This document shows, piece by piece, positions 1 to 64,000 of a stretch of 64,000 bases of DNA. This DNA comes from Dastarcus helophoroides (Eukaryota > Arthropoda > Insecta > Coleoptera > Bothrideridae). The notes under the pieces are model-generated. The model made no database searches. It was not told the origin of the DNA and saw only the letters and a program-made list of their open reading frames with translations. Made by a program: the position numbers and the translations under genes. Within the stretch, counting starts at the first letter, position 1. Every line of letters begins with the position of its first letter. The DNA lies in the NCBI GenBank assembly GCA_028583605.1, contig CM053337.1, positions 12,953,138 through 13,017,137 on the forward strand. The letters run 5' to 3'.

Positions 1-99
1 CCTGTCTCTCGCTCTTATGGGATTTCTTTCTATCGGTTCTTATTTTTTTCTTTTTAGCTTTTCTCTCTCTTCGTGTCTTTCCGAATTACTTTTCTTGCT

Positions 100-2100
100 T
101 TAATCATTTTTCTTTATTTCCTCTTTATCTCTCTTTCTCTCTCTTCTTTCTTCTCTCTTCTCTCTTCTCTTTTCTCCCTTCTCCCTTTTCCCGTCTCCCT
201 TCTCCATTTTCCCTTCTTCCTTCTCTCTTCTCTCTTCTCTCTTCTCTCTTCTCTCTTCTCTCTTCTCTCTTCTCTCTCCTCTCTTCTCTCTTCTCTCTTC
301 TGTCTTCTCTCTTCTCTCTTCTCTCATCTCTTTTCTCTGTTTTTTCTTTTCTTTTCTCTCTTCTCTCTTCTCTCTTCTTTCTTCTCTCTTCTCTCTTCTC
401 TCTTCTCTCGTTCTTTTCTTCTCTTTTCTCTCTTCTCTCTTCTCTCTTCTCTCTTCTTTCTTCTTCTTCTTCTTCTTCTCTCTTCTTCTCTCTTCTCTCT
501 TCTATCTTCCTATCTTCTATCTTCCTCTCTCCTCTCTCCTCTCTCCTCTCTTCTCTCTTCTCTCTTCCTCTCTTCTTCTCTTCTCTCTTCTCATCTTCTC
601 TCTCTCTCTCTTCATCTCTTCTCTCTTCTCTCTGCTCCTCATTTCTCTACTGCTCTCTTCTCTCTTCTCTCTTCTCTCATGCTCCTCTTCTCTCTTCTTC
701 CTCTTCTCTCTTCTCCTCTTCTCTCTTCTCTCTTCTCTCTTCTCTCTTTCTCTCTTCTCTCTTCTTCTCCTTTTCTCTTCTTCTCTTCTCTCTTCTCTCT
801 TTTCTCTTCTCTCTTCTCTCTTCTCTCTTCTCTCTTCTCTCTTCTCTCTTCTCTCTTCTCTCTCTCTCTCTTCTATCTTCTCTCTTCTCTCTTCTCTCTT
901 CTCTCTTCTCTCTTCTCTCTTCTCTCTTCTCTCTTCTCTCTTACTCTCTTCTCTCTTCTCTCTTCTACTCTCTTCTGTCTCTCTCTTCTCCTTCTCTTCT
1001 CTCTTCTCTCTTCTCTCTTCTCTCTTCTCTTCTCTCTCTCTCTCTTCTTCTCTTTCCCTCTCTCTTTTCTCTCTCTCTCTCTTCTCTTTTCTCTCTTCTT
1101 CCTTCTTCTCTCTTCTCTCTTCTCTCTTTCTCTCTTCTCTCTTCTCTTCTCTCTTCTCTCTTCTTCTCTTCTCTCTTCTCTCTTCTCTCTTCTCTCTTCT
1201 CTCTTCTCTCTTCTCTCTTCTCTCTCTCTTCTCTCTTCCTCTCTCTCTCTTCTCTTCTCTCTTCTTCTCTTCTCTCTTCTCTCTCTCTCCTCTTCTCTCT
1301 TCTCTTCTCTCTTTCTCTCTCTCTCCTCTCTCTCTTCTTCTTCTCCTCTCTTTCTTTCTCTCTTCTCTCTCTTCTTCTTTCTTCTTCTCTCTTCTCTTCT
1401 CTCTTCTCTCTCCTCTCCTGCTCCTTCTCCTCTTCTTCTCTTCTCTCTCTCTCTCTTCTCTCTCTCTTTTCTTTCTTCTCTCTTTCTCTTCTCCTCTCTC
1501 TCTTCTCTCGTTTCTCTTCTTCTTCTCTCTTCTCTCTCTCTCTTCTCTCTTTCTCTTCTCTTCTCTCTCTCTTCTCTTCTCTTTCTCTCTTCTCTCTCTC
1601 TCTTCTTCTTCTCTTTTCTCTTCTTCTTCTCCTTCTCCTTCTCTCTCTCTTCTCTTCTCTTTCTCTCTTCTCTCTCTCCTCTCTTCTCTTCTTCTTCTCC
1701 TTCTCTCCTTCTCTTTCTCTTCTCTTCTCTCTTCTCTCTCCTCTTCTCTTCTCTTCTCTCTCTCTCTTCTCTCTTCTCCTCTCTCTCCTCTCTTCTCTTC
1801 TGTCTCTCTCTCTTCTCCTTCTTTCTCTTCTCTCTTCTCCTTCTCTCTTTCTCTTCTTCTTTTCTCTCTTTCTTTCTCTCTCTTCTTCTCTTTTTCTCTT
1901 CTCTTCTCTCTCTTTTTCATCTGTTTTCTTTCTTCTTCTTCTCTCTTCTCTCTTCTGCTTCTCCCCTTCCTCTCTCTTTTCTTCTCTCTTCTCCTTCTCT
2001 CTTTCTCTCTCTTCTCTTCTCTTTTCTCTTCTCTTTCTTTGTCTCCCCTCTCTTCTCTCTTCTTTCTCTCTTTCTCTTTCTCTCTCTCTCTCTCTCTCTC
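100..2100. repeat. Polypyrimidine (CTCTT-rich) low-complexity tract
   Basis: About 2 kb of almost pure C/T on the + strand, built of short CTCTT, CTTCT and TC units with no fixed period. Long open frames run through it on both strands only because the strand lacks A (Ser/Leu/Phe on +, Arg/Glu/Lys on -). It is not coding. Long homopurine-homopyrimidine tracts with mirror symmetry can form triplex DNA; that is inference. Confidence 0.95.
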
Positions 2101-2166
2101 ACCCCACAACACACACACACAACACACACACACCACACACACACACACACAACACTGGCACACACA
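2076..2166. repeat. (TC)n followed by (CA)n microsatellite
   Basis: A TC dinucleotide run passes directly into a CA/ACAC run with a few interruptions, ending the polypyrimidine tract. Confidence 0.9.
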
Positions 2167-2764
2167 TAACCATTTTCGCAATCGTACTAAACTTTTTCAT
2201 TTTGAGTTAATTTCTCTTTTTCGAATTTCGACTTTCTCATTCGTTAAGCTATCATGTTTCTTTTCGTAAATTTTTATGACTGACATCTAAACTTTTTCAT
2301 TTTTTTCTACATTTGCTATCCTCGAATCTCTTGTTTAATCCAACCAATTTTTTTCTATTTGACCCAGTTTGATAATAAAATCATGTCAATTTCCATTCCG
2401 CTTTCTTATTCCAAATATTACAAAAATTTGAAATAACACACAATATCAGGAAAATTTATTCATACTATGGGTCCAAAATTGCTTTATTTAATGTGGGCTA
2501 TCATGTCAAATGCGTTTTCATATTTTAATATTTTTTAATTGCATTTTTGAATGATAATTTAATATGCAATTCTTCTTTCGTTTAATTTTAATTGTAAGTC
2601 ATGCAAAATAAATTTTTCGAGATTCAATGATAAATTTGCTACAATGGTCATATGAGTCCAGTAATTCAACGTCTTTCATTTAGCCAATATTTGATTATGT
2701 TAAAAATTTAAAAATCAACATTTAAATAGAATAAACTATTTGAAAAAATTATATAAATATTTCA
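2167..2764. other. AT-rich spacer, nothing recognised
   Basis: AT-rich sequence with stops in all frames. No gene, RNA gene or clear repeat was seen. Confidence 0.5.
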
Positions 2765-5075
2765 TTACCAGAGGTCTCAAATTGGATTATTTTAGGGGCT
2801 CAGGGGGGGACATGGTCAAGTGGGGTATCATATGAAAGTGCGTCATTTACATATTTCAAACTTTTTTTCTTTAATTTTAGCCGAATAGTTTTTGAATTAT
2901 GATAAAATTTGTGTAAAAATGACATCTCCTTCTATTTCAAAGTATGCAACCGAAAATTTTAAAAATTCAGTTAATAGATACTCATATGAAAAATAAATTT
3001 TCATTACCAGAGAACCCGAAAGGGTGATCAAAGTTTGAGGGGGCTAGGGGGGGCATAGTCAAGTGGGATATCATATGAAAGTGCATCAGTTACATATTTT
3101 AAAACTGTTTTCTTTTTAATTTTAGCCCGAATAGTTTTTGAATTATGATTAAAACTGTGTAAATAAATACAATTCTTCCTTCTATTTCCAAAGTAAGCAG
3201 ATTTGAAATTTTGAAAAAATTCAGATTAATTGATACGCATGTAAAACGTAAATTTTCATAACCAGAGAATCCGAAATGGGAGATCAAGGTTTGAGGGGGC
3301 AAGGGGGGCATGGTCAAGTGGGATATCATATGAAAGTGCGTCAGTTACGTATTTTAAAACTGTTTTCTTTTTAATTTTAGCCCGAATAGTTTTTGAATTA
3401 TGATATAACTGTGTAAATAAATACAATTCTTCCTTCTATTTCCAAAGTAAGCAGATTTCAAATTTTGAAAAAATTCAGATTAATTGATACATGTAAAACG
3501 TAAATTTTCATTACCAGAGAATCCGAAATGGGGGATCAAGGTTTGAAGGGGCTAGGGGGGGGCATGCTCAGGTGGGATATCATAAGAAAGTGCGTCATTT
3601 ATATATTTCAATACTGTTTTTCTTTTAATTTTAGTTCGAATAATTTTTGAATTATGATTAAAATTATGTAAATAAATACAATGCCTCCTTCTATTTCCAA
3701 AGTACGCAAATCTAAAATTTTGAAAAAAAATTCAAATTAATTGATACGTATGTAAAAATCAAATTTTCGTTACCAAAGCATCCGAAATGGGGGATCAAGA
3801 TTTGGGGGGCTAGGAGGGGACATGGTCAAGTGGGGTATCATATAAAAGTGCGTCGTTTTCATATTTCAAAATTGTTTTTCTTTTAATTTTAGCCCGAATA
3901 GTTTTTGAATTATGATTAAATTTGTGTAAATATATGCAATTTCTCCTTCTATTTCCAAAGCATGTAGACCTAAAATTTTGAAAAAATGTCAGATTAATAG
4001 ATACTCATATGAAAATTGAATTTTCATTACCAACGAATCCGAAAGGGGGGATCAAGGTTTGAGGGGGCTAGGGGGGCAGGGTCAAATGAGGTATCATATG
4101 AAAGTGCGTCAGTTTAAATATTTCAAAAGTGTTTTTCTTTTATTTTTAGACCGAATCGTTTTTGAATTATAATTGAAATTGTTTAAATTCCTTTTTCTAT
4201 TTCCAAAGTATGCAGACCCTAAAATTTTGAAAAAAAGTCTGTTTAATAGGATACTTACATAAAAAGTAAATTTTCATTACCAGAGAATCCGAAATATAGG
4301 ATCAAGATTTAGGGGACTTAGGGGGGGCAGGGTCAAGTGGGGTATCATATAAAAGCGCGTTGTTTAAATATTTCAAAACTGTTTTATTTATAATTTTAGC
4401 TCAAATAGTTTTTGGATAATGATTAAAATTGTCCAAATTCCTCCTTCTATTTCCAAAGTATAAAGACCTAAAATTTAAAAAAAAAATCAGGGTAATAGAT
4501 ACGCATATGAAAAGTAAATTTTTATAGCCAGAGGATCCGAAATGGGGGATCGAGATTTGGGGGGCTATGGGGGGGGGCAGAGTCAAGTGAGGTATCATAT
4601 AAAAGCGAGTCGTTTAAATATTTCAAAACTATTTTATTTTTAATTTTAGCTCGAATAGTTTTTGGATAATGATTAAAATTATACAAATTCTTTTTTATAT
4701 TTCCAAAGTATGCAGACCCAAAATTTTGAAAAAAAAATCAGGGTATTAGAAACTCATATGAAAAGTAAATTTTCATTGCCAGAGGATCCGAAATAGGTAA
4801 TAGATATTTGGGGGGCTAGGGGGGGCATAGTCAAGTGGGGTGTCATATGAAAGCGCGTAGATTGCACATCTTAAAAATGTTTTTCTTTTAAATTTAGCCC
4901 ACACAGTTTTCGAGTTATGATCAATAAAGTACAAAAAACTGAAAATACGTCGAAATATGTAAAATAATTCAGACTTATAGATATTTATCTGAATATTACA
5001 TTTTCATTGCCAGAGAACTGAGAGGTAAAATGTATGAGGGGTTCGGAGGATATGGTCAAGTGGGGGTATGGTATT
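2765..5075 (+). repeat. ~250-bp satellite, block 1 (about 10 copies)
   Basis: Tandem units spaced 243-256 bp. Each has, in order, a 'TTTTCATTACCAGAG' segment, a G-rich stretch (runs of 4-8 G around CTAG), then 'GGTCAAGTGGGGTATCATAT' followed by GAAAGTGCGTC, then 'TTTTAATTTTAGCCCGAATA'. Copies start their TCAAGTG motif near 2816, 3059, 3314, 3570, 3826, 4081, 4333, 4581, 4830 and 5055; the last is truncated. Short frames across units are not conserved between copies and are not genes. Confidence 0.95.
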
Positions 5076-7789
5076 TCTTCTAATTTATATGCTAAAGATT
5101 TAATCTTTAAGTATTTTTGGTTTGATTCCTTTCTACATAAAGTTGTCCAATTACAGTGTAATAGAAGTCGGTTATTTACTAATAATAGTTTAAGTAACAA
5201 AATCGAAATCAGCATTCAATTGCAGCGTAATAATCGGATGTCAAGATCAAGAGGAAACGTGTTCGTTATTTGTAAACTAATCAGTGGAAAAATTTTGGAA
5301 CTCCCCGGCAGTTAAAAAGATTGAAGTTCAAGTTCTAATCTTATCGTACGAGTGCCTATCCTAATATAAAAGCTATTTGCGTAACCTCAAGTTAAATTAG
5401 TAATATCGCATCGAATAATTTTCATTTTCGTTTGGATGAATGAATTTGTTCATTTAATAAAGTCAGTAAATCTGGAGCTTTTCGCCAAATTTTTGTTCTT
5501 TTTTTATTTACTCCAGCAATCTCATCATGAAAGCTTTAGTCCCAAATAAAATCGTTTTGCTTCTACGTCTTTATAAAATTAAATTCCCAAGGAGTGTCAT
5601 ACAATTTTATAAACTTTTTAAATGTCAAGATAAAAGTTCGAATTTTGGTTTATTTTTTGTTTTTAATAAATTACTTTTTCTTTCAAAGTGTTCACTCTGA
5701 TTTGAAATTAATATTTTTCTGTAAACTTTTCTTTCGAACTAAAATTTGGAATAAAAAGTATTGCTCCAAATTTAAATCCGACATTTTGAGAAAGTTCGAT
5801 TTTCGAATTAAAAAATTTCGAAGTAACAGAATCTCAACATTTTCGTATTAGTAACAACATGTTTATTTTAAGTTTGGATATGCGAGTTTTCAAAATTAGG
5901 CGAAAACGAAAAGTTTCGATAAAAAATCGAAAAGTTTCCAATCGATTTGGGAATTATTCGGTTGTCGAGACTTTTTAGGTGGTAAAAATGTATCTGGAAG
6001 CGTAATTTTTGAGATAGTCGGGAATTTAAAATAAATTGATGATAATTGGAAACAAATTTCGTAGCGATAGTTAGGAATTTTTAACATTTTTTCCCTGCTT
6101 GCCTCAAAATAAAATCCTAGCGACATCTCCGCGATTTCGAAAGTTTAATCGATAAGAGTTAATTGAAGAAAAATACAAATTTGACCACGATTTTTCGTTA
6201 ATGAATTCTTCTGAACTACCATATCAACGTAAATTTTCGTGTCACATCTAATTCCATTCACAAATAATACAAAATTATTTCAAAAAAGTGGAAATACCCA
6301 CCAACTAATAAATTTCGTATTTATTTAAAATATATAAAGCTATAATCAATTTTTAGAAAAATGATAAACATAACAATCATCAACGTAAAAAAATTCGATG
6401 AAAGTTGCTTATTTAGGATTTTAATTACGTTTAATCGGCCCCCGTAGGCCTGTTGGACGTAGGCGCCTATGTGCGCGGCTATATTCTGTGACACCTGCCC
6501 CAAACAAACAATGCAACAAGGATGACCGAAGTTTGCAATCATAACCTCACTCAACGTAATATGTAATTGCGTATGTAAACTACATACAAATCTTAATCGT
6601 TTATCAGCAACTTAACATCATGTAAGTTAAGCCCCCTCATTAATTATTACACCGCTTTCAACCTGAATTCGTTCAGAAATAGAGCTTAAATTCAACTTGC
6701 ACAAAAGCTCCAACCGGAGCATAATTGAAGGTTAGATTTTTTGAAAACTGTCCAAATTTTACTTTCATTTTATTTATACCTACTAAAAACGAAATGTGAG
6801 GAATAATTACCATAATTTGGGGATTACCATTCATAATAGAAAGATAAACAGCCATAATTTGACAAGGAACTAATCAAAGTATTGTGATTTACGTGTACAT
6901 TTCGCATTAGGGCGAAATTACGCCCAAAAACACAGAATACTTTCAAAAAGTGCATTCGGGATATTCGAAACTTTGGTATGTACACAAACTGTCGCCAATT
7001 TAGTCGCTACAGTTGCAATTTGAATTTTGTCGTAAATATTGCTTATTAATTATTAATTTCATAAAACCGCTTCGGTTTTTGGTCGACGACTAAAGTATAA
7101 CCACAGAACAGACTCAGCGATAAAACTTTGTATTTGAGCTTTGAATTTATCTGCGCCATTTGGGATAAAACTTCGATGACGAGTGACTCGATTCGATTAT
7201 TTTACGTGGTCACTACTATCGAATGAGCATACGTTTTAGCCATAACGACATTAACAGCAACAAAATTGTGTTAACAGAAACAAAATCGTATTAAACCCGT
7301 TGAAAAACCACTTTTGAAATAGAGCGAAAAAATAATGCATGGTGTCGCATAAAACGTAACCATCCTTATCGATGGTGTAATATAGGAAAGTGAAAATATT
7401 TCATTTGACGATTAATTTAATTTCGTTTTAAATAAGACTCGTTGCAGAGACTTGTTGCCTATAGAATTGTACAAATTTCGAACTTCATTCAAAGATCGCC
7501 GCGTTTGTTCTGTATCATGATTAAATCAAATTTTATTTATATTGATTAAATCGTAAATCGTCGTGAGCTGCGTGATTTTTTTTACAAAGTTCAATCGTTT
7601 TCTCAAAGTTTCAGTATCAAAATTCCGACTTTAATATTTGCAGTTTTCAGCGTTTTTATGAAACTTTGATTTTAAACTTGTAACAATTTTTTCTGGAAAT
7701 TTCCATCCAAAAATTACAACGTTCCTTGCTAATTGGGAAAAATTTGTCAAAATATACCATTCCATTTTTCTAATTTTCGAAATATTTAA
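5076..7789. other. Unique AT-rich intergenic region
   Basis: Separates satellite blocks 1 and 2. Apart from a weak minus-strand candidate frame near 6.4 kb (listed separately), no gene, RNA gene or repeat array was recognised. Confidence 0.5.
6321..6554 (-). other. Unrecognised candidate coding segment
   Basis: A minus-strand open frame (77 aa) whose first half coincides with a G+C-richer island (about 6435-6545) inside AT-rich DNA. That half reads ...IANFGHPCCIVC... then ...AAHIGAYVQQAYGGRLN..., more protein-like than the surrounding random frames; the other two minus frames are closed there. No ATG start fits well: the frame opens at TTG or at an internal ATG. A CAG/GTGTCA junction in the island could be a splice site. 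I do not recognise a family. It may be an exon, a pseudogene or chance. Confidence 0.2.
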
Positions 7790-10700
7790 GTTGACAAATT
7801 TTAAATAATTCACACTAAGACACTCGTGTGAAAATGACATTTTCATTACTATAAGTTCTAAAATCAAAATTTAAGGGGGACATAGTCAAGTGGGGTATCA
7901 TATGAAAGTGCGTCGTTCAAATATTTCAAAACTGTTTTTTTTTTTAATTTAGCTTGAATGGTTTGTGAATTATGACTAAAATTGTGTAAATTCCTCCCTC
8001 TATTTCCAAAGTATGCAGACCTAAAATTTTGAAAAAAATTCAGGTTAATAGATACTCATATGAAAAGTAAATTTTTATTGCCAGAGAATCAGAAATGGGG
8101 CATCAAGATTTGGGGGGCTAGGGGGGCATAGTCAAGTGGGGGTATCATATTAAAGTGCGTCGCTTAAATATTTCAAAACTAGTTTTTTTTTTAATTTTAG
8201 CCCGAATGGTTTTTGGATTGTGACTAAAATTGTGTAAATTTTTTCTTCTATTTTCAAAGTAGGCAGACCCAAAATTTTGAAAAAAATTCTGGTTAATATA
8301 TACTCATATGAAAAGTAAATTTTCATTATTAGAGGATCCGAAATGGGGGATCAAGATTTGGGGGGCTAGGGGGGGCATGGTCAAGTAGGGTATCATGTGA
8401 AAGTGCTTCGTTTAAATATTTCAAAACTGTTTTTTAATTTTAGCCCGAACGGATTTTGGATTATGACTAAAATTCTGTAAATTCTTTTTTCTATTTTGAA
8501 AGTAGGCAGACCCAAAATTTTGAAAAAAATTCAGGTTAATAGATACTCGTATGAAAAGTAAATTTTTATTGCCAGAGGATCCGAAATGGGGGATCAAGAT
8601 TTGGGGGGCTAGGGGGGGCATGGTCAAGTGGGGTATCATATGAAAGTGTACCGTTTAAATATTTTAAAACTGTTTTTTTTTAAATTTTAGTCCGAATAGT
8701 TTCTGGATTATGATTAAAAATGAGTAAATTCCTCCCTCTATTTCCAAAGTAGGCAAACCTAAAATTTTGAAAAAAATTCAGGATAATAGATACTCATATG
8801 AAAAGTGAATTTTTGTTGCCAGAGGCTCCGAAATGGGGGAGAAGTATTTGGGGGGCTAGGGGGGCATGGTCAAGTGAGGTGTCATATGAAAGTGCGTTGA
8901 TTGTACATTTTAAAAACGTTTTTCTTTTAAATTTAGCCTACATAGTTTTCGAGTTATGTTTAAAAATCTACAAAAAAATTTAAATGCGTAGAAATTTCTA
9001 AAATAATTCAAACTAATAGATATTTATGTGAATATTACATCTTCATCGCCAGAGTGTTCGTTATGAGGAATAAAATACAAAGGGGGCTCGGGGGGGGGCA
9101 TGGTCAAGTGGGGTATCACATGAAAGTGCTTCGTTTAAATATTTCAAAACTATTCTTTTTTTAATTTTAGTCCGAATAGTTTTTGGATTATGATTAAAAT
9201 TGTGTAAATTTCTCCTTCTACTTCCAAAGTATGCAAACCTAAAATTTTGAAAAAAATTCGGGTTAATAGATACTTAAATGAAAAGTAAATTTTCATTACC
9301 AGAGAATTCGAAATGGGGGATTAAGATTTAGTGGGCTAGAGGGACATGGTTAAGTGGGGTGTCATATGAAAGTGCGTTGATTAAACATTTTAAAAACGTT
9401 TTTCTTTTAAATTTAGCTCACACAGTTTTCGAGTTATGTTCAAAAAGGTACAAAAAAATTTAAATGCGTAAAAATTTCTAAAATAATTCAGACTAATAGA
9501 TATTCATATGAATATTACATTTTCACTACCAGAGTGTTCGATATGATTAATAAAATCCAAGGGGGCCTTGGGGGGGGGGGGCATGGTCAAGTAGGGTGTC
9601 ATATAAAAGTGCATCATTTACACATTTCAAAACTTTTATTCTTTTAATTTTAATCAGCATAGTTTTTGATCAAGATTTAAGGGGGGGCTGGGGGGACGTG
9701 ATCAAGTGGGGTATCATATGAAAGTGCGTCGTTTAAATATTTCAAAACTGTTTTTATTTTAATTTTAACCTGAATAGTTTTTGGATTATGATTAAAATTG
9801 TGTTTAATTCCTTCTATTTTCACAGTACGTAGAGCTAAAATTTTGAAAAAAATTCAGGTTAATAGATACTTAAATAAAAAGTAAATTTTCATTACCAGAG
9901 AATTTGAAATGGGAGGATTAAGATTTGGGGGGTTAGGGGGGCATGGTCAAGTGGAGTATCATATAAAAGTGCGTCGTTTAAATATTTCAAAACTAGTTTT
10001 TTTTAAATTTTAGCCCGAATGGTTTTTGGATTATATATATACTATTTCCAAAATATGCAAAACTAAAATTTTGAAAAAAATCAGGGTAATAGATACTCAT
10101 ATGAAAAATGATTTTTTATCGCTAGAGGATCCGAAACTGGGGGAGCAGGATTTGGGGGCTAGAGGGGGCATGGTCAAGTGGGGTGTCATATGAAAGTGCG
10201 TTGATTGTACATTTTAAAAACGTTTTTCTTTTAAATTTAGCCCACATAGTTTTTGAGTTATGTTCAAAAATGTACAACAAAAATTTAAATGCGAAAAAAT
10301 TTCGAAAATAATTCAGACTAATAGATATTTATGTGAATATTACATTTTCATCGCCAAAGTGTTCGATATAAGGAATAAAATACAAAGGGGGCTCGGGGGG
10401 GCATGGTCAAGATGGGGTATCATATGAAAGTGCTTCGTTTAAATATTTCAAAACTATTCTTTTTTTAATTTTAGTCCAAATAATTTTTGGTTTATGATTA
10501 AAATTGTGTAAATTCCTACTTCTACTTCTAAAGTATGCAAACCTAAAATTTGAAAAAAATTCAGGTTAATAGATACTCAAATGAAAAGTAAATTTTCATT
10601 ACCAGAGAATTCGAAATGGGGGGATTAAGATTTGGGGGGCTAGGGGGGGCATGGTCAAGTGGGGTGTCATATGAAAGTGCGTTGATTGTACATTTCAAAA

Positions 10701-12760
10701 ACGTCTTTATTTTAAATTTAGCCCACATAGTTTTCGAGTTATGTTTACAAATGTACAAAAAAAAATTTTAATGCGTAGAAATTTCTAAAATAATTTAGAC
10801 TAATAGATATTCATATGAATATTACATTACCAGAGTGTTCGATATGATTAATAAAATTTCTGAGGGGCTCGGGGACCGGGGACATGGTCAAGTGGGGTAT
10901 CATATGAAAGTGCATCATTTACACATTTCAAAACTTTTATTCTTTCAAATTTAATCAGCATAGTTTTTGAATTATGATAAAATGTGTAAACATGACAGCT
11001 TTTATTTTTAAAGTATACAAACCGAAAAATTTTAAATATTTTTTATTAATAGATACATATGTAAAAATCACATTTTCATGAGTAGGGGGTCGGAAATATG
11101 GGAACAAGATTTAAGGCGGACAGTGGGACGTGGTCAAGTGGGGTATCATATGAAAGTGCGTCGTTTAAATATTTCAGAGTTGTTTTTATTTTAATTTTAA
11201 CCTGAATACTTTTTGGATTATCATTAAAATTGTGTTTAAGTCCTTCTATTTTCCCAGTACGTAGAGCTAAAATTTAAAAAAAAATCAGGTTAATAAATAC
11301 TTAAATGAAAAGTAAATTTTCATTACCAGAGAATTTGAAATGGGGAGATTAAGATTTGGGGGGTTAGGGGGGACATGGTCAAGTGGGGTGTCATATGAAA
11401 GTGCGTTGATTGTACATTTTAAAAATGATTTTCTTTTAAATTTAGCCCTCATAGTTTTCGAGTTATGTTCACAAATGTACAAAAAAAAATTTAAATGCGT
11501 AGAATTTTCTAAAATAATTCAGACTAATAGACATTCATATGAATATTACATTTTCACTACCAGAGTATTCGATATGATTAATAAAATCCAAAGGGGGCTG
11601 GGGGGGGGGGCATGGTCAAGTGGGGTATCATACGAAAGTGCATCATTTACACATTTCAAAACTTTTATTCTTTTAAATTTAATCAGCATAGTTTTCGAAT
11701 TATGATAAAATGCGTAAAAATGACAGCTTTTATTTTCAAAGAATACAAATCGAAAAATGTTAAATATTTGTTATTAACAAATACATATGTAAAAATCACA
11801 TTTTCATTAGCACGGGGTCGGAAATATGGGATTAAGATTTAAGGGGAGCTGGGGGGACGTGGTCAAGTGGGGTATCATATGAAAGTGCGTCGTTTAAATA
11901 TTTCAAAACTGTTTTTATTTTAATTTTAACCTCAATAGTTTTTGGATTATAATTAAAATTGTGTTTAATTCCTTCTATTTTCACAGTACGTAGAGCTAAA
12001 ATTTTGAAAAAAATTCAGGTCAATAGATACTCATATTAAAAGCAAATTTTCGTTATCAAAGGATCTAAAATGGCAGATCAAAATTTGGGGGGCTAGGGAA
12101 GGGGCATGGTCAAGTGGGGTATCATATGAAAGAGCGTAATTCACTGCATTTCGAAACTGTTTTTGTTTTAATTTTAGCCAACTTGGTTTTTGAATTATTA
12201 TAAATTGTATAAAAATGACCCCTTTTATTTACAAAATGTGCATGTCGAAAAATTTTAAATAATTCACATTAAAAGATACGCTTGCGAAAATTACATTTTC
12301 ATTACCAGAGGGTCGAAAATGTTACATTAAAATTTAAGGGGGGCTAGGGGGGACATAGTCGAGTGGGGTATCATATGAAAGGGCGTCATTTACATATTTC
12401 AAAACTATTTTCCTTTTAATTTTAAGTCAACATAGTTTTTGAATTATGATAAAGAATGTTTAAAAATCTACTATTTCCCCTTCCACTTCGGAAATATATA
12501 AGCCGAAATATTTGGAACAGTTCACACTAAAGAATATTCATGTAAAAATTACTTTTCCATTGTTAGGGGGTCCGAAATGGAGAATGGAAATTTTAAGGGG
12601 GCCGGAGGGGGACATGGTCGAGTGAGGTATCATATGAACGTGCTTTGTATACGCGTTCTAAAATCATATTTCATTTATTTTTGGGCAACATAGCTTTTGG
12701 TTTATGATCAAAAATGTGGCAGCATATTTATCTCTATTTCTGAAGTGCGCTAGAAATCTG
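7790..12760 (+). repeat. ~250-bp satellite, block 2 (about 21 copies)
   Basis: Same family and orientation as block 1. TCAAGTG motifs fall about every 240-250 bp from about 7885 to 12618; one spacing is short (9587 to about 9700), a deletion. At least two monomer types are mixed: one with GTCGTTTAAATATTTCAAAACT after the ATCATATG motif, another with GTTGATTGTACATTTTAAAA and an 'AGCCCACATAGTTTTCGAG' segment. The last copies near 12.4-12.7 kb are the most diverged, as expected at an array edge. Confidence 0.95.
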
Positions 12761-13483
12761 AAATAAGCAGTTAACAATTAATAGTTATTCGCGTTAACAT
12801 AATGCGAATAATACAAGCAACCTAAAATTATCTGGTATTTATAGTGGCGTTTCTCCTTATTTGTTTACTTCTTTATCTTTGTGCTACTTGAATACAAAAT
12901 GTTAAATACCACGCAATATAATTTTATATTGTTTGAACTTGTATAACTCGTGATTAATTTTCTGAAAAGATTTAAAACTTTTACGACCGATTTTTATCTA
13001 AAAAAGAAATGCGCCGACACAAGATGTAAAATTTTATTAGTCACGTGATGATACTTCTCTGTATAGATTTAATCTGGGGAAATTCCTGGTTGCACATCGT
13101 TTCAATTTTGAAACATGAAAAAGCGATTAACGAATGGAGCTTTTTCCACAAAATCGGTCAATTCAAAAGAAATCAAAAATCAAATAAGTTGTTTTGTTAA
13201 AATTTTAATAAAACTGGGAAAACCATCTGAATAGTGTCAAGTATGCTTCAGACAAAAAATCGCAAGCGACGCTTCAGCCCAAAATAACTCTGTAGATATT
13301 GTTATGTTTTTAAACGATATGAACTTGAATACTGCATGAGAAAAATTGAGACTTACTGTATACTTATTGATCTGAATTGATACATTAATAAAAAATGTAA
13401 ATTGATTATTTCTAACCCTTACTTTGTGGAATTCTTCAATATTCATAACTGTTAAGCTTTATTAACGATTTTTCGTAACTAGT

Positions 13484-13671
13484 AAACTTAATTAAGGATA
13501 AAACCAATAACCGATATTAAAAATTCCACGATGTTTCGATAAATATTTGCTATGACCGGACCTGCTTTCCGCCGATGATGTTGAAAAGCGAAACCAGGTC
13601 CGGTCATAGCAAATATTTATCGAAACATCATGGAATTTTTAATGTCTGTTGTTTTATCGTTAATTAAGTTT
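13484..13671. mobile_element. Foldback (palindromic) element, family B
   Basis: Two nearly complementary arms of about 80 bp (13484-13564 and 13595-13671) meet around a spacer of about 30 bp. Key arm segments are GCAAATATTTATCGAAACAT and its complement, and AGGTCCGGTCATAGC. A diverged relative lies at 48559-48728. The form fits a non-autonomous foldback/MITE; no transposase is nearby. Confidence 0.75.
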
Positions 13672-13699
13672 GATAGTTGTAAAAAATGTCATGTTGAAG

Positions 13700-14324
13700 T
13701 CTATGTAGAATAGTTGCTAATGATGGGATAAAATGGCGCTTGACATTACCAATGGAGCGAAAATGGCGCACGAGTTTATTTGCCAGGAACGACGCAAAAA
13801 GCGGCTAACGCGTAAAATCGAAATTAAAAATTATTTTCCATGTTTGAGCACCTTAAGCGTTATTACGTATTGTCAGTTTTAACAATAGGATTTCGTGTGT
13901 TTGATTTCGTAATATTATAATGACCACATTGTTGGCTAATGTCGTAAAAGAGACTAGTCTGCATAGTTTGTATACAAATACGAGCACGTGACCGGCTCGT
14001 ATTCGGATTAACGCTAATTATGAGCGGTTTTTGGTTACTTTGGATGTGTCGACAGCGCTTATCTGTCTAATTTCTAATTGGGGGAGACGTTACCTAACGC
14101 GGGATTCTCTAAAATTCCATCACAATGTTTGTTAATGGGCGACATTTTTTTAGATCAAAGGGGGCCGTCTTTATTGTTTAAGATAAGGGGACAATTTTTA
14201 TCGACTTTGCAAGCCAATTAACTGCATGTACATGTATATAAATGTAATGTGTCGAAGTCGTTTGACACAGTGGAATCTTTTTAGGTCATTGCCAGCGCAA
14301 CCGAACGGGAATAGGGATAGAGAA
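13700..14324 (+). promoter_or_regulatory. Presumed 5' region of guanine deaminase
   Basis: About 600 bp of non-satellite DNA upstream of the first recognised coding exon. It contains two AAATGGCGC motifs (13731 and 13761, similar to YY1/Pho-type GCCAT sites) and an E-box CACGTG at 13985-13990 inside a CGAGC...GCTCG inverted repeat. Promoter assignment is by position only; no transcription start can be fixed from sequence. Confidence 0.3.
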
Positions 14325-14432
14325 ATGATCGAGGCGGGAATGATTATTATTATCGGGAATATCGCCCATTGCATAGCACCCTATGAGCTTTTTGTTATAA
14401 CCAATGGTTACGTCATCGTGGACGATGGTAAG
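14325..14432 (+). CDS. Gda: Guanine deaminase exon 1
   Basis: 36 codons ending ...TNGYVIVDDGK before the donor GTGAGT (phase 0). It carries the N-terminal beta strands typical of amidohydrolases (IIIIGNIAHC). Start uncertain between the ATGs at 14325 and 14340. Confidence 0.85.
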
Positions 14433-17400
14433 GTGAGTGATTTTTTTAAAATATTTAGTCGTCGTTAATCAAATTAATTAAAAATTTTTCGCGTTGTACC
14501 CGATTTTTTTTCTAAATGTGTATGTCGGTGACATCTTTTATTAATAGTTAATTTTTATTTCAATCATATTGTCTATTTTAGTTTATTTATCATAAAAAAA
14601 GTCTTTTTTATATTCTAATAAATTATTATAAATTTTGAGGACGCTCCTTTGTTAAATTAAAAATACTGCGATTAAAAAATATTTCCGTATTTATGTTTAT
14701 AATTAGCTCTGGTGATAAATATTATCTCTCTTTCTAATTGAAATACATTATATATTTATGATATACTATTCCATATAATCACGCACACAAAATGATTTGT
14801 TGCATCCGCTTTCTGTTAAGTACTTTGTTAAACTCCCACCGTTTAAAAAAAAGAGATGTTTATTTCGTCTTTTTGGATACTGAAAAATTCAAAATTCGGA
14901 AATCTTTCGCCAATTGCGTTCTAATGTCCAAAGTATGTGGGCCGAAAAATTGAAATAATTCACACTAATAGATAGTCATGTGAAGACTACATTTTCATTA
15001 CTGTAGGGTCCCAAATGTGAAATCAAGATTGAGGGGGGCTAGGGGGGCCATGGTCAAGTGGGGTATCATATGAAAGCATGTCGTTTACTTATTTCAAAAC
15101 TGTTTTTTTTTTAAATTTTATCCAACATAGTTTTTGGATTGTGATCAAAATTGTATAAATCCCTCCTTCTATTTCAAACGCATGCAGACCTAAAATTTAA
15201 AAAAAAATGAGATTAATAGGCTTAAAATTTTGGAAAAAATTCAGGTTCATGGATACCAATCTAAAATGTAAATTTTCATTACCAGAGGATTCGAAATAGG
15301 GGATCAATATTTAAGGGGGCTAGGGGGGGTATGGTCAAGTGGGGTGTCATATGAAAGTGCTTCGTTTATACATTGTAAAACTGTTTCTCTTTTAATTTTA
15401 GCCAGCGTAGTTTTTGAATTATGATCCAAATTGTGTAAATCCTTCCTTCTATTTCAAAAGTATGCAGATCTAAAATTTAAAAAAAAATCAGATTAATAGG
15501 CTTAAAATTTTGGAAAAAATCCAGGTTAGTGGATACCGACCTGAGACGTTAATTTTTATTAACAGAGGATTCGAAATAGGGGATCAATATTTAAGGGGGC
15601 TAGGGGGGGTATGGTCAAGTGGGGTGTCATATGAAAGTGCTTCGTTTATACATTGTAAAACTGCTTTTCTTTTAATTGTATCCAACATAGTTTTTGAATT
15701 ATGATCAAAATTGTGTAAATATATACAATTCCTTCTTCCGTTTCGGAAGTTTGTGGACTTAAAATTTTGAAAAAAATTCAGGTTAATAGATACCGATGGG
15801 AAAATTAAATTTTCATTACCAGGGGATTCGAAACGAGGGATCAGAGATTGAAGGGGGCTAGGGGGGCATGGTCAAGTGGGGTGTCATATGAAAGTATTTC
15901 GTTTATACATTGTAAAACTGTTTCTATTTTAATTTTAGCCAGCATAGTTTTTGGATTATGATCAAAAGTGTGTAAAGTCCTCCTGCTATTTCAAAAGTAT
16001 GCAGACCTAAAATTTACAAAAAAAAAATGAGATTAATAGGCTTAAAATTTTGGAAAAAATTCAGGTTCATGGATGCCGGTCTGAAATGTAAATTTTCATT
16101 ACCGGAGGATTCGAAATAGGGGACAATATTTAAGGGGGCTAGGGGGGGTATGGTCAAGTGGGGTGTCATATGAAAGTGCTTCGTTTATATATTGTAAAAC
16201 TGCTTTTCTTTTAATTGTATCCAACATAGTTTTTGAATTATGATCAAAATTGTGTAAATATATACAATTCCTATTTCTCTTTCGGAAGTTTGTGGACTTA
16301 AAATTTTGAAAAAAATTCAGGTTAATAGATACCGATGGGAAAATTAAATTTTCATTACCAGGGGATTCGAAACGAGGGATCGAGATTGAAGGGGGCTAGG
16401 GGGGCATGGTCAAGTGGGGTGTCATATGAAAGTGTTTGGTTTATACCTTGTAAAACTGTTTCTATTTTAATTTTAGCCAGCATAGTTTTTGGATTATGTT
16501 CAAAAGTGTGTAAAGTCCTTCTGCTATTTCAAAAGTATGCAGACCTAAAATTTACAAAAAAATGAGATTAATAGACTTAAAATTTTGGAAAAAATTCAGG
16601 TTCATGGATACCGGTCTGAAATGTAAATTTTCATTACCGGAGGATTCGAAATAGGGGATCAATATTTGAGGGGGCTAGGGGGGAATGGTCAAGTGGGGTG
16701 TCATGTGAAAGTGCTTCGTTTATACATTGTAAAACTGCTTTTCTTTTAATTGTATCCAACATAGTTTTTGAATTAGGATCAAAATTGTGTAAATATATAC
16801 AATTCCTCTTTCTGTTTCCAAAGTTTGTGGACCTAAATTTTTTTTAAAAATTCAAGTTAATAGATACCGATGTGAAAAGCAAATTTTTATTACCAAGAAA
16901 TTCGAAACAGAGGATAGAGATTTAAGGGGGCTGGGGGGGGGGGGGGCATCGCCAAGTGGGGTGTCATAGGAAAGTGCTTCGTTTATACATTGTAAAACTG
17001 TTTGTCTTTTAATTTTACCCAGCGTAGTTTTTGAATTATGATCAAAATTGTGTAAATGCTTCCTTCTATTTCAAAAGTATGCAGACCTAAAATTTAAAAA
17101 AATGAGATTAATAGGCTTAAAATTTTGAAAAAAATTCAGGTTAATGGATACCGATCTGAAATGTAAATGTTCATTACCAGAGGATTCGAAATAGGGGATC
17201 AATATTTAAGGGGGCTAGGGGGGGTATGGTCAAGTGGGGTATCATATGAAAGTGCTTCGTTTATACATTGTAAAACTGCTTTTCTTTTAATTTTATCCAA
17301 CATAGTTTTTAAATTATGATCAAAATTGTATAAATATATACAATTCGTTCTTCCGCTTCGGAAGTTTGTGGACTTAAAATTTTGAAAAAAATTCAGGTTA

Positions 17401-20400
17401 ATAGATACCGATGGGAAAATTAAATTTTCATTACCAGGGGATTCGAAACGAGGGATCGAGATTGAAGGGGGCTAGGGGGGCATGGTCAAGTGGGGTGTCA
17501 TATGAAAGTGTTTCGTTTATACATTATAAAACTGTTTCTATTTTAATTTTAGCCAGCATAGTTTTTGGATTATGATTAAAAATGTGTAAAGTCCTCCTGC
17601 TATTTCAAAAGTATGCAGACCTAAAATTTACAAAAAAAATGAGATTAATATGCTTAAAATTTTGGAAAAAATTCAGGTTCATGGATACCGGTCTGAAATG
17701 TAAATTTTCATTACCGGAGGATTCGAAATAGGGGATCAATATTTAAGGGGGCTACGGGGGAATGATCAAGTGGGGTGTCATGTGAAAGTGCTTCGTTTAT
17801 ACATTGTAAAACTGCTTTTCTTTTAATTTTATCCAACATAGTTTTTGAATTATGATCAAAATTGTGTAAATATATACAATTCCTTCTTCTGTTTCCAAAG
17901 TTTGTGAACTTAAAATTTTGAAAAAAATTCAGGGTAATAGATACCGATGGGAAAATTAAATTTTCATTACCAGGGGATTCGAAACGAGGGATCGAGATTG
18001 AAGGGGGCTAGGGGGGCATGGTCAAGTGGGGTGTCATATGAAAGTGTTTCGTTTATACATTGTAAAACATAGTTTTCGAATTGTGATCAAAATTGTGTAA
18101 ATATATACAATTCCTCCTTCTGTTTCCGAAGTTTGTGGACTTAAAATTTTGGAAAAAATTCAGGTTAATAGATATCGATGTGGAAAGTAAATTTTTATTA
18201 CCAAGAAATTCGAAACAGGGAGATCGAGATTTAAGGGGGCTAGGGGGGGCATGGTCAAGTGGGGTGTCATATGAAAGTGCTTCGTTTATACATTGTAAAA
18301 CTGTTTCTCTTTTTAATTTTAGCCAGCGTAGTTCTTGGATTATGATCAAAATTGTGTAAATTCTTCCTTCTATTTCAAAAGTATACAGTACTAAAGTTTA
18401 AAAAAAATGAGATTAATAGGCTTCAAATTTTGAAAAAAATTCAGGTTAATGGTTACCGATCTAAATTGTAAATTTTCATTACCAGAGGACTCGTAATAGG
18501 GGATGAATATTTAAGGGGGCTAGGGGGGATATGGTCAAGTGGGGTGTCATATGAAAGTGCTTCGTTTATACATTATAAAACTGCTTTTCTTTTAATTTTA
18601 TCCAACATAGTTTTTAAATTATGGTCAAAATTGTGTAAATATATACAATTCGTTCTGTTTCCAAAGTTTGTGGATTTAAAATTTAAAAAAAAATCAGGTT
18701 AATAGATACCGATAGTGAGAAGTAAATTTTTATTACCAAGAAATTCGAAACGGGGGATCGAGATTTAAGGGGGCTAGGGGGGGCATGGTCAAGTGGGGTG
18801 TCATATGAAAGTGTTTCGATTATACATTGCAAAACTGTTTCTCTTTTAATTTTAGCCAGCATAGTTTTTGGATTATGATTAAAATTGTGTTTAATTCCTT
18901 CTACTTTCAAAATACGTAGAGCTAAAATTTTGAAAAAAATTCAGATTAATAGATACGCATATTACAAATAAATTTTCGTTATCAGAGGATCCAAAATGGG
19001 AGAGCATAATTTGGGGGGCCAGTGGGGGGCATGATCAAGTGGGGTATCATATGAAAGTGCGTCGTTTAAATATTCCAAAACGGGTTCTCTTTCAATTTTA
19101 GTCAACATAGTTTTCGGTTTATGGTAGAAAATATTAGACATAGACGACATTTTTTTCTTTTGAGAACATATTTTGATACACGATATTTTAAATTGCCAGA
19201 AAATTCAGAAATCGTTCGTCACTTAATAAACAAGCATTTCGTGTTCAAAACATTTTCTAGAACTGAGCGATGACTTTGTTGTAGCACGAATTAACAATAA
19301 ATTGTTAATCCATGACAGCTTTTCTAAGATAAAATTATTTATATTTACTGACTCATTTGTTTAGAATTTTTTTGAATTCTGTTTACATTTACTTAAAACG
19401 TTTTACGTCGAAAACAATGGAACATAAATATTCTGCGAGACAGCTTGGATCAAACCCTTACGTATCTTATGTCTGTCTAACAATTATGCGCGCAGTCAGA
19501 ATTAAGTGATAATGTTGTGTGTATTATTTTGGTGTAACATTTTTTTTAAATGCATCTTTCATAGTTTTTTGGTCCATCGATAGATTAGTAACCAGTTCAA
19601 TTGACGATGTCACGTCGGATAGTCGGATCTTATAACAATGAAACTATTTATTCTTCATTATATACATAATGAAGAATAAATAGTTAAAAATAAGAATAAG
19701 TAGTTAAAAATAATGAATTGAAATACTTCAATTCATTATTTTTAACTACTTCTTCCTCCATTATTGTTCCCTTTGTTTGGTATTGCATTGCTAACTAACT
19801 TAAATGAGAGCCAAATATCGAAATCCAATGCTACAACTTTTTTTTAAAATTTTTTCTACAGTTTTTATATTCCATACAAATCTTGTCCCCTGAAACCAAG
19901 AAAGATTTATATTACATAATTTAAGAAAATTTCATGCCTAATTTTGGTCTTTTATATTTCATTTTTTTCCCTATTCTGTGTAAAATAGACTAACCTATTT
20001 TTGTCAGCTGTTGTTATCCGGACGTTTTAAGAATTTAGATATTACGTAGTCATATTTCAAAAAATATTTCAGTTTATTTTCAACTTTCATTACTAAAAAT
20101 TTAAATATTTCGAAACTGGGTCTCAGAAATATTAAATAAAATTAACAAATATAATAAAACTATTTATTAAGAATCTTCTTAGTTTATGCTTTAATTGAAA
20201 ATATTCAGTCATCAATCAACAGGTTTTGTATTGGACATACGTCAACAGTGAAGAAACGTCGACCAACTACGACGCAGATTTAACCCAGAAACGAATTCGA
20301 CCAGCCAAACCCCTTTCAAGTTCAGTAAATAAACCAGTTGATTACAGCAATGAAATTAATTGTTCTTAGCAATAAAGCTATTGTTTATATTATTAAACGA

Positions 20401-23400
20401 TTTAGTGTTGTCTTCCAATAGAAATTCGCGTCGGGGGGCCTTCGAATTTACCATTGAGCGAATTTTTAATAGCTTATCCGGAAGGTATTTACCAACGAGA
20501 AACTCAACAGCGGTTCTCCGTGCATCGCTTCTATCTCGGAGGGTGCGAGCGGTGGAGCGTAGGCGGCGACGGCAGGTCAAAAATAGAACGTTCGTTTTAT
20601 AACATCCGAAAGATCTTAATGAAACGAATTCGCACTGCGAGGGTTCGATTACAATCAAAGTGACTATTTGACTCATTTTAATTATTTTTTTTACCCCAAC
20701 GAAAGGGTTGAACAATCTTAAAAATGTTTGGTATGTACTTTGAACTTTAAATATTTATTAATAAATAAAACAAAGAGGTTACAATCTAAAGTGACTACTC
20801 GACTCATTTTAATTATCTATTTCGCCCCAAACGAAAGGGTTAAAAAATCTTAAAATGTCTGGTATGTACTTTGAACTTTAAACATTTTATAAATAAATAG
20901 AGCAGGTTCAATGTTATTGTATTAGAAATCCATCAAGAAAGACAATCAGCAAATATCGTCTTATGGAAAATATTGACACGCAACTCGTATCTGGTTACAT
21001 TGTTAGTATTGTCTAGTGGAAAAACAATGAGTTATGTATTTTCATAATAAAATCAGATCGGTGTTTGTAATCCGACACTTGAAATCCATTGTTGAGTTAT
21101 AACCGGTTCAATATAAAAAATTCCACGGTCCGTTGAAATGTCACTTTATCAGTTACATAAATATATACAATTGCGTTTTATTGATATCGTTAGGAGCGTT
21201 TAAAAATAAAAAAATTAATTAAGTCTCATCACAAACATCGTTCCCTTTTAGGCGTTTATTTTTTGGATAGTCACAATTTTTTAAACAGCTCAGTTGATAA
21301 ACTGTTGACTGAAATTTACAATTTCGAGTAGTTTGATGTATACGAGACAAACGTGAAGATTGTTCCAAATTTAGTTTAATCAACGTATCATTTCTAAGAC
21401 ACAAACATTGCTGTAGTTAAAGTGGTTATGTCCCATACATAATTCAAATAAGACGAGTAGTTTGATGTATACAGGACAAACGTGAAGATTGTTCCAAATT
21501 TGATTTAATCAACGTATCATTTCTAAGACAGAAACATTGCTGTAGTTAAAGTGGTTTTGTCTCAGACATAATTCAAATAAGAAAACGTTCAAACCTTATC
21601 ATAATCATAACTTCGTTAATTTAAGATTCCCATGTAAAATTGCAGACTCCCCAAAGTGCAAAGTGCCCAAAAGATATGTTTTTATTGGACCTCAAACTTA
21701 AGTTAAATTCTTTCTAAAAGGGCGATTCCCCGCCACCTGATTTCCTTATTAAAGCAGAGTTACCCTTCATTTAATAAATTATTGTTTTTCGCCGCCGGTG
21801 TAATTCTATTTTCAAGACGTTAAGACATTGACGAGAATGTTTCCATTCAACAACTTTTCTAGTGTTTCCATTAAACAACTTTTCTTATTTCAAGACCAAA
21901 CTCGATGTGTATTTTAGATACTCGCCATTGGGAAAGAGGATAAACTAGAAGAGACAAGGCTTAAATTGGGGGTACCGGAAAACGCTAAGGTGACCCACTT
22001 GAGACATACGCAGCTTCTGATACCGGGTCTGATCGACACGCACATCCACGCGCCCCAATACCCGAACGCCGGATTGGGATACGACCAACCTCTTCTAGAA
22101 TGGCTGGACACGTATACCTACAATTTAGAAAAAAAGTACAAAGACGCCCATTTGGCCAAGAAAGTCTTTAATGCGGTAGTTGTGAGTATTTGGTCGAGTC
22201 TAAGGGAGGTAGTTAATGGATTTCGTTTTTTTTCAAAGAGAAAGACGATCAGTCACGGGACGACGACGGCTTGCTATTTCGCTTCGATGTATCACGATAT
22301 TAGTATGATTTTGGTGGATGCTGCGATCGCGCACGGCCAGAGGGCGCTAATTGGCAAAGTGAATATGATCAGGATGGCCCCGCCCGATTACATAGAGACG
22401 GCTGAGGAAAGCATCAAACATACGAAACGTTTCGTAGCCGATGTATTAAAAAGAAAGGTAACTTGATTAAAACAGACAAGATTTATCAATGACTTAATCA
22501 AAAATTGAAATACAAGATTTTGTCCCCTGAAACCACCTAGATGAGTGGTAACGTCTGTGATGGTAACGATCTCAGGCGGTATAGATTCTCTACAAAGAGA
22601 GAGTATCGATCTAAATCTCAATACAGATGACATCGATGCTTCTTTTGCTAATCAGTTAAGATTATTGCTTTTGGTGCTAGCGACTGGTCCTTGGTTATCT
22701 TCAAAAGTTGAAATACAAATCTTTTCCCCTGAAACCAAGAAGGATTAAAAAACACAATAGAGATTGTTCTAACGCGTTTCGATAGTTTGAACTATCGAAA
22801 CGCCAGAGAGATACTAAAAAAAAATAACTTAATCATTAATAAATCTGGAATGCGGTTGCTGGTATGGTATGGTATTTACTAGTGGCGACATCTCTCGGTG
22901 TCACGTTTTCAACAGATCGTGACAGAGAAATTCAGTGATACCGGGCGCTTTTTATAAATAATTTGGGAACGAAATACAAAAATATTCGGTCATTTGAAAT
23001 AAATAATTCAAATTTTTCCCTAACCTTAAAAAGAAGGGAGATTCTTCAAAATTTTGAGATTAAATTGGAATTTCTAGAAAAAAAGTCGAAATTTTGATTG
23101 AATCCGAAGAGAAGAACATCGAAAGTACCAGAAATTGCTCCAACTTTATTTTTAAGTACCCAGATTTCATGTTTAAATTCTAAAAACTCAAATTTAGACA
23201 ACGAATTGAAGATTTGGGTCTATGTATTAAAACATATAATTTTCTAGTTAGTTTAAACTGAAAACTTTTGGGAAAAAATCTCGAAAGTTATAACGCGTAA
23301 TTTTGAGAGTTATAATTTCGTTAAATTGTTAAATAACTCCAGAACGCTTAAAGTTCTTTAACATTTTTCCGCTAGACTTCATCGAAGTTATCACTTTTTT

Positions 23401-26400
23401 GGTAAAATGGACTGGTCCTTGGTTATCTTCAAAAATCGAAATAGAAATCTTGTCCTCTGTCAGGGGGCAAGATTTGTATTTCAATTTTTAAAGAAGTTGT
23501 CACTATTACGCTACTTCAGGTAGCATTTTTCCAGAACTATTTCGTATTGTCTTTATAAATGCGTACGAAACTTTTTTAATAACCGATTTGCTTTCAGAGC
23601 GATTTGGTAAAACCAGTGATCACCCCTCGTTTCGCGTTAAGCGTGGATCAGGATCTGATGAAGACTCTGGGAGAGATCGCAGCCGAATACGATCTCCACA
23701 TACAGGTTTTTGCCGCGATTTGTTTTAACAGTCAACTTTAACGTGTAATTTTAGACTCATATATCTGAGAACAAGGAAGAAGTGAAATTCGTTCACGAAT
23801 TGTACAACCAATCGTACGCCGGTGTCTACGACGAGGCGAATTTATTAACCAAGAAGGTTAAATACTTGGAAGTTTCGCTTCTTCTTTATCTGATTTTTCG
23901 GTTTTAGACTGTATTAGCGCACGGCGTCTATCTTACTGAAGAAGAACTTCGACTTATAGCCGACAGAGGCGCCTCAATCTCTCATTGTCCCGAATCGAAC
24001 AACAATCTAAGATCGGGCATGTGCGACGTCGCCAAATTAATCAATCATGGTATTTCGGTGGGTTTGGGGACGGATGTCGCTGGGGGCGCCTCGCCCTCCG
24101 TTATCAACGCCATGAGGTCGACAATCGCTACCTCCATCAATCTGTCGTTTTCGAAAACTTCCTACACGGCGCTCACATGGAAAGAGGCGTTTCATTTGGC
24201 CACTTTGGGGGGCGCCAAAGGTAAACGATGCTCTCGCCCGAAACTGTTGATTGGGAAATAGAACGGGAAGTTTCAAAAAAATAACGGGTTTTGACAAAAA
24301 TTTCGAAATTTCAAGGGAAAAATTTAGATTTCTAAAATAAATTCTGAAACAAATTCGAAATTTGAAAACAAATTCGAAATTTGGAAACAAATACAAAATT
24401 TGGAAACAAAAATCGAAATGTGAGATAAAAGTCAAATTTTCCAGCCAAAGGTTAAAAAGCAGTAAAAATTTCTGGAAATTTAGGTTTTAAAAGGTCCAAA
24501 TTTTTAGGTTCAATTAGAAGAAAAATAACGAAATTTTGAAAAAAAGCGAAATTTGAAGAAGAATTTCTAGAAAAAAGTTGAATCTTGCGAAGAACAATAT
24601 GTTAAAAAATAGATCGAAATTCGTCCTTTTTGATTTGGAGAAAAATATCCTCTTTTTCTCGGAATTTCGAAAAAAAGACGCATTTCGAAGAAAAGTTCAT
24701 AATTTCCAGAAAACACTTACTTGCGTATGTACTTACTTACTTACCTACCTACCTACCTACCTATCTAGCTACCTATCTAGCTACCTATCTACCTACCTAT
24801 CTACCTACCTATCTACCTACCTATCTACCTACCTATCTACCTACCTATCTACCTACCTATCTACCTACCTATCTACCTACCTATCTACCTACCTACCTAC
24901 CTACCTACCTACCTATCTACCTACCTATCTACCTACCTATCTACCTACCTATCTACCTACCTATCTACCTACCTATCTTCCTATCTACCTAACTATCTAC
25001 CTACCTATCTACCTACCTACCTATCTACCTACCTATCTATCTACCTACCTATCTATCTACCTATCTACCTACCTATCTACCTACCTATCTACCTACCTAT
25101 CTACCTACCTATCTACCTACCTACCTATCTACCTACCTATCTATCTACCTATCTACCTACCTATCTATCTACCTATCTACCTACCTATCTATCTACCTAT
25201 CTACCTACCTATCTACCTACCTATCTACCTACCTATCTACCTATCTACCTACCTACCTATCTACCTACCTATCTACCTACCTATCTATTTACCTATCTAC
25301 CTACCTATCTACCTACCTATCTACCTACCTATCTACCTACCTACCTACCTATTTACCTATCTATCTACCTATCTATCTACCTACCTATCTACCTACCTAT
25401 CTACCTACCTATCTACCTACCTATCTACCTATCTACCTACCTACCTATCTACCTACCTATCTATCTACCTATCTATCTACCTATCTACCTACCTATCTAC
25501 CTACCTACCTATCTACCTACCTATCTATCTACCTATCTATCTACCTATCTACCTACCTATCTACCTACCTACCTATCTACCTACCTATCTACCTACCTAT
25601 CTACCTACCTATCTACCTACCTACCTACCTATTTACCTATCTATCTACCTATCTATCTACCTACTATCTACCTACCTATCTACCTACCTATCTACCTACC
25701 TACCTATCTACCTACCTATCTACCTACCTATCTACCTACCTACCTATCTACCTATCTACCTACCTATCTACCTACCTACCTATCTACCTACCTATCTACC
25801 TACCTATCTACCTATCTACCTACCTACCTATCTACCTATCTATCTACCTGTCTATCTACCTACCTACCTATCTACCTTCCTATCTACCTACCTACCTATC
25901 TACCTACCTATCTACCTACCTATCTACCTACCTATCTATCTACCTATCTGTCTACCTGTCTGTCTGTCTTTCTATCTATCTATCTACCTACCTATCTACC
26001 TACCTATCTACCTACCTATCTATTTACCTATCTATCTACCTACCTATCTATTTACCTATCTACCTACCTAACTATCTATCTACCTATCTGTCTACCTGTC
26101 TGTCTTTCTATCTATCTATCTACCTACCTATCTACCTACCTATCTACCTACCTATCTACCTACCTATCTACCTACCTATCTACCTACCTATCTACCTACC
26201 TATCTACCTACCTACCTATCTATCTACCTATCTAATTCCTACCTATCTACCTACCTATCTACCTACCTATCTACCTACCTACCTACCTATCTACCTACCT
26301 ATCTACCTACCTACCTATCTACCTATCTACCTACCTATCTACCTATCTACCTATCTACCTACCTATCTACCTACCTATCTACCTACGTACCTATCTACCT

Positions 26401-27615
26401 ACCTATCTACCTACCTACCTACCTATCTACCTACCTATCTACCTACCTACCTATCTACCTACCTATCTACCTACCTATCTACCTATCTACCTACCTACCT
26501 ATCTACCTATCTATCTACCTGACTATCTACCTACCTATCTACCTACCTATCTACCTACCTACCTGTCTATCTACCTATCTACCTACCTACCTATCTACCT
26601 ACCTATCTACCTACCTACCTATCTACCTACCTATCTATCTAACTATCTGTCTACCTGTCTGTCTGCCTTTCTATCTATCTATCTACCTACCTATCTACCT
26701 ACCTATCTACCTACCTATCTATTTACCTATCTACCTACCTATCTACCTACCTATACCTATCTACCTACCTACCTATACCTATCTACCTACCTACCTATCT
26801 ATCTACCTATCTGTCTACCTGTCTGTCTGTCTTTCTATCTATCTATCTACCTACCTGTCTACCTACCTATCTACCTACCTATCTACCTACCTATCTACCC
26901 ACCTATCTACCTACCTATCTATTTACCTATCTACCTACCTATCTACCTACCTATCTACCTACCTACCTATCTACCTACCTATCTACCTACCTACCTATCT
27001 ACCTACCTACCTACCTATCTACCTACCTATCTACCTACCTATCTACCGACTTACCTTCCTACCTACTTACCTACCTACCTACCTTACTACTTACCTACCT
27101 TAGGTAGGCTACCTACCTACTTACCTACCTACCTACCTACCTACCTACTTATCTACCTATCTACTTATCTACCTATCTACTTACCTACCTACCTACCTTC
27201 CTACCTACTTACCTACCTACTTACTTACCTACTTATTTACCTACCTACTTACTTACCTATTTACCTACCTACTTACCTACCTACTTACTTACCTACTTGC
27301 TTACCTACTTACTTACTTACATTGAATTACATTACATTACATTACAACATTACATTACGTTACAACACATTACATCACATCACATTACTTCAAATTGAAA
27401 AAAATTTTGTTTCAGCTTTGGCCATGGACGATAAGATCGGGAATTTTGAAGTTGGTAAGGAGTTTGACGCTCTAATCATAGATGTCGATGTGGACGATTC
27501 TGCGGCGGATTTGCTTTTACCAACTGATCCGTTGGAAAATTTGCAAAAGTTTATTTATTTGGGGGATAACCGGAACGTGTTGCGCGTTTACGTTGCCGGC
27601 AGACGCGTAAAATAA
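14325..27615 (+). CDS. Gda: Guanine deaminase (whole gene, 7 coding exons)
   Basis: Hydrolyses guanine to xanthine and ammonia, a cytosolic purine-catabolism step. Coding exons: 14325-14432, 21918-22181, 22239-22457, 23598-23705, 23755-23856, 23908-24220 and 27416-27615; all junctions are GT-AG and keep frame, giving 437 aa (human about 454). Zinc ligands of the amidohydrolase fold are all present: PGLIDTHIH (H78, H80), THISE (H235), LAHG (H272) and GTDVAGG (D323). The C-terminal motif EVGKEFDALIID is typical of the family. The start is the first ATG at 14325; an in-frame ATG at 14340 is also possible, and the frame is open upstream to 14226. Introns 1 (7.5 kb) and 6 (3.2 kb) are filled with repeats, the others are short. 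No broken exon was seen, so the gene looks functional. Confidence 0.95.
14925..19150 (+). repeat. ~250-280-bp satellite, block 3 (about 16 copies), in Gda intron 1
   Basis: Same satellite and orientation as blocks 1 and 2, but with a distinct subfamily showing higher-order structure. Monomers with GAAATAGGGGATCAATATTT and a GTATGGTC variant alternate with monomers with GAAACGAGGGATCGAGATTG and GCATGGTC, clearest from 16156 to 18788, giving a dimer period of roughly 530-540 bp. The last unit (about 19037) returns to the block 2 type. Confidence 0.93.
19642..19685. repeat. Perfect hairpin 1 (20-bp arms, 4-nt spacer)
   Basis: Arms 19642-19661 and 19666-19685 are exact reverse complements, separated by ATAC. 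Lies in Gda intron 1 just after the satellite block. Confidence 0.95.
19698..19751. repeat. Perfect hairpin 2 (25-bp arms, 4-nt spacer)
   Basis: Arms 19698-19722 and 19727-19751 are exact reverse complements, again separated by ATAC. Twelve bases separate it from hairpin 1. Confidence 0.95.
20649..20905. repeat. ~130-bp tandem duplication
   Basis: Two copies about 130 bp apart share TTACAATC-AAAGTGACTA, ACGAAAGGGTT and GGTATGTACTTTGAACTTTA, with about 10-15% differences by eye. Intronic. The preceding 20.2-20.65 kb is unusually G+C-rich for the region but has no recognisable gene. Confidence 0.85.
21325..21581. repeat. ~129-bp tandem duplication
   Basis: Two near-identical copies starting CGAGTAGTTTGATGTATAC at 21325 and 21454, ending before exon 2 of guanine deaminase. 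Confidence 0.9.
21918..22181 (+). CDS. Gda: Guanine deaminase exon 2
   Basis: 88 codons from ILAIGKEDKL to FNAVV. Contains the first metal-binding signature PGLIDTHIHAPQY (H78 and H80 of the assembled protein). Acceptor TTTTAG, donor GTGAGT, both phase 0. Confidence 0.95.
22239..22457 (+). CDS. Gda: Guanine deaminase exon 3
   Basis: 73 codons, RKTISHGTTTACYF to ADVLKRK, matching the family segment NGTTTACYF. The preceding intron (22182-22238) is 57 nt, a multiple of three, and has no in-frame stop, so exons 2 and 3 read as one open frame. Donor GTAACT. Confidence 0.95.
22680..22815. mobile_element. Foldback family A, partial copy
   Basis: Carries the family A consensus ACTGGTCCTTGGTTATCTTC, then TTGAAATACAAATC, CCTGAAACCAAGAAGGATTA and ACGCGTTTCGATAG, ending in a small hairpin (GTTTCGATAG / CTATCGAAAC). 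In Gda intron 3; a tail-only fragment lies at about 22510-22545. Confidence 0.8.
23407..23493. mobile_element. Foldback family A, short internal-deletion palindrome
   Basis: Keeps only the outer ~45 bp of each arm (GGACTGGTCC...AAATCTTGTCC against GGGGCAAGATTTGTATTTCA), joined back to back. In Gda intron 3 close to exon 4. Confidence 0.75.
23598..23705 (+). CDS. Gda: Guanine deaminase exon 4
   Basis: 36 codons, SDLVKPVITPRFALS to DLHIQ, covering the family motif KPIVTPRF. Acceptor TTTCAG, donor GTTTTT; phase 0 on both sides. Confidence 0.95.
23755..23856 (+). CDS. Gda: Guanine deaminase exon 5
   Basis: 34 codons beginning THISENKEEV; the histidine (H235) is a metal ligand. Intron 4 is 49 nt, intron 5 is 51 nt. 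Donor GTTAAA is non-consensus, but frame and homology fix it. Confidence 0.93.
23908..24220 (+). CDS. Gda: Guanine deaminase exon 6
   Basis: Encodes TVLAHGVYLT... through SHCPESN and GLGTDVAGG to ATLGGAK; H272 and D323 complete the catalytic zinc site. Ends in phase 1 before GTAAAC. Confidence 0.96.
24221..24720. other. Guanine deaminase intron 6, A-rich part
   Basis: AT-rich intron with many GAAATTT and GAAAAA motifs, without defined tandem structure, leading into the tetranucleotide array. Confidence 0.7.
24721..27320. repeat. 2.6-kb CTAC/CTAT tetranucleotide array
   Basis: Almost uninterrupted CTAC and CTAT units (often CTACCTAT or CTACCTACCTAT), with CTGT-rich interruptions (about 25945, 26090, 26650, 26815) followed by the same longer pattern, a hint of higher-order duplication. 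The last 300 bp shifts to CTTAC/CTAC. It gives a long Tyr-Leu-Pro-Thr/Ser frame that is not a gene. Sits in Gda intron 6. Confidence 0.97.
27416..27615 (+). CDS. Gda: Guanine deaminase exon 7 (last)
   Basis: Starts after TTTCAG in phase 1 (completing Ala), reads LAMDDKIGNFEVGKEFDA... to VYVAGRRVK and stop TAA. Matches the C-terminal part of the family (EIGNFEVGKEFDA, FLYLGDDRNI). Confidence 0.96.
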
Positions 27616-27616
27616 A
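27611..27616 (+). terminator. Poly(A) signal AATAAA of guanine deaminase
   Basis: AATAAA overlaps the TAA stop codon of the last exon, implying a very short 3' UTR. Confidence 0.55.
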
Positions 27617-27771
27617 ATCAATCTTAATATGTAATATTTCTGTATTGGCAGCCCCGCGTGTTAGTTGGGAAATACGTTATCTCTCTCTTCTCGCACGAGA
27701 ATGTTGCGTTCGAAATTAGATGTGGGCATCCAAGTGTATCTGTTGTAGTCATGCAGTCATGGGGGTTGATA

Positions 27772-27915
27772 CAACAACACTGACACTGCTTGATGTATCA
27801 GTATTGTCAACAACACTGACACTACTTGATGTATTAGTATTGTCAACAACCTGACACTGCTTGATGTATCAGTATTGTCAACAACACTGACCCTTTGATG
27901 TATCAGTATCAGTAC
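27772..27915. repeat. 36-bp tandem repeat (about 4 copies)
   Basis: Units of CAACAACACTGACACTGCTT followed by GATGTATCAGTATTGT, with one 35-bp and one shortened copy, just downstream of guanine deaminase. Confidence 0.9.
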
Positions 27916-28388
27916 AATTGTGTCATAACACAATGTTTATGCTTAAACGTATCAGCGTCTGCATTAAAGTAAATGACAATACAATACTCCTAAGGTACGA
28001 TTTCAACACGCGTTGACACAAAGACGGGTGTCGGCACAAAAGTACCATTCAACGCTGATACACATCTCCAATTTGTTGAATATGATGAGAGTTGTCTGTT
28101 TCCAGTCTCGCGCGCAGAAACTAATTGATGCATGCGAGAAACACCCCTTCCGCTCGTTCTGTCCTTACCTAATTCAAACAACTTTCTCTCGCGGGGGAAT
28201 AGGGAGCTAGCCTTACAGAAACATGCAGCTGATGCTTTAAATAACAGTGAAATTGGTGCTTTATTCATTGATAAAATTAAGACTTATTAACTCTTTCAGT
28301 GTGGGGTCCCTTTCAGACAATTGTCTTTGATAATGGGGACTAGTTGTCCGAAAATAGTCGGACATTAATAGATTTTTTTTTAATATAC

Positions 28389-28750
28389 TGTTACGTGCGT
28401 TATCGGTTCGAATTGATACACGTGATAGATTATACCCACTTTATTACTGAACTCAACTTGGATTACCACAATTGACAATTAACTCACTTCCACTAACTCA
28501 CTAATTGCACTGATTCTAACTGACTGACTCGAGGGAAAGCTGACCGCCTTTTTAGTTTTGGCCCCCGGCTTCCAGGATTTTCGGCAGATAAGGCTTATCG
28601 TTTGCCGAAATTTCTGGAACGCTTATCTGCCATTTGTTTCGTTGTCGCGGCCGCTTTCCCCTTATCATATCCTTCTAGAAACTTTTTTTTATTTACTAAA
28701 TTATACAATTTTATTCTAAATTCTATTACATCTATTTACATTGCGTTACA
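28389..28750. mobile_element. Solo LTR of an LTR retrotransposon
   Basis: 362 bp starting TGTTACG and ending CGTTACA (TG...CA ends), flanked by a 4-bp duplication ATAC at 28385-28388 and 28751-28754. No coding part is attached, so it looks like a solo LTR left by recombination. It sits inside the first of two copies of a flanking repeat (CGAAAATAGTC-GACATTAATAG at about 28350 and 28780). The superfamily cannot be told; a 4-bp duplication fits Gypsy-type integration. Confidence 0.65.
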
Positions 28751-28841
28751 ATACCATCGTTATTTCAAAATTTTCGGACTAGTCCGAAAATAGTCAGACA
28801 TTAATAGATTTTTTTTAATAAACCATCGTTTCAAAATTTTT

Positions 28842-29006
28842 CAATTGCTTGATTGTTCTATATTTCAGTTGCTTAATTGGTCTATATTTCAACTGCTTGA
28901 TTGTTCTATATTTCAACTACTTGATTGTTCTATATTTCAACTGCTTGATTCTATATTTCAACTGCTTGATTCTATATTTCAACTGCTTGATTGTTCTGTA
29001 TTTCAG
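28842..29006. repeat. 24-bp minisatellite
   Basis: About seven units of CAACTGCTTGATTGTTCTAT plus ATTT, some shortened to 19-20 bp. The period is divisible by three, which opens a spurious frame. Confidence 0.9.
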
Positions 29007-29479
29007 TAGTTACTTAATCGGTTCTCTACTGATAACCCGAAATGCTTTTTGTAAACAACAAATTTATTATATTAGGAGGCGCGCAAACACGTTTCAAGAA
29101 CTTTCGATATTTTCTAAATTTAAAAAAGTTTCTAACGAAGCATTTTACATGTGACAGAGAAATTTTGAGAAGTTATGAATTCTATAATCAGTGAAAAAGC
29201 TAAATTCATCTTTTTAAAAGATCAATTCTGTGGTTTCAGGGTAAAACTGCTTAGGTTTTTAAGAAAATGAACTTATGCCACTGTTGCATGTTGCACTTCA
29301 TGATTCTGGGGGACGAAACATTTTAAGAGTTCGATTTATGAAATAAAGGGAATTTCACACACATACATGCATTCTTAAGTTTTTATTATTTATTAAAGTA
29401 CGAACAGGTTTTGCTTTGGCAATATCTCAGATATATAAATTATGACTTAGAGCACTTTTACCCTGTAATCACAGAATTT

Positions 29480-29865
29480 ATCCATCAAAAAATCAATTTG
29501 GCCATCACGAGAACAATATGTGATCATCAAGAGACCAGTTTGACCGTTAAGAAACCAATTTGGCCACCAAGAGATCAATTTATTTTTCATGGTAGACCCT
29601 TATTGACCTGAAATGTTATGTTTTTTTCAATTTATTTAACCTTTTTCTAAACTGGGCCGAAGAAATGTTAAATAAATTGAAAAAAAAGAGATCAATTTGA
29701 CTATCAGGACAGCAATTTGGCGACCAAGAGATCAATTTGACTATCAGGATGGCAATTTGGCCATCAAAAGTTCAGTTTGGCCATCGAGAGACGAATTTGG
29801 CCATCGAGAGACCAATTTGGCCATCAAGAGATTAATGTAGCCATCAAGAGACCAATAAATTTTCA
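29480..29865. repeat. 20-bp minisatellite (GGCCATCAAGAG type), copy 1
   Basis: Units close to GGCCATCGAGAGACCAATTT (20 bp), interrupted near 29590-29690 by an inverted segment (CGAAGAAATGTTAAATAAAT and its complement), also found at 40620-40690. Related arrays lie at 31040-31165 and 34500-34685. Confidence 0.9.
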
Positions 29866-29959
29866 GAAGTTCCTTTTTTAAAACCAAATTGGCATCAATT
29901 TAACTATATGAGAAATGTAAAAACAAACTCAACTCAGTACTGGTATGGAACTGCAATCT

Positions 29960-31035
29960 AGCCTTAGGACGTCTATCACAAGAGAATGCAATTGATTTAA
30001 TATGAATCAAAGGACATTCTGGGAAAGAGGGAAACGAACGCGCTAACAAACTGGTGAGGAAGGGTTAGGAGGGACGATTCGTTGGACCAGAACCTTCCCC
30101 TGGCGAGATCAACTGTAAGATCCCTACTTAACGAAGACATTTATCGTCAACACAAAGCCATATGGGCATCAATAACAACATGCCGACAATCGCTGTTTGC
30201 GGCAATCTAAAACAGATTGCCATTCCTTAATAGAAGGTACTGAAATTTAGGATTGTGAAAGGAGTGACCGGCGAAGAAAAAGCCAATAAAACTGCATACA
30301 AACATGAATACTTCGCAAATAAATTACAGAGAATATGCCGACAAACTCACGCATTCATTAGAATGCCGTGCAGAGAAAGGGCAAAACTATGCCTACAACT
30401 CTCAAGGAATAATCTCAGGAAACTTGTGTAGGGATTTGGACAGGTCACTGTCGGTTAAACAAACACCTCCACCGAATGGGAATTATAAACGACCAAAGTT
30501 GTAGAGGGTGTTTAGAAGAAGATGAAGAGTGTCGAGCACGTGATGTGTCACTGCCCGGTACTAGCATCAATCGGAGGATCCACGCTGGGGGACTTCTGGC
30601 CTAGTGTGGGCAGTTTGAGAGAGGCGCATCCAAGGAACGTATTTCAGTTTCTCAACAAGGTTGGGTGCAAGTAGAATGCAACCTAGACTACAAATTCATG
30701 CAGCCCTCCAGGCGTAGGTAGCTGAACTACTAACAGTTGAAACACTGCTACCTAGCGAAGAGGTTGCTCTCTAGGAAAAAGTTCCCAGAAGACAAGGATT
30801 CTAATGCACAGACCAATAGGTTTGAACTTTTACTAGATTCGAAGTTTGGAAACCAAATACCGGTTTCGATCTTGTTAGATGTCGTCAGTTTGGAATATCC
30901 AACTCGAATGCTAATAAATGTTGGGTGGCTGAATGAATGGCCAAGGACACCTCAATCACGGGGATAGCACAATGGGCCCGGAAAAGGTGGCCTAAGTGCT
31001 GGCCTAAAATTAAGGCAACCATAACGAATCCAGAA
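29960..31035 (+). mobile_element. Non-LTR retrotransposon relic: RNase H end and 3' tail
   Basis: Degenerate coding with stops and frame changes. Recognisable parts are IKGHSGKEGNERANKLVRKG (the RNase H C-terminal signature GHSGxxGNExAD) near 29997-30056, a W-x-CRQS segment near 30160-30195, and a Cys/His cluster CRGC...H.. near 30500-30560, typical of the end of ORF2 in R1/I/Jockey-like elements. A family C fragment interrupts it at about 30205-30330. From 30640 on it is 3' tail; parts of the same tail recur at about 48745-48895. Non-functional. Confidence 0.75.
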
Positions 31036-31039
31036 TCCA

Positions 31040-31360
31040 GTTTGACTATCAGGACAGTAATTTGTCCATCAAGAGGTCAATTGATCGTCGAGAGATCAGT
31101 TTGGCCATCGAGAGATCAATTTGGCCAGCAAGAGATCAATTTAGACATCAAAAGACCAATCGATTCTCAAAAGTTCCTTTTCAAAAACCACATTGGCTAG
31201 CGCGTCTTTGACATTGTAAGCACTGAAAGAGTTAATTTGCAAGAAATGGCGTCATGCGGACGCTTCTAAATCTTTTTAGTCTCGAAACATTTCGGTTTTA
31301 ATGCTTTAAAAGTACTTAGCAGTATTGTGGTACTTAATTTTTTATTTATTGTATAGGATT
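31040..31360. repeat. Interspersed repeat with internal 20-bp minisatellite, copy 2
   Basis: Starts with 20-bp units (GGCCATCGAGAGATCAATTT type), continues with TTCTCAAAAGTTCCTTTT and then a non-tandem part containing GCGTCTTTGACATTGTAAGC and AAATGGCGTCATGCGGACGC. The whole arrangement recurs at 34490-34890, so minisatellite and flank move or duplicate together. Confidence 0.85.
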
Positions 31361-32052
31361 TTATAACTTATTGGACTATTTCTTTTGTATATCTTTATTT
31401 TAATCGGATGAAGACTTACTGTGTAAGCTGGGGTTTATTTCACGTTTGATTGGTTATTGTATAAATCAAAGCTCTCTTTAATCTTTTTTTTCTTCTTTTT
31501 CTTTGTAAACATTCTTCTATGTATTTTATTTTAAAACGACTAAGTTGTTCTAATAGTGGTTTTATTGGTTTAACTTGTAAAAACTATGAAGCAGTAAACG
31601 AACCTATGACTTTTTTGTAAAGTTCATATCAATGCTTACGAAAGACGCGGTTTTTCCCCGATACTAAGGCCAGGTCAAGCGTACTTATCTCGACTGATTA
31701 GCAGGTTCAGTAACGATTAGGTCTTTGGGTTAAAAGAATTTTTTAATAAACTTCTTAATGATATTTGATAAAGAATTTGTGCAAGGAATGTTACTGCTTC
31801 ACGATCTTGGAAAACATTACCAATTTTCTTAACAAACAATAAGACAATAAGAGAAAGGGTAATTTAAAGTAGGTCAGGATTTAAAATGTAAACAGTCGAG
31901 CCTTCGCAAGGATTTACATAAGGCTAAAGAAAGCCCAAAAGCATTGGCCTTTCTAAAATGCAATTCCACACTATTTTGCTTTAAAAATTGTTATTTTTGT
32001 GTGTTAATTTCTATAAAATATATTTTTTGAAATGAAAGTGTATTTGTTTTTC

Positions 32053-32170
32053 TTTCTATTCATGTTTTATTGGCTTTTTCCTCGTTAGTTACTTCTTTCA
32101 CAATTTTAAATTTCAGTAATTGTGAAAGGAGTAACTGACCAAGAAAAAGCCAATAAAAAATGAATAGAAA
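32053..32170. mobile_element. Foldback family C (short palindrome)
   Basis: Arms of about 53 bp read TTTCTATTCATGTTTTATTG...TTTCACAATT and its complement AATTGTGAAAGGAGTAACTG...GAATAGAAA, separated by about 12 bp. A larger copy is at 49490-49760 and a fragment at 30205-30330. Confidence 0.8.
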
Positions 32171-32594
32171 TATTAATACTTCGCAAAGAAAATACAGAGA
32201 ACATTTGTTTTTCTTGTCGCGTATTGAATCAAATCCATTAATCTGTTACTGTTACTATCTTTGATACTTATTAAGTATATGGTTGATTTAATCAAAGCCA
32301 TGAATTCCAAAAACATAACCTGCAAACTAGTGTTACCAACTCTGTCCTAGTGTAAAACTGTATGAGAGCTAGCAAAAAGCTGTCGAAAGCTGTAAAAATT
32401 TAAAACAAAAACCATAAATCTGCAGTTTTGGTTTAAATCAGTGTTGCGCCTTTTCTAACTCGGAAAATTAAGTCGAAAACTAGAACAAATTAGATTTTTC
32501 CAGATTAAAAAGCCAAAGCATTTTAAATTTCTATTATTTGGATTGTAATGCATTAAAAAAAGATTAACCACATCGACTCTATTAAAACTATAAA

Positions 32595-33135
32595 TTCATA
32601 AATTGAAATACAAATCTTGTCCCCTGAAACCGAAAAAGATTAAAAAACACAACGCGTTTCGATAGCCAAACTATCGTCTTCAGAGAAATACTACATAAGT
32701 TCATATTTTGATCAATTTTTGAGAACAACTCAAAATTTACAAAAGGCATTCAAGGTCTAATTCAATTTTTTTTTTTAGCATTAAGTATACTTTTCAGATA
32801 TAAAGAGGAAAGTTTAAGAAAAAAATCGAAGTTTTGAGGGAAAAATAAATGAAAATTATAAAAACATTCTCGAATGTAACAATTTCCAGGTTAAATTTAA
32901 CGAAATTTCGAGGAAAAATTTCAGAAAAAGGCGAGAAATTCGAAATTTCCATAAATACTTCGAAATTTCGATAAATACCTCGAAATTTCGATAAATACTT
33001 CGAAATTTCGAGAAATACTTCTAAATTGAGAAAAAATTTGAAATTGTAGGAAAAAAAGTCGAATTTTAACGAAATTAAAAAACGGACGCAATTTAAAAAA
33101 TGAATCGAAATTCTAAGAGGCGAATTTTGCGGCAA
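32595..33135. repeat. Family A partial copy plus segment duplicated at 35165-35712
   Basis: The family A half element (AATTGAAATACAAATCTTGT, GTTTCGATAGCC) is followed by about 430 bp (GATCAATTTTTGAGAACAAC, AGGGAAAAATAAATGAAAAT, CTAAGAGGCGAATTTTGCGG). The same order recurs at 35165-35712, a segmental duplication of about 0.5 kb. A short run of 20-bp units (GAAATTTCGATAAATACTTC, about 4 copies) lies at 32941-33020. Confidence 0.8.
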
Positions 33136-34280
33136 ACGAGGAATTTCGAGAAAAAAGATGGAAGTTTTCCACAGAAAGTCGAAATTTGAGAAAAGTCAAA
33201 TTTTCTTCTAAAAATTTGACTCTAAGTCGATTAGGAAAAAGACGAATTTTAAACAAATTATCGAATTTTTGAGAAAAAGGGGGATTTCGAGGAAATCACA
33301 ATTTCGCAAAAATGCGAATTTTGAGAAGACTGTCGTACTGCTAGAAGAACGAGCATCTAAAATCCTAAGACAACTTAGAGCCTAGACGGCTAGAGCTTCA
33401 AAGCTTCAAGCAAATACATTTGGAATTTTTTCAAAGCTTCAAGCAAATACATTTGCAATTTTGAAAACAGGAACGAGAGGAGCGTTTCTTAAACTTTTAG
33501 CTCCACGTATCCCATGTAGATTAATTCGTAAATTTGCGTTGGGTCATTTAACTGTTAGTGACCTTTCTTTACTTCGACCAAATTTTTTTGCGTGTAACTA
33601 ACCTAAACCACTCCAATGTCTCCAAGACTTTTCTATAATTTAGGATGCTCCTTGGAGTTAAATTACCACCTTCAGTAGGGTTATTTCCATTCATCCAAAA
33701 TGTTTTATTTTGCTCAGTGAGGGGTTGCTGAACAATATGCTTTTCGCAAACTCTTTTAAAAAGTTGAAAAGACTGTTCCGTCTATTTTTTTGAGGTGATA
33801 TCTCAAGGGACAATGAGCGACAAGAAGACCAGTGATGAACCTCAAATCGTTCTCGGATAAGTCTCATTTTCTCTAGTAGATAAATTAATAAGAAATTCGA
33901 CTACCTCTGACCTGGAGTAATTTTCTAGAGGATGTTCAGTTGTCTCTTTCCCCAGTTGTCGAGTTCCATTGAGACCTGGCTTTTGGTGATATCAAAGCAT
34001 GGTTTGGGTCCACAAAATGGTGCTGTTGGCGCCATATATGAAAAAGTACTTGTTGGTGCCAGCAGGTGTTTTATTCGATAACGAAAAACGAAAGATTATT
34101 GCGCGACCACCAGAGAAGGTAGTGGTAGAAATTTCGGTCGGTTAATTAATTAGTGTTTTGCTGGGGTTTTTCCTATTTTCCTTTTCCCTTTCCTGGCAAA
34201 CCTTAGGCAGAAAACACCGGACATTCAGGTGAGTCATTTATACATTAATTTTTGACATCATCTTTGCGGTACATACAGGT
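33136..34280. other. Intergenic sequence, nothing recognised
   Basis: Mixed AT-rich and more complex sequence without a usable frame. A short direct repeat AAGCTTCAAGCAAATACATT occurs twice near 33400-33460. It may include decayed transposon DNA, but no domain is readable. Confidence 0.4.
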
Positions 34281-34489
34281 GCTATGGCTCCTCTTTTCTT
34301 GAGTCACCCTAGACAAAGACGCATTTCAAAGAAAAGGTCGTCATTTCGAAAAATATCGGATTTTAAATTTGGAGAAACATTCGAACTTTCAGAAAACAAT
34401 TTTTTTGAAAATTTTGATTTTAGAAGGTATAAATTTTTATAAAACGAAAATAACGGAATCAATTTTCAAAAGTTCCTTTTTTTAAACCA

Positions 34490-34890
34490 AATTGGCATCA
34501 ATTTGACTAACATGACAGCAATTTGTTCATCAAGAGGTCAATTTGATCATCAAGAGATCAGTTTGACCATCGAGAGACCAATTTGGTCATCGAGAGATCA
34601 ATTTGGCCATCGAGAGACCAATTTGGCCATCGAGAGACCAATTTGGCCATCAAGAGATCACTTTAGCCATCAAGCGACCAATCGATTCTCAAAAGTTCCT
34701 TTTTTTAAAACCAAATTGGCATCTGTAGCGCGTCTTTGATATTTTAAGCACTAAAAAAGTTAATTTGCAAAAAATGGCGTCATGCGGGCGCTTCTAAATC
34801 TTTTTAGTCTCGAAAGATTTCGGTTCCAATGCTTTAAAACTACTTAGCAGTGTTGTGGTACTTGAGTTTTTATTTATTGTATGGAAATTT
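34490..34890. repeat. Interspersed repeat with internal 20-bp minisatellite, copy 3
   Basis: About nine units of GGCCATCGAGAGACCAATTT (20 bp) followed by the same flank as at 31165-31360 (AATCGATTCTCAAAAGTTCC, GCGTCTTTGATATTTTAAGC, AAATGGCGTCATGCGGGCGC). Confidence 0.88.
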
Positions 34891-35893
34891 TCCAAAGGAA
34901 ACGAAATTTTGAGAGAACTGTTGACATTTCAAGAAAAACTTCGAAATTGAGAAAAAATCGAAATTCTCAAGAGAAAGTCACATTTTAAGAAAAAAAATCG
35001 AATTTTGTGAGCACATTCAACATTAAAAGGAAATTGTTGAAAAAAAAAACAGTCGCATTTCAGAGAAAAATGAACGAATTTTTAGGAAAAGCACGCAATT
35101 TCGAAAAAAAAAATGTAAATTTTAACAAAAATCAAGTTTTCGGATAAAGACGATTTTGGTGGAACGGACTGGTCCTTTGTTATCTTCAAAAATTGAAATA
35201 CAAATCTTGTTTCCCCTGAAAGCCAAGAAATATTAAAAAACACAACAAACGTTACTGGCTAACGCGTTTCGATAGCCAACTCTCATCTTTAGAGAGATAG
35301 GTACCTTATAAATTCACAGTTTGATCAACTTTTGAGAACAACTCAAAATTTACAAAAGGCATTCGAAGTCTAATTCAAAATTTTGATTTTACAGTTAACA
35401 TTTTAGCATTAAGCATACTTTTCAGATGTAAAGAGAACAGTTTAAGAAAAAAAATCGAAACTTTGAAGGAAAAATAAATGAAAATTTATAATAAAAACAT
35501 TCTCGAGTGTAACAATTTTCAGGTACAAATTTAATGAAATTTTGAGATGAAATTTCAGAAAAAGGCGAGAAATGCGAAATTTCGAGAAATACTTCGAAAT
35601 TGAGAAAAAATTTGAAATTTTAGTAAAAAAAAAGTCGAATTTTAACAAAATTAAGAAAAGGACGAACTTTAAAAAATTAATCAAAATTCTAAGAGGCCAA
35701 TTTTGCGGCAGAATTGTGGTACTTAATTTTTTATTTATTGTATGGAAATTTTCAAAAAAAAAAACGAAATTTTGAGAGAAATGTTGACATTTCAAGAAAA
35801 ACTTCGAAATTGAGAAAAAATCGAAATTCTCAAGAGAAAGTCACATTTTAAGAAAAAAAAATCGAATTTTGCGAGCACATTCAACATTAAAAG

Positions 35894-37857
35894 GAAATTG
35901 TTGAAAAAAAATAGTCGCATTTCAGAGAAAAAGGAACGAATTTTTAAGAAAAGAGCGCAATTTCGAAAAAAAAATGTAAATTTTAACAAAATCCAAGTTT
36001 TCAGATAAAGACAATTTAGGTGGAACGGACTGGTCCTTCGTTATCTTCAAAAATTGAAATACAAATCTTGTCCCTGAAACCAAGAAATATTAAAAAACAT
36101 AACAAAGGTTACTGGCTAACGCGATTCGATAACCAAGTTATCATCTTATCTCTGAAGTGATAGCTTGGCTATAGAAACTCGTTAGCCAGTAACCTTTGTT
36201 GTGTTTTCTAATCTTTGTTGGTTTCAGGGGACAAGATTTCTATTTCAGATAAAGACAAATTTTGAGGAAAAAGTTGAGATTTCCAGTAACATAAATAATT
36301 GGATTTTACGATAAAGATAAAATTTCGAAAGCAGAAGGATTTTGAATGAAATTACCTCTAATTTCAAAGAACAAGATCGAAATTGTTGAAAAAAAAATAG
36401 TCGCATTTCAGAGAAAAAGGAACGAATTTTTAAGAAAAGAGCGCAATTTCGAAAAAAAAAATGTAAATTTTAACAAAATCCAAGTTTTCAGATAAAGACA
36501 ATTTAGGTGGAACGGACTGGTCCTTCGTTATCTTCAAAAATTGAAATACAAATCTTGTCCCTGAAACCAAGAAATATTAAAAAACACAACAAAGGTTACT
36601 GGCTAACGCGTTTCGATAACCAAGTTATCATCTTATCTCTGAAGTGATAGCTTGGCTATAGAAACTCGTTAGCCAGTAACCTTTGTTGTGTTTTCTAATC
36701 TTTGTTGGTTTCAGGGGACAAGATTTCTATTACAGATAAAGACAAATTTTGAGGAAAAAGTTGAGATTTCCAGTAACATAAATAATTGGATTTTACGATA
36801 AAGATAAAATTTCGAAAGCAGAAGGATTTTGAATGAAATTACCTCTAATTTCAAAGAACAAGATCGAAATTGTTGAAAAAAAAATAGTCCGCATTTCAGA
36901 GAAAAAGGAACGAATTTTTAAGAAAAGAGCGCAATTTCGAAAAAAAAATGTAAATTTTAACAAAATCCAAGTTTTCAGATAAAGACAATTTAGGTGGAAC
37001 GGACTGGTCCTTCGTTATCTTCAAAAATTGAAATACAAATCTTGTCCCTGAAACCAAGAAATATTAAAAAACACAACAAAGGTTACTGGCTAACGCGATT
37101 CGATAATCAAGTTATTATCTTATCTCTGAAGTGATAGCTTGGCTATAGAAACTCGTTAGCCAGTAACCTTTGTTGTGTTTTCTAATCTTTGTTGGTTTCA
37201 GGGGACAAGATTTCTATTTCAGATAAAGACAAATTTTGAGAAAAATAGTTAAGATTTCCAGTAACATAAATAATTGGATTTTACGATAAAGATAAAATTT
37301 CGAAAGCAGAAGGATTTTGAATGAAATTACCTCTAATTTCAAAGAACAAGATCGAAATTGTTGAAAAAAAAATAGTCGCATTTCAGAGAAAAAGGAACGA
37401 ATTTTTAAGAAAAGAGCGCAATTTCGAAAAAAAAAATGTAAATTTTAACAAAATCCAAGTTTTCAGATAAAGACAATTTAGGTGGAACGGACTGGTCCTT
37501 CGTTATCTTCAAAAATTGAAATACAAATCTTGTCCCCTGAAACCAAGAAATATTAAAAAACACAACAAAGGTTACTGGCTAACGCGTTTCGATAACCAAG
37601 TTGTCATCTTATCTCTAAAGCTGATAGCTTGGCTATAGAAACTCGTTAGCCAGTAACCTCTGTTGTGTTTTCTAATCTTTGTTGGTTTCAGGGGACAAGA
37701 TTTCTATTTCAGATAAAGACAAATTTTGAGGAAAAAGTTGAGATTTTCGGTAACATAAATGATCGAATTAAACCATAAAGATAAAATTTCGAAAACAGAA
37801 GGATTTTCAATAAAACTACCTCGAATTTCGAAGAACAAGATTGAAATTGTCAAAAAC
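35894..37857. repeat. 487-bp tandem array, each unit with a ~227-bp foldback (family A)
   Basis: Four units, nearly identical by eye. Their palindromic parts run 36021-36247, 36508-36734, 36995-37221 and 37483-37711, giving starts 487, 487 and 488 bp apart. Each has arms GGACTGGTCCTTCGTTATCT...CAAATCTTGTCC...GGTTACTGGCTAACGCG and the complement ending GGGGACAAGATTTCTATT. The linker holds GTCGCATTTCAGAGAAAAAG and ACCTCTAATTTCAAAGAAC. A diverged partial unit precedes it at about 35030-35310. Confidence 0.93.
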
Positions 37858-37905
37858 AGAAACGAATTATAAAAAGAAATGAAATTTCGAGAGAAAGATC
37901 GAAAT

Positions 37906-38780
37906 TTCAAAAACAGCATCGAAATTTCGAGAAACGGTTCGAAATTTCGAGAAACGGTTCGAAGTTTCGAGAAATGGTTTGAAATTTGGAGAAACGGTTC
38001 CAAATTTGGGGAAACGGTTCGAAATTTCGAGAAATGGTTCGAAATTTCGAGAAACGGTTTGAAATTTGGAGAAACGGTTCGAAATTTGAGGAAATGGTTT
38101 GAAATTTCGAGAAACGGTTCGAAATTTCGGGAAACGGTTCGAAATTTCGAGAAACGGTTCGAAGTTTCGAGAAATGGTTTGAAATTTGGAGAAACGGTTC
38201 GAAATTTGGGGAAACGGTTCGAAATTTCGAGAAACGGTTCGAAGTTTCGAGAAATGGTTTCAAATTTGGAGAAACGCTTCGAAATTTGGGGAAATGGTTT
38301 GAAATTTCGAGAAACGGTTCGAAATTTCGGGAAACGGTTCGAAATTTCGAGAAACGGTTCGAAGTTTCGAGAAATGGTTTGAAATTTGGAGAAACGGTTC
38401 GAAATTTGGGAAAAATATTTGAAATTTCGAGAAACGGTTCGAAATTTCAGGAAATGGTTAGAAATTTCGAGAAACGGTTCGAAGTTTCGAGAAATGGTTT
38501 GAAATTTGGAGAAACGGTTCGAAATTTGGGGAAATGGTTTGAAATTTGGAGAAACGGTTCGAAATTTGGGGAAACGGTTCGAAATTTCGAGAAACGGTTC
38601 GAAGTTTCGAGAAATGGTTTGAAATTTGGAGAAACGATTCGAAATTTGGGGAAATGATTTGAAATTTCGAGAAACGGTTCGAAATTTCGGGAAACGCTTC
38701 GAAATTTCGAGAAACGGTTCGAAGTTTCGAGAAATGGTTTGCAATTTGGAGAAACGGTTCGAAATTTGGACGAAATTTCG
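37906..38780. repeat. 20-bp minisatellite, about 43 units without indels, 120-bp higher order
   Basis: Units of GAAATTTCGAGAAACGGTTC stay in exact 20-bp register throughout. The variant GAAGTTTCGAGAAATGGTTT recurs at 37961, 38161, 38241, 38361, 38481, 38601 and 38721: after the first part the spacing is a steady 120 bp, a six-unit higher-order repeat. Because 20 is not a multiple of 3 and the unit lacks stops, both strands carry long open frames of 20-residue repeats; these are not considered genes. Confidence 0.97.
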
Positions 38781-38989
38781 TAAAAATTCGGAATCTCCCA
38801 AATGTAATCAAATTTTATCGAAATTTCGAAAAATTGACAAATTTTGAGAAAAAGTCGAAGTTTTCTGATTGAATATTTATTTCCTATTAACTGCTTAAGT
38901 AAGAAGCAGACAAGCGCCTCGCCTTGTCAACATTTTATGAAGAAAGTTGTAATTTCCAAAACGTTTAAAAATATGCAAAATTATTAAAA

Positions 38990-40500
38990 TGTTTAACAGA
39001 CTCGTAATTTAGAATTTTTTAGGTTTAAACTCAAAATTTTGAAATTAAATTTAATTTCGACATTGACGTAAATATTTTTAAAAAAAAATCGAAATTCTTA
39101 ATTAAAACGAATAAATATTTTCATAAAAAAAGGAACGAAATTTTTGACAGACTCGAAATTTAGAATTTTTCAGGTTTAAACTCAACATTTTGAAATTAAA
39201 TTTAATTTCGACATTGACGTTGATATTTTGAGAAAAGAAATCGAAATTTTTAATTAAAACGAGTGAATCTTTTGATAAAAATGGAAAGATATTTTTGACA
39301 GACTCGAAATTTAGAATTTTTCAGGTTTAAACTCGACATTTTGAAATTGAATTTAATTTAGACATTGACGTTGACATTTTGAGAAAAGAAATCGAAATTT
39401 TTAATTAAAACGAGTGAATCTTTTGATAAAAATGGAAAGATATTTTTGACAGACTCGAAATTTAGAATTTTTCAGGTTTAAACTCAACATTTTGAAATTG
39501 AATTTAATTTCGACATTGACGTTGATATTTTGAGAAAAGAAATCGAAATTTTTAATTAAAACAAGTGAATCTTTTGATAAAAATGGAAAGATATTTTTGA
39601 CAGACTCGAAATTTAGAATTTTTCAGGTTTAAACTCAACATTTTGAAATTGAATTTAATTTCGACATTGACGTTGATATTTTGAGAAAAGAAATCGAAAT
39701 TTTTAATTAAAACGAGTGAATCTTTTGATAAAAATGGAAAGATATTTTTGACAAACTCGAAATTTAGAATTTTTCAGGTTTAAACTCAACATTTTGAAAT
39801 TGAATTTAATTTCGACATTGACGTTGATATTTTGAGAAAATAAATCGAAATTTTTAATTAAAACGAGTGAATCTTTTGATAAAAATGGAAAGATATTTTT
39901 GACAAACTCGAAATTTAGAATTTTTCAGGTTTAAACTCAACATTTTGAAATTGAATTTAATTTCGACATTGACGTTGATATTTTGAGAAAAGAAATCGAA
40001 ATTTTTAATTAAAACGAGTGAATCTTTTGATAAAAATGGAAAGATATTTTTGACAGACTCGAAATTTAGAATTTTTCAGGTTTAAACTCAACATTTTGAA
40101 ATTAAATTTAACTTCGACATTGACGTAAATATTTTGAGAAAAGAAATCGAAATTTTTAATTAAAACGAGTGAATATTTTGATAAAAAAAGGAAAGAAATT
40201 TTTGACAGACTCGAAATTTAGAATTTTTCAGATTTAAACTCAACATTTTGAAATTGAATTTAATTTCGACATTGACGTTGATATTTTGAGGAAAGAAATC
40301 GAAATTTTTAATTAAAACGAGTGAATCTTTTGATAAAAATGGAAAGATATTTTTGACAGACTCGAAATTTAGAATTTTTCAGGTTTAAACTCAAAATTTT
40401 GAAATTTAATTTAATTTCGACATTGACGTAAATATTTTGAGAAAAAATCGAAATTCTAAATTAAAATGAGTGAATATCTTGATAAAAAAAAGGAAGAAGT
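38990..40500. repeat. ~151-bp tandem array (about 10 copies)
   Basis: Units contain GACTCGAAATTTAGAATTTT, CAGGTTTAAACTCAACATTT, TTTCGACATTGACGTTGATA and AATTAAAACGAGTGAATCTT. Starts fall near 38998, 39149, 39300, 39449, 39602, 39752, 39901, 40053, 40207 and 40356; the outer copies are the most diverged. Confidence 0.95.
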
Positions 40501-40694
40501 TTTAAAAAAAAGTTAATCTTTAGACTCAAATTCGTAAAACAAAACTTGACGACAAATTTTTTAGAGAAAAGGAATTTCCATGTTAAAACTGGAATGTGTG
40601 AATTAAAACAAGAATTCTCCATGGTAGACCCTTATTGACCAGAAATATTATGTTTGTTTCAATTTATTTAACATTTCTTCGGCCCAATTCTAAA

Positions 40695-40735
40695 TAAAAT
40701 GTTTTTTTTTTTAAGTTTAATCCACTCGCAAAGGG
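40695..40735 (-). mobile_element. Inverted 3'-end fragment of the reverse-transcriptase element
   Basis: TTTTAAGTTTAATCCACTCG is the reverse complement of the sequence at about 42367-42390, the tail after the retrotransposon reading frame. Confidence 0.6.
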
Positions 40736-40939
40736 GTTTCTAGACAAATTGATATTTTGGGGAGAGTTTTATAAAAGAAATCCTGTCTCAGCATAAAAAT
40801 TCCAGGAAAAGAAAAAACTTTTAAGTTTAAACCCAACATTTTTGAAAGAAGTCCAATTTTTTAATTAAATTAAAAGTTTAAAAAAAAATCAGAAATGTCC
40901 AAATTTCAGAAAAAAGTCAAAAATCTTGATTTTTTGCCC

Positions 40940-42400
40940 TCAGAACAATCAACATCGAGATTCTCAAAAATCTGGAGGAAAATAGAATCATATCCGACAG
41001 GCAATACGGTTTTAGACTTTGATGGAACGGACTAGTTCTTGGTTATCTTCAAAAATTGAAACACAGAACTTGTCCCCTGAAACCAAGAAAAATTAAAAAA
41101 CACAACAAAGGTTGCTCTAACGCGTTTCGACAGCCAAGCTGTCATCCTCAGAGAGAAACGGTTTTAGACAACAACGTTCCACTGGCGACCTACTGGCATA
41201 TGTTACTCATATATGTAACTCAGTTATGGAAAAACATGGTGAGGCTAGGATTGTGGCATTGGATATCTCAAAGGCTTTCTACAGACAGTCTGGCATCGAT
41301 CTCTTCTCGCCTAATTAACATCTAATGGTCTCCCTCCTGGACTCTGTCATTTGATATCCAACTTTCTCGCTGACAGATCTCTTCAGGTCGTCATCAATGG
41401 CATCTCATCCGAGACATTTGCGCGGGGGTGCCTCAGGGGTCTGTTCTGTCTCCTACTCTATTTCTGTTGCACATAAACGATCTCTTGGCTTCAACTTCCA
41501 ATCCTATATACAGCTACGCAGATGATAGTAGCCTTGTGTCATCTTTTTTCTCCGACAAACCATTATCTATCGCTGCTTCAGATCGTCTACGGGAGCAGCA
41601 AATGCAGATCATTAATCGGGATCTCGAGATTATTCTGGAATGGGGTAAATACAAGTTGGTCGACTTCAACGCTTCAAAAACTCAGACGCCGCGGTTTTCT
41701 CTAAGAAAACATCGAGGGATAATGCAACAAACATACCAATGGACGGTAAAATCCTTCCGATGGGATCTAATCTATTTATCCTAGGAGTGAATGCGAGCAC
41801 TAACTTCTCTTGGGACGATCATGTGCGCGCCATTGCCAAATCCGCCTCTCAGAAGCTGGGCTTTCTTTTTAGAGGTAAAAAGTACATCACATTTCATCAG
41901 CTAGTAACACTATACAAAGCTTAAGTTGGGCCAACACTAGCCAATACTGTTCTCATGTTTGGCCATGTTCAGCCCCAAAGCACACTTTAGCTCTCTTTGA
42001 TTCAATTCAAAGAAGAGCGATTCACCTAATTGATGACGAGAGTCTGACCAATTCTCTCGAAACACTAGAGCACAGGCGTATGACTTGTATCTTTTCTACA
42101 AGTACTATCATGGAAGATGCTCGCAGGAACTAATAGGATTGATCGCCCCCCAAGGGCCAGATTCTTGAGGCGTACTAGACAGTCGGAAACAGCAAATTGC
42201 TGTGCAGTCCAGCTTGACACAGTGTCTGCGGAGACTCTTTTTTCTATAGAACTTCCAAGTTATGGAACTTGTTAAAGAAAGGAATTTTTCCCAAAAATTA
42301 AGAAGGCAGTTCATCGCCATCTATCCTTGTTTCCGCATCCTACTCGCAGTACTTTGAAAGCATAATTTGCGAATGGATTAAACTTAAAAAAAGAAAAATA
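40940..42400 (+). mobile_element. Non-LTR retrotransposon relic with reverse transcriptase (Jockey/CR1-like)
   Basis: 5'-truncated ORF2 fragment with frameshifts and stops. Readable in order: LEENRIISDRQYGFR (thumb-side motif preceding the QxGFR signature), QQRSTGDLLAYVTHI, VALDISKAF (RT motif A), GxPQGSVLSPTLF (motif B), SYADDS (YxDD-like catalytic motif C, near 41510-41530), a WGKYKLVDFNASKTQ segment, LGVNAS..W..H, and a tail IQRRAIHLIDDESL with arginine-rich C-terminus to about 42360. It is interrupted by a family A insertion at 41018-41157. Not functional. Confidence 0.85.
41018..41157. mobile_element. Foldback family A half-element inserted in the RT gene, 12-bp target duplication
   Basis: 140 bp starting TTTGATGGAACGGACTAG and ending CAGAGAGAA, flanked by ACGGTTTTAGAC at 41006-41017 and 41158-41169. 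The RT frame on the left (...RQYGFR) continues exactly on the right (QQRSTGD) after one duplicate, so this is a clean insertion. It contains one arm and the small hairpin CAGCCAAGCTG, not the full palindrome. Confidence 0.88.
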
Positions 42401-42707
42401 TTGATCGTGTCACGTGCAAAATGTAGTTTGTTAAAAATGTAAATAATTCAAATTCATTTTTAATTATTTTGTAAGTTGTAAGTAAAAAATGGAACCATAT
42501 AAAGGTAAAATCTCAAGAAAAAAGTCCTACTTTTAAGATTAAAAACACTTCGTGTTGTCACAATTTCGAAAACAGACGAATTTATAGAAAATTTTCTAAT
42601 TTCAATCGAAATTTTCGCAAAGTTCTATAACTCTGACAACACTCCCTACTGAACTTACTTTGTCATTCCGACAGACGGGTCAATTTTTGTCCCCCTAATG
42701 CGACAAA

Positions 42708-43371
42708 ATGGAAGAAACAGAAGTATCTCTCCTCCAAGAAGAATCGGAAATAGCAACTTCCGAAAGCTGCAAACAGGATCAAAATCCAAAACCGCAGACG
42801 CATCGCGACGTTTGGAAAGCTCTGAATGACGAGCACGATCTAATTAGAAGCGAAATTGAACAGTACAACTTAAAAAAGAAGAAAAACCACGACGTACCAC
42901 CGAACCCCTTACGTGCATTTCCTCGACGTGGAAATATTCCCGTTGTTGAGCGTGGCCCTCATCGATACGCTACAGCAGGCGCAGGAGAAAGACTCTCTTG
43001 AAAGGCACAAGACTCCGTTTGACGGGATAGATTACATAGCGGAGTACCTTTGGAATAAGAACCATCGCCACCCCGAGAGACGTGGTAATCATATTTATAT
43101 CTTCGATATGGATTGGGTTAACAATTTTTTGAGCATTAAACCTCGACCGTTCATACCGTTCCATAGGATTTGGAGCAAGAATTTCGCCGCCATCAAGATC
43201 CAATCGTTCATGAAGGGTTACTGGGTGCGAAGAAGGGAAAATGTGCAGGAGGTGCGGCAATTTTGGAAGCATTTGAAAGCTTCGAAAATTTGCATGTGCG
43301 ACTTGCTGCCGGAAAAACACAAATATAAGCATCATTTCGAGCAGGAGCCGGAAGCTACTACACCTTCCTAA
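42708..43371 (+). CDS. IQCK: IQ domain-containing protein K-like, with one-base frame break
   Basis: Resembles IQCK, a poorly studied vertebrate and insect protein with one IQ motif, presumably binding calmodulin or a light chain. The first 67 codons (MEETEVSLLQEESEIAT... to ...DVPPNP) are in one frame; the rest (YVHFLDVEIFPLLSVALIDT... to ...EQEPEATTPS) is in the next. Removing one base, for example from CCCC at 42905-42908, gives a single frame of about 220 aa (human about 287). The second part holds the family hallmarks: EIFPLL, DYIAEYLWNKN, PRPFIP and the IQ motif AAIKIQSFMKGYWVRR. No intron of workable size can bridge the frames. Either a sequencing or assembly error or a real inactivating change; the strong conservation favours the former or a recent event. 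Confidence 0.72.
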
Positions 43372-43392
43372 TTGTTATTATAACTCAATTTA

Positions 43393-43398
43393 AATAAA
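43393..43398 (+). terminator. Poly(A) signal AATAAA after the IQCK-like gene
   Basis: AATAAA 22 nt after the TAA stop, within AT-rich sequence. Confidence 0.6.
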
Positions 43399-43489
43399 TA
43401 TATTTTTTTACAATCAATCTTGTGTACTCACAAGATTTACACAACAATTTAGCTTATTACTTATTACTTACTAGTAATAAGGAAAATTC

Positions 43490-46400
43490 TGGTAATTTCG
43501 ACACTTTTTTACGAACTCTAATTTGTTTCGGAAATTCTAAATTTTCTGTCGACGTTTTGTCATTTTGAAGTTATTTTATTCTGTAATTCTGTTAAAGAAT
43601 AAAAATTATCACAAAGAAATTTCAAAGTTCGAAATAAAAGCTGAAATTTCCAGAAAAAGCAGATTTTTGAGAAAAAGAGATTTCGAAAAAATTAAGAAAA
43701 AGAGACTTCGAAAAAATTAAGAAAAAGGAACTTCGAAAAAATTGAATAAAAGGAAGAAATTTCAAATAAATTGAGAAAAAGGAAGAGATTTCGAAAAAAT
43801 TCAGAAAAAGGAAGAGATTTCGAAAAATATGAATTTATCGAAAGTTCTCAACAGATAAGATTTAAAAAAAAAGCCGTAGAATTTCTACAATAGATTGAAA
43901 CCCAGGACAAATTAAAAACCTGACATTTTTTAAACAATTTTGGATTTTTGTGATAAAGTAAAATTTCGAAAAGAGAAATTGTAAAAATTAACTGGAATCT
44001 TAGAAAAAATTGTCGATCTCTAAAAGAGTCTCTTTAAGTTTTTCAGAGAAGCGGAAAAATAGTCTTATTTTAGGAAAATTTAAAAACAGCTCGAAATTTT
44101 GATAAAAAATTGCAATTTTTTAGAGAACAAGACGATTTAAAAAAAACTTCATATTTTCAGATAAATTCGAATTTTGAGAAAATTGGTAAAATATTTCCGA
44201 AGGAAAATTCCAATAACATTTCGAGAAGTGTTGAATTTAAAAAAAAAAGTCAAAATGTCTCAGAAAAAACCGAATTTTGAGGAACAGGACGAGATTTCGA
44301 AAAAAATTGAGAGAAATGAAGAGATAATGAAAATGAATTTGCTTACTTAATTGTGAAAAAGGAAGAAATTTCTAAGAAAAAAAAGGATTTATCGAAAGTT
44401 CTCAAAAAAGGCAAAATTTTAGAAAAAAACGTCGATTTTTTTTAGTTTTCTAGGAATTGAAATTTCGAGAAAAAAGTCGTAATTTCGAGAAAAATTCTGG
44501 TAATTTTGATTTTCCCCTAATTAGTTTCGGAAATTTTAAGTTTTTTTTACGACGTTTGGACAATTTAAAGTTATTTTATTCTTTAATTCCGTTAAAAAAT
44601 AAAAATTATCATAAAAGCATTTTTGGAGAGATTTCTAGGATTGAGATTTCGAGAAAAAAGTCGAAATTTCAAGAAAAATTCTGGTAATTTCGATATTTTT
44701 TTACGAACTCTAATTTGTTTCGGAAATTTTAAGTTTTTTTTACGACGTTTTGTCATTTTGAAGTTATTTTATTCTGTAATTCTGTTAAAAAATAAAAATT
44801 ATCACAAAGAAATTTCAAAGTTCGAAATAAAAGCTGAAATTTCCAGAAAAAGCCGATTTTTGAGAAAAAGAGATTTCGAAAAAATTAAGAAAAAGAGACT
44901 TCGAAAAAATTAAGAAAAAGGGACTTCGAAAAAATTGAATAAAAGGAAGAAATTTCAAATAAATTGAGAAAAAGGAAGAGATTTCGAAAAAATTGAGAAA
45001 AAGGAAGAGATTTCGAAAAATATGAATTTATCAAAAGTTCTCAACAGATAAGATTTAAAAAAAAAAAGCCGTAGAATTTCTACAATAGATTGAAACCCAG
45101 GACAAATTAAAAACCTGACATTTTTTAAACAATTTTGGATTTTTTGTGATAAAGTAAAATTTCGAAAAGAGAAATTGTAAAAATTAACTGGAATCTTAGA
45201 AAAAATTGTCGATCTCTAAAAGAGTCTCTTTAAGTTTTTCAGAGAAGCGGAAAAATAGTCTTATTTTAGGAAAAACTAAGAACAGCTCGAAATTTCGATA
45301 AAAAATTGCAATTTTTTAGAGAACAAGACGATTTAAAAAAACTCCATATTTTCAGATAAATTCGAATTCTGAGAAAATTGGTAAAATACTTCCAAAGGAA
45401 AATTCCAATAACATTTCGAGAAGTGTTGAATTTAAAAAAAAAGTCAAAATGTCTCAGAGAAAACCGAATTTTGAGGAACAGGACGAGATTTCGAAAAAAA
45501 TTGTGAGAAATGAAGAGATAATGAAAATGAATTTGCTTACTTAATTGTGAAAAAGGGAGAAATTTCTAAGAAAAAAAAGGATTTATCGAAAGTTCTCAAA
45601 AAAGGCAAAATTTTAGAAAAAAACGTCGAATTTTTTTAGTTTTCTAGGAATTGAAATTTCGAGAAAAAAGTCGTAATTTCGAGAAAAATTCTGGTAATTT
45701 TGATTTTCCCCTAATTAGTTTCGGAAATTTTAAGTTTTTTTTACGACGTTTGGACAATTTAAAGTTATTTTATTCTTTAATTCCGTTAAAAAATAAAAAT
45801 TATCATAAAAGCATTTTTGGAGAGATTTCTAGGATTGAAATTTCGAGAAAAAAGTCGAAATTTCGAGAAAAATTTGGGTAATTTCGATATTTTTTTACGA
45901 ACTCTAATTTGTTCCGAAAATTTTAAGTTTTTTTTACGACGTTTTGCCATTTTGAAGTTATTTTCTTCTGTAATTTTGTTAAAAAATAAAACATTATTAC
46001 AAAGAAATTTTTGTAGAGGTTTTTAGGAATTGAAATTTCGAGAAAAAAGTCGAAATTTCAAGAAAAATTCTGGTAATTTCGATATTTTTTTTACCGAACT
46101 CTTAATTTGTTTCGGAAATTTTAAGTTTTTTTTACGACGTTTTGTCATTTTTAAGTTATTTTATTCGGTAATTCTGTTAAAAAATGAAAATTATCACAAA
46201 GAAATATTTGTAGAGTTTTCTAGGAATTGAAATTTCGAGAAAAAAAGTCGTAATTTCAAGAGAAATTCTGGTAATTTCGATATTGTTTTACGAACTCTAA
46301 TTTGTTTCGAAAATTTTAAGTTTTTTTACGACGTTTTGTCATTTTGAAGTTATTTTATTCGTTAATTCTGTTAAAAAATAAAAATTATCACAAAGAAATT

Positions 46401-46680
46401 TTTGTAGAGATTTCTAGGAGTTAAAATTTCGAGAAAATAGTCGAAATTTCGAGAAAAGTTTTAGTAATTTTAATTTTTTTTACAAAATTTAATTTGTTTC
46501 GAAATTTTTAAAGTTTTTTACGATGTTTTGACATGTTGAAGTTGTTTTATTCTGTTAGTCAGTTAAAAAACAAAAATTATCATAAGAATTTTTTGTAGAT
46601 GTTTCTAGGAATTGAAATTTCTAGAAAAAAGTCGTAATTTCGAGAAAAATTCTGGTAATTTTGATTTTTTTACGCATTTA
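43490..46680. repeat. ~1.2-kb tandem duplication and ~185-bp repeat array
   Basis: About 43490-44690 is repeated at about 44690-45880 (for example TTCAAAGTTCGAAATAAAAG at about 43620 and 44815). Inside and after it a ~185-195-bp unit (AGGAATTGAAATTTCGAGAA, TTCTGGTAATTTCGATATTT, TTTGTTTCGGAAATTTTAAG, TTACGACGTTTTGTCATTTT) is repeated at about 44455, 44637, 45650, 45835, 46027, 46225, 46418 and 46608. Spurious frames of 60-96 aa follow the units. Confidence 0.9.
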
Positions 46681-47221
46681 CGAAATTAACGTTAAACAAT
46701 TGGATAATTATATAACACATCAGTTTTATTATGCATTGAATAAATAATAGTTCCACAAATAATGTATATAATTACATCCTAAAAGTGTTTTGTAATAATT
46801 TTCAAGTTAAATTATAACTAAAATTTCGTCAAGACCCCTAATACATCCGGCGCATATGATCTCTCTACAAAATGGCCACTGATAAACTTAGTTCTATGAC
46901 TATAACCACAGATGCAATAGTGAGGATAAATAACTGTTGAAAAAGGTTTTTATATTAAAATTAATGTGGATTTTTCATTTTACGCAGTTTTTTAAAATTA
47001 TAAACACCTAAAGTGTTACCAAAAGTTAAATTTACATGAAAAAGTCAAGGAACATAGAAGTTTAGTAGTTCATATGAATCTGACAGCTGTCGTATATAAT
47101 TGACAATTTACGTCATGTCAACTCTAAACGGAAGTGTAATTTAATTCAATATACACTTTTAAAACAATTATCACATTATTGATCCCATGTTAGTAAACAA
47201 AGATAAGATAATTGATTAATC
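46681..47221. promoter_or_regulatory. Presumed upstream region of the chimaerin gene
   Basis: Non-repetitive AT-rich DNA between the repeat array and the first coding exon. Position alone suggests the promoter lies here; a 5' UTR exon farther upstream cannot be excluded. The downstream end holds TTGATCCCATG and AACAAAGATAAGATAATTGA. Confidence 0.3.
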
Positions 47222-47270
47222 ATGGGTTTAGATGCGGATTCGCCCGTACACTCAGTGTGGAAAAGCGATC
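47222..47270 (+). CDS. RhoGAP5A: Chimaerin exon 1
   Basis: MGLDADSPVHSVWKSD then phase 1 before GTAAGC. The VWKS-LY junction matches the N-terminus of vertebrate alpha-2 chimaerin (PPVWKSYLYQLQ), which supports both this short exon and its ATG. Confidence 0.85.
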
Positions 47271-50200
47271 GTAAGCAACCTAACCTTATTCTCTCTTAAT
47301 GTGTCAAAATTCTTAGTTTTTTTAATAACATGGTTTGTTGCGATTCCTTGAAAATTCCATTCGTCAGCATGGAAGACGATAATTATCTTTATCCCGCAGA
47401 CCATTTGGCTGTTGAAATGTAGGTCGCTCTTTCAGTGGTGGTGCTTTAATTCAAGTTGTCTTTGTAGTGTATCGGATGCAGCTCGCCGCCCCAGTTCCTA
47501 TACCGATTATGTGCGATACAGTGCCGTCGAATTTACCAAGTTATTTGGGCAGGGACTACCACGGGGATATCAGCCATTTGGAGGCAGCTAAACTGCTGGA
47601 ATCGCAACCCGATGGGGCATATCTCGTCAGGAATAGTAAATCCGCTGACGGACAGTTTCACACTTTGAGCTTAAAGTAAGTTGCTCTCGAGTCTGGGATC
47701 TGGTGTGTCAATCTGTATCCTTTTGTAGCTTGTGTTGTTTGATAATTTAATTGTAAACGAACTGTGAATTGTTTTGTTAGCTGCGAATTGTTTTCCGAGC
47801 TGTGAATTGTTTTACGAGTTGTAAATTGTATTACGAGCTATCGGAAGGTTATGGGGTGAAAGAAAATCACGTATTGCCGTTCTATACTTTTAATTAAATC
47901 AAGCCCCTTTTACTTGAACGAATGCAGAACAACTAACTAACGATTCTCCTCTTCTGGGTGTTTTTCATTTATGTAACTTGGAACCTATGGTAATAAAATT
48001 TTGTTTATATAAAAGTCGCCGTTCAATAACAGCCTGATTAAGCTTTCTTGCACGTGAATAAACATTGAGATAAACGAATATAGTTTTTGCTTATTACCAA
48101 CACGAGCTGTACAAGATATGGATTGAATAACTGATTTTGTTTAATCTGTGAATATAGAAAGTGATGGCACCTAGTTTCTTTACATGTTGATACTATAAAT
48201 AATCAAATGGCAAATAGGAGCCTCAATTATATTTCTTCTTCTGTGAATTGTGTTGCGAGCTGTGACTTGTTTTCTGAACTGCGAATCGTTTTGCGTGTGT
48301 TTTCATTGTTACGAAATGTTACAAAGTTGTGTATTCTTATAAATATTGCTAATAATGCAACGAATTAAAATACAACAGAAACTATGACACAAAACTCATT
48401 ACTTTGGGATCCTTTTTAACACAGAATAGCTATCATTTTACCTTTTTTTTTTTGGGCTATTGCCTGACGTCCAAAAAATCTATTTAGTTGACTTTGTTCA
48501 TAATCAAATTTTTCTTTATGAGGGAAGTATTAATCAAAAAGATGTTTTCTTAACTATTAAACTTTATTAACGATAAAAACGCAACAAAATTTAAAAATTC
48601 CACAAGGTTTTGATCAATATTTGCTAACACCGGATCAGGTTTCGCATTACTACATCATCGGCGGTCATATTTATCAAAATCTTGTGGAAATTTAAAATTT
48701 AGTTGCGATTTTATCATTAATAAAGTTTAATACTTATAAATATTAAAGAATATCCAAGGGACGTACTTCAGTTTCTCAACAAGGTTTGGTTGGACCAAGG
48801 ACACCTCAGTCACGAGGGTAGCACAATGGGCCCGGAAAGGGTGGCCTAAGTGCTGACCTAAACTTTAGGCAACCCACAACGAATCCAGAATATTAAAGAA
48901 TTCCACGAAGTAAGGGTTGGAAATGTTAATTAAAAAGATGTCTATTAGGAAAAGAATTTCGTCGATAATAGGATTTGATGCAGAATTAATTGTATTTTGC
49001 TACTCGTTGGGTCCAACACTAAAGTCGTTTTGTTTTAGATTTAATGACAAAATACATCACTTCAAGTTGTATTACGATCCAAGTTCCGGATTGTACGTGA
49101 GAGAGAAAAAATATGACTGTGTTCGATCGTTGGTGGCCGACGGCTTGGTCACAATGTATTTAGAATTGAAGGCGCCGACGGTGCTGCAACGTTTGGCGAC
49201 GGCTAATTACCAAGAGAGCCCCTACATGACACTGAACAAGCGGAAATTGCGAGCGCTGGCAAAGGAGAACGTAAGGTAGCTCTTTCGTCGATTTCATTCT
49301 GTAGTTGTCGTACTCATTCCTGAGTTGTCGACTTCATTCCTGAGTTGTCGATTTCATTCCCGAGTTGTCGATTTCATTGCAGAGTTATCGATTTCATTCC
49401 CGAGTTGTCGATTTCATTGCAGAGTTATCGATTTCATGCCCAAGTTGCTGATTTCGATATTCTCTGTATTTTCTTTGGGAAGTATTAATATTTCTGTTCA
49501 TGTTTTATTGGTTTTTTCTTCGCCGCAGTTATTCCTTTCACAATTCTAAATTTCAGTAACCTTCTGTTAAGGATTGGCAATCCATAATAGATCGCCAATC
49601 CTTAACAGAAGAAATTTAGAATTCTGAAAAGAGTAAATTTCTTCTGTTAAGGATTGGCGATCTGTTATGGATTGCCAATCCTTAACAGAAGGTTACTGAA
49701 ATTTAGAATTGTGAAAGGAGTAACTGGCGAAGAAAAAGCCAATAAAACATGAATAGAAATGTTGCCAATTCTTAACAGAAAGTCACTGAAATTTAGAATT
49801 TTGAAAGGAGTAACTGGCGAAGAAAAAGCCAATAAAACATAAATAGAAATTGTCGATTTCATTACCGAGTTATATTCATTGAATGGTTGCAGGAACGCCA
49901 ATCCAAACGAGAAAAATTTGCTGCAAATCATCCCCTTATCCAAGCAGATTATAGGACCGAATTTTCCAGATAAAATCGAGAAGCCTCACGCCTTTAAACT
50001 GACCACGTTCAAAGGTTTGAATTGGTGCGAGCTTTGTGGGAATTTCCTTTGGGGATTCAGTCTTCAAGGGAGGAGGTGCGACGACTGTGGCATTATCGCT
50101 CATGGTGGGTAGCCGTTTGATAAACTTGTTCACTTGACAGTTGACTCGTTAATGCCGGCCGTTTCCATTTGAGGATGAACAAAAATGCAAACTTATGTAC

Positions 50201-53200
50201 TATTCTGTATTTTTTTGTTTGAATTCGTCCATATAACTTGTCTATGGTATAACAACGAGCCATAATTTTGGTGGAACGGACTGGTCCTTGGTTATCTTCA
50301 AAAATTGAAATACTAATCTGGTCCCCTGAAACCAAGAATGATTAAAAGAGGAGAGTATCTCTTTGAAGATGCTAGCTTCGCTATCGAAACACGTTAGAGC
50401 AATCTCTGTTCTGTTTTTTTATTCCTTTTCTTCAGGGGACAAGATTTGTATTTCAATTTTTATAACAACGAGGTCATAACAGAAAAACAAATCAAACAAG
50501 TAGAATAGTGCGTAAATCCATTTGTCCTCAAACAGGAACAGCCAGTGTTCATGAGTTAAGCGGATGAGATCTATCGAGTGAACGAGTTCATTTTGTTTTG
50601 ATTTAATAATAGTTTAAATTTCCACAGTAAAATGCTCTGAAAAATTCCAAAATGATTGCGTGCCGGATTTAAAGTATCTTAGGGGAGTTTTCGGCGTAGA
50701 ACTTACCACTCTTTTGACTGCTCATAACGCCGAGCTGCCGTTTGTGGTCACTAAATGCGTAGCGGAGGTGGAATTGAGGGGTTTGGAGGTCGAAGGAATT
50801 TACAGGCTAAGCGGCTTTACTGAAGAATTGGATGCAGTAAGATTGGAGTTTGATAGAGGTATATTTTTTTAAATTTTAATCCACTCGCAGGATAACCCCA
50901 TTATACCTTCAAAGTGCTGCGAGTAGGATGCGGAAATAAGGATAGATGGCGATGAACAGCCTTCTTAAATGAGGATAAGTTGTAATTTTTGGGGAAAATT
51001 ACCGACAAAAAATTTACAATTTTCCAGAGAAAGTTAAATTTTAATGAATCATTTTGAAATTTCGAAAACAGGACGATTTAAAAAAAATCCAAATTTTCAG
51101 ATAAATTCGAATTTTCAGAAAATTGGTAAAATACTTTCGGAATTAAATTCCAAGAAAATTTCGAGAGAAGTGTTTAATTTTAAAAAAAGGTCAACATTTC
51201 CCAGAAAAAGTCGAATTTTGAGCAAGAGATTTCGAAAAAAATTGAGAAAAATCAGATAATAAAAATGAATTTGCCTACTTAATTGGGAAAAAGGGAGAAA
51301 TTTCTATATAAAAAAAGGATTTATCGAAAGTTCTCAAAAAAGGCCAAATTTTAGAAAAAAAAACGTCGAATTTCGATAATAGATTCGAACTCAAAACAAA
51401 TTTAAAAACCTGAAATTTGTAGACAATTTTGCTTTTTTTGAAGAATTAAAAAATTTTCGAAAAGCGGAATTGTAAGAATAAACTGGAAGCTTAGAAAAAA
51501 TTGTTGAAATTTAAAAAAGTCTGAAGTTTTTCAGAGAAGAAGAAAAAAGTCAAATTTTAGGAAAAATTATAAGAAAAAATTCAAAATTTTAGAAGGGCTC
51601 GAATTTTCGACAAAAAATTTACAATTTTCCAGAGAAAGTTAAATTTTAAGAATCATTTTGAAATTTCGAAAACACGACGATTGAAAAAAATCCAAATTTT
51701 CAGATAAATTCGAATTTTCAGAAAATTGGTAAAATACTTTCGGAATTAAATTACAAGAAAATTTCGAGAAAAGTGTTTAATTTTAAAAAAAGGTCAACAT
51801 TTCCCAGAAAAAGTCGAATTTTGAGCAAAAGAATGAGATTTCAAAAAAAATTGAGAAAAATCAGATAATAAAAATGAATTTGCCTACTTAATTGGGAAAA
51901 AGGGAGAAATTTGTATAAAAAAAAGGATTTATCGAAAGTTCTCAAAAAAGGCCAAATTTTAGAAAAAAAACGTCGAATTTTGATAATAGATTCGAACCCA
52001 AAACAAATTTAAAAACCTGAAATTTGTAGACAATTTTGCTTTTCTTGAAGAATTAAAAAATTTTCGAAAAGAGAAATTGTAAGAATAAACTGGAAGCTTA
52101 GAAAAAATTGTTGAAATTTAAAAAAGTCTGAAGTTTTTCAGAGAAGAAGAAAAAAGTCAAATTGGTTTGTTATAACTGGACATCACTTTTCTCTCCAAAT
52201 TTACCAGTAAATTTTGAAAATTGACCAATACATTTAGAAAATTCTGATTTTAGATGGAGAAAAGGCTGACCTAAGCCAAGAGAAGTATAATAACATTAAC
52301 GTAATAGCTGGTGCTTTGAAGCAGTATCTGAGGTTGCTTCCGATTCCACTAATTACTTTCGAGGTGCATCCTAGACTCATCGATGCTATGCGTAAGTTGT
52401 CTTCTTTTTTTAATCAAACGTGGACCACATTTGGGCGCCTTTAATAGTTTAGAATCGTTCGAAACAACTTAAATTTTGTTATGCATGTCGATTAACATCG
52501 TATTAAAATGTTTAACATAAAATTAAATGATTTCAGAGCATAAAAACGTAGACCTTCGAATATCATCTCTAAAACATGCCTTAACCTTCATGCCTCGTCC
52601 GCATTATGACACTTTGAGATTCATGATTCGTCATTTATCGAGGTAGGTTTGTAAAAAATATTTAAATCGATCGAGATTAATAAAAAATATTTAAATTGTG
52701 ATTAATACGAAAATATTTAAATCGAGACTAATATAAAATATTTAAATCAAGATTAATAAAAAATATTTAAATCGAGACTAATAAAAAATATTTAAATCGA
52801 GATTAATAAAAACTATTTAAATTGAAATTTATAAAAAATATTTAAATCGAAAATTGAAATACAAATCTTGTCCCCTGAAACCAAGAAGGATTAAAAAACA
52901 CAACAAAGGTTGCTCTAGCGCGTTTTGACAGCCAAGCTAGAGCAACCTTTGTTGTGTTTTTTAATCTTTCTTGCTCTCTTTCTTCGACTGCCTTCTTCCC
53001 CTTGCTCCTTCACGTGGATCAAGGTTCCGGGTTTGTATCACATGTGGCACATTCTGTGTGGGAGAATACAGTGACAGATTTTCTAATGCTAACATATATT
53101 TAAAAAAAATGTTTAAATAGAGGTAAACTTATAAAAAAATTGTACAAACATTTTATTTCCAAAATTACTAGTTGCATTATCTAGCTAACGTTTCATTTTA

Positions 53201-56200
53201 ATTAACTGCTTTTACATTAACCACTGACTCGACGTTCTAGATAAAATTGCCTAGAAATTTTCAGTTTTTTGGGGATTTTAAATGTTTGTTGTCAACTCGT
53301 TAATCTTGATTTTTACCTCTAAACTGGTAATTTTGCTTCTAAACTCGAAATTTCGCTTCTAAACACGAAATTTCGCTTCTGGCCACGAAATTTCGCTTCT
53401 AAACTCGAAATTTCGCTTCTAAACTCGACATTTCGCTTCTGAACTCGAAATCCCGCTTAATTTCGCTTCTGAATTCAAAATTCCGCTTCTAAACTCGAAA
53501 TTTCGCTTCTAAACTCGAAATTTCGCTTCTAAACTCGAAATTTCGATTTCTAACACTCAACTTGGCTTTCAACCTAACATTTCAAGAGAAATATCGTTTG
53601 TGCAATTAAATTGCTTTCTCCGAAAGTTTCGATTTTTTTCTTGGAATTTCGAAGTGAGAATTGATTGAAACTTTGAATCTTTCGACTTCGGTTCGAAATG
53701 TCAACAAATCTTTGAGATTCTTTCTCGCAATTGTAACTTTTAAACTCGAAATTTCGCTTCTAAACTCGAAATTTCACTTCTGAACTCGAAATTCCGCTTC
53801 TAAACTCAAAATTTCGCTTCTAAACTCGAAATTTCGCTTCTGAACTCGAAATTCCGCTACTGAACTCGAAATTTTGCTTTTAAACTCGAAATTTCGCTTC
53901 TAAACTCGAAATTTTGCTTTTGAACTCGAAATTCCACTTAATTTCGCTTCTGAACTCGAAATTCCGCTTCTAAACTCGAAATTTCGCTTCTAAACTCGAA
54001 ATTTCGATTTCTAACGCTCAACTTGGCTTTCAACCTAATATTTCAAGAGAAATATCGTTTGTGCAATTAAATTGCTTTCTCCGAAAGTTTCGATTTTTTT
54101 CTTGGAATTTCGAAGTGAGAATTGATTGAAATTTTGAATCTTTCGATTTCGGTTCGAAATGTCAACAGATCTTTGAGATTCTTTCTCGAAATTGTAACTT
54201 TTAAACTCGAAATTTCGCTTCTAAACTCGAAATTTCACTTCTGAACTCGAAATTCCGCTTCTAAACTCGAAATTTCGCTTCTAAACTCGAAATTTCGCTT
54301 CTAAACTCGAAATTTCGATTTCTAACGATCAACTTGGCTTTCAACCTAATATTTCAAGAGAAATATCGTTTGTGCTAAATTGCTTTCTCCGAAAGTTTCG
54401 ATTTTTTTCTTGGAATTTCGAAGTGAGAATTGATTGAAATTTTGAATCTTTCGACTTCGGTTCGAAATGTCAACAAATCTTTGAAATTCTTTCTCGAAAT
54501 TGTAACTTTTAAACTCGAAATTTCACTTCTAAACTCGAAATTTCACTTCTGAACTCGAAATTGCGCTTCTAAACTCGAAATTTCGCTTCTGAACTCGAAA
54601 TTCCATTTAATTTCGCTTCTGAACTCAAAATTCCGCTTCTAAACTCGAAATTTCGCTTCTAAACTCGAAATTTCGCTTCTAAACTCGAAATTTCGATTTC
54701 TAACACTCAACTTGGCTTTCAACCTAATATTTCAAGAGAAATATCGTTTGTGCAATTAAATTGCTTTCTCCGAAAGTTTCGATTTTTTTCTTGGAATTTC
54801 GAAGTGAGAATTGATTGAAACTTTGAATCTTTCGACTTCGGTTCGAAATGTCAACAAATCTTTGAGATTCTTTCTCGAAATTGTAACTTTTAAACTCGAA
54901 ATTTCGCTTCTAAACTCGAAATTTCACTTCTGAACTCGAAATTCCGCTTCTAAACTCAAAATTTCGCTTTTAAACTCGAAATTTCGCTTCTGCGCTCGAA
55001 ATTTCGCTTCTGAACTCGAAATTTCGCTTTTAAACTCGAAATTTCGCTTCTGAACTCGAAATTCCGCTTCTAAACTCGAAATTTCGCTTCTAAACTCGAA
55101 ATTTCGATTTCTAACACTCAACTTGGCTTTCAACCTAATATTTCAAGAGAAATATCGTTTGTGCAATTAAATTGCTTTCTCCGAAAGTTTCGATTTTTTT
55201 CTTGGAATTTCGAAGTGAGAATTGATTGAAATTTTGAATCTTTCGACTTCGGTTCGAAGGTTCAAAATGTCAACAAATCTTTAAGGTTCTTTCTCGAAAT
55301 TGTAACTTTTAAACTCGAAATTTCTATAAGAAACGAGAAAATTTTACTTTAAACTCAAAAATTCTACTTTAAACGCCCAAATTCTACTTTAACCGCCAAA
55401 ATTCTACTTTAAACGCCAAAATTTGACTTCAAGGGTGAAATTTCAATTTTAAACTTAGACTTTCAGGTCAGTATTACAAGAAACCTTTTATTAAATTAAT
55501 TTGAGTGTTTTCCCAAATTTTATCTAAAATTTTCGATTATTTTTCGGAATTTCGAATTAAAGGTGTACATTGCTTGAAATTTTGATTATTTTAACTGATA
55601 TTCGTTTTTTGCAAGAAATCTTTGAAGTTACTTTTTCGAAGTTTTAACTTTCAAGCGCGAAATTTCGAAATTAAAAGCGAACATTCTACTTTAAGCGCGA
55701 AAATTTGACTTTAAACGCGAACATTCTACTTTAAACGCCAGAATTGTACTTTAAACGCTAAAATTCCACTTTAAACGCCAACATTCTACTTTAAACGTTA
55801 AAATTCGACTTTAGGGATGGAATTTCAACTTTAAACTTAGACTCTCAAGTTAATATTACAAGAAACATTTCGTTTAATTAATTTTTGAGTGTTTTTCCAA
55901 ATGTTATCCAAAATTTTCGATTATTTTTCGAAATTTCGAATTGAAGGTGTATATAGGTTGAAATTTTGATTATTTTAACTATTATTCGTTTTTGCAAGAA
56001 GTCTTTGAAGTTCTTTCTCGACGTTTTAACTGTTAAGCGCGAAATTTCGACATTAAATGCGAACATTCTACTTTAAGCGCGAAAATTTGACTTTAAACGC
56101 GAGCATTCTACTTTAAACGTCAAAATTCTACTTTAAACGCCAAAATTCTACTATAAACGCGAAAATTCGACTTCAAGGGTGGAATTTCAACTTTAAACTT

Positions 56201-59200
56201 GGACTCTCAAGTCAATGTTACAAGAAACATTTTGTTAAATTAATTTTCGAGTGTTTTTCCAAATTTTATCCAAAATTTTCGATTATTTTTCGGAATTTCG
56301 AATTGAAGGTGTATATAGGGTTGAAATTTTGATTATTTTAACTGTTATTCGTTTTTGCCAGAAATCTTGGAAGTTCTATCTCTAAGTTTTAACTTTTAAG
56401 CACGAAATTTCGACATTAAATGCGAACATTCTACGTTAAACTCGAAACTTTGACTTTAGACGCAAACATTCCACTTTAAACGCGAAAATTTGACTTTAAA
56501 CGCGAACATTCTACTTTAAACGCCAAAGTTCTACTTTAAACGCCAAAATTCTACTTTAAACGCGAAAATTTGACTTCAAGGGTGGAATTTCAACTTTAAA
56601 TTTAGACTTTCAAGTCAATATTACAAGAAACATTTCGTTAAATTAATTTTCGAGTGTTTTCCCAGATTTCATTTAAAATTTTCGATTATTTTTTGGAATT
56701 TAAAATTAAAGGTGTATATTGGTTAAAAAAAAGTTCTTTCTCGAAGTTTTAACTTTTAAGCGCGACATTTCGACATTAAATGCGAACATTCTACTTTAAA
56801 CGCCAAAATTTTACTCTAAACGCGAACATCCTAATTTAAAGCCCAAAACTCTACTTTAAACGCGAAAATTCGACTTCAAGGGTGGAATTTCAACTTTGAC
56901 CTTAGATTTTTAAGTCAATATTACAAGAAACATTTCGTTAAATTAATTTTCGAGTGTTTTCCCAAATTTTATCCAAAATTTTCGATTATTTTTCGGAATT
57001 TCGAATTGAAGGTGTATATTGCTTGAAATTTTGATTATTTTAACTGTTATTCGTTTTTGCCAGAAGTCTTTGAAGTTCTTTCTCGACGTTTCAACTTTTA
57101 AGCGGGAAATTTCGATATTAAAAGCGAACATTCTACTTAAAGCGCGAAAATTTGACTTTAAACGCGAGCATTCTGCTTTAAACGCGAGCATTCTGCTTTA
57201 AACGCCAAAATTTAACTTTAAACGTGAACATTCTACTTTAAACGCCAAAACTCTACTTTAAGCGCTAAAATTCGACTTGAATTGTGGAATTTCAACTTTA
57301 AACTTGGACTTTCAAGTCAATATTACAAGAAACATTTCGTTAAATTAATTTTCGAGCGTTTTTCCAAATTTTATCCAAAATTTTCGATTATTTTTCAAAA
57401 TTTCGAATTGAAGGTGTATATTGCTTGAAATTTTGATTATTTTAACTGTTATTCGTTTTTGCAAGAAGTCTTTGAAGTTCGTTCTCCAAAATTTTAACTT
57501 TTAAGCGCGAAATTTCGACATTAAATGGGAGCATTCTACGTTAAACTCGAAAATTTGACTTTAGATGCAAAAACATTCCACTTTAAACGCGAAAATTTGA
57601 TTTTAAACGCGAAAATTTGACTTTAGATGCAAACATTCCACTTTAAACGCGAACATTTGATTTTAAACGCGAAAATTTGATTTTAAACGCGAAAATTTGA
57701 CTTTAAACGCAAACATTCTACTTTCAACGCGAAAATTCGATTTCAGTGGTGAATCTTCGACTTTAAACGCGAAATTACGACTCAGGCGCTTAACTTCGAC
57801 TTTCAGCTCAATATTTGGAGAAAAACGTCGCTTAAAAATGTTAAATGCTTTCGCAAAATTTCGAACATTTACCAAAAATTTCGTTTTTTCCTCGGAATTA
57901 GAAATGAAGTATGATTGATAGAAATTCTGAGAAGTTACCCTTTCTAAAAATTGATTTTTTTTCTTGGACTGAAATTTTGGATATTTTTTGTTAACATTTT
58001 TTAATTTCACAATTTTCATTATAAATCCATTTTTATTTTTGAATTATTGACTCGTCTTGAATTATTTACATTATGAAGTGAAATTTTTATATTTAAAGTC
58101 GAAATTTTGTGAAAAGACTTGAAAATTTCAATGGAATGGACTGGTCCTTGGTTATCTTCAAAAATTGAAATACATTTCGCGGAATTCCATATTTTTTTTC
58201 TCAAATTTCAACTTTTTCTCGAGTTTTTGACTTTAATATATCGAAATTTCGACGTTTTTCTGGAACTTTCGATTTTAAAGTGAAAATTTCGACTCTTTTT
58301 TTTAGAAATATTACTTTTTTTCTCGAAATTTCGATTTTTTTCGAAATCTCGATTTTTTTCTCAAATTTCGACTTTTTTCTCCAAATATTTCAAAATTTTG
58401 ACTTTTTCTCCAAATTTCGAAATTTTTCTCAAATTTCGACTTTTTTCTCCAAATTTCTACCTTAATCTGAAAAATTCGACTTTTTTCTCGAAATTTCACT
58501 TTTTTTCTCTCAATATAAGATTTTTTTCTCAAATACAGACTTTTTTCTCGAAATTTTGACCTTAATATCGAAATTTTGACATTTTTCTCGAAATTTCGAC
58601 TTTAGACTCAAAATGTTTGCCATTTTCTCGACTTTTTTCTCAAATTTCAACTTTTTCTCGAATTTTTGACCTTAATATCGAAATTTCGACATTTTTCTGG
58701 AAATTTCGATTTTAAAGTAAAAATTTCGACTTTTTTTTTCGAAATTTGACTATTTTCTCGAAATTTCGATTTTTTTCGAAATTTCGATTTTTTTCTCAAA
58801 TTTCGACTTTTTCTCCAAATATTTCAAAATTTTGACTTTTTCTCGAAATTTCGACATTTTTCTAAAATTTCGACTTTTTTCTCGAAATTTCTACCTTAAT
58901 CTGAAAAATTCGACTTTTTTCTCGAAATTTCGTTTTTTTTTCTCTCTCAATATACGACTTTTTTCTCAAATACCGACTTTTTTCTCGAAATTTTGACCTT
59001 AATATCGAAATTTCGACATTTTTCTCGAAATTTCGACATTAGACTCAAAATTTTGATCATTTTCTACAAATTTCGATTTTTTTCTCAAATTTCGACTCAT
59101 TTCTTCCAATCCCGGAAGAAGTATATCCTGTACTGACTCTGGCCGTGGAAGCCTTCGTTATCATATTCGACTCATTTTCTCGAAATTTCTACTTTTCCTC

Positions 59201-61306
59201 CAAATTGCGACTTTTTTCTTAAAATTTCAACTTTAATCTCAAAATTTCTAAAAAAAGACCAAAATTTGCCGATTAAAAATTACTATTATTGAACGCATCC
59301 TACTACCAACTGTTAAGATTGTTGGGAAAAAAAGAGTAGTGGGATGTAACTGCAATCTGCCTAATTTAACCATAGAGTGTGCTTATTATAGAGCGGCTTA
59401 TTCTCGAAATTTCGGGAGAAAATTCGATATCAAAGTCGAAAATCCAAGATTAAAGTGAAAATTTTGACATTAATTTCGGAATTTTAGAAAAAATGTAACA
59501 ATTTAAATGCGAAATTTCTAGTTTAAAGTCGACATTTCGAGAAAAAAATTCGAATTTTCGAGAAAAAAGTCGAAGTCTCTGAAAATATTTTTTAAAATCA
59601 ATGTCCTTTTTACGTCTTTGTAAAATGTGAACTTTGATCTCGAAATTTCGAATTTTTTCTCGAAAATTCTACTTTAACCTTGAAATGTCAAGAAAAAAGT
59701 CGAAATTTTGGGTAATAAAAATTGAATTTACTGAACGTATTCTACTGCTAAGTGTCAATATTAAATTGTAAAAGAGTTGTTGCTTAGAATATAGTCTTAT
59801 ATTCTAAGGGTTGGTGGGGCTTAACTGTCATCTGCCTAACTTAACCATAGAATACAACGAAATTTCGAGAAAAAAAGTTAAAATTTCGAGATTAAAGCCC
59901 GAAATTTGGACTTTATCTATGAAATTTCCTCAAAAAAAATCGAAATTTCCACTTTAATCTAGTAATTTCCAGTTTAAACTTCATATTTCTAAATATATTT
60001 TTATAAATGGATGCCCTTTCTACTCTTCGTAAAAACCAAAAATGCATAAATAAAAAACAAAGCAGAAAATAATCGGATTTTTCTCTTTTTCTCTTCGTAA
60101 AAAACCAAAAATGCATAAATAAAAAACAAAGCAAAAAATAATCGGATTTTTCTAATTAAGAACAAATAACTGAAATATAAATATTAGTGTTTAAACTCCA
60201 AGAAAAAACTTTCAAAATTAAACTACGCCAATTCATTATTATCATTCAAATTTTCTTTTATTAGAAATGTTTAAAAATTTCACCAACAAGGCGCGATAAT
60301 CGGAAATCGATCTTTCAACACCCAATTTTATCGGGAAGCGATACTTTTGCTCACGATTCGAATAAATCCAAAAATCGATTATTTTAAAAAGGAATCGACA
60401 TCCCTAGTGTTCGTTTCCAAGTGAATCCTATTTGAAAAACCGCGAAAAACGGGCCATAACATACAACGCCATCTATTAGTGTCGGTTGCGATACGTTTCT
60501 GTCATGTTCCTATTATGAATCAGAGATGGCGTTGTACGCAAATTCCTTATAAAACGTTTTTTTGTGAATTTTTTCAAAATTTCAGTCTTTATTCTGCTGT
60601 TCGAGGTCGAGACCAATTCAACAAAGCAAAAATCATAAAAATCCGTCCTGCCGTTCTAGAATTATAAACGGTGTAATTAACACGAATTTGTTTTACACGT
60701 ATATTTTCATTAAATTATATTATTTCTTAGGATGCGTTTAGCTCAGACACTTTTTTCCGTACATTTCTCTCTGGCATAAAATATATTTTCTCTGAAGTAA
60801 GTTTAGTGGTACAGACTGGTCCTTGGTTATCTTCAAAAATCCTTCAAATCCTGTCCCCTGAAACCAAGAAAGATTAAAAAACACAAGAGAGATTGCTCTA
60901 ACACGTTTTGATAGCCAAGTTATCGCCTTATCTCTGAAGCTGATAGCTTGGTTATTAAAACTTGTAGAGCAACCTCTGTTGTGTTTTTTAATCTTTCTTG
61001 GTTTCAGGGGACAAGATTTGCATTTTAACCTAGTTTCTTGAAAAATGTTGATACTGTAAATAATTAAATGACAAATAGGAGCCTCGTTGATATTTCTAAT
61101 TCGATTGTGAATTTTTCAGGGTTGCCGAGTATTCTGCAGTCAATAAGATGCCCTCCCACAATTTGGCAACTGTGTTTGCTCCCACTCTTATAAGACATTC
61201 CGAGGAAATAGGGGATGCCCTACCTGACATGACCAGTGATATTTTTCTGATAGAAACTTTAATTGAAAATTGCCATAACGCCTTCTTGCCCGATAACTCT
61301 TATTAA
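47222..61306 (+). CDS. RhoGAP5A: Chimaerin / RhoGAP5A orthologue (whole gene, 8 coding exons)
   Basis: Rac-directed GTPase-activating protein with SH2, C1 and RhoGAP domains, acting downstream of receptor signalling and diacylglycerol at the membrane. Exons: 47222-47270, 47468-47675, 49039-49275, 49893-50104, 50628-50858, 52254-52391, 52537-52642 and 61120-61306; phases match at every GT-AG junction, giving 455 aa (human alpha-2 chimaerin 459). SH2 at residues about 47-135 with YLVRNS (R71 binds phosphotyrosine); C1 at 197-246 with the full H-x12-C-x2-C-x13-C-x2-C-x4-H-x2-C-x7-C pattern; RhoGAP from about 255 with arginine finger GIYRLSG (R295) and NLATVFAPTL. No break in any exon. Intron 7 (8.5 kb) is largely minisatellite. 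Symbol follows the Drosophila orthologue. Confidence 0.95.
47468..47675 (+). CDS. RhoGAP5A: Chimaerin exon 2 (SH2 start)
   Basis: LYRMQLAAPVP... to HTLSLK; contains YLGRDYHGDIS and the FLVR-equivalent YLVRNS. Acceptor TTTGTAG, donor GTAAGT, phase 2. Confidence 0.95.
47757..47846. repeat. 19-bp minisatellite in chimaerin intron 2
   Basis: About five units of GAATTGTTTTACGAGCTGT (19 bp) beginning about 80 nt after the exon 2 donor; a second small cluster of the same unit lies at about 48243-48297. Confidence 0.85.
48559..48930. mobile_element. Foldback family B relative plus nested retrotransposon tail
   Basis: 48559-48728 has diverged arms (ACTTTATTAACGATAAAAAC, ATTCCACAAGGTTTTGATCA and complements) like the family B element at 13.5 kb. 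About 48745-48895 copies the 3' tail of the RNase H relic (CTCAACAAGG, GACACCTCAGTCACG, GGGCCCGGAAAGGGTGGCCT). The end, GAATTCCACGAAGTAAGGGT, is the inverse of 13405-13440, which also flanks the 13.5-kb element, so the retro tail appears to lie inside a longer family B unit. Confidence 0.6.
49039..49275 (+). CDS. RhoGAP5A: Chimaerin exon 3 (rest of SH2, linker)
   Basis: FNDKIHHFKLYYDPSSGLYV... through LVADGLVTMYLEL to AKENV plus two bases of Arg. Frame with exon 4 requires the donor GTAGCT at 49276; a GTAAGG five bases upstream looks stronger but would shift the frame into a stop. Confidence 0.9.
49276..49450. repeat. 20-bp minisatellite at the start of chimaerin intron 3
   Basis: About seven units of GAGTTGTCGATTTCATTCCC (20 bp) begin within about 15 nt of the exon 3 donor. 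A further unit lies at about 49849-49872 beyond the family C palindrome. Confidence 0.9.
49490..49760. mobile_element. Foldback family C, long palindrome in chimaerin intron 3
   Basis: Arms of about 130 bp (outer ATGTTTTATTGGTTTTTTCT against AGAAAAAGCCAATAAAACAT; inner TTCTGTTAAGGATTGGC and complement) around a short centre near 49620. It is followed by a second partial half unit (49765-49850). The palindrome ends about 130 nt before exon 4. Confidence 0.88.
49893..50104 (+). CDS. RhoGAP5A: Chimaerin exon 4 (C1 domain)
   Basis: NANPNEKNLLQIIPLS... to CDDCGIIAH; carries all but the last part of the C1 zinc finger (HAFKLTTFKGLNWCELC...WGFSLQGRRCDDC). Phase 1 donor GTGGGT. The conserved C1 pattern suggests phorbol ester/diacylglycerol binding, as in vertebrate chimaerins. 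Confidence 0.95.
50260..50460. mobile_element. Foldback family A, full palindromic copy with 12-bp target duplication
   Basis: 201 bp between exact TATAACAACGAG copies at 50248-50259 and 50461-50472. The left arm has GGAACGGACTGGTCCTTGGT and CTGGTCCCCTGAAACCAAG; the right arm ends GGGGACAAGATTTGTATTTC. The duplication may extend further imperfectly (CATAA on both sides). In chimaerin intron 4. Confidence 0.85.
50628..50858 (+). CDS. RhoGAP5A: Chimaerin exon 5 (end of C1, start of RhoGAP)
   Basis: KCSEKFQNDCVPDLKYLRG... to RLEFDR; completes the C1 Cys set and contains the catalytic arginine motif EGIYRLSGF. Phase 1 donor GTATAT. Confidence 0.95.
50862..50975 (-). mobile_element. Inverted 3'-end fragment of the RT retrotransposon
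   Basis: CTGCGAGTAGGATGCGGAAA and AGGATAGATGGCGATGAAC are the reverse complement of about 42290-42390 in the RT relic. It begins within a few bases of the exon 5 donor. Confidence 0.85.
51000..52160. repeat. ~607-bp tandem duplication in chimaerin intron 5
   Basis: TTACAATTTTCCAGAGAAAG, CTTTCGGAATTAAATT and GAATTTGCCTACTTAATTGG each occur twice about 605-610 bp apart. It is related to the 43.5-46 kb sequence (GGATTTATCGAAAGTTCTCA), so the two regions share ancestry. Confidence 0.88.
52254..52391 (+). CDS. RhoGAP5A: Chimaerin exon 6 (RhoGAP)
   Basis: DGEKADLSQEKYNNINVIAG...YLRLLPIPLITFEVHPRLIDAM, matching DGEKADIS and LPIPLITY of vertebrate chimaerins. Phases 1 and 1. Confidence 0.96.
52537..52642 (+). 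CDS. RhoGAP5A: Chimaerin exon 7 (RhoGAP)
   Basis: QHKNVDLRISSLKHALTFMP...TLRFMIRHLSR; ends in phase 2 before GTAGGT. The next coding exon is 8.5 kb away. Confidence 0.95.
52648..52855. repeat. ~25-bp AT-rich tandem repeat
   Basis: About eight units of AAAAATATTTAAATCGAGAT plus TAAT, starting directly after the exon 7 donor. Confidence 0.88.
52853..52975. mobile_element. Foldback family A, shortened palindrome
   Basis: AATTGAAATACAAATCTTGT...ACCAAGAAGGATTA...GGTTGCTCTAGCGCG joined to its complement TAGAGCAACCTTTGTTGTGT and TTAATCTTTCTTG; the outer right arm is missing. Confidence 0.8.
53330..55320. repeat. 20-bp minisatellite inside 310-460-bp higher-order units
   Basis: Runs of AACTCGAAATTTCGCTTCTA (20 bp) alternate with a constant ~200-bp segment (GAAATATCGTTTGTGCAATT, GGAATTTCGAAGTGAGAATT, GGTTCGAAATGTCAACA) at about 53591, 54050, 54358, 54736 and 55148. 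Variable unit number explains the uneven spacing. Confidence 0.95.
55321..57780. repeat. 20-bp minisatellite (ACTTTAAACGC type) inside 300-400-bp higher-order units
   Basis: Units of AAATTCTACTTTAAACGCCA or GAAAATTTGACTTTAAACGC (20 bp) alternate with a constant segment (TTACAAGAAACATTTCGTTA, CCAAATTTTATCCAAAATTT, TGAAATTTTGATTATTTTAA) at about 55506, 55886, 56251, 56655, 56953 and 57357. Same architecture as the preceding array, with different sequence. Confidence 0.93.
58200..59080. repeat. 20-bp-based TTTTTTCTCGAAATTTCGAC array
   Basis: Units near TTTTTTCTCGAAATTTCGAC (20 bp) with indels, in two copies of a longer block of about 470 bp (about 58200-58620 and 58630-59090). A family A fragment (GGACTGGTCCTTGGTTATCT) precedes it at about 58138. 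Confidence 0.88.
59270..59860. repeat. Two copies of an unidentified ~120-bp interspersed repeat
   Basis: About 59285-59390 and 59725-59850 share TATTGAACGCATCCTACT-like, GGGATGTAACTGCAATCTGC-like and CTAACTTAACCATAGA segments; AACTGCAATCT also occurs at about 29950. Perhaps decayed retrotransposon ends. Confidence 0.55.
60463..60535. repeat. Inverted pair of AGATGGCGTTGT motifs
   Basis: ACAACGCCATCT at 60463-60474 and its exact complement AGATGGCGTTGT at 60524-60535, in chimaerin intron 7. The core matches the YY1/Pho-type ATGGC motif; regulatory meaning is inference. Confidence 0.6.
60806..61022. mobile_element. Foldback family A, full palindromic copy
   Basis: Left arm ACTGGTCCTTGGTTATCTTC...CCTGTCCCCTGAAACCAAG...GATTGCTCTAACACG, right arm GTAGAGCAACCTCTGTTGTG...TTGGTTTCAGGGGACAAG. 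It ends about 100 nt before exon 8. No clear target duplication was found. Confidence 0.85.
61120..61306 (+). CDS. RhoGAP5A: Chimaerin exon 8 (last; end of RhoGAP)
   Basis: RVAEYSAVNKMPSHNLATVF to AFLPDNSY then TAA. Contains the conserved NLxxVFxPTL motif whose Asn contacts the GTPase. Acceptor TTTTTCAG, phase 2. Confidence 0.95.
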
Positions 61307-62000
61307 ATGCATGACAGTTTTATTCGGTGAAAAAAAAAAAAATCATGACAAGCTTCAAATATTGTAATTGGCCGTATTGCAACTTACAGTGTAACAAAAA
61401 TTGTGTTTGTTTTTCATATTTAAAACATTTTGTTGTCTCTTACATATTAAAACATTTTGTTATCTCTTACATATTGAAGAACGAAATTTGTGGCTGTGAA
61501 ATTAATTTTGAATGGGCAGCTAAATTGGTGCGTTTTCTATTTTATGTATCTGGGTGTCGAGAAAAACAAATTATTAGTATCATGCTGTTTTATAATCAAT
61601 TTATTATTACTTATGTAGTGATAGATTCTTAGCTTTAAATATTTTAAGTCAGTTATTTGAAAATGTACCAATTTTGAGAGATTCCTCAAAAGTATTTATA
61701 GTAATAATTGTAGTGTGAAATTGTATTTTTTATAGTATTTTTTGATTATAGCTATTATATACTCATAAGAGCAAATAAGAATTTGTTCTCATTTACTGTC
61801 TTATTTTCCTAATATGTGATGTTTTACACAATTGTGATAAATTGTAAAAATTGATGTATTCCAAAGATTTAGTGAATTTTGTAGCTAGATGTAATACAAA
61901 TATTTTGTCTATCATTTTTATACATATTTTATCTATTGAAAATAGTGTTTTTTTTTAATATTTTGTATGTTTATTAATAAAATATTACAAAATACATTTT
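61307..62000 (+). other. Presumed 3' UTR of the chimaerin gene
   Basis: AT-rich sequence after the stop codon, containing ACATATT(A/G)AAGAAC-like and TTGTTATCTC repeats, ending at a poly(A) signal near 61976. An open frame at 61327-61632 is not supported as a gene. Confidence 0.55.
61976..61981 (+). terminator. Poly(A) signal AATAAA of the chimaerin gene
   Basis: First good AATAAA with a downstream T-rich stretch, about 670 nt after the stop. Confidence 0.5.
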
Positions 62001-62081
62001 CAGTAAAAGTCCTCGGTTTTCTTATTTATCCCCGAAAGGAAAAAAATTAAGCAAGATAAATAAAAATCTTTTGACAAAATA

Positions 62082-62364
62082 TTGAATATCAGGAGAGCAA
62101 AAATGAGAGGAATTTGCGCACCCAAATTTCCGTTTACTTTTACGGATTTCTGCGATCCTGGTAGGAAAAATGAAAACTCCACAATTCCTGCATTTGGTCT
62201 TAAGAGCAGAAACGAGGTGTTTGGCGGTAACAAAACTAGTTTGCCTCAGAATTTAGAACTTTCTAAACATGTTAACAGGAAAAAAAGTGCTTGGTGCCAA
62301 TGTTTTTACTAAGGGCAGAAGCAAGACTTTTTCTGGAGACACAAAACCAAAATGGGAAACTAAA
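62082..62364 (+). other. Unrecognised candidate coding segment, possibly frameshifted
   Basis: An open frame (MNIRRAKMRGICAPKFPFTF... to about 62275) runs into a second frame reading GKKVLGANVFTKGRSKTFSG...KWETKAP and a stop at about 62363. Composition is more coding-like than the flanks and the two parts share a 'GGNKTS/GANVFTKGRS' flavour. No family was recognised. Could be an exon pair, a decayed pseudogene or chance. A CAG acceptor-like site precedes it near 62095. Confidence 0.25.
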
Positions 62365-62627
62365 GCTCCCTAGTTTTTTATACAGTTGGGGAGGCTTGTG
62401 TGCAACTCATTCCTAGATCCGCCGATGTAGTTTCCACATTTAAAATTGTTAGTTTTTGTTTCACTATCCTCTCCAAGAATCCTAAACAAACCCTTCATGG
62501 GCTGATTGCTTTCAAAAAATATACTTAACCACTCAACTTAAATATCCTAATCAAAAAATAATTGATATGACAAGTATTGAGAAAATTCAAATAGAAAAAA
62601 AAACAGATAATATGGGTAAGAACAACA

Positions 62628-62633
62628 TTTATT
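62628..62633 (-). terminator. Poly(A) signal of RpL23
   Basis: TTTATT on +, hence AATAAA on -, 42 nt past the stop codon, a typical short ribosomal-protein 3' UTR. Confidence 0.7.
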
Positions 62634-62674
62634 CTTATTTTAAATTTTTTACATTATTAAATAACCAAATAACT

Positions 62675-63000
62675 TCAAGCAATACTGCTTGCATTTGATG
62701 CGATTCTGGGCCAAAGATCGGCGCATTCCTTAGCTACGGGTCCCGTAATGGCTGATCCTTTCATTTCGCCTTTGTTGTTCACAATGACCCCAGCATTGTC
62801 CTCGAAATATATGAAAACGCCGTCCTTCCTGCGGAAAGGCTTCCTCTGCCTGATCACCACCGCAGGCATAACCTTCTTACGAAGTTCTGGTTTACCCTTC
62901 TTGACTGTAGCGACAATCATGTCACCTGATCCGGCAGCTGGCAGACGGTTGAGGCGACCGCCAATTCCTTGGACGGCGATCACATACAGATTTTTGGCCC
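62675..63000 (-). CDS. RpL23: Ribosomal protein L23 (uL14), last exon, partial
   Basis: 107 codons after two bases completing Gly: [20 protein letters not shown]..., [73 protein letters not shown], ending NASSIA and TGA. This is the 60S subunit protein uL14 at the intersubunit interface; it matches the fly protein almost residue for residue, and the usual length is 140 aa. The acceptor reads TTTTGTTTTAG on the minus strand. The N-terminal ~32 residues must lie on exons to the right of 64000; none was seen in 63001-64000. Convergent with the chimaerin gene. Confidence 0.97.
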
Positions 63001-63401
63001 CTAAAACAAAAAAATTGAAAGATTGAAAAAATGAAAGATAAAATACCTAGGGGACTATAAAACAAAAAGCATATTCCACGATTAAAGTCAAAATTTCAAC
63101 ATTCTTCTCATACTATCTATTTTTTAGAGATTACAAGTTGAAAGAAGAAATTTTGAGATTAAACCTGAATGAATTAGGCTTATGAACAGTTTTGGAACCC
63201 TATTTGGATAATAATTTTAAAAATTTATATATATATAGAACTTCGAAACAAATAAACCCAATTCATTAACTTGTACGAGTCCACAAGCTCAAAAAAGAAG
63301 AATAATTAAAGTCGAAAAGCCAAAATTTTAATTTCACACACCCAATGGAGGTTTGCTCTCTTGGATACTTATATGACAGACTAACGGCTTTAAATTGGAA
63401 G
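63001..63401. other. RpL23 intron, AT-rich
   Basis: No exon of RpL23 seen on the minus strand. About 63330-63400 may be part of the element that carries the ribozyme. Confidence 0.5.
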
Positions 63402-63474
63402 TGTATACAACCACTGTACCATGCTGATGAGGCCAAGGAAGGCCGAAACTAGTCTATGGTTGCGGTTGTACATA
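63402..63474 (+). ncRNA. Type I hammerhead ribozyme with minimal palindromic stem III
   Basis: All core elements are present in order: CTGATGA (63424-63430), stem II GGCC/GGCC with AAGGAA loop (63431-63444), GAAA (63445-63448), and cleavage triplet GTC (63452-63454, predicted cut after C63454). Stem I pairs ACCATG (63418-63423) with TATGGT (63455-63460, one G-U), then an internal loop (5 and 3 nt), then a perfect 7-bp TACAACC-type helix (63406-63412 with 63464-63470). Stem III is just AC/GT; ACTAGT (63448-63453) is self-complementary, which favours cleavage as a dimer. This form is known from Penelope-like retroelements. It lies antisense in the RpL23 intron. No coding part of a host element is visible. 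Confidence 0.9.
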
Positions 63475-63674
63475 TTTTCGATTTTAAGCACGTTTAACTG
63501 TTTAATTACAGAACATTTAATTGGTCATTTGTCAACACCAAATTCTTATTTTAATGTGGAAGCTCTTTCAAAAAAAGTACTAGCTTAGGAATTTTTTTAA
63601 ACAATGGGTTCACCTCTGTTAAACTTTAACCCTTAAGGCTCGATAACAATTTTTATACTATATACCAGATAACA

Positions 63675-64000
63675 AAATGTCTCTTTAGCGAAGCCTTTCG
63701 ATTTTTATAACACTAATACGTCCCTTCAGCGGAGCATTTCGATTTTTATAACACTAATACATGTCCCTTCAGCGAAGCATTTCCATTTTTATAACACTAA
63801 TACATGTCCCTTCAGCAAAGCATTTCGATTTTTATAACAGTAATACATGTCCCTTCAGCGGAGCATTTCGATTTTTATAACACTAATACATGTCCCTTCA
63901 GCGAAGCATTTCGATTTTTTTAACACTAATACATGTCCCTTCAGCGAAGCCTTTCGATTTTTATAACATGTCCCTCAGCGGAGCCTTTTAATTTTTATAG
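63675..64000. repeat. 43-bp tandem array running off the window edge
   Basis: About seven to eight units of TCCCTTCAGCGAAGCATTTC plus GATTTTTATAACACTAATAC and ATG, with GCGGAGC/GCGAAGC variants. In the RpL23 intron. Confidence 0.93.

Follow-up and report, generated by a model that had tools for sequence, protein, structure and literature searches.

The window analysed here, a stretch of 64,000 nucleotides from the beetle Dastarcus helophoroides, encodes RpL23, pieces of a guanine deaminase and an IQ-motif protein. RpL23 is strongly conserved (99% in a wasp and 98% in a cricket, among the best 120 of 5045 matches). For the guanine deaminase fragment, the named matches ranking above the first damselfly are beetles, with 37-64% identity among the best 120 listed from 7991 candidates scored, and the IQ-motif frame has 1 match. 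No tRNA gene was found in the window using the bacterial code. Many arrays of a satellite of about 230-280 bp (GGGGGGCATGGTCAAGTGGGG...) fill positions 2791-19123, and very long simple arrays, TC-rich and TACC-like, occupy 128-2100 and 24730-27320, the second of them between guanine deaminase coding pieces. A reverse transcriptase fragment (RVT_1, E 7.9e-10) is found at 41374-41781.

The last exon of RpL23 (uL14) lies on the minus strand near the end of the window, and beyond its splice acceptor, on the plus strand, lies a hammerhead motif that we denote hammerhead 1 (Table 1). A preliminary description of this DNA had placed the motif antisense to RpL23 and within an intron of that gene. The antisense position is confirmed by the opposite strands of exon and motif. 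We retain the wording "in the RpL23 intron" on account of the AG acceptor; an upstream RpL23 exon was not found within the window using one degenerate pattern. Because the RpL23 pre-mRNA is the complementary strand, hammerhead 1 cannot cut it. Downstream of hammerhead 1, from 63677 to 63999 and thus reaching the window end, a 43-bp unit is repeated in tandem, in 6.8 copies and one shorter variant; this array holds no hammerhead.

Hammerhead 1 has an intact core and a palindromic stem III

Direct reading of the sequence bore out the preliminary description of a complete hammerhead in full structural detail: the conserved core blocks, the stem II of 4 bp, the inner stem I of 6 bp followed by an outer helix of 7 bp, the minimal palindromic stem III, and the type I topology, with stem I running outward to both ends of the hairpin. 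An internal loop (ACTGT/TGC) separates the inner and outer helices of stem I and, past an A.C mismatch, 13 more pairs follow, giving 20 further pairs (7 + 13) beyond the inner part. Stem I is thus open to the flanks, and stem III, which has no room for a loop within a single molecule, can be closed only as a palindrome between two molecules. The 93-nt hairpin is predicted to fold at -34.6 kcal/mol (z -5.06), with none of 200 shuffled sequences as stable; the strand opposite the hairpin is also well folded (z -4.20). Judged by its sequence, hammerhead 1 is a type I hammerhead motif with an intact core, whose activity is a prediction.

The surroundings are less distinctive. A 253-nt region around hammerhead 1 folds weakly better than shuffled sequences, 10 of 200 of which equal it (z -1.69), and no clear target-site duplication was found around it; three AT-rich 8-nt repeats were present, and a near match of 6/8 at the foot of the hairpin was the best candidate.

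Table 1. Positions of the two hammerheads and associated features within the window
Feature	Position	Strand	Basis or remark
RpL23 (uL14) last exon, antisense to hammerhead 1	62675-63000	-	splice acceptor AG at 63001-63002
Hammerhead 1, entire hairpin with extended outer stem I	63392-63484	+	fold prediction
Hammerhead 1, catalytic part (inner stem I to inner stem I)	63418-63460	+	direct reading
Hammerhead 1, bipartite stem I, outer helix and internal loop	63406-63470	+	direct reading
Hammerhead 1, outer stem I TACAACC/GGTTGTA (7 pairs)	63406-63412 / 63464-63470	+	
Hammerhead 1, inner stem I ACCATG/TATGGT	63418-63423 / 63455-63460	+	core-side pair is G.U
Hammerhead 1, core CTGATGA	63424-63430	+	direct reading
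Hammerhead 1, stem II GGCC/GGCC, loop AAGGAA	63431-63434 / 63441-63444	+	direct reading
Hammerhead 1, GAAA	63445-63448	+	
Hammerhead 1, CTAG	63449-63452, then U63453, C63454	+	
Hammerhead 1, stem III palindrome ACTAGT	63448-63453	+	
Hammerhead 1, expected cleavage site	after C63454	+	predicted
Decayed LINE 3' part holding the unit (RNase H-like piece, C-terminal frame)	30000-31037, limits approximate	+	
Target-site duplication GTTGGGTG, left copy	30660-30667	.	
252-bp inserted unit, hammerhead 2 near its 5' end (hammerhead sense)	30668-30919	-	
Target-site duplication GTTGGGTG, right copy	30920-30927	.	
Hammerhead 2, entire hairpin	30830-30918	-	fold z -3.38, 0/200 shuffles as stable
Hammerhead 2, catalytic part	30852-30894	-	
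Hammerhead 2, core CTGACGA	30888-30882	-	
Hammerhead 2, GAAA	30867-30864	-	then CCGG, U, A30858
Hammerhead 2, palindrome ACCGGT	30864-30859	-	
Hammerhead 2, expected cleavage site	after A30858	-	predicted
LINE copy without the unit (imperfect empty site)	48752-48891	+	

A second hammerhead lies in a 252-bp unit inserted into a LINE

A second motif, hammerhead 2, lies on the minus strand more than 30 kb away. Its surroundings match another stretch of the window, the LINE copy at 48.8 kb, except for the middle, which is a 252-bp unit bordered by the 8-bp sequence GTTGGGTG on both sides. When the unit and one GTTGGGTG are left out, the LINE frame reads on to ...FLNKVGWLNEWPRTPQSRG and a stop, and the copy at 48.8 kb ends in a matching PRTPQSRG and stop; this copy has some ten bases fewer at the site, which makes it an imperfect empty site. 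Repeats of 8 nt are not rare as such (3 around hammerhead 2), and we accepted GTTGGGTG as the duplication on two grounds: it lies directly at the point where LINE similarity breaks off, and the frame is restored once the unit is removed. The 8-bp duplication and the unit-free LINE copy point to the arrival of hammerhead 2 by insertion of the 252-bp unit into the end of an old LINE frame.

The sequence hosting the unit looks like a decayed LINE end because of an RNase H-like piece upstream of the unit, which at 18.2 bits (E 0.003) does not reach the cut-off of 25.8. Both copies of the LINE tail (30941-31000 and 48795-48840) encode the peptide PRTPQSRG; across it they differ at three bases, all apparently synonymous, which hints at past selection on the LINE frame.

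The unit itself has a GC content of 41%. Read on the minus strand it begins with the hammerhead hairpin, followed by about 160 nt, and its RNA is predicted to fold better than shuffled sequences (z -3.85, 0 of 200).

The two hammerheads share an architecture

The core CUGANGA ... GAAA ... UH is exact in both hammerheads. Stem I is bipartite in hammerhead 2 as well, with an inner helix CCAAA/TTTGG, and both stems carry internal loops where a putative contact with loop II is expected (5+3 nt in hammerhead 1, 4+2 nt in hammerhead 2). Stem II differs: the G-C pair adjoining the core is present in hammerhead 1, whereas stem II of hammerhead 2 (CATC/GATC) has a C.C mismatch there and 3 pairs beyond, and would for this mismatch be expected to be weakly active or inactive. 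Of 13 pairs compared between the two, 4 differ at both bases, among them a pair of the palindrome. When the two are aligned, 92.3% of the cells pair, against 22.7-41.7% when the alignment is slid; the pair counts were reached by 37 of 500 shuffles, which is weak with two sequences. By this reading of its sequence, hammerhead 2 is a diverged second hammerhead of the same architecture as hammerhead 1.

Outside the core we detected no similarity between the two loci, their flanks included. The 252-bp unit scored 26 against the hammerhead 1 locus (shuffles: mean 24.8, maximum 45), and the parts downstream of the two hammerheads scored 19 against each other (shuffles: mean 20.7, maximum 39). Neither hammerhead is repeated next to itself in the window, and a covariance model built from both found no third hammerhead there: with filters off and E-values up to 10 it returned 18 rows, in which its own pair scored 59.5 and 55.3 bits and the next 10.4.

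Simulations set the hammerheads apart from random sequence

The preliminary description had named a covariance search with Rfam hammerhead models as a check. Nothing in the 64-kb window matched at the curated cut-offs; below them, Hammerhead_HH9 (RF02275) was the top-scoring family for both hammerheads, with 28 bits for hammerhead 1 (E 1.2e-4 in a 1-kb search, 0.0077 in the 64-kb search) and 23.8 bits for hammerhead 2 (E 0.18, at 30906-30835 on the minus strand), neither reaching the curated cut-off of 52 bits. The HH9 E-value alone is not decisive, because miRNA families match repeats of the window at sub-threshold scores with better E-values, down to 2.7e-9 in the 64-kb search. We take these miRNA matches, at 32058-32165 and at 38.8, 49.6 and 60.9 kb, as spurious; the first and the 49.6-kb ones sit in two-orientation repeats. 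A repeat with the core GTGAAAGGAGTAACTGGCGAAGAAAAAGCCAATAAAA occurs at 32058-32204 and 49457-49838 in both orientations and with fold-backs, yielding such sub-threshold matches.

Simulated windows, which preserve neighbour frequencies and not repeats, are stronger evidence than this E-value. A strict scan for the core, 5 bp of stem I, 4 bp of stem II and closing stem III pairs found 1 match in the window, while 3500 order-1 Markov windows yielded 3. With one stem II mismatch allowed, the window gave 2 matches and 6000 simulated windows together gave 18; stem III was palindromic in both of the former and in 5 of the latter. This corresponds to an expectation of 0.003 per window and a chance of about 5 in a million for two matches, in a count that required neither the extended stem I nor the palindromes. 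A laxer scan gave 2 in the window against 238 in 400 simulated windows, and only 1 of these 238 had an exact core and 5 stem I pairs.

Origin of hammerhead 1

The likeliest reading, to which we give a probability of roughly 0.6, is that hammerhead 1 is what remains of a short, non-coding element of retrozyme-like type, a single copy of which inserted next to RpL23 in antisense orientation. The preliminary description had seen in it the remnant of a retroelement, and this part of its proposal gains indirect support, through the finding of hammerhead 2 in an insert with a target-site duplication. By analogy with the hammerhead 2 unit, hammerhead 1 may also be an insertion. Taken together, the evidence suggests that both hammerheads are leftovers of small mobile elements of known kind, and hammerhead 1 is probably an old, solitary insertion of such an element near RpL23, carrying a dimer-type hammerhead of known kind.

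A more specific proposal, which we put forward tentatively and do not favour, is that the two hammerheads belong to one dispersed family of insect retroelements of about 250 bp, with single units, 8-bp duplications, the hammerhead in a long 5' hairpin, and a stem III kept only as a changing palindrome. If so, an element RNA would be cleaved only on meeting a second one, and processing would rise with the level of the element's own RNA; the palindrome types CTAG and CCGG would not pair with each other.

The preliminary description had linked the motif to Penelope-like elements (PLEs), and hammerhead 1 could on that basis be a truncated piece of a PLE pseudo-LTR, whose dimers, formed across tandem pseudo-LTRs, would have cleaved the transcripts of the element. 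PLEs do carry type I hammerheads with a minimal helix III that may act as dimers, and many of these are dispersed in non-coding DNA (PMC7761336, in excerpt); the palindromic minimal stem III of hammerhead 1 fits this. We nevertheless consider such an origin unlikely. Scanning 8 of the 38 long frames revealed no GIY-YIG domain, though a coding part could lie outside the window. The hammerhead 1 region has no second copy in the window, so there are no tandem pseudo-LTRs there; its bipartite stem I with internal loop exceeds the minimal PLE form; and hammerhead 2 sits in a 252-bp unit with no coding room.

Animal hammerheads were first found in satellite DNA, and the window is full of tandem arrays, so that both hammerheads might be single satellite units moved by DNA-level exchange with no RNA step. 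The arrays listed for the window cover neither hammerhead, however, and the 8-bp duplication together with the LINE copy lacking the unit indicates insertion, which makes this origin improbable. We regard as still harder to sustain the idea that hammerhead 1 has been kept by the host as a small intronic RNA, self-cleaving and antisense to RpL23, in the manner of the vertebrate intronic RECK and C10orf118 hammerheads. Its core is perfect, its hairpin stable, and its best Rfam model, HH9, is a family named for such an intronic case, presumably the C10orf118 hammerhead. Being antisense to RpL23, though, it has no action on that pre-mRNA, and the presence of hammerhead 2 in a mobile insert offers a simpler origin. 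The C10 and RECK hammerheads are described in PMC3088659 (in excerpt). A chance resemblance, which the lack of any family at a curated Rfam cut-off and the better E-values of miRNA families on the window's repeats might invite, is scarcely credible when the matched scan finds two real matches where 0.003 were expected, before the extended stem I or the palindromes are counted.

A possible mode of cleavage

The plus-strand RNA of hammerhead 1 would fold into the long stem I hairpin plus stem II. Its stem III (A-U and C-G, loopless) would be too short to hold within one molecule, and for this reason we propose that a double hammerhead forms when two RNAs, or two units within a multimer, pair through their ACUAGU sequences. 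Each RNA would then be cut at the predicted site, leaving a 2',3'-cyclic phosphate and a 5'-OH. If the retrozyme model applies (PMC7229834 and PMC7761336, both in excerpt), the monomers would be circularised and then copied to DNA by the reverse transcriptase of another element.

For both hammerheads, whether modelled as monomer or as dimer, the fold predicted to be best differs from the active one. In the hammerhead 1 monomer, part of the core is paired with stem III in this fold, which beats the open-core fold by 2.7 kcal/mol; the dimer narrows the gap to 1.0 kcal/mol over two molecules (0.5 per molecule). For hammerhead 2 the gap is 3.5 kcal/mol in the monomer and 1.8 in the dimer (0.9 per molecule). 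Because the predicted cost of an open core falls on dimerisation, the modelling leans towards cleavage as a double hammerhead.

Significance and search for relatives

A literature search, not exhaustive, found no report of a hammerhead in RpL23 or in a beetle. With hammerheads 1 and 2, a beetle probably joins the hosts of dimer-type hammerheads. They also provide one case where an inserted hammerhead unit, its duplication and a unit-free LINE copy can be compared directly. The excerpted sources treat the spread of such units as unsettled, and no new mechanism is needed here.

In viral contigs, the core plus ACTAGT had 0 matches. A looser pattern returned 46 stretches, 4 of which pass a stem test. 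These four IMG/VR stretches (L010:2029, L015, L020 and L041) all carry one hammerhead-like motif, CTGATGAGGCC...GGCCGAAACACGT, in which stems I and II have 4 pairs each; its stem III, CACG, is not palindromic. Prokaryote genomes gave 0 pattern matches, which is uninformative for an insect element.

Comparison with known hammerheads

Published systems are compared here as described in excerpts of the cited papers. The Rfam family HH9 has the core and the bipartite stem I seen in both hammerheads, but its stem III has 3 pairs and a 5-nt loop, and the scores of 28 and 23.8 bits stand against a cut-off of 52. PLE hammerheads are likewise of type I, with a minimal helix III and proposed dimer action (PMC7761336, PMC11167929); they are reported to be minimal variants without helix III or loop-loop contacts (PMC7761336) and lie in pseudo-LTRs, a context not seen here.

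Among insects, the hammerhead of the pDo500 satellite of Dolichopoda cave crickets also has a proposed extended stem I, but its stem III folds within one molecule and it resides in tandem satellite DNA (PMC2837043). The Aedes aegypti hammerheads resemble ours in their palindromic stem/loop III and proposed dimer (PMC3088659); by description, their dimer stem III has 10 bp against 6 here, and Aedes hammerhead RNA, when tested, gave no cleavage (PMC3088659, from a source that includes the legend of Fig. S8). The newt and axolotl hammerheads share with ours a very weak helix III with a palindromic tetraloop (CTAG and CCGG here) and an expected dimer action, and for them cleavage as a double hammerhead has been reported (PMC7229834). 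Compared by description, the present ones differ in their insect host, their sequence, their long outer stem I and the lack of an array.

Animal non-LTR retrozymes have units of 150-450 bp, a GC content below 50% and, when present, duplications of more than 4 bp (PMC7229834). The present elements resemble them in the type I hammerhead and, judged from the 252-bp unit of hammerhead 2, in the short non-coding unit, the GC content below 50%, the duplication longer than 4 bp and a strongly self-paired RNA. Most invertebrate retrozyme hammerheads reportedly have a stable helix III and cut as monomers, and the retrozymes usually occur as tandem copies, dimers or more (PMC7229834, PMC7761336). In contrast, neither hammerhead described here looks capable of this, and their units are single rather than tandem. 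Because the tandem arrangement is absent, we call these elements retrozyme-like rather than retrozymes.
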